Part shown: positions 1 through 48,791 of the stretch, piece after piece
Numbering within the stretch: position 1 is the first letter of the stretch
Layout of the letters: every line of letters starts with the position of its first letter
From: Pseudovibrio sp. Ad37
GTDB taxonomy: Bacteria > Pseudomonadota > Alphaproteobacteria > Rhizobiales > Stappiaceae
Assembly: GCF_001623075.1 (NCBI RefSeq)
Contig: NZ_LMCF01000027.1
Coordinates: forward strand, 1-48,791
Reading direction: 5' to 3'
DNA: 48,791 nt
The notes under the pieces: generated by a model
Databases searched by the model: none
Seen by the model: the letters and a program-made list of their open reading frames with translations, nothing else
What the model was told of the DNA's origin: nothing
Program-made: the position numbers and the translations under genes

Positions 1-81
1 GTTCTGGCTCAAATCGCTGATCACAAGATCACCCGCCTCAACGATCTCATGCCGTGGTGTTACGCTGCTAAGCCAGCGTAA
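1..81 (+). CDS. IS66-type transposase, C-terminal 26 residues (partial)
   Basis: Frame 1 is open from the window edge to a TAA at 79-81. The visible tail contains [15 protein letters not shown] followed by a short basic end. IS66 transposases typically finish with a motif of the form 'ADH.I.R...LLPW', so this is the extreme C-terminus of such a protein. The catalytic domain lies outside the window. The gene points toward the disrupted ABC ATPase. A competing minus-strand frame is also open here, but it has no start codon and no recognisable motif. Confidence 0.65.
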
Positions 82-126
82 CAGGGCCTATTTCCGTTTT
101 GTAGGTCGGGTTCGCCGGACGCACAC
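1..126 (+). mobile_element. 3' end of an IS66-family insertion sequence
   Basis: The window opens inside an insertion sequence. It holds the last codons of an IS66-like transposase (1-81), a short tail, and near 113-126 a terminal sequence. Read on the minus strand this end is GTGTGCGTCCGGCGAACCC, resembling IS66 ends as I remember them (GTAAGCGTCCGGCGAA). Immediately beyond 126 the reading frame of the minus-strand ABC ATPase begins to make sense, so 126 is taken as the junction. Family assignment rests on the transposase tail, the end sequence and the broken host gene. The left end and target duplication are outside the window. Confidence 0.7.
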
Positions 127-775
127 TGCCGATTTGTTGGATCACGCCGTCTTTCATGATGGCGATGCGATCGGCCAGCGTCATGGCCTCGATCTGGTCA
201 TGGGTCACATAGACCATAGTGGCCTTGAGGGTCTGGTGGAGTTTTTTGATCTCCGTGCGCATTTCGCCGCGCAGTTTGGCGTCCAGATTGGAGAGCGGTT
301 CATCAAACAGGAAGATCTTGGGGCGACGCACGAGGGCACGACCCATGGCAACGCGTTGGCGTTGTCCGCCGGAAAGTTGGGCCGGTTTGCGGGCAAGTAG
401 ATGCTCGATCTGCAGCATGCTGGCCACCTCATACACGGCGGCTTTACGTTCAGCTTTGCTGATCCTGCGCATTTCCAGACCAAACGCGATGTTGCGCTCT
501 ACCGTCATATTTGGGTAGAGCGCGTAGCTCTGGAACACCATGGCGATATCGCGGTTCTTGGGGTGGACGTCGTTGACCACCTCACCATCCAGCCGGATGG
601 TGCCGTCTGCGATGGGTTCCAGTCCGGCGATGATGTTGAGCAGCGTCGACTTTCCGCAGCCGGACGCACCAAGCAGGACAAGGAATTCGCCATCTTTTAC
701 ATCAAGCGAAATGTCCTGGAGGACGTCTGTTGAGCCAAAGGATTTTGAGGCATGTTCGATGGATATGGTCGCCAT
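68..775 (-). CDS. sugar ABC transporter ATP-binding protein, truncated by an IS
   Basis: Nucleotide-binding subunit of the sugar importer encoded just upstream on the minus strand (MalK/UgpC/GtsD family). Start chosen at 775 ([14 protein letters not shown]), where homology begins; a longer frame to 853 has no family match. Walker [10 protein letters not shown] is at residues 36-44, signature LSGGQ at 134-138, Walker B/DEP near 155-160 and the switch His at 192, so the nucleotide-binding domain is complete. Family members run to about 350-370 residues with a C-terminal TOBE regulatory domain. Here the sequence departs after residue 216 (IQQIG), and the last 19 codons come from the IS66 end, giving 235 residues. 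The product therefore lacks TOBE; whether it still energises uptake is unknown. Confidence 0.85.
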
Positions 776-785
776 AAATGAGCCT

Positions 786-1673
786 TTAGCCTTTGACCGC
801 GCCGGCGGTGAGCCCGCGCACGAAGAAACGTCCAGCGATGATGTAGACAACAAGGGTTGGCGCGGCGGCTATGAGCGCGGCTGCCATGTCCACGTTGTAC
901 TGTTTCACGCTGGTGGTGGAGTTGATGAGATTGTTGAGCGCGACTGTCACGGGCTGAGACCCGCCTGAGGTGAAGCTGGCGCCGAAGAGGAACTCGTTCC
1001 ACACCTGCGTGAATTGCCAGATGACCGAGACCACGATGATGGGAACCGAGAGCGGTAGCATGATGTGCCAGAAGATGCGGAAGAACCCTGCCCCGTCCAT
1101 TGTGGCTGCCCGGACCAGCTCTTGCGGAACGGAAACGTAGTAGTTGCGGAAGAACAGCGTGGTGAAACTGATGCCGTAGATGGTGTGCACGACGATCAAG
1201 CCAGTGATGGAGTTGGCGATGCCCAGATAGCCGAGGGTTTGGGCCATGGGCAGGATGACGATCTGGAACGGAATGAAACAGCCGAACAGCATCAGGGCGA
1301 AGATGATGTTTGCGCCGCGGAAGCGGAAGAGCGACAGGGCATAGCCACTTAAGGCGCCGATCAGGGTGGAGATCGCAACCGACGGCACGGACATAATCAC
1401 CGAGTTGAGGAAGTACGGGCGCAGGCCCTCGCAGCGCACACCGATGCAGGCGCTGGACCATGCCTCGCGCCAGGCGGTGAAGTTGAGCTCATGGGGCAGA
1501 TCCAGCAAGGCTCCTGCGCGGATCTCGGCAAGATCCTTCAGCGAGGTAGAGAGCACCACGTAGATTGGGCCCAGATAGAGCACGGCGGCGGCGAGCAGTA
1601 AGGTCCAGATAAACAGCCGGCCAAGCAGATGGCGTTTGCCGTTGGCGCCTGGGAGTGTTTTGGGTTCAGCCAT
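786..1673 (-). CDS. sugar ABC transporter permease (GtsC/MalG type)
   Basis: Inner-membrane permease of a carbohydrate importer, 295 residues, with about six hydrophobic segments starting at residues 20-42. The EAA loop that docks on the ATPase is visible at about 186-207 ([18 protein letters not shown].. then LPL). It begins inside the 3' end of the preceding permease gene (8-nt overlap, 1666-1673), which indicates translational coupling, and is followed 10 nt later by the ATPase. Order and sequence fit GtsC of Pseudomonas-type glucose/mannose transporters. The family is certain; the sugar is inferred from the binding protein. Confidence 0.9.
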
Positions 1674-2592
1674 GACGCTTTGCCCTCAACTCGGAATACA
1701 GATAGGGCACGATGATTGCAGCCACGGTTGCCAGCATCATCATGGCAGAAGCTGCTCCAAGGCCGATCTGGTTACGGCGGAAGGCCATCTCGTACATGAA
1801 GTTGGCTGGCAGCGTGGAGGAGTAGCCCGGCCCGCCATTTGTCAGTGCCACCACAAGGTCGAAGCTCTTGATAGACAAGTGTGCGAGAATGACGAAGGCG
1901 GAGAGGAATACAGGCCTCAACGATGGCAGGATGATGCCGAAATAGATGCGGGTGGTGCTGGCGCCGTCCAGATGAGCGGCACGGATGATGTCCTCATCAA
2001 CGGTACGCAGAGCAGACAGAAACAGGGCCATCACGAAGCCTGAGGCCTGCCAGACGGCGGCGAGGACCACCACATAGATCGCCATATCGCGGTTGACGAT
2101 CCAGTCGAACTGGAAGCTTTCCCACCCCAGTTTTTGCATGTAGCTTTCAATGCCGAGGGACGGGTTCAGGATCCATTTCCACGCTGTGCCCGTCACAATG
2201 AAGCTGATCGCCATGGGATACAGATAGATCGTGCGCAGCGCACCTTCTGCCCGGATGCGTTGATCCAGCAGAACGGCCAGCACGCAGCCAATGGTGATTG
2301 AGAACAAGATGTAAAGACTGCCGAAAATCAGGAGGTTATGGAAAGCTACGTTCCAGCGGTCCATGGCCAGCAGGCGCACATATTGCTGAATGCCCTGAAA
2401 ATCAAAGGTAGGTAGCATGCGGGAGTTGGTGAGCGAGATGAAGCCCGTCCATGCAATGAAGCCATAAACGAAGAACACCAGGAGCAAGAACGGTGGTGCG
2501 ACCACCAGCTGCGGCAAATATCGCTGCGCTCTGTCGAGAACAGACATCTGCTTGCGCTGCTGGGGGTTGGACATAGGGTTCTCTTTGCTCAC
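1666..2592 (-). CDS. sugar ABC transporter permease (GtsB/MalF type)
   Basis: First permease of the same importer, 308 residues, with a cytoplasmic N-terminus and about six transmembrane segments from residue 27 onward. The EAA loop is at about 204-224 (RAAHLDGASTTRIYFGIILP). It lies 54 nt downstream of the binding-protein gene and overlaps the next permease by 8 nt, so the four genes form one minus-strand operon. Start at 2592 (MSKENP). GtsB-like by gene order and by the binding protein it serves. Heterodimer formation with the 786-1673 product is expected from the family. Confidence 0.9.
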   Translation of the reverse strand: MSKENPMSNPQQRKQMSVLDRAQRYLPQLVVAPPFLLLVFFVYGFIAWTGFISLTNSRMLPTFDFQGIQQYVRLLAMDRWNVAFHNLLIFGSLYILFSITIGCVLAVLLDQRIRAEGALRTIYLYPMAISFIVTGTAWKWILNPSLGIESYMQKLGWESFQFDWIVNRDMAIYVVVLAAVWQASGFVMALFLSALRTVDEDIIRAAHLDGASTTRIYFGIILPSLRPVFLSAFVILAHLSIKSFDLVVALTNGGPGYSSTLPANFMYEMAFRRNQIGLGAASAMMMLATVAAIIVPYLYSELRAKRHG

Positions 2593-2646
2593 TGGGTGCT
2601 GCGGTCTTATCAGGATCTACGCTTTACTCTGACTGCCCTAGGGAAA

Positions 2647-3894
2647 TCAATCTGCTAGGATTACGGTCTCGGCAAGTTGATTGACAGCCTCTTGCGAAGA
2701 CATATCCGTATTGAAATGCTCTGTGACCACATCCAGAAAAGCCCCACGCACGGCACCGGACTGAACAAGCTCGTGGGCGATGGACCCAACCACTGTGTTG
2801 CGGGCTTCATTGAGAAGAAGGTCTTCGCTTGATTTCATGGCGCACTCGTCAAAGCCATCAAGGCTCACGCCAAGTCTGGCAGGAATAGAGCCTTTCAGCA
2901 GGTTGAAGTCCTTTTGCACCTCTTCATCCAGCAGCATGGAGGCCATCAGTTGCTGTCCGGCTTGCTGCTCAGGGTCTGAGACTTTGAACATGGCGAAGCT
3001 GTCGGAGTTGATGATGTAACCGCCTTTGGAGGGAGACGAGACGCAGATGAAGTCTTCACCGTATTTGAGGCCAGTTGTCAGAAATTCGGCCTTGGCCCAG
3101 TCGCCCATAATCTGCATGGCCGCTTCACCGCGCATCACCATGGCAGTGGCAAGGTTCCACTCACGGCCCGGAGCGCCGGGGTCCACATAAGTGCTGAGCT
3201 TGCGCATCTGGTCGAACACCTTGATCATGGTCTCCGAGCGCAAAGCGTCCTGATCCAGATCCAGATAGACTTTTTTGTAAAAGTCCGCGCCGCCGATCCC
3301 CAGCAACACCACTTCAAACAGGGTCACGTCTTGCCAGGGCTGTCCGCCATGGGCGAGTGGGATAATGCCAGCGGCCTTGATTTTGTCCGCCACCTCGTTG
3401 AACTCTTCCCATGTTTGCGGAGGTGTCACGCCGACCTTATCCAGCACTTTCGGGTTGGCCCAGATCCAGTCCACACGGTGGATGTTCAAAGGCACAGCAA
3501 CATATTTGCCCTGATACTGAACGGTTTCTTTCAAAAGGTCTGGAAGCAGCTCATCCCAGTTCTGCTGCTGCGCTATGGTGTTAAGCCCTTGAAGCGAGCC
3601 AATTTCGGCCCATTCCTGAATGTTCTGGCCTTTGATCTGGGCAACGGAGGGCGGCACCTGGGCCAGCGCACGGGCACGCAAGACGGCTGCCATGGCATCG
3701 CCGCCTCCGCCAGCAACAGGTGCGTCATCCCACACGCCGCCACGGGCCTCAAACGCTTGCTTGAGCGAAAGGGCAGCACGTGCTTCTCCACCTGATGTCC
3801 AGAAATGCAGAACTTCAGCGGTGGGTGCGGCTTGTGCCGTTATGCTACCGAATAAAACAGCAAGTGCGACCAAGCTGAGACGCGGGCTGCCCAT
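2647..3894 (-). CDS. glucose-type sugar ABC transporter substrate-binding protein (GtsA-like)
   Basis: Periplasmic binding protein that delivers sugar to the two permeases. Start set at 3894 (MGSPRLSLVALAVLF): it gives a standard signal peptide cut near AQAA and has GGGAG eight bases upstream. The longer frame to 4242 has no signal sequence. The mature 415-codon product carries the landmarks of the glucose/mannose GtsA group: LHFWTSGGEA, APVAGGGGDAM, YVAVPLNIHRVDWIW, IPLAHGGQPWQDVTLFE and MQIMGDWAKAEF. In Pseudomonas the same proteins sit beside a GltR/GtrS-type regulator pair, as here. Glucose or mannose is therefore the likely substrate, not proven. Confidence 0.88.
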   Translation of the reverse strand: MGSPRLSLVALAVLFGSITAQAAPTAEVLHFWTSGGEARAALSLKQAFEARGGVWDDAPVAGGGGDAMAAVLRARALAQVPPSVAQIKGQNIQEWAEIGSLQGLNTIAQQQNWDELLPDLLKETVQYQGKYVAVPLNIHRVDWIWANPKVLDKVGVTPPQTWEEFNEVADKIKAAGIIPLAHGGQPWQDVTLFEVVLLGIGGADFYKKVYLDLDQDALRSETMIKVFDQMRKLSTYVDPGAPGREWNLATAMVMRGEAAMQIMGDWAKAEFLTTGLKYGEDFICVSSPSKGGYIINSDSFAMFKVSDPEQQAGQQLMASMLLDEEVQKDFNLLKGSIPARLGVSLDGFDECAMKSSEDLLLNEARNTVVGSIAHELVQSGAVRGAFLDVVTEHFNTDMSSQEAVNQLAETVILAD

Positions 3895-3979
3895 TACATT
3901 CTCCCGATGGGTATTCTCAAGGACGCTTCTAGCAAACTCTTTCTTCAATTTATCGCGTATAAACACACAATCCAATGAA

Positions 3980-3993
3980 CTTGCACGTGCAAG
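3980..3993. promoter_or_regulatory. perfect 14-bp palindrome in the divergent promoter region
   Basis: CTTGCACGTGCAAG reads identically on both strands and lies in the 200-bp gap between the divergent binding-protein gene (start 3894) and response-regulator gene (start 4096). Its position suggests an operator that could control both directions. No regulator can be assigned from sequence alone; OmpR-family regulators usually prefer direct repeats, so a different repressor may bind here. Confidence 0.5.
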
Positions 3994-4095
3994 ACAACCT
4001 GACGCATACACATTCCTCTCGCAGCGGCCAAATGTTTTGTTATACAGCACTGGGCCAGAGTGAGCTGGTTGGGACTGAAATGGGTACACCGAGGT

Positions 4096-4815
4096 ATGAT
4101 GCTCTCGAACAAAACACTGCTGATTGTTGACGATGATGAGGAAATCGCCAGCCTGACGGCAGACTTCCTGAAAGATCGTGGGTACACCGTGTTCACTGCA
4201 AACTCTGCAGAGGAAGCCATTGAGCTTCTGGACACCAACCACATTGATCTGATGGTTCTGGACATCATGTTGCCGGGAGAAAACGGGCTGACCCTGTGCC
4301 AGCGCGTGCGCCAGACCTCCAGGATGCCAATCATCATCATCTCCGCGATTACAGGTGATACGGAGCGTATTGTCGGGCTGGAGCTGGGCGCTGATGATTA
4401 TCTGGAAAAGCCGTTCAATCCTCGTGAGTTACAGGCTCGCATCTTCGCTATTTTCCGCCGGACTGAAGACGTTGAAACAGCAGCCGCGCCCAAAGCGCAG
4501 CGCTTTGAGTTCGCCGGTTGGAAACTGGATGAGGCAACCCGCCACCTGACCGCACCAGATGGTGTGCTGGTGCATTTGAGCTCTTCCGAGTTTGACGCTT
4601 TACTGACCTTTGTGAAGGCACCACAAAAACCGATCTCTCGCGATACACTGGGCCGCGTGCTGCGCGGTGCTAAGGTGGATTCCCACGATCGCAGTATTGA
4701 TATTCTGATCAGCCGCCTGCGCAAGAAGCTGGCACAGACGGACCCAAGTACGGACTTCATCACCACAGTGCGTCATCAGGGCTATCTGTTTTCTCAAAGC
4801 GTAACGCGGGTGTAG
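4096..4815 (+). CDS. OmpR-family response regulator (GltR-like)
   Basis: Two-component response regulator, about 239 residues. The receiver domain has the acidic pocket VDDD at 11-14, phosphoacceptor Asp56 in LMVLDIMLPGENG and Lys105 in LEKPF. It is followed by a winged-helix DNA-binding domain (about 135-235, ending in TTVRHQGYLFS). Start is ambiguous: GTG 4060, ATG 4096 or ATG 4099; the GAGG at 4091-4094 best suits 4099 or 4096. It is divergent from the glucose-type ABC operon and followed by its sensor kinase 27 nt downstream. The placement mirrors gltR-gtrS beside gts genes in Pseudomonas, so control of sugar uptake is a reasonable inference. Confidence 0.88.
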   Translation: MMLSNKTLLIVDDDEEIASLTADFLKDRGYTVFTANSAEEAIELLDTNHIDLMVLDIMLPGENGLTLCQRVRQTSRMPIIIISAITGDTERIVGLELGADDYLEKPFNPRELQARIFAIFRRTEDVETAAAPKAQRFEFAGWKLDEATRHLTAPDGVLVHLSSSEFDALLTFVKAPQKPISRDTLGRVLRGAKVDSHDRSIDILISRLRKKLAQTDPSTDFITTVRHQGYLFSQSVTRV

Positions 4816-4842
4816 GTCCATGGCACTGAAAAGAGCGTGGCC

Positions 4843-6255
4843 ATGTCAGGACTGATCCTGAGTCTCCTGCCCAGATCCCTTGAACGCCGTATGGTTGTGG
4901 TTCTCATCACCGCCGTGCTCTCGGTTTTCGTGGTTTTGGGGCTCACGCTCAACGCCTACAACACGCGCGAGTTAGCACTGGCGAACTCTTTTGAGGCCGG
5001 TGCGGAACTGAGCCAATACATGCGCGGCACTGCATCCGCTCCTTTTGCGGGTAAGTATCTGCAGGTTGTTGAAGCTGGCAAACCAGTGTTTTCAGGTGAT
5101 GTCTCTTCTCTTCCTTTGACCTTCAATAACGATGGTCTCAAGCTCGCAGCCAAACTGGTGTTTACCGGCGCTCTGCCCCGGGCAGATTTGATCACGCACG
5201 ACCAACTCAATCCAGCCTATCAACTTGATAAGCTGGGCGCCTTTACTCAGGCAGTCACACGACAGGACAAGGCTATCAAGCTCTATCTGACCTTGCCAGA
5301 GGGACGAGGCAGCCGCCTGATCACCTTCCCGAAGTTGTGGCAAGACCGGATGACGGAGCCGGTGCTCTTCATCATCGCAGCCCTTTGCATCACACTGGTA
5401 TTTGTGCTGGCCCGCAGCCTCATTCACTACACCGCCGCCCCGTTCCGGTCCCTCGCAAAATATGAGCGGGCCGAACTGAAACCGTGGGACACCGAGGAAG
5501 CCGTTGCCCTGCAGGATACGCTGGTGCGAGAGCAGGAAGCCCGAGCGCAGTTGCTGGAAGAACAAAAACGCATGCTGGCCTCCATCAGTCATGACTTGCG
5601 CACCCCCGCAACCCGTTTGCGGCTCCGGTTGGAGCAGATCGAATCCACATCCCTACGCAACCGCATGCTGCATGATGTGGAGGAAATGACCCGTCTCATC
5701 GCGGCCTCGCTTGATTTTCTAAGGTTCAACGCCTTGCTGGAAGAGCCTCAGCACCTCTCCCTCGCCGCGCTGCTGCAATCTCTTTGTGATGACTATATGG
5801 ACACGGGCAATGATGTTGTCTTCGTCCCCCAGCGCCATAAACTGACGGACCAAAGCCGCAATATTTTTGGTGGTGGCGGTGAAGTTGAGCTGGAGGTTGA
5901 GGGCCGCGCAGTCATGAACGGGCAACCGACTGCTTTGCGCCGTGCCTTTAGCAATCTCATTGATAATGCGCTCAAATATGGTGGTGCGGCCACCGTTGAG
6001 ATGCAAAACCTTGAGAATGATCAGCTGCTTGTTTCCATCAGTGATCCCGGTCCCGGCATTCCGGACCATCTGCACGAGAAGGTGTTTGAGCCCTTCTTCC
6101 GCAATGACAGTGTGGAGCGCACCCGCTCTTCCAGTGTTGGCCTCGGCCTTTCCATCGTCAAACAGATCATCAACGCCCATGGCGGCGAAATCAGCCTTGG
6201 CGAAACACCGGAAGGCAAGTTCTGTATCTTCGTGAAATTGCCGCGCGAGTTGTAG
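4843..6255 (+). CDS. sensor histidine kinase, partner of the GltR-like regulator
   Basis: Membrane sensor kinase, 470 residues. ATG 4843 is preferred because AAGAG lies seven bases upstream; GTG 4837 is the alternative. Transmembrane segments lie near residues 16-38 and 175-197 and enclose a periplasmic sensor region of about 135 residues. Then come a linker, the H box ISHDLRTPATRLR with phosphorylated His250, the N box NLIDNALKYGG, the G1 box DPGPGIPDHL, the F box EPFFR and the G2 box GLGLSIVKQI. It forms an operon with the response regulator. GtrS of Pseudomonas senses 2-ketogluconate/6-phosphogluconate; the ligand here is unknown. Confidence 0.88.
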   Translation: MSGLILSLLPRSLERRMVVVLITAVLSVFVVLGLTLNAYNTRELALANSFEAGAELSQYMRGTASAPFAGKYLQVVEAGKPVFSGDVSSLPLTFNNDGLKLAAKLVFTGALPRADLITHDQLNPAYQLDKLGAFTQAVTRQDKAIKLYLTLPEGRGSRLITFPKLWQDRMTEPVLFIIAALCITLVFVLARSLIHYTAAPFRSLAKYERAELKPWDTEEAVALQDTLVREQEARAQLLEEQKRMLASISHDLRTPATRLRLRLEQIESTSLRNRMLHDVEEMTRLIAASLDFLRFNALLEEPQHLSLAALLQSLCDDYMDTGNDVVFVPQRHKLTDQSRNIFGGGGEVELEVEGRAVMNGQPTALRRAFSNLIDNALKYGGAATVEMQNLENDQLLVSISDPGPGIPDHLHEKVFEPFFRNDSVERTRSSSVGLGLSIVKQIINAHGGEISLGETPEGKFCIFVKLPREL

Positions 6256-6324
6256 GTGCACTCGCCTTCTGCGTAGTTTCCCTCATAGAACCCACCATTT
6301 TGGGGAAAGACCCGCAAAAACAAC

Positions 6325-6352
6325 CTGTAATGTAACAAGTTGATACATCAGG
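6325..6352. promoter_or_regulatory. inverted-repeat operator upstream of the sugar kinase
   Basis: The 19-bp core at 6330-6348 (ATGTAACAAGTTGATACAT) is a near-perfect palindrome with half-sites ATGTAwCAA and TTGwTACAT. It is bordered by CCTG on the left and CAGG on the right. It lies about 125 bp upstream of the PfkB kinase start. A closely matching motif (16 of 18 positions over CTGTAATGTAWCAAGYTG) recurs at 8648 upstream of the PTS operon, which suggests a shared transcription factor. Confidence 0.5.
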
Positions 6353-6471
6353 TTTGCGAGCAAGGCACTTTCATGATTTCCCTAGGACATCATTTAGAAA
6401 TCCGTCGTTAAAAGCGGAAGGTACCATCACTGCATTTGCGCAGTGTGACCCGGACTTTAATGGAGTACAGG

Positions 6472-7368
6472 ATGAAAGCGCTATTTATTGGCCAGTCCTA
6501 CATCGACGTGACCTTTTTGTCAGAGACCATGCCGGAAGGTGACGAGAAGGCAATTGCGCAGGATTATGCTGTCAGCTTTGGTGGCAACGCTGTCACCGCG
6601 GCTTTCGTCTGCGCAAAGCTGGGCATTTCACCTGACCTGCTGTGCTCCATGGCAGACGATTGGCTCTCCCGCATGTTCCGCGATATGGCGGCCAAATACT
6701 CCATTCCAATCCATAGCTGCAAAGTGAAGGAAAGTTCCCTCTCCTTCATCATGCCGAAGGACGGCAAACGGGCCATCGTACGTTGTCGTGACAACGACTT
6801 CCTGCATCCGGTTCCTGAGCTTAACCTGGCTGGTTGTCAGGCGCTGCATGTAGATGGTCACATTCCTCATGCCGCTTTGCACTACGCCAAACTTTGCCGC
6901 AAACACGGCATCCTGACGTCTCTGGATGGTGGTGCTGTTCGCGAGAACACCGAGGAGCTGCTCGACTATATCGATGTAGCCATCGTATCCGAGCTGTTCT
7001 GTGAGCAACTTGGCAAACCCCCGGAAGACACGCTGGAATACTTGCGTGCCAAAGGCGTGAAGGTCGGCGGTGTCACACAAGGCGAAGAAGGCCTGCTGTG
7101 GTACGAAGACAAATGCCCGATCAAACGTTTACCAGCTCTGAAAGTGCCAAAAGAGCGCGTCATTGACACCAACGGAGCGGGTGATACCTTCCACGGTGCT
7201 TACGTCTATGCGTATCTGGCAGACCCAAAAGGCAGTTGGGAAGATCACTTCAAAACAGCACGCGCGGCCTCTGCACACGCCATTCAGTTCCTCGGCAACG
7301 AGGCATCCCTGCCAACCGTTCTTGACCTCGACAACGTGCAGAAGAATTTTCCAGCGAGTGATGCGTAA
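6472..7368 (+). CDS. PfkB-family sugar kinase
   Basis: ATP-dependent carbohydrate kinase of the ribokinase/PfkB family, 298 residues. Start at 6472 (MKALFIGQSYIDV) has GGAG six bases upstream; the longer frame from 6436 has no homology. The N-terminal GG motif is in VSFGGNAVTAA (36-43), and the catalytic anion-hole motif DTNGAGDTFHGA (232-243) contains the base Asp238. The length is normal. Only one base separates it from the IolW-like dehydrogenase, so they are co-transcribed. The substrate is not readable from the sequence: an inositol derivative, a keto-deoxy sugar or a fructose-like sugar are all possible. Confidence 0.85.
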   Translation: MKALFIGQSYIDVTFLSETMPEGDEKAIAQDYAVSFGGNAVTAAFVCAKLGISPDLLCSMADDWLSRMFRDMAAKYSIPIHSCKVKESSLSFIMPKDGKRAIVRCRDNDFLHPVPELNLAGCQALHVDGHIPHAALHYAKLCRKHGILTSLDGGAVRENTEELLDYIDVAIVSELFCEQLGKPPEDTLEYLRAKGVKVGGVTQGEEGLLWYEDKCPIKRLPALKVPKERVIDTNGAGDTFHGAYVYAYLADPKGSWEDHFKTARAASAHAIQFLGNEASLPTVLDLDNVQKNFPASDA

Positions 7369-7369
7369 C

Positions 7370-8410
7370 ATGAGTTCTGTTCAGCCTGTTAAAACGGCTC
7401 TTGTGGGCTTTGGTGTTTCTGGCCAAAGCTTCCACGCACCCCTGCTGACATTTGTGGAAGGGATCGACCTTGCCGCTGTGGTTTCCAGCAAACCGGATCT
7501 CGTCAAAAGCAAGTTGCCTGACTGCACGCCGTATACCTCCTTTGATGAGCTGTTGGAGCAACCGGAGATCGAGCTTGTCGTTCTCAGCCTGCCCAACACC
7601 TTGCACTACGACCATGCCAAAAAGGCCCTGCTCGCTGGCAAGCATGTGGTGGTTGAAAAGCCATTCACCATCACCAGTGCAGAAGCTGAAGAGCTGATCG
7701 ACATTGCAGAGCAGAAAGACCTGAAGCTCTCAGTCTATCATAATCGCCGGTTCGACTGTGATTTCCTGACGGTTCAGGACCTGATGGAAACAGGCAAGCT
7801 CGGCAAAGTGCACTCGTACCTGTGCAACTACAACCGCTACCGCCCGGACATTAAAGGCCGTTGGCGCGAGCAGGATATCCCCGGTGCTGGTATTCTTTAT
7901 GACCTCGGTGCCCATGGCATTGATCAGGCGCAGAGTTTGTTTGGCACGCCAAAATCCGTTCAGGCGAAACTGCGCGTTCAGCGTAAAGAGGCAGCAGCGG
8001 TGGATCACTTCCATCTTGTGCTCGGCTATGACGACTGCGACGTGATCCTACACGGCAACTGTCTCAGCACAGAGCAAGGTCCACGCTTTCAGGTGAGCGG
8101 GGATAAAGCCACCTACATTACCTATGGCATGGACCCGCAAGAGGACATGTTGAAGGCTGGCGGTGGACCTGCAAGCCCGACCTGGGGCGTTGAAGCTGAA
8201 GACGACAGGGGCACGCTGTATGACGAGACGGGTGAAGGTACGCGCGTACCAAGCCAGAAAGGTGGATACGAACGGTTCTACGCAGGTATGCGGGACGCCG
8301 TTCGCAAGGATACCGCAGTACCAGTCTCCCCACGTGACGCGATGCAGACCATCCGCATCATCGAAGCAGCTTATCTGAGCAACAAAGAAGCCAGAACTGT
8401 CTTGCTCTGA
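7370..8410 (+). CDS. Gfo/Idh/MocA oxidoreductase, IolW-like scyllo-inositol dehydrogenase (NADP)
   Basis: Cytoplasmic NAD(P)-dependent dehydrogenase, 346 residues, start ATG 7370 one base after the kinase stop. The Rossmann motif VGFGVSG is at residues 12-18 and the family EKP motif at 96-98. The catalytic region YDLGAHGIDQ contains Asp178 and His182. Long stretches resemble Bacillus IolW/YvaA, for example SVYHNRRFDCDFLT, NYNRYRP and DHFHLVLGY, so NADP-dependent interconversion of scyllo-inositol and scyllo-inosose is the best guess. E. coli YdgJ is another close relative. With the kinase it suggests a small cyclitol or sugar salvage unit; no other iol genes are in view. Confidence 0.82.
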   Translation: MSSVQPVKTALVGFGVSGQSFHAPLLTFVEGIDLAAVVSSKPDLVKSKLPDCTPYTSFDELLEQPEIELVVLSLPNTLHYDHAKKALLAGKHVVVEKPFTITSAEAEELIDIAEQKDLKLSVYHNRRFDCDFLTVQDLMETGKLGKVHSYLCNYNRYRPDIKGRWREQDIPGAGILYDLGAHGIDQAQSLFGTPKSVQAKLRVQRKEAAAVDHFHLVLGYDDCDVILHGNCLSTEQGPRFQVSGDKATYITYGMDPQEDMLKAGGGPASPTWGVEAEDDRGTLYDETGEGTRVPSQKGGYERFYAGMRDAVRKDTAVPVSPRDAMQTIRIIEAAYLSNKEARTVLL

Positions 8411-8647
8411 AGATCGAAACTTGACCTGTGGCGGCTCTATGCTGCCGCGGGCTCCTCTCCTCGCGGTTCAGCACATAAGCGCGCAGCAAAAAGCGCTTTG
8501 AACGCAAAAATCACAAAACAACGCAAAGAAAAATGCAGACTGAAATCCGGTCCCGTGGTCCCTTCAGGCATGCGCGCTTTTGCGATTTCGGGATGCTAGA
8601 GCGCGTGCTGATCTTCATTACAAGTGAAACTGCCCGAATTGGCCGCT

Positions 8648-8674
8648 CTGTAATGTATCAAGCTGTTGTTACAG
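8648..8674. promoter_or_regulatory. operator-like inverted repeat upstream of the PTS
   Basis: The element is bounded by CTGTAA (8648-8653) and TTACAG (8669-8674), an outer inverted repeat. Its left half, CTGTAATGTATCAAGCTG, differs at only two of 18 positions from the element at 6325 upstream of the sugar kinase. It lies about 315 bp upstream of the PTS start. It is inferred to bind the same regulator as the 6325 site. Confidence 0.45.
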
Positions 8675-8831
8675 CATTGTTGCAAATGTAAGGGAGGGTG
8701 CTGCCGACTGCATGTAATTGCATGATGTATATTAGTATATAATACGAGTTAATCTTATCTATACATCAAGTCGATTAGCACTGATATCCTTCAGCAAGTC
8801 ATTCTCTATGTAATGAGAAATATTTCCCTTT

Positions 8832-8857
8832 GTAACAATTCGTAACACCCCGTAACA
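8832..8857 (+). promoter_or_regulatory. triple 10-bp phased GTAACA direct repeat
   Basis: GTAACA occurs at 8832-8837, 8842-8847 and 8852-8857, exactly ten bases apart, about 130 bp upstream of the PTS start. Tandem 6-7 bp half-sites at roughly one helical turn are the usual footprint of OmpR/PhoB-type response regulators. The GltR-like regulator encoded at 4096-4815 is a candidate, but the link is an inference. Confidence 0.5.
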
Positions 8858-8986
8858 CTAGTCTTTTTACGTATTGTTGTGCGGCCTTACGCAAATGATC
8901 CTCGCGTAAAAATCGCCTCTTGTCCCTTCAAGACTTAGTGGAAGCTTAAGAAGGCGCGCATTCACCTAATATAATCGGGAGATAAA

Positions 8987-11542
8987 ATGGTGAAGGATCC
9001 AAAAAACAAATTTTCCATCAATTTGCCTTTGAAGGGCATTGTTCAGGCTGTCACCGACCTGCCCGATCCGGTGTTCGCCGAAAAGATGATGGGTGATGGT
9101 GTTGCCATCGACCCGACAGACAATGTTCTTTACGCCCCGTTTGCTGGCCAGATAACTCAAATTCATAATTCACATCATGCAGTTACACTACAACAAGGTG
9201 ATGTTGAACTGCTGATGCACATCGGTCTCGACACCGTCGCCCTAAAAGGCCGCGGCTTTGAACTCCACGTCGCTGAGGGAGATCAGGTCGAGCAAGGTCA
9301 ACCTCTTATCACCTTCGACGTCGACCTCATCGCCCGCGAATGTGTTTCCGTTCAGTCCGCAGTTGTCATCACCAGCGGTCAGGAAGTCACAACAGTTGCT
9401 CCCCTCGGCAGTGCTCAGACAGACCTCAATCAGGTCGTCTTCACCGTCCCAAGCAGCAACGATCCGCAAGCCACAATTGCTCCAGCGCAGGAAACTGCTG
9501 CCGAGCCAACCGGCCCTGCTATCACTGGCTCCGTCAAGATCCCCAACGCCACTGGCCTCCACGCCCGTCCAGCCGCCCGTCTGGCTGTTGAAGTGCGTAA
9601 AGCGGATGCGAAAGTGACCTTTACGGTCAACGGCAAAACCTGCAGCGGCTCTTCCGTTACCGGCATTATGTCTTTGAAAACAAAGCTTGGTGACGAGCTG
9701 GAGATTGAAGCTTTTGGTCCGGATGCACAGCAAGTGGTAGCTGATGTTATCGCTGCTGTGAAAGCTGGTCTTGGCGAAGAAATCACCAGTTCCTCCGAGG
9801 TTCCGCAGGAAGATGTGATTGAAGAAGCGCCTCTGCTTCAGGTCAAGTCCGGTGAAGAAGGTGTTCTCATCGGCTTCACCGCATCCCCGGGCCGCGCCAT
9901 CGGCAAATTGGTCAAGCACAACAAAGCGCTACCGGAAGTTACCCGCGAAAGCATCGGCCCTGCTGAAGAGCGTGCCGCGTTCAAAGCCTCCGTCAAATCC
10001 AGCATCGCAGACCTGCAAAGCATCATAGATCGCTTGAACAAGAACAGTCAGGAAGAACTGGCAGAGGTCTTCAACGCCCATATCGAGCTGCTCTCCGATC
10101 CGGAACTCTCCGAGAAGCCTCTGGCCGATATCGCGAAGGGCCAAGGTGCAGCCTGGAGTTGGAAGCTGGCTTACGAAGCACAGGCAGAAACCCTTGCAAA
10201 GATGGATGACCCACTACTCGCTGGCCGTGCTGTTGACGTGCGCGACATTGGTCTGCGGGTTCTGAAAAAACTGCTTGGCGTTGATGACGGCGGTGAAATT
10301 CTGGAGGAAGGCACCATCCTTCTTCAGGAAGACGTCACCCCTTCCGAAATCGTTGCTCTGGATCTCACCAAGATTGTTGGTTTGTGTACCACTCATGGCG
10401 GTTCATCTTCTCACGCAGCCATCATCGCCCGCTCCAACGACCTGCCATATCTCGTCAATGTCGAAGAAGCCATGAAGGATCTGGAAGACGGCACCGTGCT
10501 GCTTCTGGACGCAAAGCGCGGAAAAATCAAAGTTTCTCCGACTGACGAAGAGCAAGCTGCCTTCACCAAGAAGATCGAAAACGCAGCCAAGCAAGCTGAA
10601 GAATACCAGCGCGACGCCCACAAGCCAGCCATCACCAAAGACGGTTTCCGGGTGGAAGTTGCGGCCAACATCGGCAGTGTAGAAGATGCTGAAAAAGCTG
10701 TTGCAGCTGGTGCTGAAGCCGTTGGCCTGCTGCGTTCCGAGTTCCTCTACATGGAGCGCCTCAACGAGCCGACGGAAGAAGAGCAGGCCGAAAAAGTTGG
10801 CGCAATTCTTGAGGTTATGGGCAAGGAACGCCCTGTTATCATCCGCACTCTGGACGTGGGCGGCGACAAGCCTTTGCCATACATGCCTATGCCGCATGAA
10901 GAAAACCCGTTCCTCGGTGTTCGCGGTGTGCGTATCGGCATCGAGCGTCCAAGCATCCTGCGCCGACAGGTCCGCGCCATTCTCTCTCAGGCGCACAAAG
11001 GCCATGCACGCATTATGTACCCAATGATCAGTGCATTAGACGAGCTGCGTGCCGTCAACGCGCTGGTGCGTGAAGAGCAGAAGAACCTTGGTGTTGAGCA
11101 CGTTGAAGTGGGCATCATGATCGAGGTGCCCTCCGCTGCTCTTATGGCCGACAAGCTGGCACAGGAAGTGGACTTCTTCTCCATCGGCACCAACGACCTC
11201 ACCCAGTACGTCATGGCCATCGACCGTGGCCACCCGGGCCTCGCATCCCGTGCGGATGCGCTGCACCCAGCCGTTCTGCGCATGATCGAACTCACCGTTC
11301 GCGCCGCAGAAGATGCAGGCAAATGGGTCGGCGTTTGTGGCGGTCTTGCCAGTCAGATTGAAGCCGTCCCGATCCTTATCGGCCTCGGCATTAAAGAACT
11401 CTCCGTCAGCGTACCTGCTCTGCCGGAAGTGAAACACACAGTTCGCACTGTATCCATGGAGGAGTCCCGCAAGCTCGCGCAAGCAGCTTTGGACTGCGCG
11501 GATACCAGTGACGTGAAAGATCTCCTCAAATCACAGCAGTGA
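8987..11542 (+). CDS. PTS EIIA(Glc)-HPr-enzyme I fusion protein
   Basis: Three phosphotransfer modules in one 851-residue cytoplasmic protein. An EIIA-Glc domain covers about 15-135, with the two active-site histidines His64 and His78 (LLMHIG). An Ala/Pro/Thr-rich linker follows. HPr covers about 180-265, with phospho-His192 in ATGLHARPAA. Enzyme I covers about 290-850, with phospho-His476 in GGSSSHAAIIAR and the PEP-site cysteine in GVCGGLASQ. It passes phosphate from PEP to the membrane EIICB encoded next. GGGAG upstream supports the ATG at 8987. The layout resembles NagF/PtsP-type multidomain proteins of Pseudomonas, but the partner permease is PtsG-like, pointing to glucose. Confidence 0.93.
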   Translation: MVKDPKNKFSINLPLKGIVQAVTDLPDPVFAEKMMGDGVAIDPTDNVLYAPFAGQITQIHNSHHAVTLQQGDVELLMHIGLDTVALKGRGFELHVAEGDQVEQGQPLITFDVDLIARECVSVQSAVVITSGQEVTTVAPLGSAQTDLNQVVFTVPSSNDPQATIAPAQETAAEPTGPAITGSVKIPNATGLHARPAARLAVEVRKADAKVTFTVNGKTCSGSSVTGIMSLKTKLGDELEIEAFGPDAQQVVADVIAAVKAGLGEEITSSSEVPQEDVIEEAPLLQVKSGEEGVLIGFTASPGRAIGKLVKHNKALPEVTRESIGPAEERAAFKASVKSSIADLQSIIDRLNKNSQEELAEVFNAHIELLSDPELSEKPLADIAKGQGAAWSWKLAYEAQAETLAKMDDPLLAGRAVDVRDIGLRVLKKLLGVDDGGEILEEGTILLQEDVTPSEIVALDLTKIVGLCTTHGGSSSHAAIIARSNDLPYLVNVEEAMKDLEDGTVLLLDAKRGKIKVSPTDEEQAAFTKKIENAAKQAEEYQRDAHKPAITKDGFRVEVAANIGSVEDAEKAVAAGAEAVGLLRSEFLYMERLNEPTEEEQAEKVGAILEVMGKERPVIIRTLDVGGDKPLPYMPMPHEENPFLGVRGVRIGIERPSILRRQVRAILSQAHKGHARIMYPMISALDELRAVNALVREEQKNLGVEHVEVGIMIEVPSAALMADKLAQEVDFFSIGTNDLTQYVMAIDRGHPGLASRADALHPAVLRMIELTVRAAEDAGKWVGVCGGLASQIEAVPILIGLGIKELSVSVPALPEVKHTVRTVSMEESRKLAQAALDCADTSDVKDLLKSQQ

Positions 11543-11642
11543 TGCAGGAGTAAATGTGGGAGTTGGTGTTCCAGTCGGGAATACCTAACAAAATCAGGGG
11601 GCATGGCGTGCTCGCACACCATGCAACTCTGGGGGAAAAACA

Positions 11643-13352
11643 ATGAGTACATTCTCAAACGCATTTGGAGCCTTACAGAAGGTTGGTAAGTCCCTTATGC
11701 TGCCAGTGTCGGTTCTTCCAGCTGCTGGTATCCTTCTCGGCGTCGGCGCAGCTGACCTGCCGTTCATTCCGGAATTCATCAACCACCTGATGGCTCAGGC
11801 TGGTGGCTCGATCTTCGGTAACCTGCCAATCATCTTCGCAGTTGCCGTTGCACTCGGTTTTGCCAAAAACGATGGTGTTGCTGGCCTTGCAGCTGTGGTT
11901 GGTTACGGTGTTCTTCTTGCAACAATGGGCGTTGTTGCTGAGACACTTGCGATCGAAACCAAGCCGATCCTCGGGATTACCTCCATTGATACCGGCGTGT
12001 TCGGCGGCATCCTCGTGGGCGCGCTGGCTGCGTTCATGTTCAACAAGTTCTACCGCATCAAGTTACCGGATTATCTCGGTTTCTTCGCAGGTAAGCGCTT
12101 TGTGCCGATCATCACCGCGTTTGCCTGTATTTTCCTCGGTGTTATCCTGTCATTCGTATGGCCTCCAATCGGTGGTGCCATCAACGCGTTTTCCCGTTGG
12201 GCAGCTGAAGAAAACCCGGAAATTGCGTTCTTCATCTACGGTGTGATCGAGCGTGCGCTGATCCCATTCGGCCTGCACCACATCTGGAACGTTCCCTTCT
12301 TCTTTGAAGCTGGTTCCTACATTGATCCGGCAACTGGCCAGGCCGTAACCGGCGAAATCCAGCGTTACCTTGCTGGTGACCCAACTGCTGGCAACATGGC
12401 TGGTGGCTACCTCTTCAAAATGTGGGGCCTACCTGCTGCTGCACTGGCAATCTGGCACTGCGCGAAGCCTGAAAACCGCACCATGGTTGGCGGTATCATG
12501 ATCTCCGCTGCGCTGACCTCCTTCCTGACCGGTATCACCGAGCCAATCGAATTTGCGTTCCTCTTCGTTGCGCCAGTTCTTTACATCGCACACGCCATTC
12601 TGGCAGGTGTTGGCTACTCCCTGATGATCATGCTCGGCATCAAGCACGGCATGACCTTCTCACACGGTTTCATCGATTACGTTCTGCTTTACCCACTGTC
12701 TTCCAACGGCTGGATGTTGGTCGTGTTTGGTCTGGGTTACGCAGCTCTGTACTACGCTGTATTCCGTGTTCTCATTGTAGCCCTGAACCTGAAAACTCCA
12801 GGCCGCGAAGCTGCAACTGAAGCCTCCGCAGCTGTTACCAGCGGCGATGAAGATGCAATGTCCGCAGCGCTTGTGAAAGCCTTCGGCGGCGCAGACAACA
12901 TCACCAATCTGGATGCATGTATCACCCGTCTGCGTGTCAGCACCGCTGATGTCTCCAAGGTTGATGATGCTGCGTTGAAAGCCCTCGGTGCTCGCGGTGT
13001 GATCCGCGTTGGTAATGGTGCTCAGGCCATCTTCGGAACGGCTTCGGAGAACCTGAAGACCGATATGGAGATCTACCTGCAAGGCGGCGGTGCTTCTGCA
13101 CAACCTGTTGCTGAGCAAGGTCTCGACGCCGCTGCAATCTTTGGTCAGCTTGGCGGCAAGGATAACGTGGTAGCTGTTGAGGCTGTTGCAAATACCCGCG
13201 TGCGCGTAGAACTGCGCGATATCGCTGGAGTGTCCATGCCAGAGCTGTCACAGGCAGGCATTCAGGTCATGAAAGCCGGAGACAAAGCGCTCCACCTCAT
13301 CGTTGGCGACAAGTACACCAAACTCGCCAAGGATCTCTCTGCTCAGATTTAA
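11643..13352 (+). CDS. ptsG: PtsG-like glucose EIICB with an extra cysteine-less EIIB domain
   Basis: Membrane permease of the PTS, 569 residues. The EIIC domain (about 1-385) is strikingly close to enterobacterial Pts[25 protein letters not shown]-like [15 protein letters not shown], the [10 protein letters not shown] loop and [12 protein letters not shown] follows (about 405-480), with phospho-Cys426 in [12 protein letters not shown]. coli PtsG ends there at 477 residues. This protein continues through a linker into a second EIIB fold (about 495-569). There the aligned motif reads [10 protein letters not shown] and the cysteine position is Ala516, so it cannot be phosphorylated. It lies 100 nt after the EIIA-HPr-EI gene and ends in a strong terminator. 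It is likely to import glucose and form glucose-6-phosphate. Confidence 0.9.
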
Positions 13353-13420
13353 CTGACAGAGACATAAGGTGCCTTTGAAGGTTTACCCTCCTCCCGAACT
13401 TTCAGGGGCACCCACCACCA

Positions 13421-13457
13421 AAAGCAGCACTCCCCGCCCGGCGAGTGCTGCTTTTTT
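13421..13457 (+). terminator. rho-independent terminator after ptsG
   Basis: A 12-bp perfect stem, AAAGCAGCACTC pairing with GAGTGCTGCTTT, around a C-rich loop and followed by a T run at 13452-13457. It closes the two-gene PTS operon. Confidence 0.92.
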
Positions 13458-13752
13458 GTGTTTGGGAATCTATTCAAAAGGAGCGTTTGAGGAGTTGAGA
13501 AAATAAATCAAAGTAATTGAAGTACATTGGGTTGCAGAACTCTACCCTCTGAAAACGAGAGTGGGTGATGTAGTGATAATAAATTAAAATAAATATAAGT
13601 AACATACTGGGTAATTGAAATGTGAATTTTATTCATAGTAATGAGGTGTATTTAAAAATAGAAGCCTTTCTAAGGTTAGATATATGAATTAAATTAGTGT
13701 GATTAGGGTTTTTCTTACGTAAGTCTAGCTTCAGTTTCAGATTGTCATTTTG

Positions 13753-13920
13753 ATGGTCTTAATATGTGAAGCATTCAGTAAATTTGTATTTGGTCGAAAA
13801 CGTACTGGCCATCAATCTGTCGAGCCAGATTCTAGGCAGGCTGAAATACGCACATTTAAGAATTACAGAACCACTTTCGCTCATGGATGGTACACTCCTT
13901 ATAAGGACTATGTTGAGTAG
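13753..13920 (+). CDS. possible small ORF of unknown function
   Basis: ATG to TAG, 55 residues, rich in Arg, Lys and aromatic residues (for example FGRKRTGHQSVEP and KNYRTTFAHGWYTPYKDY). There is no good ribosome binding site and no recognised family. It could be a real short protein or the tail of a decayed gene in this AT-rich island. Reported only because the coding-like composition stands out from the flanks. Confidence 0.2.
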   Translation: MVLICEAFSKFVFGRKRTGHQSVEPDSRQAEIRTFKNYRTTFAHGWYTPYKDYVE

Positions 13921-14272
13921 TTTCATGCTGGGTAGAGTGCGCTAAGCTTGTTGTTTACCCGATCAACTTTCCCCGAGGAGTTCCCAGAGAGCTTGTTAAA
14001 ACCTGCTGATTACCCCTTTGAGTTGCAAACTCTCTTCTCGCTTCAACCTTTTAGTTACCGTCTTGCTGTACAGACAGCAGCGATTTGTATTCTGCTAAAC
14101 CTACTAACTTCTATCACCGCATTTAGGCATAGGTCTTGAGGTACAAGGCTTCGTAATTCATTCTCAAATTATATCTCAGCAGTTTTTGGGTGTTTTGTTG
14201 TATATGTGATTGCTGGAGCGGTGAACAACACGCGTCTGATGCATAATTTGCATCCTTCAGCCGCCTGAAAGG

Positions 14273-14301
14273 TTGACTTAGGCGAGTGCTTCCGATTTAC
14301 A
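14273..14301 (+). promoter_or_regulatory. candidate sigma-70 promoter of valS
   Basis: TTGACT at 14273-14278 and TTTACA at 14296-14301 with a 17-bp spacer, ending 35 bp before the chosen valS start. The -10 match is weak, so this is a tentative assignment. Confidence 0.35.
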
Positions 14302-14336
14302 CCAGACAAACTCCATAAGTGGAAGAGCTTTTAGGT

Positions 14337-17174
14337 ATGCTGGATAAAACATATGAGGCGGCCTCTGTTGAGCCGCGGATTTACGATGCTTGGGAACAGG
14401 CAGGGGCCTTTAAGGCAGGTGCGGGCGCAGAAGATGGAGCTGCGACCTACTCAATCGTGATTCCGCCGCCGAATGTGACAGGCTCTCTGCATATGGGCCA
14501 TGCTCTCAACAACACTTTGCAGGATATTATGGTTCGCTACCAGCGTATGCGCGGTCGCGACGTTCTGTGGCAACCGGGTATGGACCACGCAGGTATTGCG
14601 ACACAAATGGTCGTTGAGCGCCAGATGGCTGCTGACGGCGGCAATATCACGCGTCGTGACCTTGGTCGTGAAGCGTTTATTGAACGTGTGTGGAAATGGA
14701 AAGGTGAGTCCGGCGGGATGATCTTTAACCAGCTCAAGCGCCTTGGTGCGTCTTGTGACTGGTCCCGTGAGCGTTTCACCATGGACGAAGGCCTCTCCAA
14801 GGCTGTTCTGGAAGTGTTTGTTTCTCTTTACAAAGAGAACCTGATTTACAAGGACAAGCGCCTTGTGAACTGGGATCCTAAACTTCTGACTGCGATTTCT
14901 GATCTGGAAGTTGAGCAGAAGGAAATGCAGGGCAACATGTGGCATTTCCGCTATCCGCTGGCGGATGGTGTGACGTACCAGCACCCTGTTGCGTTTGATG
15001 AAGACGGCAAGGCGACCGAGTTTGAGACGCGTGATTACATCGTGATTGCGACCACTCGCCCGGAAACCATGCTGGGTGATACGGTTGTTATCGTTCATCC
15101 GGATGATGAGCGCTTTAAAGAGCTGCAGGGCAAAGACATTATCCTGCCGCTGGTTGGCCGCCGTATTCCAATCCTTGCTGACGACTATGTTGATCTTGAA
15201 ACCGGTACAGGCGCGATGAAGGTTACGCCTGCGCACGATTTCAATGACTTTGACATTGGTAAGCGTCATTCTCTGCGTCAGATTTCCATCATGGACCGTG
15301 AAGCCAACATTGTTCTGCGTGAAGCAGAAGGCTTTATGGATGGTTTGGAACTGACCGATGAGCTCAACAAAACACTGGATACACTTGAAGGTGTTGAGCG
15401 CTTTGCAGCACGCAAACTGATTGTTTCCATGCTGGAAGAGCGCGGTCTGCTTGATGAGGTTGTTGATCACGTCAACATGGTTCCACATGGCGACCGTGGC
15501 GGCGTTCCGATTGAGCCTATGCTGACTGACCAGTGGTATGTTGATGCCAAGACCATGGCACAGCCTGCCATTGCATCCGTCCGTGAAGGTCGCACCAAGT
15601 TCGTTCCTGCCAACTGGGACAAAACCTATTACGAGTGGATGGAAAACATCCAGCCGTGGTGTATTTCCCGTCAGTTGTGGTGGGGACACCGTATTCCTGC
15701 GTGGTATGGCCCGGAAGGTAAGTTCTTCGTTGAAAAGAGCGAAGAAGAAGCTTTGGCTGCTGCTGCAGAATTTTACGGCAAGCCTGTTAAGCTGATGGAA
15801 CAGAACGATGCTCTTGCTGCGCATGATGCAGGCGAGGCTGACTTTGTTGCCATGTACCGCGATGAAGACGTTCTGGATACCTGGTTCTCTTCTGCGTTGT
15901 GGCCGTTCTCGACTATGGGCTGGCCAGATAAAACCGCTGAGCTCGCACGCTACTACCCAACGTCTGTTCTGGTTACCGGCTTCGACATCATCTTCTTCTG
16001 GGTTGCCCGCATGATGATGATGGGCAAGCACTATATGAAGACTGAGCCTTTCGACACGGTTTACATTCACGCCCTCGTCCGTGACGAGAAGGGCGCGAAG
16101 ATGTCCAAGTCCAAGGGCAATGTGATCGATCCGCTGGCGCTGATTGAAGAATACAGTGCCGATGCTCTGCGCTTCACGCTTGCTGCCATGGCGGCACAGG
16201 GACGCGATATCAAGCTGGCGACCTCTCGCGTTGCTGGTTATCGCAACTTTACCACCAAGCTCTGGAACGTTTGCCGCTTTGCGGAAATGAACGAGTGTCA
16301 TGCTGTAGACGGCTTTGACCCTGCGCTTGTTAAGCAGACCGTGAACCGCTGGATCGTGACTGAAACAAGCCGCGCTATTCGCGAAGTTTCTGAGGCGATT
16401 GATACTTACCGCTTCAACGATGCAGCTGGTGGTGCATACCGCTTTGTGTGGAACACATTCTGTGACTGGTATGTTGAGCTGACCAAGCCGATCTTCTACA
16501 GCGATGATGAAGCGGCCAAGGAAGAAGTTCGTGCCACAACAGCCTGGGCTCGTGATGAGATCCTGAAGCTTCTGCACCCGTTCATGCCTTTCATTACGGA
16601 AGAGCTTTGGATGCGTACGGTTGAAGATGGCGAGAACAAGCGTGAGAAGCTTCTGGCGCTTTCTGCTTGGCCAACTTCCATTGGTGAAGATGGCGAGGCT
16701 GCTGCTGAGATCAACTGGCTGATCGACATGATTGTCCAGATCCGCTCTGTTCGTTCTGAAATGAACGTTCCGGCTGGAGCGAAGGTTCCTGTTGTTCTGT
16801 GTGGTGCTTCTGAGCAGACCAAGGCCCGTCTGGAAATCCACGAAGCGGCGATCATGAAGAACGCGCGTGCTGAAACGGTCACCACTGCTGATGAGATCCC
16901 ACAGGGCTCTGCTCAGATTGTTGTTGGCGAAGCGACTGTTTGTCTGCCTCTTGCAGGTGTTATCGATCTGGATGCTGAAAAGGCTCGTCTTGGCAAGTCT
17001 TTGGACAAGATTGTTGGTGAGCTCACCAAGATCTCCAAGAAGCTTGAAAACGAGCGCTTCCTTGCAAAAGCTCCGGAAGATGTCGTTGCTGCTGAAAAAG
17101 AAAAAGTGGCTGAACTTGCTGAGCGCAAGGAAAAGATGGAGGCCGCTTTGGAGCGCCTCGCAGCTCTGGGTTAA
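14337..17174 (+). CDS. valS: valine--tRNA ligase
   Basis: Class I aminoacyl-tRNA synthetase that charges tRNA-Val, 945 residues, normal for the family. The HIGH-type motif appears as HMGH at residues 52-55 (after PPPNVTGSL). The KMSKS loop is at 588-592, in GAKMSKSKGNVIDP. A CP1 editing domain lies between them and a C-terminal coiled-coil arm (about 875-945, Lys/Glu-rich with RLGKSLDKI) completes it. Start 14337 (MLDKTYEAASVEPRIY) matches where ValRS homology begins; GTG 14319 would add six residues. It is monocistronic, followed by its own terminator. Confidence 0.97.
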   Translation: MLDKTYEAASVEPRIYDAWEQAGAFKAGAGAEDGAATYSIVIPPPNVTGSLHMGHALNNTLQDIMVRYQRMRGRDVLWQPGMDHAGIATQMVVERQMAADGGNITRRDLGREAFIERVWKWKGESGGMIFNQLKRLGASCDWSRERFTMDEGLSKAVLEVFVSLYKENLIYKDKRLVNWDPKLLTAISDLEVEQKEMQGNMWHFRYPLADGVTYQHPVAFDEDGKATEFETRDYIVIATTRPETMLGDTVVIVHPDDERFKELQGKDIILPLVGRRIPILADDYVDLETGTGAMKVTPAHDFNDFDIGKRHSLRQISIMDREANIVLREAEGFMDGLELTDELNKTLDTLEGVERFAARKLIVSMLEERGLLDEVVDHVNMVPHGDRGGVPIEPMLTDQWYVDAKTMAQPAIASVREGRTKFVPANWDKTYYEWMENIQPWCISRQLWWGHRIPAWYGPEGKFFVEKSEEEALAAAAEFYGKPVKLMEQNDALAAHDAGEADFVAMYRDEDVLDTWFSSALWPFSTMGWPDKTAELARYYPTSVLVTGFDIIFFWVARMMMMGKHYMKTEPFDTVYIHALVRDEKGAKMSKSKGNVIDPLALIEEYSADALRFTLAAMAAQGRDIKLATSRVAGYRNFTTKLWNVCRFAEMNECHAVDGFDPALVKQTVNRWIVTETSRAIREVSEAIDTYRFNDAAGGAYRFVWNTFCDWYVELTKPIFYSDDEAAKEEVRATTAWARDEILKLLHPFMPFITEELWMRTVEDGENKREKLLALSAWPTSIGEDGEAAAEINWLIDMIVQIRSVRSEMNVPAGAKVPVVLCGASEQTKARLEIHEAAIMKNARAETVTTADEIPQGSAQIVVGEATVCLPLAGVIDLDAEKARLGKSLDKIVGELTKISKKLENERFLAKAPEDVVAAEKEKVAELAERKEKMEAALERLAALG

Positions 17175-17200
17175 GGCTCTTACATCCTTTGAATTTTACA

Positions 17201-17229
17201 AAACGCGGCTCTTCGGGGCCGCGTTTTTT
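17201..17229 (+). terminator. rho-independent terminator after valS
   Basis: AAACGCGGC and GCCGCGTTT form a 9-bp stem around a TCTTCGGG loop, with a T run to 17229. It lies between valS and the convergent autotransporter gene and may serve both strands, because A residues precede the stem. Confidence 0.9.
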
Positions 17230-17248
17230 GCTTAGGCTTTCTCTTCCC

Positions 17249-20200
17249 TCAATACTGCACGAATAGTCTGGCGTTGGCGCCGTGGTCCAGGGTTTGGTCG
17301 GCGAGGAGGCCGTAGTAGTTGATGTTGAGTTGGATGTGCTCGGCTAGCCGGGATTCAAGGCCGGTTTCGATCAGGGCCACGTTGCGGGCGATTGGGACGC
17401 TGGCGACGGTGAAGGGGTTGCCGCTGTCGATGAAGCTTTGGGTGTAGTCGAGCGTATCAGCGGAAGAGTATTGCCATGCTGCCAAGCCAACAAAGCTTGT
17501 GTCCCCGTAAAGGTAGTTGGAAAGATCAAACTCGCCGCGTGTTCCCAGCGTCAGAAAGGTGAGGGAGTTGGATTGTCCATCTGCTTTGAGTGCTGCTGCA
17601 CCGCCGGTTTCGTTGAAGCCGGGGCCGGACAGGTAAGCATAGGCAACTCCTGCGAAAGGTTCCAGATTGCCGTAGGTGCTTTCCAACGTGTACCCAAGCT
17701 CACCAAACACTTGCACAGAACCGGCGAACTGGTCAGATGACAGTGTTTCTTCCGGGAAGAGGCTTACATCGCGATCAGTTGCAATGTTGTACCATGTACC
17801 GGCAACACCTCCGCGCAGTTTGACGTTGTCGATCGGATTGGCACTGGCGTAGCCGCCGACACTGTAGCTGTCACTGTCAGATGAGGCATCGATGGAGCTG
17901 ATGTCGATGGATGTTCTGCCGAAGCCTGCAACCACACCCAGCTGCACCATGTCAAAGTAGATTGCATCAACACCAACCAGAACGCCGCCGACGCTTCTAC
18001 CTGTGGTGCGGGCATTGCCATCGGAGAAGAATTGACCCCAGCTGCCGTAGACCTGTCCCCACATCGCAAAGTTGCTGACCGTGCGGGAAACGGTGTCGTC
18101 ATCCACGTCTGCAGCAAAAGCGCTGTGGGCCTTGTAAAGGCGGTCATTCACCGCTTGTCTCAGGAAGCGGCTGTCGGCAAGAAGGATTGCACGGGTTGAA
18201 GCGTTGATTTCACCGGCGAGGGGATCGAGAAGAGCTTTAATTTGAGCGTTGTTCATGGGAGCAAGCTGTGTGAAGAGATCGCCGCTTTCATTGATAGTAT
18301 CAAGCGCCAGAGTGACTGAATGTTCGTTGCGTGTATCTGCCAGACCATTGAAGTTGTTGGAGCTTCGGATGAACTGGATCGCAACGTCGTTACCGTCTCC
18401 GGGAATACCGTAGAGCACGTTTACATCAAGCATAAACATATCGTGGCTGACTGAACTGAACGTGCCTGTCGGCGGCTCTGTCCCTGGAGCGGAGAGATTG
18501 TCAATAATGACGAACTCATCGCCGATTTTGACCGGTGTTGGACCCATAACGTTAACGAGATCAAGCGCAACGTCGTTCAGGTCCACGCTGCCACCTGCGA
18601 GGATCTGGATCTGATCCGCGTTTGCCATTCCAGATACCGGATCAGAGCCGATTTCCATTTCCAGCGTGCCGCCAGTGCCAGTCGCGTCCAGACTGCCGAG
18701 CGTAATTGTACCGAAGGACGCTCCGGGTGCGATGATGCCGCCGTTAAGTGTCACACTGCCGCTGGCTGTGCCGTACCCTTCGAGCCGACCATCGGCGTTC
18801 ACGGTCAGATCACCTGAAAGAGTAGAACTATCCGTTAAGGACGTACCAATCCGCATGGTGCCGCCGTTGATGGTGGAGCTGACCAGAGATTTGGTGCCGT
18901 CTGATAGGATAAACGTACCAGCACCGTTCTTTAGGAAGGTACCTCCACCGGGAGTGGCATCTCCTGTCCAGGTGAGGGTTGCACCTGCGTTTGCCATGTC
19001 GATGGTATTATCATTGCTGCTCACCTGCAGCTTGGTCGTATCAACAGTTTCGCTGCCTGTGCCCAGATAGAAAAGAGTTCCACCGTTTACGATCACGTTG
19101 CCGGACCCAATGGCCGAGGTAGAAAAGCCTTCCAGACCAAGCGTGCCGGTGTCGATTTCAATATCTGCTGTGTAGCCTGAGTTGTCGCCAAGCAGATTGA
19201 CTTCACCCGGGCCGGTGAAGGTAACCTGATCTGAACCGGTCAGCCCGGACATGATGTTGATCTGGCCAACGATGTCGGTCGTTCCAACCACGTTCCCGGC
19301 GCCGGAAAACGCCAGTTCATTGATGGTGACCGTGCTGCCGCCGGTGTAGGTCAGGGTTGAGGAGTTCAGCGTGATGCCGACATTGCCGTTGCCGATGTTG
19401 GTGCCGTCACTGAAGATCAACTCGGTATCGGTTACGCCAAGATCACCAGTCCATGAGCTGTTAGTACCGGTTAGGGTGGTTGTTTGGCCACCATCGATGG
19501 ACAAGTTGCCAGAGCCGGAAAGGTTGGAGGAGATTTCCAGATTGACCGTATTGTCATCAATGTCGATTGTGTTGCTTGTGCCACTGGCGATAGCAATCCT
19601 TGAGAGATTGACGTCTGTGGAGCCCTGATAGAGCAGGTTACCATTGTTGAGGGTGGTTGTGCCAAGCCCAAGGCGGTCCGGGTCGTTAAACTCGACGGAA
19701 CTGTTTTCCTGAACAATGAGGCCACCGGAGAAATTGTTGTCGCCCTGCAGGTTGACCGTGCCGCCAGACCCAATGGTGAGAGCCCCCGGTGTGCCGCCGC
19801 CATCTGTGATGTCACCAGTCAATGTCAGGGTGCGTCCGGATTGCACATCAAGCGTACCGTCATCGTGCATCTTGAAATCGTTGGCGATGGTCGCATCTGT
19901 ACCGGAAATATAACTCAGATCACCACCGTAAAAGAGAACGTCACCTGTGCCGATGTTGGCTGCCGCTCCAAACTCCACAGTACCGGCTGCCAGATCCAAA
20001 CCGCCGCTGAAGCTGCTGCCCGCTCCACCCAGAACCAGCGTTCCTGCTCCGAGTTTCTTTAAGCGACCAGACCCGCTGATATCATTGCTGACAGTGAGGG
20101 TGTCGTTCGTGCCAACCTCAATTGAGGAGGTTCCATCCAGATCGATGAGGTTGTTGATTGTTGCTGAAGAGCCGGTAAATGTGAGGTGGCCGCTGTTCAA

Positions 20201-21181
20201 TTCAATCGCGCTGTTGCCCAGATTGGACGCGCTTGAAAATTGAACTTCTGTGCCATCAATGTCCGTTCCACCGGTCCAAGAATTGTTGCCCGACAGAATG
20301 GTTACACCATTGCCTGCAAACCGGAGGGCTCCGTTCCCAGTAATGTCGCCTACGAGATTGAAATTGCCTGAAGAGGTTGTAATGAAGTTAGCGTCACTTG
20401 CTTCTGGCCCATCCACAACAAGAATGTCTCCATCAATAGTTGTGCTTCCGATTGCTGTGATACTGCCACCGGTAAACTCAAACTGGCCTTGCCCGGCAGA
20501 GTTCGTGTTAATGAACTCGACGTTGGCTCCTTCATCAACGCTCATCTTGCCTCGAAACAGCTTGTTGTTGGAGGTAAGTCGCGTAGTTCCTTCTTCAAAA
20601 TAGATATCACCGGCACCATCTTCGGCAGAGGCGAGCTGAGCAATAATATGTTCACCTCCACTACTGGTCGCATTAAAGACCACTGTCGCGCCATCGAAGA
20701 AGATCAAGTCTCTTGCTTCAATTAAGCCCGGTGTTGTTGCTGGGTCACCGAGTTCTCCGCCAATATTAATCGTCCCGCCGCTGCCAATGACAATGCTGGT
20801 TGGCGAGGCTAGGAAACTACCATTGTCTGAAAGGTTGAGAGTTCCCTGATTTACAGAAGTCCCAATCTGGAGCGAAAAGACTGAACCGGTTTGCACCATG
20901 GAAGCGCTATCAGTGATATTCACAACTCCGTTGGCATTGATCTGCCCGATACCTACGAAATCGCTGAAGTTGACTGTTTCACCCTGAGAGATATTTAACG
21001 TTCCGTCAGTCCCAAAGCCCACATAAATGCCGTTGGTCGCATCTATGACGTCTGGTGGTACGTTTACGGTTCCCGTGACAATCTCCTGAGCAGGAGCTAA
21101 ACTGATGGTGACGGCAAGCAGGCAGGCAAACGCAAGGCCCGCAAGTACAGTTGTTCCGAAAAGACGCTCACTATACCACAT
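17249..21181 (-). CDS. autotransporter (type V secretion) with repeat-rich passenger
   Basis: Large outer-membrane autotransporter, 1310 residues from the start at 21181, which has GAGGG five bases upstream; the frame reaches 21268 but without a ribosome site. The signal peptide covers residues 1 to about 31 and ends in SLAPAQ. The passenger is Gly/Ser/Thr/Asn-rich with many beta-helix repeats of the PATR type: KLGAGTLVLGG, NLQGDNNFSGGL, TLTGTNSSWTGD, FLKNGAGTFIL. The C-terminal beta-barrel (about 1035-1310) starts near NFAMWGQVYGSWG and ends in the aromatic LFVQY. A surface adhesin role is likely. The adjacent Rrf2 gene is on the same strand upstream, but a 340-bp gap argues for a separate promoter. 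Confidence 0.9.
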   Translation of the reverse strand: MWYSERLFGTTVLAGLAFACLLAVTISLAPAQEIVTGTVNVPPDVIDATNGIYVGFGTDGTLNISQGETVNFSDFVGIGQINANGVVNITDSASMVQTGSVFSLQIGTSVNQGTLNLSDNGSFLASPTSIVIGSGGTINIGGELGDPATTPGLIEARDLIFFDGATVVFNATSSGGEHIIAQLASAEDGAGDIYFEEGTTRLTSNNKLFRGKMSVDEGANVEFINTNSAGQGQFEFTGGSITAIGSTTIDGDILVVDGPEASDANFITTSSGNFNLVGDITGNGALRFAGNGVTILSGNNSWTGGTDIDGTEVQFSSASNLGNSAIELNSGHLTFTGSSATINNLIDLDGTSSIEVGTNDTLTVSNDISGSGRLKKLGAGTLVLGGAGSSFSGGLDLAAGTVEFGAAANIGTGDVLFYGGDLSYISGTDATIANDFKMHDDGTLDVQSGRTLTLTGDITDGGGTPGALTIGSGGTVNLQGDNNFSGGLIVQENSSVEFNDPDRLGLGTTTLNNGNLLYQGSTDVNLSRIAIASGTSNTIDIDDNTVNLEISSNLSGSGNLSIDGGQTTTLTGTNSSWTGDLGVTDTELIFSDGTNIGNGNVGITLNSSTLTYTGGSTVTINELAFSGAGNVVGTTDIVGQINIMSGLTGSDQVTFTGPGEVNLLGDNSGYTADIEIDTGTLGLEGFSTSAIGSGNVIVNGGTLFYLGTGSETVDTTKLQVSSNDNTIDMANAGATLTWTGDATPGGGTFLKNGAGTFILSDGTKSLVSSTINGGTMRIGTSLTDSSTLSGDLTVNADGRLEGYGTASGSVTLNGGIIAPGASFGTITLGSLDATGTGGTLEMEIGSDPVSGMANADQIQILAGGSVDLNDVALDLVNVMGPTPVKIGDEFVIIDNLSAPGTEPPTGTFSSVSHDMFMLDVNVLYGIPGDGNDVAIQFIRSSNNFNGLADTRNEHSVTLALDTINESGDLFTQLAPMNNAQIKALLDPLAGEINASTRAILLADSRFLRQAVNDRLYKAHSAFAADVDDDTVSRTVSNFAMWGQVYGSWGQFFSDGNARTTGRSVGGVLVGVDAIYFDMVQLGVVAGFGRTSIDISSIDASSDSDSYSVGGYASANPIDNVKLRGGVAGTWYNIATDRDVSLFPEETLSSDQFAGSVQVFGELGYTLESTYGNLEPFAGVAYAYLSGPGFNETGGAAALKADGQSNSLTFLTLGTRGEFDLSNYLYGDTSFVGLAAWQYSSADTLDYTQSFIDSGNPFTVASVPIARNVALIETGLESRLAEHIQLNINYYGLLADQTLDHGANARLFVQY

Positions 21182-21522
21182 TTCAACCCTCACACATTTG
21201 CCAGCTACAGCAGTTCTGAGACAGTTGTTCGGTCGAGCACAGCCGTTACCAAAGGCTGCGCAGTGCAAAACGCAGCTTCAGTTTGAGTAATCACATTAGT
21301 AATCCGTTAAGATTTCTTCGCGCTACACAATTATGCTGTATTCGACTAAGGAGCTACGAAGTGATACGCAATACTCTTCTCATGAGCTATAGATTAACTG
21401 AATCGAATATAGTTATTAATAGAGTTTTTATTTGTTAAATTAGATTTAATTGTGAATTCAATATAGGATTGGTCAAATATACGAATGAGAAGGTCAATAG
21501 TGTCTACGAAGTATTCTTCCTG
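21182..21522. other. AT-rich promoter region of the autotransporter
   Basis: 340 bp separating two minus-strand genes. The stretch around 21400-21480 is very AT-rich and probably holds the autotransporter promoter. No hairpin terminator for the Rrf2 gene and no coding sequence were recognised. Confidence 0.4.
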
Positions 21523-21969
21523 CTAGCTTTGTTGTGCCACCAAAGCAGATGGTACTGGCAAATCGATAACTGCACTCTCAATTGTCATTTCATCGAGCAC
21601 GCTCAGGAAGGCGCTGGATGCTCTTTGCATCAATGGTTTTAGGCGACAAGAGGGGAGGAAGCAGCATTGGATTTCTCCACATTCGCTCTGTCGCAGGCAC
21701 TCGACCACGGCAAAATCATTCTCTACCGCGCGGACAACATCTCCAACGCTGATGTCTTGTGCGAGACGGCCCAGTTTAAACCCTCCACCACGACCACGCA
21801 TGGTCTCAAGAATACCGGCACGGGAGAGTTGGTTGACGAGTTTCATCACATGGCCACGTGAGAAACCTTGCTGCAAAACGACCTGATCGATGCGTTGAAG
21901 AATGTCTGGTTGCATGGCGCATTGCATAACGAGCCGCAAAGCAAAATCGCTTGCCTGATTTAAACGCAT
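21523..21969 (-). CDS. Rrf2-family Fe-S regulator, NsrR-like
   Basis: Transcription regulator, 148 residues. The N-terminal winged helix (MRLNQASDFALRLVMQCA through KLVNQLSRAGILETMRGRGGGF) is typical of Rrf2 proteins. The C-terminal half has a cysteine cluster (Cys91, 97, 102, 103 and 108) in CLRQSEC..CCFLPSCRLK, followed by a dimer helix AFLSVLDEMT. The CRLK plus F-L-VLD signature points to NsrR, a nitric-oxide-sensing [2Fe-2S]/[4Fe-4S] repressor. No nitrosative-stress gene is adjacent; katG lies 3 kb away. A palindrome just upstream suggests autoregulation. NsrR against another Rrf2 subgroup is not settled. Confidence 0.85.
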   Translation of the reverse strand: MRLNQASDFALRLVMQCAMQPDILQRIDQVVLQQGFSRGHVMKLVNQLSRAGILETMRGRGGGFKLGRLAQDISVGDVVRAVENDFAVVECLRQSECGEIQCCFLPSCRLKPLMQRASSAFLSVLDEMTIESAVIDLPVPSALVAQQS

Positions 21970-21983
21970 AGTGATGCTCCAAA

Positions 21984-22002
21984 GATATATCGTGCGTATA
22001 TC
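21984..22002. promoter_or_regulatory. inverted repeat upstream of the Rrf2 gene
   Basis: GATATA-N7-TATATC starts 15 bp upstream of the Rrf2 start and extends imperfectly to AAGATATAT on the left. The same AAGATATAT nonamer recurs at about 22148. NsrR boxes are also built on AAGAT half-sites, so this is a plausible autoregulatory operator. Inference only. Confidence 0.4.
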
Positions 22003-22321
22003 ATAAAATCAGAGAGTGCTGAACACCGAAAGCGATGTGGTGCTGTGTATATTTTAAGTGTATGAAATAACACATAATTTAGTGTCAACTCAGCTCTTTC
22101 TAAGAAAAGATGCAAATAATATATGTCTTTTGTTATGTGCGATGATAAAGATATATATAAAATAGATATTATGAGTCGGAAAGTTGTCACGATAGAGGGC
22201 AGGGGTTGTCTCACCAGTGTTTGGCATCGAATTAAGCTGTCAATTTCTTCCTCGTAAAGAACTCTGATTTCTCTGATGTACCACCGTCTGCTCTGAAACT
22301 TTTAAACTACGGAGACCTGTT

Positions 22322-22543
22322 ATGTTGCCCGCCATTGTCTTGATCGCAGAAGGATTGGTTGCTCTCTGGTTCCTACTGTTTTTGACCATGATCACAAGCA
22401 TCTACCTGGATGGTAGAGGATATGGCTCAGGCGTGAAACCCAAGGCAGAGCTAGCTTTCTTCAAACACATTCGTGTCTTCGTAACACTCGGCATATCAGT
22501 TGCCTGCGTCGTGACACTGGCTGAAGCATTTGAATTGATCTGA
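22322..22543 (+). CDS. small two-helix membrane protein, unknown function
   Basis: 73 residues, ATG at 22322 with GGAG about eight bases upstream. Two hydrophobic segments (about 4-28 and 49-70) flank a polar loop containing DGRGYGSGVKPKAE. No family is recognised. It is followed 19 nt later by a 30-residue membrane peptide with its own ribosome site, and the two probably share a transcript. It is transcribed away from the Rrf2 gene, so it could be a target of that regulator, but nothing proves this. Confidence 0.6.
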   Translation: MLPAIVLIAEGLVALWFLLFLTMITSIYLDGRGYGSGVKPKAELAFFKHIRVFVTLGISVACVVTLAEAFELI

Positions 22544-22562
22544 CGGAAATCGGAAGAGCCCC

Positions 22563-22655
22563 ATGAAAATCTACGAGTACCTCCCCGCCATCTTCATCTG
22601 GGCCATAGTCCCAGCCCCCCTCTGGATCTGGCTTGGCCTGATCTGGTTTGTTTGA
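22563..22655 (+). CDS. 30-residue single-span membrane peptide
   Basis: ATG 22563 to TGA 22655. The peptide is MKIYEYLP followed by a strongly hydrophobic span with four Trp residues and ending in LIWFV. GGAAGAG lies five bases upstream. The spacing behind the 73-residue membrane protein suggests an operon of two tiny membrane proteins. Such short hydrophobic peptides often act as regulators or subunits of membrane complexes, but no function can be assigned here. Confidence 0.4.
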   Translation: MKIYEYLPAIFIWAIVPAPLWIWLGLIWFV

Positions 22656-22745
22656 GAGGGGTGAGAGGAGCTTACGCCATTCCCTCAAAATCCGATCTAT
22701 GGATGTCCTTCTCACCCGACTTACAGGCGAAGAGGGGAGCCTTAG

Positions 22746-22964
22746 GTAGGCTGGGAGGCAGGTATTGGTGAGGTAGAAGGTGTCCAGATTCTGCAGCCGA
22801 AGGTGGAACGATTGAGCTTGCAGTTCAATGACGCGGATTCACGTGCCGTCCGGCAGATGGTGATTGATGCGCCAGCCGCCTCAGATTGCAACCCAGACAC
22901 CTCCGAGATGATAAAGCTCCTGAACAGCTGTAAGGAGACGATTGTAGGGAGTATTAGCGGTTAA
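22746..22964 (+). pseudogene. possible gene remnant without a start
   Basis: An open frame of about 72 codons with coding-like composition (for example LQFNDADSRAVRQMVIDAP and MIKLLNSCKETIVGS) ending at TAA 22962-22964. It has no plausible N-terminal start and an in-frame stop just upstream. It may be the C-terminal relic of a lost gene between the small membrane proteins and the serine dehydratase. The family is not recognised. Confidence 0.25.
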
Positions 22965-22988
22965 GGCATTGAGATCTATGGATCAACC

Positions 22989-24548
22989 TCATCCGCACAT
23001 TGCACAGGCAGTCGGTGTTGCCGCACATCCACCGCGAGCGGTACAGCGCAAGTCAGAGTGCATCTGTTTGCCTACTTTTTGTGTGCTGATGACCATCTCA
23101 TCAAATGGCAAAACAGCGTCAAAACCAGAAAGGCTAGCAACCGCAGACGATTGCGCATGCGCGATCCCAGCGATATTGCGCGCATGACAGGGAATTTCCA
23201 CTTCCCCACCAACTGGGTCGCAAACCAAACCAAGCGTATTCATCAGACAAAGTGATGCCGCATTAAAGGCTTGTTGTGCTGTTCCTCCAAACAGATGGAC
23301 CAATCCAGCTGAGATCATTGCGGCTGAAGCACCAGTCTCCACTGAGCATCCTCCCGTTTCAGCGGCAAAACTTCCGTGCTCAGCAAAAACAGCTCCCACA
23401 AGTGCTGTGACTTGAAGGGCGTCGATAATCCTTTCACGATCAACACCTTGTTGTTTCAAGGAATATAGCGTGCCCGGTACGATGCCAGAACTTCCAGCTG
23501 TTGGAGCAGCAACAACCACTCCCCGATTTGCGTTTGCATCCATAACTGCAAGAGAAGCGCTAAGCGCATCCTGCAAGAATGGTGAGCCGATAATCTCCAC
23601 GGGATTTGCTGCACCAACCTGCTTTGCGCTCGGTTTCAGGAACTTCATAGTGGATGATTGATTGGTAAGCGCAAGGCCTGCCTGAACTGCGTCCATCATC
23701 ACATCATACCGGTCTGCAAAGGCTTTTCGCGTTTGGGTCTCAGTCAAGCCTAACCGTTTGGTTTCCAGGGACAAAGCAAGATCTGCAAAACTGTGTCCGC
23801 TGCTGGTTTGTTGGACCAAAGCCTTTGGGCTGGCAAAAAGAGGGGCCTCGTCGTGGACAGAGAATTGGACAGGTGTGCAGGACCTGACCTTCCAGCTCTG
23901 TTCTATCATGTCTTTCAACTCTGGTTGTTGAGGTGATAGTGGCGAACTGGATTTGATCTCAATAAGTTGGTGGCTATTCTTTGAACCTGCACAGACACGA
24001 GCTTGTACCTTTGCATTTGAGGGAAGCTGCTGAAGAGGTGAATTGTCTCCACATTCCAGCAGAAGTATAAAATCGCTCCCAGTCACATCAATTGCGAAAG
24101 AGTTAAAGCTATCGAGCTTGAACATCCCGCCGCCTATTGAAAGGCCTTTGAAGTGATCTTCCCGAAGTGCGCCTTCGCTGTCTTCAACCGTGACTGCAAT
24201 TTCTAGTCGGTTTGGATGATCGTTGGTGTCTAAATTTCTAATGTTGATCTCTAGCGTAAATGGCTTGCCGTTCATCAGATCAGATAGAGCTTGTCGATAC
24301 TTAGGCGAGGTGACCTCTTCTCCCACCAAGCCTGCTGCAAAGCCTTCGTCACTGCCTTGGTTGGTATAGACTTGGGCAAAAGAACCTTCTGGATCAAATG
24401 CCATTTCGACATTGACGATTTTATCGCCATCACAAAGAGAGAGTTGGCGAACAGTCTTCCCGATGAAGTACGGCGCTGCAGAGTGAGAACTCGACGGTCC
24501 TCTCATCACCGGACCAATTATGGAATTGAGAAGACTGATAGTGCTCAT
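22989..24548 (-). CDS. sdaA: L-serine dehydratase (iron-sulfur dependent)
   Basis: Deaminates L-serine to pyruvate and ammonia in the cytoplasm, 519 residues. The alpha/beta domains are fused as in SdaA. Start 24548 (MSTISLLNSIIGP) has GGAG eight bases upstream; the longer frame to 24629 is not homologous. The N-terminal beta domain has GPSSSHSAAPY at 18-27. The catalytic alpha domain has APTAGSSGIVPG near 348-359 and the three cluster ligands Cys401 (GGCSVE), Cys443 (LVCDPVGG) and Cys454 (IPCHARN). It is about 60 residues longer than E. coli SdaA, with the extra length mostly in the middle of the beta region. Divergent from katG. Confidence 0.9.
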   Translation of the reverse strand: MSTISLLNSIIGPVMRGPSSSHSAAPYFIGKTVRQLSLCDGDKIVNVEMAFDPEGSFAQVYTNQGSDEGFAAGLVGEEVTSPKYRQALSDLMNGKPFTLEINIRNLDTNDHPNRLEIAVTVEDSEGALREDHFKGLSIGGGMFKLDSFNSFAIDVTGSDFILLLECGDNSPLQQLPSNAKVQARVCAGSKNSHQLIEIKSSSPLSPQQPELKDMIEQSWKVRSCTPVQFSVHDEAPLFASPKALVQQTSSGHSFADLALSLETKRLGLTETQTRKAFADRYDVMMDAVQAGLALTNQSSTMKFLKPSAKQVGAANPVEIIGSPFLQDALSASLAVMDANANRGVVVAAPTAGSSGIVPGTLYSLKQQGVDRERIIDALQVTALVGAVFAEHGSFAAETGGCSVETGASAAMISAGLVHLFGGTAQQAFNAASLCLMNTLGLVCDPVGGEVEIPCHARNIAGIAHAQSSAVASLSGFDAVLPFDEMVISTQKVGKQMHSDLRCTARGGCAATPTACAMCG

Positions 24549-27052
<2,504 letters not shown>

Positions 27053-27066
27053 TAAATGCGACCAGT

Positions 27067-27097
27067 CCGGGCAGGGAACTGCCCGGGCTTCTTCTTG
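27067..27097 (+). terminator. hairpin terminator after katG
   Basis: CCGGGCAG-GGAA-CTGCCCGG, an 8-bp GC-rich stem with a tetraloop, followed by a T-rich but interrupted tail (GCTTCTTCTT). It starts 14 bp after the katG stop. Confidence 0.75.
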
Positions 27098-27174
27098 CAA
27101 CTCCCTACAGGTGCCCTCTCCATCCCAGCTATATCCAGTTGCGCTTCTGTGTTTTTCCGGTTAAGAACCGCTTG

Positions 27175-27257
27175 ACCTCGGGGTGCGCGTATTTGTCGTG
27201 CTGAGATGCTTTAGTGGCGAACCCGTTGAACCTGAACCGGCTAGAACCGGCGGAGGG
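27175..27257 (+). promoter_or_regulatory. TPP (THI-box) riboswitch
   Basis: The canonical conserved segments occur in order: GGGGTGC at 27180-27186, CTGAGA at 27201-27206, ACCCGTTGAACCTGA at 27221-27235, and a TAGAACCGGCGGAGGG variant of the 3' box at 27242-27257. CCTC (27176-27179) can pair with GAGG (27253-27256) to close P1. It lies directly upstream of thiBPQ. Thiamine pyrophosphate binding should shut off the transporter. The CCCTCTC at about 27284-27290 could mask the thiB Shine-Dalgarno GGAGG. Confidence 0.93.
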
Positions 27258-27308
27258 AAGGGTACCGGTTTCATCCATCCTTGCCCTCTCGCCGCAATGG
27301 AGGATGAC

Positions 27309-28289
27309 TTGAAACATCTGTTAATTGCTGCGGGATTACTCACTGCAACATCAGCGATGGCTGCTGAGAAGCCTCAACTGACAGTTTACACATACGACAG
27401 CTTCGTTTCTGACTGGGGCCCAGGCCCAAAAGTGGAAGAAGCGTTTGAGGCTGTATGCGAGTGTGACCTGAAACTTGTTGGCGTCGAAGATGGCGCAGCA
27501 CTGCTTTCCCGCATTCGTCTTGAAGGTAAAAACTCAGATGCCGATGTGGTGCTGGGTCTGGACACCAATCTGGTAGAGACTGCCAAGAAAACTGGCCTGT
27601 TTGCACCACACTCTGTTGAAGCCCAATATACACTGCCAGTGGAGTGGGCTGACGAAACCTTTGTGCCGTACGACTGGGGCTACTTTGCCTTCGTACACAA
27701 GGCTGGCGAAACCGTACCAACCAACTTCCGCGAGCTTGCGAAGAGTGATGCCAAGATCCTTATTCAGGATCCACGCTCCTCTACACCCGGCCTCGGGTTG
27801 TTGCTTTGGGTGAAAGCGGCTTACGGAGACGAAGCTGCTGATGTTTGGGCGGATCTTTCCGATAACATCGTGACGGTTACAAAAGGTTGGTCAGAAGCCT
27901 ACGGTCTATTCCTTGATGGGGAAGCGGACATGGTGCTCAGTTACACCACGTCTCCGGCTTACCACCTGATTGCCGAGGAAGATAACAGCAAAACCACTGC
28001 CGCGTTTGAAGAAGGCCATTACATGCAGGTTGAAGTAGCGGCAAAGCTTGCCGGGACTGATCAGCCAGAGTTGGCAGACAAGTTCCTGAGCTTCATGGTT
28101 TCAGATGCTTTCCAGACAATCATTCCAACAACCAACTGGATGTATCCAGCTGTGACACCAAAAGGTGGTTTACCTGCTGGGTTCGACACTCTGCAGGTGC
28201 CTGAAAAAGCTTTGTTCTTTAAGCCTGAAGAAGCTGCTGCTGCAAGACGTGAGGCTCTGCCGGAATGGCTAGAAGCGCTCAGCCAGTAA
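27309..28289 (+). CDS. thiB: thiamine ABC transporter substrate-binding protein
   Basis: Periplasmic thiamine/TPP-binding protein, about 326 residues. The best start is TTG 27309: GGAGG lies five bases upstream, and the product then begins with a textbook signal peptide (KHLLIAAGLL..SAMAA, then EKPQLTVYTYDSF). ATG 27297 overlaps that Shine-Dalgarno. Family marks include LTVYTYDSFVSDWGPGP, GLDTNLVETAKKTGLF, VPYDWGYFAFVH and SYTTSPAYH. It is under a TPP riboswitch and overlaps thiP by 25 nt. It captures thiamine for the ThiPQ membrane complex. Confidence 0.93.
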   Translation: MKHLLIAAGLLTATSAMAAEKPQLTVYTYDSFVSDWGPGPKVEEAFEAVCECDLKLVGVEDGAALLSRIRLEGKNSDADVVLGLDTNLVETAKKTGLFAPHSVEAQYTLPVEWADETFVPYDWGYFAFVHKAGETVPTNFRELAKSDAKILIQDPRSSTPGLGLLLWVKAAYGDEAADVWADLSDNIVTVTKGWSEAYGLFLDGEADMVLSYTTSPAYHLIAEEDNSKTTAAFEEGHYMQVEVAAKLAGTDQPELADKFLSFMVSDAFQTIIPTTNWMYPAVTPKGGLPAGFDTLQVPEKALFFKPEEAAAARREALPEWLEALSQ

Positions 28290-29812
28290 GTTCGCTTCCC
28301 GGTGTTGCCGCGGCATTTCTTGTCGCGGCACTCATACTTGGCACGTTGGCCGCGGTTGCCTTGCGAGCCGAAGCGGGTCACGGCTTTTCCTCTTCCGATT
28401 GGGCCGCTCTCAAGTTTACGCTCACGCAGGCCGTGCTTTCTGCTGTGATCAGTGTTGCGTTGGCAGTGCCGGTTGCGCGCGCCCTGGCGCGACGGCGGTT
28501 TCCGGGCCGCAGTTTGCTCATTGCACTGCTCGGTGCCCCCTTCATTCTACCAGTTATCGTTGCCATTCTTGGGTTACTACAGGTGTTTGGCCGTGCGGGC
28601 TGGATATCTGATGTGCTTGTTTATTTTGGTGCTTCACCCATTCGCATTTATGGCCTCCACGGTGTTGTGGTGGCTCATGTTTTCTTCAACCTTCCGCTTG
28701 CAACCCGATTGATTTTACAAGGGTGGCAAGAAATCCCTTCAGAGCGTTTTCGCCTTGCTGCACAGCTGGGGTGTGATGGAAAAGCTCTGTTTCGACTGAT
28801 CGAACTCCCCATGCTCGCGCGCATTTTACCCGGTGCACTGGCTGTGATCTTTGCTATCTGCCTGACAAGCTTTGCTATTGCTCTGACACTTGGTGGTGGG
28901 CCACGGGCGACAACCATTGAGCTGGCGATCTATCAGGCATTTACATATGACTTTGATCTTGGACGGGCCGCGCTGCTTTCTGCATTGCAACTCACGCTCA
29001 CTGCTGCAGCAGCCTTTGCAGCCCTAAAGCTTTCGCGCGGTGAAGGGTTTGGTGCAGGACTGGACCGAGCGATCCGGCGCTGGGATGGTGGTGCACCTGT
29101 TGCAGACGCCTTCTGGATTTTGCTTGCAACATTCTTTTTGCTTTTGCCGCTCAGTGCCGTTGTTCTTTCAGGCCTTAGCGGTCTGTTTCTGGTGCCCTTT
29201 ATTGTGTTGAAGGCGGCGCTTGTTTCCGTTGCTGTCGCTGCGGCCAGCACGGTGATCTTGTTGCTGTTCGCATTGCCTATGGCAGCAGCCGTTGCCGTTC
29301 GCCGACATAGCGTGGTTGAGCTTGTCGGAATTTTGGGGTTGGCAGCGTCTCCACTGGTGATCGGAACGGGCTTGTTTATCATCATACGCCCGTGGGCAAA
29401 CCCGTCTGACCTTGCTCTTCCTGTGACGGCACTGGTCAACGCGGCGATGGCATTGCCGTTTGCGCTTCGTATTCTAGTCCCTGCAGCGCGGGATACCGTT
29501 TCGCGTCATGGACGGTTGGCCTTGTCATTGAACATGGAAGGTTGGGTGTTCTTCTCACGCGTCCTCATTCCACGTATGCGACCCCAAATCGGGTTTGCTG
29601 CAGGGCTTGCAGCAGCACTTTCCATGGGAGATCTTGGCGTGATTACCCTGTTTGCAGATCCGGAAATTGCAACGCTGCCTCTACAGATCTATCGCTTGAT
29701 GGGGGCATACAAAATGCAGGCAGCAGCTGGCGGCGCCCTTTTACTGCTTGTGCTTTCAATGGCACTATTCTGGATTTTAGACCGAGGAGGCCGCTGGCAT
29801 GCTGAAGCTTAA
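28265..29812 (+). CDS. thiP: thiamine ABC transporter permease
   Basis: Inner-membrane permease, 515 residues, with two fused permease halves and about twelve transmembrane segments, as is standard for ThiP. Each half has an EAA-type loop: WQEIPSERFRLAAQLGCDG in the N-half and ALSLNMEGWVFFSRVLIPRM in the C-half. ATG 28265 lies within the end of thiB, and the gene overlaps thiQ by 14 nt, so the three genes are translationally coupled. Confidence 0.92.
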   Translation: MARSAQPVSSLPGVAAAFLVAALILGTLAAVALRAEAGHGFSSSDWAALKFTLTQAVLSAVISVALAVPVARALARRRFPGRSLLIALLGAPFILPVIVAILGLLQVFGRAGWISDVLVYFGASPIRIYGLHGVVVAHVFFNLPLATRLILQGWQEIPSERFRLAAQLGCDGKALFRLIELPMLARILPGALAVIFAICLTSFAIALTLGGGPRATTIELAIYQAFTYDFDLGRAALLSALQLTLTAAAAFAALKLSRGEGFGAGLDRAIRRWDGGAPVADAFWILLATFFLLLPLSAVVLSGLSGLFLVPFIVLKAALVSVAVAAASTVILLLFALPMAAAVAVRRHSVVELVGILGLAASPLVIGTGLFIIIRPWANPSDLALPVTALVNAAMALPFALRILVPAARDTVSRHGRLALSLNMEGWVFFSRVLIPRMRPQIGFAAGLAAALSMGDLGVITLFADPEIATLPLQIYRLMGAYKMQAAAGGALLLLVLSMALFWILDRGGRWHAEA

Positions 29813-30491
29813 CTCTTGTCTCATTGCCAATGGCGCGTTTGAGTTGCATGCCAATTTATACGTTGAAGCTGGCAACAGCGTCGCCGTTATTGGCCCCTCC
29901 GGCGCAGGGAAATCAACTCTGCTTGAGGCCATCGCTGGATTCCGCGAGATATCGCAGGGGCAGCTTTTCTGGAAAGAAGGTGAGCTCACCAAACAGGTTC
30001 CGGGAAAACGCCCAATCGCCATGCTGTTTCAAGATGGCAACCTGTTTCCTCACTTAACTGCCGCCCAAAACGTGGCTCTTGGTTTGCGGCCTAACGGAAG
30101 GCTCTCAAAGCCTGAGCAAGAGCAAGTCACAGCAGCTCTTTCACGGGTTGGACTGGCAGCTATGGGAGAACGTAAGCCAGCTGAGCTATCCGGTGGCCAA
30201 CAAAGCCGCGTCGCGCTTGCACGCGTTTTGGTTCAGCACCGTGATCTGTTGTTACTCGACGAGCCCTTCGCTGCCCTCGGCCCTGCTCTTAAGGCCGAAA
30301 TGCTGGATCTTGTCGCGGAGCTCATCGCAGAAACTGGCACGACGCTTCTTATGGTCAGCCACGACCCACAAGACGCCCGCCGCATCACGAACAAAGCAAT
30401 CCTCGTCGCCGACGGATCAGCGCACCCACCTGCTGAAACCCAACAACTTCTCGACAACCCACCGCAAGCATTGCGAGAGTATTTGGGGTAG
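29799..30491 (+). CDS. thiQ: thiamine ABC transporter ATP-binding protein
   Basis: ATPase that powers thiamine import, 230 residues, normal for ThiQ. Walker A is GPSGAGKST, the signature is LSGGQQSRVALAR, Walker B is DLLLLDEPFAALG and the switch His is in SHDPQDA. The start overlaps thiP. Last gene of the riboswitch-controlled operon; only six bases separate it from the convergent DUF1330 gene. Confidence 0.93.
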   Translation: MLKLNSCLIANGAFELHANLYVEAGNSVAVIGPSGAGKSTLLEAIAGFREISQGQLFWKEGELTKQVPGKRPIAMLFQDGNLFPHLTAAQNVALGLRPNGRLSKPEQEQVTAALSRVGLAAMGERKPAELSGGQQSRVALARVLVQHRDLLLLDEPFAALGPALKAEMLDLVAELIAETGTTLLMVSHDPQDARRITNKAILVADGSAHPPAETQQLLDNPPQALREYLG

Positions 30492-30497
30492 GGGAAC

Positions 30498-30788
30498 TTA
30501 CTCCATTCCCTCAACGATCATGATATCCGCCAGAGCTGCGGTTTTGCGGTGGGTTTTGGCTTCTTGGTATTCTGGGGAGTGGTAGCAGGCCAGGGCTTGT
30601 TCCATGGTGTCGAATTCGATGACGACATTGCGGGGATGTGTGGTGCCTTCCAGGTGTTCGGTTTTTCCGCCGCGGGCGAGGAAGCGGGCGCCGTATTTTT
30701 GGAAGGCGGCTGGAGCGGCCTGGGTGTAGTTTGTGTAGGCGTCAGCGTCCGTGACTGTGACGTGGGCAATCCAGTAGGCTTTAGGCAT
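30498..30788 (-). CDS. DUF1330 family protein
   Basis: 96 residues, a small cytoplasmic ferredoxin-like fold protein of the DUF1330 group, recognised from KAYWIAHVTVTDADAYTNY, GGKTEHLEG and VVIEFDTMEQALACYHSPEY. Its start overlaps the GntR stop by one base (TAATG), so it is translated with the regulator. Biochemistry is not established for the family. Its pairing with a catabolic regulator suggests an accessory role in the adjoining betaine pathway. Confidence 0.88.
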   Translation of the reverse strand: MPKAYWIAHVTVTDADAYTNYTQAAPAAFQKYGARFLARGGKTEHLEGTTHPRNVVIEFDTMEQALACYHSPEYQEAKTHRKTAALADIMIVEGME

Positions 30789-31486
30789 TATTTTTCGCTT
30801 TTACTCAGCTCTGCAGTCAGAAGGGTTTTGGCAATATTTGCGGCTTCCGTCAGGTGTAACTGAATGGCAGCTGCAGCGGCTTGAGGGTCGTTTGTGTCGA
30901 TTGCAGAGAAGATTTTTTCGATCCGCTTGTAACCTGCATCATGGCGGTCACGAGTACCCAAAGTCATTGCGCGCAGACGGCTGATGCGGCCGTTGAGTCG
31001 CTGTACCACTTCCCATGCAACGTTTTGGCCGCTGATATCAAAAATGCACTGATAGAATAATGTTGTTGCTTCAAACAGGTCGTTTGTTTCGCCACTGCTG
31101 TAGGCCAACTTAAGCTGAGCGAGTGCTTTGCCAAGTTTTTTCTTATCCCCATCTTTGGCCAGTTCTGCGCATTTTTGTGCGGCGCTGGTCTCCAAAAGCA
31201 TACGGATTTCGTAGATCTGTTGCGCGTTTTCCCAATCCAGTTTTGCAACAATCGGGCCTTTGTTTGGGAGTATCTCAACAAGGCCTTCTGCTTCAAGATA
31301 TCGGATTGTTTCCCTTACAACTGAACGGCTTACACCAAGCTGGTCGCAGAGCGGACGCTCGACTAGGCGGTCACCTGACTGGAAGTGGCCGGCAATGATA
31401 GCGGCTCTCATTTTCTCAAGAGCCATATCGCGGAGCGTCATAGTAGGACGCTCAATCTTTAAAGGATTATTTGCAGTAGAGATCAT
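30788..31486 (-). CDS. GntR-family (FCD) regulator of the adjacent catabolic cluster
   Basis: 232 residues. The N-terminal winged helix has GDRLVERPLCDQLGVSRSVV followed by RETIRYLEAEGLVE. The C-terminal helical FCD effector domain spans about 90-225, with LLETSAAQKCAEL and the metal/ligand-type histidine in RDRHDAG. Start 31486 is taken; ATG 31438 is possible because neither has a clear ribosome site. It is divergent from the tgn-like operon across a 111-bp gap holding a perfect palindrome. FCD regulators are usually repressors released by a pathway metabolite. The probable counterpart is TgnR. Confidence 0.85.
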   Translation of the reverse strand: MISTANNPLKIERPTMTLRDMALEKMRAAIIAGHFQSGDRLVERPLCDQLGVSRSVVRETIRYLEAEGLVEILPNKGPIVAKLDWENAQQIYEIRMLLETSAAQKCAELAKDGDKKKLGKALAQLKLAYSSGETNDLFEATTLFYQCIFDISGQNVAWEVVQRLNGRISRLRAMTLGTRDRHDAGYKRIEKIFSAIDTNDPQAAAAAIQLHLTEAANIAKTLLTAELSKSEK

Positions 31487-31528
31487 GGCAGCAATCTAGC
31501 TCGCGTTGACTTCATTCGCAAGAAGGTA

Positions 31529-31560
31529 TTGACATACGGTATTATGGTATACCATCTTAT
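31529..31560 (+). promoter_or_regulatory. promoter with GntR-type palindrome
   Basis: TTGACA at 31529-31534 is a consensus -35 element. The perfect 12-bp palindrome ATGGTATACCAT at 31544-31555 overlaps the spacer and -10 zone, with TCTTAT after it. TGGTATACCA-like sites are typical of FadR-type GntR repressors, so binding of the 30788-31486 product would block the operon that starts at 31598. Confidence 0.65.
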
Positions 31561-31597
31561 CACCATTGAATTTGACAGTGGAATGAACGGAAGACCA

Positions 31598-32206
31598 ATG
31601 CCAGCAGAGATACGCAAGACACTTCTTCACGTGGAAGACACGCTGATTGAAGGTGGCAAGAAAGCAGAGACCCCATTGCGGATGATTGCGGCAGTTGCTG
31701 TTGTCAAGAACCCATGGGCTGGGCAGGGCTTTGTTGAAGATCTGCGTCCGGGCATCCATGATGTTGCACCAGATGTTGGCAAGTTGCTGACGGATATGAT
31801 CATCAACTTCGCAGGTTCTGGTGAGGCTGTTGAAGGATACGGCAAGGCAGCTGTTGTTGGTGTGAATGGTGAAGTTGAGCATGCCTCCGCGCTCATTCAC
31901 ACGCTGCAATTTGGCAATTTTTACCGTGAAGCTGTTGGCGCCAAAACCTATCTGGCGTTCTGTAACACCCGCGCTGGTGTAAACGCTCCGATCATGATTC
32001 CGCTGATGGACAAGAATGACGGTGGCCGCCGTTCACACTATCTCACCATTCAGCTTGCTATTCCGGATGCACCGGGTCCAGATGAAATCGTCATCGCACT
32101 GGGAGCGTCACTCTCAGGACGCCCGCACCACCGGATTGGTGATCGTTATCAGGACCTTAAGGAGTTGGGACATGACGTTGACAACCCTGCAGCTGTCACA
32201 TCCTAA
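31598..32206 (+). CDS. amino acid synthesis family protein (DUF1185)
   Basis: 202 residues, start 31598 (MPAEIRKTLLHVEDTL) with GGAAGA just upstream. The sequence MPAEIRK..HVEDTLIEGG, VAVVKNPWAG, VEHASALIHTLQFGN and NTRAGVNAPI matches the DUF1185 'amino acid synthesis' family, whose activity is not established. It is the first gene of the catabolic operon and overlaps the hydrolase by 35 nt. The published trigonelline pathway includes a conserved hypothetical protein assisting the last step; this is one candidate, an inference from position only. Confidence 0.85.
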   Translation: MPAEIRKTLLHVEDTLIEGGKKAETPLRMIAAVAVVKNPWAGQGFVEDLRPGIHDVAPDVGKLLTDMIINFAGSGEAVEGYGKAAVVGVNGEVEHASALIHTLQFGNFYREAVGAKTYLAFCNTRAGVNAPIMIPLMDKNDGGRRSHYLTIQLAIPDAPGPDEIVIALGASLSGRPHHRIGDRYQDLKELGHDVDNPAAVTS

Positions 32207-32978
32207 GGGCACAGTTTGCTACCGTGAGGTTGGCGAAGGTGAGCCGCTTGTGCTGGTCCACGGGGTTGGCATGCAGGATGCTTCTTGGGAACCGCAAATC
32301 GAGCACTTTGCGAAAACGCATCGTGTTATTGCGGTAAACATGCCGGGGCATGGAGGAAGCACTGCGCTTCCTCAAGGCTCTCAGTTGGAAGATTATGTAG
32401 CGTGGCTGCATGCGACGATCTCAGCGCTTGGATTTGAACAGGTGAATCTTGCCGGTCACTCCATGGGTGCATTGATCAGCGGTGGTTACGCAGCAACGTA
32501 CCCGGAACGCGTAAAACGCGTTGCTTTGTTGAACGGTGTTTACCGCAGATCTCCTGAAGCTCGCAGTGCTGTGGAGGCGCGGGCTAAGGAAATCGCAGAG
32601 GGCAACATCAACATCGACGGACCTTTGAGCCGTTGGTTTAGTGAGAGCACTGCGGATCAGCAGGCGAAAGAAAAAGTCGGCAAATGGCTCCGGGAGGTTG
32701 ATCCGGTTGGCTATGCAGTCACTTACAACGCATTTGCACATGGGGACGTGACCTATGCTGACAAATGGAAGGAAATCAGATGCCCGGCGCTTTTGCTGAC
32801 GGGTGATGGTGATCCGAACTCCACCAAGGAAATGGCGGTGGATATGGCCAAGGCAGCGCAGGACGGCATGGTCTGCATCATTGAAGGCCATCGTCATATG
32901 GCCAATCTGACAGCACCGGAACAAGTCAACGCCGCAATGGCAAGCTGGTTAAAACAGCCAATAAGAACAAACGGATAG
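32172..32978 (+). CDS. tgnD: alpha/beta hydrolase, TgnD-like (MFMS hydrolase)
   Basis: 268 residues, start ATG 32172 with AAGGAG upstream, overlapping the DUF1185 gene. It has an oxyanion region LVLVHGVGMQDASW (27-40), nucleophile Ser97 in LAGHSMGAL, acid near Asp212/Asp214 in LLLTGDGDPNS and catalytic His242 in GHRHMAN. By cluster context it would split the N-methylformamido-methylene succinate intermediate into CO2, methylamine, formate and succinate semialdehyde, as TgnD does in Acinetobacter. The fold is certain; the specific reaction is inferred. Confidence 0.75.
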   Translation: MTLTTLQLSHPKGTVCYREVGEGEPLVLVHGVGMQDASWEPQIEHFAKTHRVIAVNMPGHGGSTALPQGSQLEDYVAWLHATISALGFEQVNLAGHSMGALISGGYAATYPERVKRVALLNGVYRRSPEARSAVEARAKEIAEGNINIDGPLSRWFSESTADQQAKEKVGKWLREVDPVGYAVTYNAFAHGDVTYADKWKEIRCPALLLTGDGDPNSTKEMAVDMAKAAQDGMVCIIEGHRHMANLTAPEQVNAAMASWLKQPIRTNG

Positions 32979-32995
32979 AAAGGGGGATCTACCCG

Positions 32996-33913
32996 ATGAC
33001 AGCGATGGACCCACGTACATTGAGGAATGCATTTGGTACATTCCTTACCGGTGTTACGGTTGTGACAGCCCACGGCCAGGATGGTGAGCCGCTTGGCTTT
33101 ACAGCAAATTCCTTTTCAAGCGTTTCTCTGGATCCGCCATTGTTGCTGGTGTGTCTTGCGAAGAGCTCCAGCAATTATGATGCGTTGACTGATGCATCCG
33201 GTTTTGCTGTCAATATTCTGGCAGAAACCCAGAAGGATGTGTCCAACACCTTTGCCAGCCGTGTTGAAGACCGTTTTGCGACTGTTGACTGGAAAGTTGG
33301 TCCTCACGGGTCGCCGGTTCTTTCCGATGTTGCTGCGTGGTTTGATTGCTCAATGCACAATGTGGTGGACGCGGGTGACCATGCAATTCTGATTGGTGAA
33401 GTAAAGGCTTTTGAGACCGGTGTTGCCAATGGTCTGGGTTACGCACGCGGTGCATATTTTACTGCCACACAAGAAGTCAGTTCCATTCAGGTAGATAGTG
33501 AAACCGTTGTGAGCGCTCTCTTGGAACGAGACAAAAAAGTGCTGTTTTTTGAAGATGATGCAGGCCAACTGCGATTGCCAACGCGCAATGTCAGCAAAGG
33601 CACACCAACCAAAGAACTTACAGCATTACTGGAAGAGGTCGGTGTCCCGTCTTCTGTCGGCTTCATTTACTCCGTCTACGAAGATGAAGAAGCGAATGCC
33701 CAGCATCTGGCTTTCCATTGCTCAGCCGGTGAAGGGGCCAGCCAGTCTGGAAACTTCCTTGCTTTGACAGATGATGTGCTGGCGCGCGTACAGGATGCTG
33801 CCACACAGAAAATGCTGGGCCGGTTTGCGAAGGAGACTCAGAAGGGCAATTTCGGCATCTATTTTGGAAATCATGAAAACGGCGAAGTGCGCAAAATCGC
33901 ACTGGGAGAGTAA
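32996..33913 (+). CDS. tgnB: flavin reductase with C-terminal extension, TgnB-like
   Basis: 305 residues. The N-terminal half (1-165) is a flavin reductase domain of the HpaC type: RNAFGTFLTGVTVVTA, GFTANSFSSVSLDPPLLLVCL and ANGLGYARGAYF. It uses NAD(P)H to supply reduced flavin to the oxygenase encoded next. A second domain of about 140 residues follows (VSALLERDKKVLFFEDDAG to the end). It is not in simple reductases and slightly recalls a Nudix-like or regulatory module. GGGGG upstream supports the start. Gene order and partner match the two-component trigonelline oxygenase TgnAB. Confidence 0.78.
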   Translation: MTAMDPRTLRNAFGTFLTGVTVVTAHGQDGEPLGFTANSFSSVSLDPPLLLVCLAKSSSNYDALTDASGFAVNILAETQKDVSNTFASRVEDRFATVDWKVGPHGSPVLSDVAAWFDCSMHNVVDAGDHAILIGEVKAFETGVANGLGYARGAYFTATQEVSSIQVDSETVVSALLERDKKVLFFEDDAGQLRLPTRNVSKGTPTKELTALLEEVGVPSSVGFIYSVYEDEEANAQHLAFHCSAGEGASQSGNFLALTDDVLARVQDAATQKMLGRFAKETQKGNFGIYFGNHENGEVRKIALGE

Positions 33914-33916
33914 GCC

Positions 33917-34963
33917 ATGAAATTTTCACTTTTCATCCATCTTGAGCGCATTTCCGCTGATGAGAGCCAGCAAAAGCTCTATGACGAGTTTCTGCAGCTT
34001 TGTGAGATTGCAGACAAAGGCGGCATGCATGCGATCTGGACTGGTGAACACCATGGCATGAACTTCACCATTGCGCCGAACCCTTTCATCAACCTTGTAG
34101 ATCTGGCACGGCGGACCGAAAATGTACGTCTTGGAACAGGAACTGTCATCGCCCCTTTCTGGCATCCAATCAAGCTGGCTGGCGAAGCAGCTATGGCGGA
34201 TATCATTATGGATGGCCGTCTTGAGCTGGGTATTGCTCGTGGTGCCTACAGTTTTGAATATGAACGCATGATCCCGGGCCTTGATGCGTGGGAAGCTGGT
34301 CAGCGCATGCGCGAGTTGGTTCCTGCCGTCAAAAAGCTCTGGGATGGTGATTATGCTCATGAAGGTGAGTATTGGCAGTTCCCGAAAACGACATCTGCAC
34401 CACAACCAATGCAGGATCCGCACCCACCTGTCTGGGTTGCTGCGCGTGATCCAAACTCCCATGATTTCGCTGTGGCGCATGGTTGTAACGTGCAGGTTAC
34501 GCCGCTTTGGAACGGCGACGATGAAGTTGAAAGCCTCATGGAGCGCTTCAACGATGCTTGTGAGAAGAGCCCGTCTGTTCCACGCCCGAAAATTATGTTG
34601 CTGCGCCACACCTATGTTGGTGGTGATGAAGCGGATGTTCAGCAGGGTGCTGAAGAGGTCAACCGTTTCTACAACTACTTTGGTGCATGGTTCAAAAACG
34701 AACGCCCAATCACTCAGGGTCTTATTGAGCCGCTCAGCGACGAAGATATTGCGAACCACCCCTTCTACAGCGCGGAGCAGATGCGTACCAACAATGTGAT
34801 CGGTACGTCTGACAAAGTCATCGAGCGCCTGAAGCACTACGAAGACCTTGGCTACGATGAATACTCATTCTGGATTGATAGCGGCATGACGTTTGAGCGC
34901 AAGAAAGCCTCTCTTGAACGCTTCATCAATGAAGTGATGCCTGCTTTCCAAAAGGATGCATGA
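33917..34963 (+). CDS. tgnA: luciferase-like flavin monooxygenase, TgnA-like ring-opening oxygenase
   Basis: 348 residues, LLM-class TIM barrel using reduced flavin and O2. Typical stretches are MKFSLFIHLERIS, IWTGEHHGMNF, VRLGTGTVIAPFWHP and ELGIARGAYSFEYERM. It lies three bases after the reductase gene and overlaps the aldehyde dehydrogenase start (ATGATG over the TGA). In the trigonelline pathway TgnA with TgnB cleaves the C5-C6 bond of the N-methylpyridinium ring directly. Assignment rests on family plus a matching gene set; homarine or another N-methyl heterocycle remains possible as the substrate. Confidence 0.78.
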   Translation: MKFSLFIHLERISADESQQKLYDEFLQLCEIADKGGMHAIWTGEHHGMNFTIAPNPFINLVDLARRTENVRLGTGTVIAPFWHPIKLAGEAAMADIIMDGRLELGIARGAYSFEYERMIPGLDAWEAGQRMRELVPAVKKLWDGDYAHEGEYWQFPKTTSAPQPMQDPHPPVWVAARDPNSHDFAVAHGCNVQVTPLWNGDDEVESLMERFNDACEKSPSVPRPKIMLLRHTYVGGDEADVQQGAEEVNRFYNYFGAWFKNERPITQGLIEPLSDEDIANHPFYSAEQMRTNNVIGTSDKVIERLKHYEDLGYDEYSFWIDSGMTFERKKASLERFINEVMPAFQKDA

Positions 34964-36429
34964 TGAAACGCTTCCAGCACTATATCGATGGTCGTTTTGA
35001 AGATGGCTCAGCGCAATTTCAAAGTCTGGACCCGGCAACAGGTCAGCCTTGGGCAGAAATGCCCGAGGCGCGGACTGAGGATGTAAACCGTGCTGTTGCT
35101 GCAGCTGAGCGGGCTTTCTTTGATCCTGCCTGGAGCAGCCTGACAGCAACACAGCGCGGCAAGCTGCTTTACAAACTGGCAGATCTGGTTGAGGCGAATG
35201 CGCCTAAGCTGGCACAGTTGGAAACGCAGGACACCGGGAAGATCATCCGCGAAACATCTGCCCAGGTGGCATATGTAGCGGACTACTATCGGTATTATGC
35301 TGGCTTGGCAGATAAGATTGAAGGGGCTCACCTTCCAATCGACAAGCAGGACATGGAAGTCTGGCTACGCCGTGAACCTGTTGGTGTGGTGGCTGCCATT
35401 GTTCCGTGGAATAATCAGTTGTTCCTGTCCGCTGTTAAGATTGGCCCTGCACTGGCTGCCGGCTGTACGTTGATTGTGAAAGCGTCTGAAGAAGGACCTT
35501 CACCGCTTTTGGAGTTTGCCAAGCTGATTGAAGAAGCTGGTTTCCCGAAAGGTGTGGTCAACATCATCACCGGGTTTGGTGCCGAATGCGGACAGGTGCT
35601 GACATCGCATCCGTCCGTGGCTCATGTCGCGTTTACTGGCGGACCGGAAACTGCAAAGCACATCGTGCGCAATTCTGCGGAAAACCTTGCCAGCACGTCG
35701 CTAGAACTGGGCGGCAAATCTCCGTTTATTGTGTTTGAAGATGCTGATATCGACAGCGCCGTAAATGCGCAGATATCCGGCATTTTTGCAGCAACAGGCC
35801 AAAGCTGTGTTGCAGGTTCTCGTCTGATCATCGCAAAAAGCATCAAGGACGAGTTTCTTGCTCGTTTGAAGGCCAAAGCTGAAGCCGTCGTCATCGGGCA
35901 TCCGCAGGATATGGCAACAGAGGTTGGCCCTTTGTGCAGTCAGCGCCAGCGCGATCACATTAATGCAGTGATCAAAGCTTCTGTTGACGCTGGTGCGACG
36001 GTGCTGACCGGTGGTGTGGATTGCGATCGTGATGGCTTCTACTTCCCACCAACCATTCTGGATTGCTCAAAGGTGCCGAATGCCCCTTGTGTGACAACCG
36101 AACTGTTTGGCCCAGTGCTTTCTGTTCTCACTTTTGAGACAGAGGCTGAAGCCCTGCAGATGGCGAACGATACAAAATTTGGCCTGGCTTCCGGCATCTT
36201 TACGCAAAGCCTGACGCGGGCACATCGCATGATAAAGGGCATTCGCTCCGGCATCGTGTGGGTGAACACCTATCGCGCAGTTTCCCCTGTTGCTCCGTTT
36301 GGTGGACAGGGACTTTCCGGCCATGGCCGCGAAGGCGGACTGCAGGCAGCCTTGGATTACACAACAGTCAAAACAGTTTGGTTGCGCACCTCTGATGATC
36401 CGATACCGGACCCATTCGTTATGCGCTGA
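34960..36429 (+). CDS. tgnC: aldehyde dehydrogenase, TgnC-like (MFMB dehydrogenase)
   Basis: 489 residues, NAD(P)-dependent aldehyde dehydrogenase with the N-terminal cofactor motif VPWNNQ, general base Glu249 in LELGGKSPF and nucleophile Cys283 in GQSCVAGSR. The start overlaps the monooxygenase stop, so it is tightly coupled. In the trigonelline scheme this enzyme oxidises the hydroxybutyrolactone (masked aldehyde) product of ring opening to the succinate derivative. The family is certain and the substrate is from context. Confidence 0.78.
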   Translation: MMKRFQHYIDGRFEDGSAQFQSLDPATGQPWAEMPEARTEDVNRAVAAAERAFFDPAWSSLTATQRGKLLYKLADLVEANAPKLAQLETQDTGKIIRETSAQVAYVADYYRYYAGLADKIEGAHLPIDKQDMEVWLRREPVGVVAAIVPWNNQLFLSAVKIGPALAAGCTLIVKASEEGPSPLLEFAKLIEEAGFPKGVVNIITGFGAECGQVLTSHPSVAHVAFTGGPETAKHIVRNSAENLASTSLELGGKSPFIVFEDADIDSAVNAQISGIFAATGQSCVAGSRLIIAKSIKDEFLARLKAKAEAVVIGHPQDMATEVGPLCSQRQRDHINAVIKASVDAGATVLTGGVDCDRDGFYFPPTILDCSKVPNAPCVTTELFGPVLSVLTFETEAEALQMANDTKFGLASGIFTQSLTRAHRMIKGIRSGIVWVNTYRAVSPVAPFGGQGLSGHGREGGLQAALDYTTVKTVWLRTSDDPIPDPFVMR

Positions 36430-36539
36430 GAACAGGGAGAACCCCATCCGTAGCTCCTGTTCAGCAGGGGTTGGAGATAAGCCGGTGGTGAAACCCGGCA
36501 TGGACACAATGTCCGATTAATTTAGCCTGGGAGGGAACT

Positions 36540-38213
36540 ATGGCTATCGAAAAAGAGCACATTCAGAAAGATCTGAATGTTGCCGAAACGGGGCTCTTTA
36601 AGGGCTTGCACAACGGAATGTCGATCGCGGCCAAGGCTATGGTTGCGGCATTTGTTGTGTTCACGATTTTGAATGTTGATTATGCTGGTGAGCTGTACGG
36701 GGCGGTACGCAGCTGGGTCGAAACAGCGCTGAGCTGGTACTACATCTCCTCAGTCATGATCATCTTCTTCATTTGCATTGGCTTGATGGTCAGCCGATTT
36801 GGCTCCATCCGTCTGGGTGATGATGATGCACGTCCGGAATTCAGCAACTTTGCATGGTTTGCAATGCTGTTTTCCGCAAGTGTATCCATCGGTATCATGT
36901 TCTTTGGTGTTGCTGAGCCGTTGTTCTACTTCGACAACTCCGCTGGTTGGGGTTACCCGAACAACCCGTTTGCGGATATGGCTGGCCACAATGAAATGAA
37001 CATGGACCGAGCAGTAGATGCGGTTCGCGTGACCAACTTCCATTGGGGTCTGCATGGTTGGGCGATTTACACCATCACCGGTCTTTGCCTCGCATACTTC
37101 TCATTCCGCAAAAAGCTGCCGCTGACATTCCGTAGCGCGCTTTACCCGATCCTTGGCGAGCGCATCTATGGTCCGGCTGGTCATGCTGTTGATCTGCTTG
37201 CCGTGTTTGGCACCGTATTCGGCATCGCGACGTCCATGGGGCTTGGCGTAAATCAGATGGCACAGGGCCTGAACGTGCTGTTTGGTGTTGATCCGGGCAC
37301 GCTTACTCAGATCGCTTTGGTTATCGGTATTTCCATTGTGGCGACACTGTCTGCTGTCTCTGGCATTGGTAAGGGTATTCGTATTCTTTCCGAATGGAAC
37401 ATCGCTCTAACACTGCTGCTGATCCTGTTCTTTGTTGTAGCAGGTCCATCTCAGTGGCTGGCAAGCTTCTTCCTCACATCCGTTGGCGATTACATGTCCC
37501 ACTTCCTGTCCATGGGCTTCTGGACTGCAAGTGAACCAGGTGATGTGAAATGGCAGGGCGGCTGGACCATGTTCTACTGGGGCTGGTGGCTTTCCTGGGC
37601 ACCATTCGTGGGCATGTTCATTGCACGCATCAGCCGCGGTCGTACCATTCGTGAGTTTATGTTCGGCGCTATGCTTGTGCCAACCGTGATGGCCTTCCTC
37701 TGGATCACCATTTTTGGCGGCAATGCACTGTTCATCGAAATGAATGCGCCAGGCGGTGTTGGTACTGCAGGTCTGATTGATACCGTCAACAGTTGGAACC
37801 TTGGTGGCGCGCTCTATGGCACCATTGAGCAGATGACCTCTAATGGCACAATCAGCTGGTTGATTGCAGCACTCACCACCTTCTTGCTGGCGACATGGTT
37901 TATCACGTCGTCCGACTCCGGCACTTTGGTTATCACGACCATCCTGTCTATGGGCAATGCACACCCACCTAAACAGCACCGTGTGATCTGGGGTGTTGCT
38001 CAAGGTGTTGTTGCTGCGGCGCTCTTGTTGGCTGGTGGATTATCCGCTCTGCAAACTGCTGCTATTGCGGCTGCCTTGCCGATCAGTGCTCTTGTGGTTC
38101 TCATGTCATGGGGAATTGTGAAGTCGCTCATGCAAGATTCAAGTGCAGTGAGAGACCCTCATGAAGAGGTTGCTCCGGACGGAACTGCGCTGGACCGTGA
38201 ACTGCGAGCCTAA
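36540..38213 (+). CDS. BCCT-family betaine transporter
   Basis: 557 residues, about twelve transmembrane segments. Family signature in the region WTMFYWGWWLSWAPFVGMF then IARISRGRTIREF; WHWGLHGW-like NFHWGLHGWAIYTITG is also typical. Start 36540 has GGGAGG. It lies between the aldehyde dehydrogenase and the semialdehyde dehydrogenase, inside the catabolic block. BCCT carriers move zwitterionic quaternary ammonium compounds (glycine betaine, carnitine, choline), which fits trigonelline or homarine as cargo. A strong terminator follows the gene. Confidence 0.93.
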   Translation: MAIEKEHIQKDLNVAETGLFKGLHNGMSIAAKAMVAAFVVFTILNVDYAGELYGAVRSWVETALSWYYISSVMIIFFICIGLMVSRFGSIRLGDDDARPEFSNFAWFAMLFSASVSIGIMFFGVAEPLFYFDNSAGWGYPNNPFADMAGHNEMNMDRAVDAVRVTNFHWGLHGWAIYTITGLCLAYFSFRKKLPLTFRSALYPILGERIYGPAGHAVDLLAVFGTVFGIATSMGLGVNQMAQGLNVLFGVDPGTLTQIALVIGISIVATLSAVSGIGKGIRILSEWNIALTLLLILFFVVAGPSQWLASFFLTSVGDYMSHFLSMGFWTASEPGDVKWQGGWTMFYWGWWLSWAPFVGMFIARISRGRTIREFMFGAMLVPTVMAFLWITIFGGNALFIEMNAPGGVGTAGLIDTVNSWNLGGALYGTIEQMTSNGTISWLIAALTTFLLATWFITSSDSGTLVITTILSMGNAHPPKQHRVIWGVAQGVVAAALLLAGGLSALQTAAIAAALPISALVVLMSWGIVKSLMQDSSAVRDPHEEVAPDGTALDRELRA

Positions 38214-38236
38214 TCCGACTTAACGGAAAATGAACG

Positions 38237-38268
38237 GAATGGGGGCCACATCTGGTCCCCATTCTTTT
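38237..38268 (+). terminator. rho-independent terminator after the BCCT gene
   Basis: GAATGGGGGCCA and TGGTCCCCATTC form a 12-bp stem (one G-T pair) around CATC, then TTTT at 38265-38268. It separates the ring-cleavage and transport genes from the succinate-semialdehyde dehydrogenase gene, implying partial termination or a separate promoter for the latter. Confidence 0.82.
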
Positions 38269-38321
38269 CCGGCGTGATGACTATGCCGATGTGACAACAA
38301 TGAAGGACAAAGGGTGCCGCC

Positions 38322-39773
38322 ATGGACCTGAAACTGAACAACCCAAGCCTGTTGCAATCCGGTGCATATATCGATGGCAGCTTTGTTTCGCGCCAGAAAA
38401 CCTTTGCAGTCAACAACCCCTCTACAGGTGAACTGATTGCCAATGTTACAGATTGCTCGCGCTCTGATGTGGTCGATGCCATCAACGCCGCAAAGACTGC
38501 GCAAAAAGCATGGGGCAAGCGCACAGGCAAGGACCGCGCGCAGGTTCTGAGACGCTGGTTCGACTTGCTGATTGAGAATGCTGATGACCTCGCGGTTATC
38601 CTGACCGCAGAAATGGGGAAGCCAGTTGCAGAAGCAAAAGGTGAGATCCTTTACGGCGCCAGCTTCATTGAATGGTTTTCGGAAGAAGCAAAGCGCGTTT
38701 ACGGTGATACTATTCCGGGCCATCAGGAAGACAAACGTATCATGGTGATCAAGCAACCTGTTGGGGTTGTTGGTGCTATCACACCATGGAACTTCCCCAA
38801 TGCCATGATCACCCGCAAAGCTGCGCCTGCACTGGCTGCTGGCTGTGCCATGATTGTAAAACCTGCCGCTGAAACACCTCTTTCCGCATTGGCGCTGGCA
38901 TTGCTGGCCGAGCAGGCAGGCATCCCGAAAGGCGTGCTGAGCATTCTGCCATCGACGGATGCAGTCGCCGTTGGTGAAGAGCTGTGCACCAACGAGATTG
39001 TCCAGAAGATTAGCTTCACTGGCTCCACAAATGTTGGCCGCATTCTCATGCGTCAAAGTGCTGACCAGATTAAGAAGCTCTCCCTGGAACTGGGCGGCAA
39101 CGCACCGTTTATCGTGTTTAATGATGCGGATCTGGATAAGGCTGTTGAAGGGGCTTTGATTTCTAAGTTCCGCAATGCAGGTCAAACCTGCGTCTGCTCC
39201 AACCGTATCTATGTACAGGACGGTGTTTATGACGCCTTCGCCAACAAACTTGCAGATGCAGTTCGTAATCTGAATGTTGGAGATGGATTCCAGTCCGGCG
39301 TAACCATCGGGCCCCTCATCACAGAAGCCGCCGTTCACAAAGTGGAATCCCACATCAAGAACGCACTTGAAAACGGCGCAAGTATTGTGTGCGGTGGTGA
39401 GCGCAGTGACAAGGGCGGCACCTTCTTTGAGCCAACCGTTCTTGCCAATATGACGAGTGATATGGACGTGGCAAGAGAAGAAACCTTCGGCCCGCTTGCC
39501 CCACTGTTCCGCTTCAAGGAAGTTGATGAAGCTATAGCAGCAGCGAACGATACCGAGTTCGGCCTTGCCTCCTACTTCTACAGCAATGATCTCTCCACAG
39601 TCTACAAAGTGGCGGAAGAGTTGGAATACGGCATGGTAGGTGTCAACACCGGTCTGATCTCCACTGAAGTTGCACCATTTGGCGGCGTCAAGCAATCCGG
39701 ACTTGGCCGCGAAGGCTCCAAGTACGGCATCGAAGATTATGTTGAGATGAAATACATCTGCATCAGCGTTTAA
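38322..39773 (+). CDS. tgnE: succinate-semialdehyde dehydrogenase, GabD/TgnE-like
   Basis: 483 residues, close to GabD: TPWNFPNAMITRKAAPALAAG, base Glu256 in LELGGNAPFIVF, nucleophile Cys290 in NAGQTCVC, and C-terminal GVKQSGLGREGSKYGIEDY. It oxidises succinate semialdehyde to succinate, feeding the TCA cycle. AAAGGGTG upstream supports the ATG at 38322. In the trigonelline pathway this is the last step (TgnE); an independent GABA-shunt role (gabD) is the alternative, but no GABA transaminase is nearby. Confidence 0.88.
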   Translation: MDLKLNNPSLLQSGAYIDGSFVSRQKTFAVNNPSTGELIANVTDCSRSDVVDAINAAKTAQKAWGKRTGKDRAQVLRRWFDLLIENADDLAVILTAEMGKPVAEAKGEILYGASFIEWFSEEAKRVYGDTIPGHQEDKRIMVIKQPVGVVGAITPWNFPNAMITRKAAPALAAGCAMIVKPAAETPLSALALALLAEQAGIPKGVLSILPSTDAVAVGEELCTNEIVQKISFTGSTNVGRILMRQSADQIKKLSLELGGNAPFIVFNDADLDKAVEGALISKFRNAGQTCVCSNRIYVQDGVYDAFANKLADAVRNLNVGDGFQSGVTIGPLITEAAVHKVESHIKNALENGASIVCGGERSDKGGTFFEPTVLANMTSDMDVAREETFGPLAPLFRFKEVDEAIAAANDTEFGLASYFYSNDLSTVYKVAEELEYGMVGVNTGLISTEVAPFGGVKQSGLGREGSKYGIEDYVEMKYICISV

Positions 39774-39787
39774 GAGAGAAAACAAGA

Positions 39788-40165
39788 ATGTCTGACCGGT
39801 TTGAAAAAGGCCTGAAACAACGCAAAGCAACCCTTGGCGCTGACTATGTAGAGGCCAACCTGGCAAAGGCGGACGACTTCAATCGTCCGTTTCAGGAAGC
39901 CATGACCGAATGGTGCTGGGGTTTCGGCTGGGGAGATGACGCTATCGATGCACCAACTCGCAGTCTGATGAATCTGGCCATGATCGGCGCTCTCGGAAAA
40001 ATGCACGAATGGGAATTGCATTGTAAAGGCGCGCTGCGCAACGGCGTCACCAAAGAACAAATCCGCGCCGCCTGCCACATCGTAGCCATCTACGCCGGCG
40101 TCCCCGCCGGAGTAGAATGCTTCCGCAGTGCAAGAAAGGTACTGGAAGAGGCGGGGGAGTTGTAG
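39788..40165 (+). CDS. carboxymuconolactone-decarboxylase (CMD/AhpD-like) protein
   Basis: 125 residues, all-helical CMD family. The motif MNLAMIGALGKMHEWELHCKGALRNGVTKEQI is recognisable in parts: ALGKMHEWELH and RNGVTKEQIRAACH. Cys appears as single residues (ECFRS), without the AhpD CxxC pair, so a peroxidase role is unlikely. It follows the semialdehyde dehydrogenase by 14 bases and precedes a terminator, so it is the last gene of the block. Possible roles are decarboxylation or lactone handling of a pathway intermediate; not known. Confidence 0.85.
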   Translation: MSDRFEKGLKQRKATLGADYVEANLAKADDFNRPFQEAMTEWCWGFGWGDDAIDAPTRSLMNLAMIGALGKMHEWELHCKGALRNGVTKEQIRAACHIVAIYAGVPAGVECFRSARKVLEEAGEL

Positions 40166-40195
40166 AGCCTCTGTTACTAAGAAGTCTTTTTTGGA

Positions 40196-40226
40196 GCCCT
40201 GCTGATGATATCGGCAGGGCTTTTTT
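40196..40226 (+). terminator. rho-independent terminator of the catabolic block
   Basis: GCCCTGCTGAT and ATCGGCAGGGC form an 11-bp stem with one G-T pair and a GAT loop, followed by TTTTTT at 40221-40226. Confidence 0.92.
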
Positions 40227-40259
40227 GATGATGACAAGCACTGGGCTTCAGTATTAGAC

Positions 40260-40290
40260 TTGACCTTCCAGTCACTGGAAGGATTAGAAT
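40260..40290 (+). promoter_or_regulatory. CueR-type copper promoter of cusBA
   Basis: TTGACC (-35, 40260-40265) and TAGAAT (-10, 40285-40290) are 19 bp apart. The dyad ACCTTCCAG-N2-CTGGAAGG lies in the spacer. An over-long 19-bp spacer with this dyad is the hallmark of MerR-family Cu(I) activators. Located 150 bp upstream of cusB. Confidence 0.9.
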
Positions 40291-40441
40291 GACGGACACT
40301 AAGTTAAGCAGTGCCAGAAGGAATAAGGAAAAGTGGTGCTGTTTTGTGGGATTGGAGGGATTTGGTTGGGATGGTGAGTATCCCGGCGGTAGCAAAGCAC
40401 CTTCAGGTCTGAATGATGTTTGGTAAATCAGGACAGGACCG

Positions 40442-41950
40442 ATGCGTCGTGGATACGCGGTTGTGGCTGGGCTTGCGATTGTAGCAAGTGTTTCGGCTGG
40501 GCTAGGGATCTTTATTGGAAGTTCGATGGACTGGACTTCTGCTGGACCAGGCAGTGCTGAAAGTGAAATCTTGTATTGGGTTGCGCCGATGGACCCAAGT
40601 TTCCGGCGTGATGCACCTGGAAAATCTCCCATGGGGATGGACCTCGTTCCCGTTTATGCAGGGCAGGATGCGATGCAATCCGGGAGTTCTGTTGTGTTGT
40701 CTCCAAATGTGATTAACAGCATCGGTGTACGCACGGCCACCGCCAGCGTTGAGCCTATCTCAGAGAAAATCGAAAGTGTTGGGTTTGTTGGCTATGACGA
40801 GTATGGCTCCAGTTAGGTTCATTTACGCACGGAAGGGTGGATCAAGAAACTCAACATCCGTGCAATTGGTGACCCCGTTAAGAAGGGAGATCTGCTTTTC
40901 ACTGTCTATGCGCCAGAGGTGACTGTGGCGAGTGCTGATCTGATCCGGGCCGTGCGCCGGAATGATAAGCAAGCCGAGCAGAATATCCGAATCCAGCTTC
41001 AGAATTACGGTATTGATAGCGCCCAGATTGACGAGATGGCTCGGGCGAATACTCCGGCTAGGGTCTTCAAGGTGTACGCTCCTCAATCCGGCGTGGTGAC
41101 CACGTTGGAAGCGGCGGATGGTATGTACCTGCAACCGGATTCTATAGCGCTTACCCTATCTGATATGTCCTCTGTGTGGTTGATGGTGGATGTGTTTGAG
41201 CAGGACATTGCCCGTCTGAGCAAAAACAGCGATGTGCTTGCGAGCTTTGAGCATCTGCCCGGGCAAGTGCTTGAGGGCCGCATCGATTATATCTACCCGG
41301 AACTGGATGCGGTGACACGCACACTGCCGGTCCGTCTGCATTTTGACAACTCAGAGGGTGTTTTACGTCCAAATATGTTTGGCCGCGTAACCATCATCCC
41401 ATCTGAAATGCGACGTGCAGTGACAATTCCAGCCAGCGCGCTGATCCGTACAGGTTCATCTGATCGGGTTATCCTGCAAACTGAGGAGGGCACGTTTCAG
41501 CCACGCATGGTGACGCCGGGCCTGACGGGGCGTTTTGGAGGAGGGAGCAGGACCGAGATCTTACAGGGGCTTGAAGCAGGGGAAGAAGTCGTAACCTCCG
41601 CTCAGTTTCTGATTGATAGTGAGAGTTCACTTTCGGCGGGCGTGGCCCGCATGTCTTCTGCGCAAGACGGTCCCATCTGGGTTAATGGCACAGTGACTAA
41701 TTTCGATGCTGAGACAAACTCCGTCACTATTCGACATGATGCCATTGAGGAGTTGCAGTGGCCAGCGATGGAAACAACGTTTGCGGTCCGTGCAAACCTG
41801 AAGAACCATGCATTCCAATATGATAGGCCTATTGAGTTTGCTATCTCAAAGGGGTCTGACAAGCGCTTCAGCCTTGTCGATCTGCGAGATGTCAAAGATC
41901 AAGCTTCAAAAACAGCACCTGCTGACACGGTGGGGGCCGTTGAAAAATGA
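40442..41950 (+). pseudogene. cusB: CusB-like periplasmic adaptor interrupted by an in-frame TAG
   Basis: Membrane-fusion subunit of a Cu/Ag RND efflux pump. One frame runs 502 codons, broken only by TAG at 40814-40816 (codon 125, between EYGSS and VHLRTEGW). Before it are an N-terminal anchor and a heavy-metal-binding segment (YWVAPMDP..APGKSPMGMDLVPVY). After it come the adaptor domains (GDPVKKGDLLFTVYAPE, GVVTTLEAADGMY) and a C-terminal CusF-like domain (SVTIRHDAIEELQWPAM) keeping His, Trp and one Met of the metal site, the second Met being Thr. It overlaps cusA by ATGA. If TAG is not read through, the pieces are 124 residues and at most 344 residues (from GTG 40919). Confidence 0.85.
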
Positions 41951-44900
41951 TTGGCTCCATCATACGTGCATCCATCAGGAACCGCGTGATCGTGCTCATG
42001 GCCGCTGTGATGCTGACACTTGGCGGCATCTGGGCGCTGAAAGAAACACCGGTTGATGCAATTCCGGATCTGTCTGATGTGCAGGTCATTATCAAAACCC
42101 CTTATGACGGGCAAGCCCCTCAGGTCATTGAGGATCAGGTAACTTATCCGATCGCTACAGCCATGCTGTCGGTGCCGGACGTGATCGACGTGCGTGGGTT
42201 CTCGTTTTATGGCGATTCCTACGTCTATGTTGTCTTTAAAGACAGCACAGACCTTTATTGGGCCAGAAGCCGGGTGTTGGAATACCTTGCTCAGGTTGGA
42301 GCCCAACTACCTGAAGGCGTGACGCCTGAACTGGGTCCAGATGCGACAGGAGTTGGCTGGATTTTTCAGTACGCCCTGATTGACCGGACCGGTCAACATG
42401 ATCTGGCACAGCTGCGCTCTTTACAGGACTGGTGGTTGAAGTATGAGCTTCAAACTGTCAGCGGCGTGTCGGAAGTGGCAACCATCGGCGGTATGGTCAA
42501 GCAGTATCAGGTGGTCGTTGATCCCAACAAACTACGAGCCTATGGCGTGACATTGCCTGCTCTCATGAGCACGATCCAGAACGCGAACCGCGAGACCAGC
42601 GGCAGTGTGATTGAGATGGCAGAAGCGGAGTACATGGTCCGTGCAACCGGGTACATCCAATCTATTGAGGATCTTGAGCAAATCCCGATCAAGGTGAATG
42701 AGCGTGGTGCAGCTCTCACCCTGAGCGATGTGGCAGACATCCGCCTTGGTCCGCAAATGCGCCGTGGTGTGGCTGACCTGAACGGCGAAGGCGACTCCGT
42801 TGGGGCCGTTGTCATTATGCGCTGGGGTGAAAACCCGCTGAGAACACTTGAGGGTGTGCATGCCAAGCTGGAGGAGCTGAAACCGAACCTGCCTGAAGGC
42901 GTGGAGATTGTGACCACCTATGACCGGGCTGGGGTGATTGAGCGAGCAATTGATAACCTAACCACCAAACTCTCAGAGGAGTTTCTGGTCGTGGTTCTGG
43001 TGTGTGCAGTGTTTCTCCTGCATCTCAGATCTTCATTGGTCATTTTGATTTCGCTTCCTCTTGGCATTTTGACGGCACTGCTGGTGATGCGTCTGCAAGG
43101 GGTGAATGCGAACATCATGTCCCTTGGCGGGATCGCTATCGCTATTGGAGCGATGGTTGATGCGGCCATTGTGATGATTGAGGCCATGCATCGACGGCTT
43201 GAGAAGGAACCGAAACCCGATAAGAACCGCTGGAAGATTGTCGCCGAATGCTGTTCCGAGGTTGGACCAGCTCTGTTCTATTCACTGGCGATTATCACCA
43301 TCAGCTTTCTGCCGGTGTTTGTGCTGGAAGCGCAGGAAGGTCGTCTGTTCAAGCCGCTTGCGTTCACTAAAACCTATGCCATGGCGGCTGCGTCCATTCT
43401 CAGCATCACGCTTGTACCGGTACTGATGGGATATTTTGTGCGAGGACACATTCATCCTGAGGCGAAGAACCCGGTCAATCGGTTGTGCATCGCCTTGTAC
43501 CGGCCCGCACTTGCAGGCGTGATTGCCTGGCCCAAAACAACGATCATCTTTGCGCTGGTTCTGGTTGCGTCCATTCTTGTGCCGCTGAACCGGATTGGGT
43601 CTGAGTTCATGCCGGAGTTGAAGGAAGGTGACTTTCTTTACATGCCGTCACTGTACACCGGTGTTTCTATTGGTAAGGCGCGTGAGGTACTTCAGCAGAC
43701 GGACCGTATGATCATGCAGGTGCCTGAGGTAAAGACCGTTCACGGCAAACTTGGACGCGCTGAAACAGCAACAGATCCAGCTCCACTGACCATGTTTGAG
43801 ACCACCATTTAGCTCAGACCGCAAGATCAGTGGCGTGAAGGGATGACGCTTGAAAAGATCCGTCAGGAGCTGGACAAGTCAGTTCAGGTTCCGGGCCTTA
43901 CAAACGTCTGGATCCAACCGATCAAGAACCGCATTGATATGCTTGCAACTGGTATGAAAACACCTGTCGGCGTCAAAGTGTCGGGGCCGGACCTGCAGGT
44001 CATTCAAGACATTGCAGTGAAGATTGAAGGCCTCGTGAAAGGCGTTGAGGGGACGCTGTCCTCTTACGCAGAGCGACCAAGAAGTGCGCGCTTTATTGAA
44101 ATCGACATCGATCGGAATGCAGCCGCTCGCTATATGCTGAATATCAAGGATGTTCAGGATGTGGTGCAAACCGCGATTGGCGGAATGGATATTGCTGAAA
44201 GCGTTGAGGGTTTGGAGCGATACCCCATCAATCTGCGCTATCCTCAGGATTGGAGAAACAGCCCGGATCAACTTGAGAAGCTCCCTGTTGTGACACCATC
44301 AGGTGCGCATATTCCGCTTGGAGCTGTCTCTGATATCAACATTGTTGACGGCCCTGCTATGATCCGCTCAGAGAATGCGCGACCAACAGGTTTTGTTTTC
44401 ATTGATATCGAGGGACGAGACCTTGGCGGTTATGTCAGCGAAGCACAAGAACTGGTCGCTTCCGAAGTTAAAATCCCTGCTGGCTACTCGATCACATGGT
44501 CAGGACAGTATGAGTATATCGAGCGTGTTCAGGAACGCTTGCAACTGGTTGCACCGGTAACATTGTTGATCATTACCCTGATGCTTTTCCTCGCATTCAA
44601 CCGCGTGGGTGAAGTGGCAATCATCTTGACCTCCCTGCCAGTCGCGCTGACAGGCGGTGTCTGGTTTGTCTACACCTTAGGGTTTGACTTGTCGGTTGCC
44701 GTACTGGTCGGTTTCATTGCGCTGGCAGGCGTGGCTGTCGAAACAGCCATCGTGATGCTGTTGTACCTGAACCTTTCCTGGGACAAGCGCGTGGCGTTTG
44801 CCCGGAAAGAACACAAGGTCCTCACCGCAAAAGATATCCTTGATGCTGTTGTCGAGGGTGCCCTGTTACGATTGCGGCCAAAAGTGATGACCGTGGCAAC

Positions 44901-45126
44901 CATCTTTGCCGGGTTGATACCGATCATGCTGGGCAGTGCAACAGGCTCAGAGATCATGAAACGGATTGCAGCCCCAATGGTTGGCGGCATGATCACCGCA
45001 ACACTGCTGACTCTCTTCGTTATTCCGGCAATTTATGTGCTTTGGAAGAGAGCCCGACTATCTGCCTTGAATAAAATCACCGCAGAAGAAGCCAGTGAAA
45101 GTCTGGAGAAAACAAAGACTAAGTGA
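41947..45126 (+). pseudogene. cusA: CusA-like RND copper/silver efflux pump interrupted by an in-frame TAG
   Basis: Inner-membrane RND pump. The frame is 1060 codons, the normal CusA length, with one internal TAG at 43810-43812 (codon 622). In E. coli CusA the aligned stretch is ETTIQLKPQEQWRPGMT; here it is ETTI-stop-LRPQDQWREGMT, so the stop sits exactly on a Gln codon (CAG to TAG). The N-part has the first periplasmic domain and TM segments ([34 protein letters not shown]). The C-part has PINLRYPQDWR, ENARPTGFVFID and LRPKVMTVATIFAGLIPI. No cusC is in the window. Restart at ATG 43843 would give only the C-terminal half. Confidence 0.88.
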
Positions 45127-45185
45127 CGTTTGGTTGTCGTTTTCCTGATGGCCAAAGTCTTTTCATTTTCCTGATGATTTTAGTC

Positions 45186-45216
45186 TTGACCTTCCAGTGG
45201 CTGGAACCCTTAGGGT
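45186..45216 (+). promoter_or_regulatory. CueR-type copper promoter of copA
   Basis: TTGACC (45186-45191) and TAGGGT (45211-45216) with a 19-bp spacer and the dyad TTCCAG-N2-CTGGAA. The first half is identical to the cusBA promoter (CTTGACCTTCCAGT). The weaker right arm and -10 may give different basal strength. Thirty bases before copA. Confidence 0.88.
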
Positions 45217-45246
45217 GCCTTCAATAGACAATGAAATGGTGAAATT

Positions 45247-47706
45247 ATGTCCCACAGTTCAACACTGAAAATGCAAGTCGAAGGCATGAATTGTGCGTCT
45301 TGCGTCGGTCGTGTCGAGAAAGCACTCAAGAGTATTTCGGGTGTGGCGAACGCCTCTGTCAATCTTGCAACAGAAAGCGTGCAGGTCAATTATGATGAGA
45401 CCCTCACGCCGCAAGATGTGGCCGACGCGCTTCAGAAAGCTGGCTATCCAGCGCTCACAGAAAACATCACCTTTGGTGTTGGGAACCTGAACTGCGCGTC
45501 TTGTGTGGGACGAGCTGAAAAGGCTTTGCGAGCCGGAAATGGTGTTCTGGAAGCCAATGTTAATCTGGCAACAGAAAGTGCGACAGTGCATTACGCAGTG
45601 GGGGCGACAACACCCTCCGCGATTGCTGAACTGGTCACCTCAGCAGGGTATCCTGCTACATTGGACAAGACCGAGCCTGCTGAAGCAGCTCACCGCAAAA
45701 CAGATGAGATCCGTCAGCTTAAGAGCAAGGTGTTGCTCGCTGCCGTGCTGGCACTTCCAGTTTTTCTTATCGAAATGGGAAGTCACTTCATTCCCGGCGT
45801 CCATATGCTGGTTGAGAACTCACTTGGTTTGCAGAACAGTTATTACTTGCAGTTCGTCCTGACGACTATTGTGCTCTTTGGACCGGGCCGACATTTCTAC
45901 ACCAAGGGCTTCCCGTCGCTCTTAAAAGGCGCGCCGGATATGAACTCTCTGGTCGCGCTTGGGACCTCCGCCGCTTATGTATTCTCTCTCGTTTCAACTT
46001 TTGCGCCGCAGTTGCTCCCGGCGGGAACCGTAAACGTCTATTACGAGGCCGCTGCTGTAATTGTCGTCCTCATCTTGCTGGGCCGCTTTCTGGAGGCATG
46101 CGCCAAAGGCAGGACTGGTGAAGCGATCCAGAAACTCGTTGGCATGCAGGCTAAAACCGCGCGTGTTGAGCGCGATAGCGTGGTGACAGAGGTCCCGATT
46201 GAAGAGATCATTGTCGGTGATGTCATTCAGGTGCGCCCAGGTGAAAAGATCGCCGTGGATGGTGCCGTTGTCTCAGGTTCTTCCTTCGTGGATGAGAGCA
46301 TGATTACAGGTGAGCCAATCCCGGTTGAAAAGGCCTCTGGTGATGATGTTGTCGGCGCGACAATCAACGGCACTGGTGCCTTAAGCGTGCGTGCAAGCAA
46401 AGTTGGCAATGATACCGTTCTCTCACAAATCATTCAGATGGTGGAACAGGCTCAGGGTGCCAAGCTGCCAATTCAGGGATTGGTCGACAAAATCACGTCG
46501 TGGTTTGTGCCAGCCGTGATTACTATTGCGATCCTCACCGTTGCTGTGTGGTTCCTGTTTGGTCCCGATCCCGCGCTTAGTCTTGCTTTGGTCGCGGGTG
46601 TTGCTGTGCTTATCATCGCTTGCCCATGTGCCATGGGGCTTGCAACGCCAACCTCCATTATGGTTGGTACAGGTCGCGCAGCCGAACTTGGCGTCCTGTT
46701 CCGCAAAGGCGATGCGTTGCAGATGCTTCAGGAAACCAAGGTGGTTGCCTTGGACAAGACCGGCACGCTCACTGCCGGACATCCGGAACTGACAGATATT
46801 ATCCTGCATGAAGGTTTTGAGGAGGAAGATGTTCTGCGATTGGTCGCAGCAGTTGAGCAAAGCTCCGAACACCCCATTGCAAAGGCGATTGTGCAGGCCG
46901 TCGAAGAGCGTGGCATTGCACTTCCAAAACCAGAGAGCTTTAACTCTCTGACCGGATTTGGCGTCAGCGCAGTTGTGCAGGGGCACGATGTTCTGGTTGG
47001 TGCAGATCGGTTGATGGACCGTGAAGGTATTGCACTGGAACAGCTTTCTGTTGATGCAACCGTACTTGCAACTAGAGGAAAAACCCCGCTTTACGTCGCT
47101 ATTGATGGAAAAATTGCAGCGGTAATTGCAGTTGCTGACCCAATCAAGAAGACAACTCCAGATGCGATCAAGTCCCTTCATGGGCTTGGTTTGAAAGTTG
47201 TGATGATCACAGGTGATAACCAGAAGACGGCCAATGCCATTGCAGCCGAACTTGGTATCGACAGCGTGGTTGCTGAAGTTCTGCCTGACGGCAAAGTCCG
47301 TGCGCTGGAAGACTTGCGTAAGAACGCTTCCGGTAAACTGGCCTTCGTAGGCGATGGCATCAATGATGCGCCTGCTTTGGCAGCAGCAGACGTTGGTATT
47401 GCCATTGGCACCGGCACTGATGTGGCAATTGAAGCAGCAGATGTCGTTCTGATGGCTGGAGACCTGAACGGTGTGGTCAATGCGTTCCACATCAGCCAGC
47501 AAACCATGCGTAACATCCGCCAGAACCTGTTCTGGGCATTCAGTTACAATACACTGCTGATCCCGGTTGCTGCTGGCGTGTTATATCCATTCGGTGGCCC
47601 GCTTCTGTCTCCTGTTCTGGCAGCTGGTGCTATGGCACTTTCAAGCGTGTTTGTCTTAACCAACGCTTTGCGGTTACGCTGGATCAAAGCGACAACAGCC
47701 CACTAA
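45247..47706 (+). CDS. copA: Cu(I)-exporting P-type ATPase
   Basis: P1B-1 ATPase, 819 residues, exporting Cu(I) from the cytoplasm. It has two N-terminal metal-binding domains (Cys16/Cys19 in GMNCASC and Cys83/Cys86 in NLNCASC). The transmembrane metal site is Cys459-Pro-Cys461 in [13 protein letters not shown]. The phosphorylated Asp503 is in [12 protein letters not shown], the nucleotide-domain SEHPIAKA motif is present, and the hinge is [18 protein letters not shown]. It follows a CueR-type promoter and is followed 16 bases later by cueR. With the cusBA frames broken, this is the intact copper exporter of the locus. Confidence 0.96.
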
Positions 47707-47722
47707 AAGGGATGGAACGACG

Positions 47723-48124
47723 ATGAATATTGGTGAAGTAGCAGAACGCTCCGGCATCCCGACCAAGACCATCCGTTATTACGAGGATATCGGCTTTCTT
47801 CATCCCAAACGGAATGAAAATGGGTACCGGATCTTTGAAGAAACAGAGCTGCACAAGCTGACATTCATCGGCCGCGCCCGTTCACTCGGGTTCAACATCG
47901 AAGAGTGCCGGGCCTTGCTGGCACTCTATGAAGACAAAGAGCGCGGCAGTTCTGACGTCAAAAAGATTGCGCAACAACACGTCAAAGAAATCGAGGCTAA
48001 AATCGCCGACCTCATCGCCATGCGCGACACACTCACCCACCTCATAACCGCCTGCGCCGGCGACCACCGCCCCGACTGCCCAATCCTTGATAATTTGAGT
48101 AACGGGAAGGGGGAGCCGCGGTGA
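47723..48124 (+). CDS. cueR: CueR-like copper-responsive MerR regulator
   Basis: 133 residues. N-terminal MerR helix-turn-helix (MNIGEVAERSGIPTKTIRYYEDIG), dimer helix and a C-terminal Cu(I) site with Cys111 and Cys119 (CAGDHRPDCPIL), the spacing of E. coli CueR. The terminal CCH of E. coli CueR is absent. In an operon with copA, it should activate both 19-bp-spacer promoters of this locus (40260 and 45186) when cytoplasmic Cu(I) rises. Confidence 0.94.
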   Translation: MNIGEVAERSGIPTKTIRYYEDIGFLHPKRNENGYRIFEETELHKLTFIGRARSLGFNIEECRALLALYEDKERGSSDVKKIAQQHVKEIEAKIADLIAMRDTLTHLITACAGDHRPDCPILDNLSNGKGEPR

Positions 48125-48232
48125 TCAGGAAATCGTTACCACAGGCCTGGACATTTTGATCCAGTTTTTATGGACAGCTCAACCATTGTTATGACAACCT
48201 CTAGGCAGATCAATTAGTTAAAGGGTGGCATT

Positions 48233-48703
48233 GTGCTTCTGAATACTCCTGTTTGTGACTTTGGTTGGAAGGCGCCGGATTTTACGCTTAAGGATCCTGA
48301 TGGAAACAGTTTCACCATGTCGGAGTGTATTGGTGAAAAGGGGCTCCTGATTGCGTTTATTTGCAACCATTGTCCTTATGTGCAGGCGATTGGAGATCGT
48401 TTGGCGGCAGATACCAGCTTGCTCATTTCCGAAGGCTTTGGGATTTTAGCAGTGATGTCCAATGACTACCATTCGGTTCCTGCAGATGCTCCGCGTAAGA
48501 TGAAAGACTTTTCGCAATTGTATGGCTTTGAATTTCCTTATCGGCCCTATGGGCACATAGCTGCATATTTGGCCAGGCCATTATCAACCAAAGACAGCTA
48601 TCTCGGATCTGACGGAAATACCACCTTGCTGGGTCCGTCGCATTTGACGCCCAACAGCATTGCTCAGCAGTTTTGCGATTTGCAGGGCAGGAGGAACACG
48701 TGA
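48233..48703 (+). pseudogene. thioredoxin-like (AhpC/TSA) protein with replaced C-terminus
   Basis: The frame starts at GTG 48233 with AAGGGTGG upstream. Residues 1-103 match cytoplasmic thioredoxin-fold proteins: KAPDFTLKDPDG, the redox pair Cys44/Cys47 in ICNHCPYVQ, and ILAVMSNDYHSVPADAPRKM. In relatives the next segment after FPY is LYDETQEVA.. then CTPDFF with the cis-Pro. Here it switches at about 48542 to unrelated sequence (RPYGHIAAYLAR..), losing the rest of the fold. An inserted element reaching beyond the window is the probable cause, so the product is likely non-functional. Confidence 0.65.
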
Positions 48704-48790
48704 CCATATGGTTCTAAGTTTTTTCTTGCCATTGCGGCTTTGCCTGACAGCCTGCCCCTTTACAACACGTTGTGACCAACGGAAGCCAAT
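48584..48790 (-). CDS. C-terminal end of an unidentified minus-strand ORF (partial)
   Basis: Open from the right edge for 68 codons to TGA at 48584-48586. The segment is Arg/Lys-rich (WSQRVVKGQAVRQSRNGKKK, then RTIWSRVPPALQIAKLL), as seen at the ends of many transposases and DNA-binding proteins. It begins just past the point where the thioredoxin-like gene is disrupted, so it is probably part of an inserted element. The family is not recognised. Confidence 0.35.
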   Translation of the reverse strand: MGFRWSQRVVKGQAVRQSRNGKKKLRTIWSRVPPALQIAKLLSNAVGRQMRRTQQGGISVRSEIAVFG

Positions 48791-48791
48791 T

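Follow-up and report, generated by a model that had tools for sequence, protein, structure and literature searches.

The window analyzed here is a stretch of 48,791 nucleotides from Pseudovibrio sp. Ad37, and positions 30498-40165 hold a block of ten genes, all intact, with domain calls made by scoring Pfam and NCBIfam profiles against their cut-offs. On the reverse strand lie the genes for a DUF1330 protein (PF07045, 30498..30788; 130.7 bits, cut-off 23) and for a GntR/FCD regulator (PF00392 and PF07729, 30788..31486), which is probably the tgn repressor. Divergent from these, on the forward strand, follow genes for a PF06684 protein (DUF1185, AA_synth; 31598..32206; 229.6 bits, scan from 31601) homologous to TgnF, an alpha/beta hydrolase that is the TgnD candidate (PF00561, Abhydrolase; 32172..32978), a flavin reductase assigned as TgnA (Flavin_Reduct, 32996..33913), an LLM monooxygenase assigned as TgnB (Bac_luciferase, 33917..34963), an aldehyde dehydrogenase (ALDH) assigned as TgnC (Aldedh, 34960..36429), a BCCT carrier (36540..38213; TIGR00842 465 bits, cut-off 408, and PF02028 567, cut-off 27), a succinate-semialdehyde dehydrogenase (SSADH) assigned as TgnE (38322..39773; TIGR01780 732 bits, cut-off 646), and a carboxymuconolactone decarboxylase family protein (CMD; PF02627, 39788..40165). 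The genes from PF06684 to ALDH overlap or are separated by gaps of at most 17 bp, and the BCCT gene is flanked by gaps of about 110 bp on both sides. The genes that a preliminary description of this DNA had named as one block are thus all present and intact at these coordinates.

The tgn assignments rest on Acinetobacter sp. PK01, on whose plasmid NZ_CP094644 RefSeq names tgnA, tgnB, and tgnC in the same order as in the window; the tie to TgnA-E of A. baylyi runs via these names in a congener, where the hydrolase and SSADH genes carry no tgn names. The TgnB protein of A. baylyi ADP1 is given as Q6F9F6 in PMC11354265. Identity to PK01 is 47% over 295 aa for TgnA, 74% over 344 aa for TgnB, and 72% over 489 aa for TgnC, and 54-69% for the counterparts of the hydrolase (54%), SSADH (56%), and PF06684 protein (69%), with 56, 54, and 53% for DUF1330, GntR, and CMD, respectively. 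The window ALDH is far closer to PK01 tgnC than to the PK01 SSADH (35%). Among solved structures, 3rh7 is matched by residues 3-302 of the flavin reductase (E 1.5e-97), and the hydrolase matches many relatives, including 3kxp, which hydrolyzes alpha-(N-acetylaminomethylene)succinate, at E 5e-12, with stronger matches to others, the best being the 4uhc esterase (5e-18). None of the LLM models exceeded its own cut-off for the window monooxygenase: SsuD scored 31.3 bits (cut-off 518.2) and SfnG 54.8 bits (cut-off 382.95), and no EDTA/NTA-type model was among the matches listed (25 of 27 families). The alkanesulfonate- or EDTA-type oxygenases that the preliminary description had named as the competing identity therefore find no support among the matches listed, with SsuD and SfnG far under their cut-offs. 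A PF06684 protein is also the one of which TgnF is named as a homologue in PMC7913881.

Relatives of the block were found in at least 590 matching stretches, at least 576 of which were confirmed; because the best 80 of these were kept, the 80 loci are its closest relatives. Among these best 80 of at least 576, every locus has the start of an ALDH match no more than 200 bp downstream of the LLM gene, and 78 have the genes for the PF06684 protein, the hydrolase, and the reductase on the LLM strand, at most 3.6 kb upstream, the two exceptions being a 3.3 kb contig (L075) and a locus at which the reductase was undetected (L078). Since this neighborhood recurs across the best 80 of at least 576 relatives, the grouping of the genes is not due to chance. 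SSADH and CMD genes are found within 10 kb at only 27 and at 11, respectively, of the best 80 of at least 576 loci, some of which are short. In a genus-mate, the block aligns over 9.67 kb (window 30486-40155) at 96% identity but lies at another genomic place, and it therefore also moves as one unit, with no convincing repeats flanking it in the 400 bp compared on each side. We also weighed whether the neighboring thiBPQ-like and Cus-like genes belong to the unit and rejected this, as the genus-mate block lies elsewhere without them. The backbone of the LLM tree is unresolved and its bootstrap not settled (L132, with an in-frame stop in LLM, was left out); the smallest starred clade that unites the window with S. 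meliloti and with tgnB of PK01 spans 51 rows, among them diverged clusters with identities as low as 57%. The operon thus has diverged relatives.

Upstream of the PF06684 gene lies the palindrome ATGGTATACCAT (31544-31555), which is likely the operator of the GntR protein. The exact match to WTGGTATACCAW at this position is the single one in the whole 5.88 Mb assembly, and TGGNATACCA stands upstream of the PF06684 gene at 77 of 79 loci, from alpha-, beta-, and gammaproteobacteria. Just ahead of it, on the forward strand, is TTGACA (31529..31534), a probable -35 element with conserved spacing: a TTGACA-like hexamer begins 16-17 nt ahead of TGGNATACCA at 65 of the 77 loci, compared to a mean of 0.33 and a largest value of 3 of 77 in shuffled upstream 25-mers. 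A generic promoter scan, which called 9 sites (6.3 in shuffles), missed the proposed promoter. The palindrome, along with its conservation, is what is new here. We infer that it pairs with the divergent GntR protein, which, when bound to ATGGTATACCAT right behind the -35 element, would keep the operon repressed until trigonelline or a pathway intermediate releases it. We note that the operator also stands in front of two diverged clusters (L202 and L203) and is therefore no proof of substrate.

Taking these observations together, the block is very probably a trigonelline catabolic (tgn) cassette, which is its best explanation and is supported by orthology, by synteny, and by what has been published on the genetics of the S. 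meliloti replicon bearing the counterpart cluster. The preliminary description had proposed such a cluster, and the RefSeq tgnA-C genes in the same order at 47-74% identity, together with the counterpart on S. meliloti pSymA, bear it out. The enzyme steps of TgnA-E are known from the literature, alongside the RefSeq product names, and with trigonelline as the predicted substrate in Pseudovibrio sp. Ad37 the pathway would run as follows. External trigonelline would enter through the BCCT carrier; TgnA would pass reduced flavin to TgnB for the oxidative opening of the pyridinium ring; TgnC would convert the hydroxybutyrolactone to (E)-2-((N-methylformamido)methylene)succinate, the hydrolysis of which by TgnD would give methylamine, formate, CO2, and succinate semialdehyde; and TgnE, with the help of TgnF, would yield succinate. 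Plants and plankton contain trigonelline, which is a methylated compound, and a 2021 study reported it from samples of seawater (PMC8269262). Its consumers could be spotted in genomes with a marker set made up of the ATGGTATACCAT operator, TgnB, and the BCCT clade.

The pathway is ordinary and its enzymes are already known; it is the carrier variant that is new, and the BCCT protein is probably the trigonelline importer. It carries the aromatic-box motifs HWGLHGWAIY and WGWWLSWAP, and we take this Trp/Tyr box, after BetP, to be the site of quaternary ammonium binding. Of 26 rows, 8 did not match our initial expression for motif one and 7 did not match that for motif two; four of the rows (L090, L102, L116, and L120), when reread, show HWGFHGW variants. 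The genome encodes six BCCT carriers, and known members of the family transport glycine betaine, choline, and similar compounds, such that the window carrier could be a general osmolyte carrier merely placed in a tgn operon, as could also be argued from four loci at which clade BCCT genes lie 5-9 kb away or on the opposite strand. We consider this unlikely, however, as the window BCCT gene lies between the ALDH and SSADH genes, a single clade (100/100), apart from the other five BCCT proteins of the genome, unites the 14 whose genes lie in or close to tgn clusters, and the position after ALDH, held by BCCT as the next recognized gene at 5 of the best 80 of at least 576 loci, is occupied by an ABC or cytosine-type carrier in other clusters. 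Among the best 80 of at least 576 loci, 28 have no recognized gene for any of the three carrier types on the same strand in the 5 kb downstream; Pfam scans of one neighboring gene each, from nine of these 28 loci and from the class genome L044, gave seven genes with non-carrier families and three with no family. On balance, we lean toward a BCCT lineage that is by now a dedicated pyridinium-betaine carrier, co-traveling with tgn in Rhodobacterales, Pseudovibrio, and at least one gammaproteobacterial lineage, together with a one-site GntR regulon whose palindrome is near-invariant across alpha-, beta-, and gammaproteobacteria. The specificity of this carrier for trigonelline is suggested by its sequence and placement, and, if true, would add a new substrate class to a well-studied carrier family.

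Two other substrates rank below trigonelline. The cluster could instead act on a different N-methylpyridinium compound, homarine in particular, and on trigonelline little or not at all, and the diverged relatives of the operon make such substrate shifts plausible; however, TgnB and TgnC are 72-74% identical to their tgn counterparts, and a single soxA-type gene exceeds the cut-off in this genome. Mgd and Sox subunits are kin, and this soxA gene lies beside soxB and gbcB-, soxG-, and GbdR-like genes in a glycine-betaine-type locus (soxA search only), so that there is no obvious N-methylglutamate dehydrogenase for methylamine. Mgd is reported in homarine catabolism (PMC13390433). Seawater particles are reported as richer in homarine than in trigonelline, with the homarine values later corrected downward, but the same source argues that homarine ring opening is sterically hindered and TgnAB unlikely to act on it, and describes weaker growth of R. 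pomeroyi on homarine than on trigonelline (PMC8269262). Homarine is thus disfavored, and we give it very little weight. Still more improbable is an operon for the uptake and breakdown of another, larger GABA-like precursor, as proposed for R. johnstonii (leguminosarum) 3841, whose pRL10 carries the same operon with GntR, an ABC transporter, and SSADH (L094), since the window cluster lacks an ABC carrier, the idea is older than the tgn pathway, and trigonelline itself, as a complex precursor feeding succinate semialdehyde, would fit it. The 3841 operon, presumably gts, was reportedly published by White et al. in 2009 as a GABA transport operon.

The S. meliloti 1021 orthologue cluster is on pSymA (the only LLM on pSymB is remote, E 2.5e-12), and in strain R28, whose pSymA is annotated, it lies between nodL/noeB and nifB/nifA. 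The operon, which lies in the mapped trigonelline region (locus name trc), shares GntR-PF06684-hydrolase-reductase-LLM-ALDH and SSADH with the window at 48-76% identity (48, 76, 56, 53, 74, 74, and 66%, respectively), but has a NIPSNAP gene and an ABC transporter in place of the BCCT gene, a GntR gene that is not divergent, and no match to DUF1330 or CMD in the surrounding 49 kb. The pRL10 operon has the same layout, again with an ABC carrier rather than BCCT. Wild-type S. meliloti is reported to grow on trigonelline, and a strain without pSymA to fail (PMC4207669).

The PK01 cluster has a gene order identical to that of the window, DUF1330, GntR, PF06684, and CMD included, and an identical operator sequence (L179), but a cytosine-type permease and a hypothetical protein at the BCCT position; no Acinetobacter genome carrying the cluster was found in the class and order genome samples. 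The gene order and three extra small proteins (probably DUF1330, PF06684, and CMD), previously taken as marks of a distinct version, do not set the window apart, as PK01 has both and PF06684 is the family of TgnF. The BCCT carrier, also taken as such a mark, does differ from the PK01 permease but is common to some Rhodobacterales. These clusters, in Tritonibacter aquimaris (L057), Ruegeria lacuscaerulensis (L100), L104, L105, and L132, have a core identical in make-up, with DUF1330 and GntR divergent, and an orthologous BCCT gene (76-82% identity) after ALDH; they differ in that CMD lies upstream on the opposite strand in four of the five, with CMD not seen and SSADH upstream in L100, and in the in-frame stop in the LLM of L132. 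The BCCT carrier is thus the distinctive part of the window cluster, and by its sequence it recurs in Rhodobacterales as a clade of its own.

The gene list and coordinates of the preliminary description proved right, as ten genes were found at 30498–40165, in a block flanked by thiBPQ-like genes (names taken from Ruegeria matches) and heavy-metal efflux genes, on a contig that is present entire (48.8 kb) in an assembly of 5.88 Mb and 224 contigs. The closest plasmid DNA belongs to Ruegeria, Sulfitobacter and Rhizobium, which makes an alphaproteobacterial host probable. The left part of the block holds genes for a DUF1330 protein and a GntR regulator on the minus strand, and diverging from these follow, in this order, genes for a PF06684 protein, an alpha/beta hydrolase, a flavin reductase, an LLM monooxygenase (LLM), an aldehyde dehydrogenase (ALDH), a BCCT carrier, a succinate-semialdehyde dehydrogenase (SSADH) and a CMD-family protein. 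The PF06684 gene starts at the ATG at 31598 and overlaps the hydrolase gene by 35 bp, and the LLM and ALDH genes overlap by 4 bp. Beside the cluster (40442–45126), the CusB-like (40442–40816/40919–41950) and CusA-like (41947–43812/43843–45126) efflux genes both look broken, since each is split by a stop into two in-frame pieces. Elsewhere in the window lie an autotransporter gene with a beta-domain and passenger repeat (17249–21268, minus strand) and, at 8987–13352, a fused PTS EIIA-HPr-EI protein in tandem with an EIIBC protein.

Scanning genome contigs with the LLM matched at least 590 stretches, of which 576 were confirmed; only the best 80 of these were kept, and the counts over them therefore describe close relatives, several of them cut short by contig ends. 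Among these best 80 of 576 loci, 78 have the PF06684, hydrolase and reductase genes all upstream of the LLM and no farther than 3.6 kb from it, an ALDH match begins no more than 200 bp downstream in all 80, and within 10 kb we find GntR in 77, DUF1330 in 34, SSADH in 27 and CMD in 11.

The most useful new result is a conserved putative operator. Between the GntR and PF06684 genes, ATGGTATACCAT at 31544–31555 forms a perfect palindrome. Of 79 loci from the best 80 of 576 (the contig of the remaining locus, L075, ends ahead of the PF06684 gene), 65 have GGTATACC no more than 250 bp ahead of that gene, and the rest of their sequence, 1.56 Mb over all 79, contains it 5 further times. With one base left free, TGGNATACCA is found in this position in 77 of the 79 (exceptions L084 and L090), many of which are related, such that they do not amount to 77 independent events; it or its complement matches 28 times elsewhere in the 1.56 Mb. 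The motif is present in Acinetobacter, Klebsiella and Paraburkholderia loci and ahead of the diverged clusters L202 and L203; counting near-duplicates, 70 of 74 divergent gene pairs have it. In 65 of 77 loci a TTGACA-like hexamer starts 16 or 17 nt ahead of it (mean in shuffled pieces, 0.33), and this spacing would place the motif between the −35 and −10 elements of a putative promoter. WTGGTATACCAW occurs once in the whole assembly, at the GntR–PF06684 gap. These observations are consistent with a regulon of one site, at which the divergently encoded GntR protein would be the putative repressor.

An LLM of at least 57% identity is present in 14 of 385 genomes of the class sample (the window's own counted), in 5 of 16 genomes of the genus (97–100% identity, own included) and, over the limit, in 1 of 33 members of the rest of the family, a 67% relative; in a set of 369 genomes from G387's class, two carry an LLM at 73–74% (G387 being one) and two at 64%. 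In the genus-mate G1157, a block matching window positions 30486–40155 at 96% identity, with ends at both cluster ends, lies at another genomic place (locus L192, 4307–13976), where it borders on sequence matching the autotransporter gene region of the window (88%) and not thiBPQ and cus. Given this identity and the different flank, the block appears to have relocated as a single unit; comparing 400 bp on either side of it revealed no evident end repeats.

Weighing against the trigonelline reading, the LLM tree has a backbone without resolution, and the smallest starred clade joining PK01 tgnB, S. meliloti and the window spans 51 rows, including clusters at 57–68% identity with hydrolases only about 29–39% identical, which may act on other substrates; by identity and synteny, the window is assigned to the close group. 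Several of the diverged LLM clusters (39–69% identity; L045–L053, L196–L198, L200, L202–L207, L219) likewise contain PF06684 and ALDH genes together with a hydrolase that has diverged; ABC, cytosine-type or BCCT carriers accompany some of them, and these clusters are perhaps sister pathways for other N-heterocycles. Four Paraburkholderia loci (L096, L101, L103, L125) hold, by the tgn cluster, a second set of flavin reductase (about 40%), hydrolase, GntR and related ABC transporter genes. Sarcosine-oxidase-type genes flank some tgn clusters, with four subunits in L037 (1832–6851), purU and folD alongside in L179 (1453–8407), and a subunit-beta match in L066, L074 and L079, and may serve methylamine or its C1 unit. 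A further point against the reading is that a soxA search of the window's assembly gave only one soxA-type gene over the cut-off.

Independent genetics comes from S. meliloti, where pSymA of strain 1021 carries an orthologous operon (LLM 73–74% identical to the window's) and pSymB only a remote LLM (E 2.5e-12). On the annotated pSymA of strain R28 (CP130049), the operon lies between nodL/noeB and nifB/nifA, with transposase genes on the nodL/noeB side. According to PMC4207669, the wild type grows on trigonelline and a pSymA-less strain does not. From the position between nod and nif genes, this growth loss and the title of Goldmann et al., the cluster and the mapped trigonelline region coincide, and we infer that the cluster genes themselves are those mutated in the S. 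meliloti trigonelline work. R. pomeroyi is described in PMC8269262 as growing better on trigonelline than on homarine; a search of its megaplasmid alone found no LLM.

As to carriers, in the 5 kb that follow the LLM on its strand, the best 80 of 576 loci show an ABC transporter in 41, an orthologous BCCT in 5, a cytosine-type permease in 5, another BCCT in 1 and none of these types in 28, in 4 of which a related BCCT lies farther away or on the opposite strand. In a tree of 26 BCCTs, the 14 encoded within or close to tgn clusters (those of the window, four genus-mates, eight Rhodobacterales and one Competibacteraceae MAG) form one fully supported clade, outside which fall the other five BCCTs of the window's genome; deep joins are unsure because of long branches, and further BCCTs of the other organisms were left out. 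The window's BCCT carries the Trp/Tyr box motifs with which BetP binds quaternary ammonium, and its nearest relatives of known structure go by the names trimethylamine transporter and choline transport protein. In the passages of the literature covered, trigonelline (a pyridinium betaine) was not linked to a BCCT. Judging by organism names alone, our impression is of marine BCCT versions and of ABC versions from soil or freshwater.

The enzyme chemistry that we assign to the window's tgn genes is that of the tgn pathway, with the product name that RefSeq gives to TgnC as an aid. The assignment runs indirectly, via the RefSeq names of Acinetobacter sp. PK01, a congener of A. baylyi ADP1, which weighs against the reading. 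PMC7913881 describes TgnF of A. baylyi ADP1 as a homologue of its own PF06684-family protein and, citing Perchat et al. 2018, states that TgnF boosts TgnE-dependent succinate semialdehyde oxidation. The most telling record is the PK01 plasmid NZ_CP094644, where the genes that RefSeq calls tgnA, tgnB and tgnC stand in one gene row: DUF1330 and GntR (both reversed), PF06684, hydrolase, tgnA, tgnB, tgnC, cytosine permease, hypothetical protein, SSADH and CMD. Identities to the window are 74% for TgnB, 72% for TgnC, 47% for TgnA, 54% for the hydrolase, 56% for SSADH, 69% for PF06684, 54% for GntR, 56% for DUF1330 and 53% for CMD. With this order, these 47–74% identities and the S. meliloti pSymA orthologue, the trigonelline reading is well founded. 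The preliminary description had also seen a distinct version in the gene order, the BCCT and three small proteins; the order is the same in PK01, except that a BCCT replaces the cytosine permease and hypothetical protein. The pathway and small proteins are already known; the BCCT carrier makes the cluster a new variant, one common to some Rhodobacterales.
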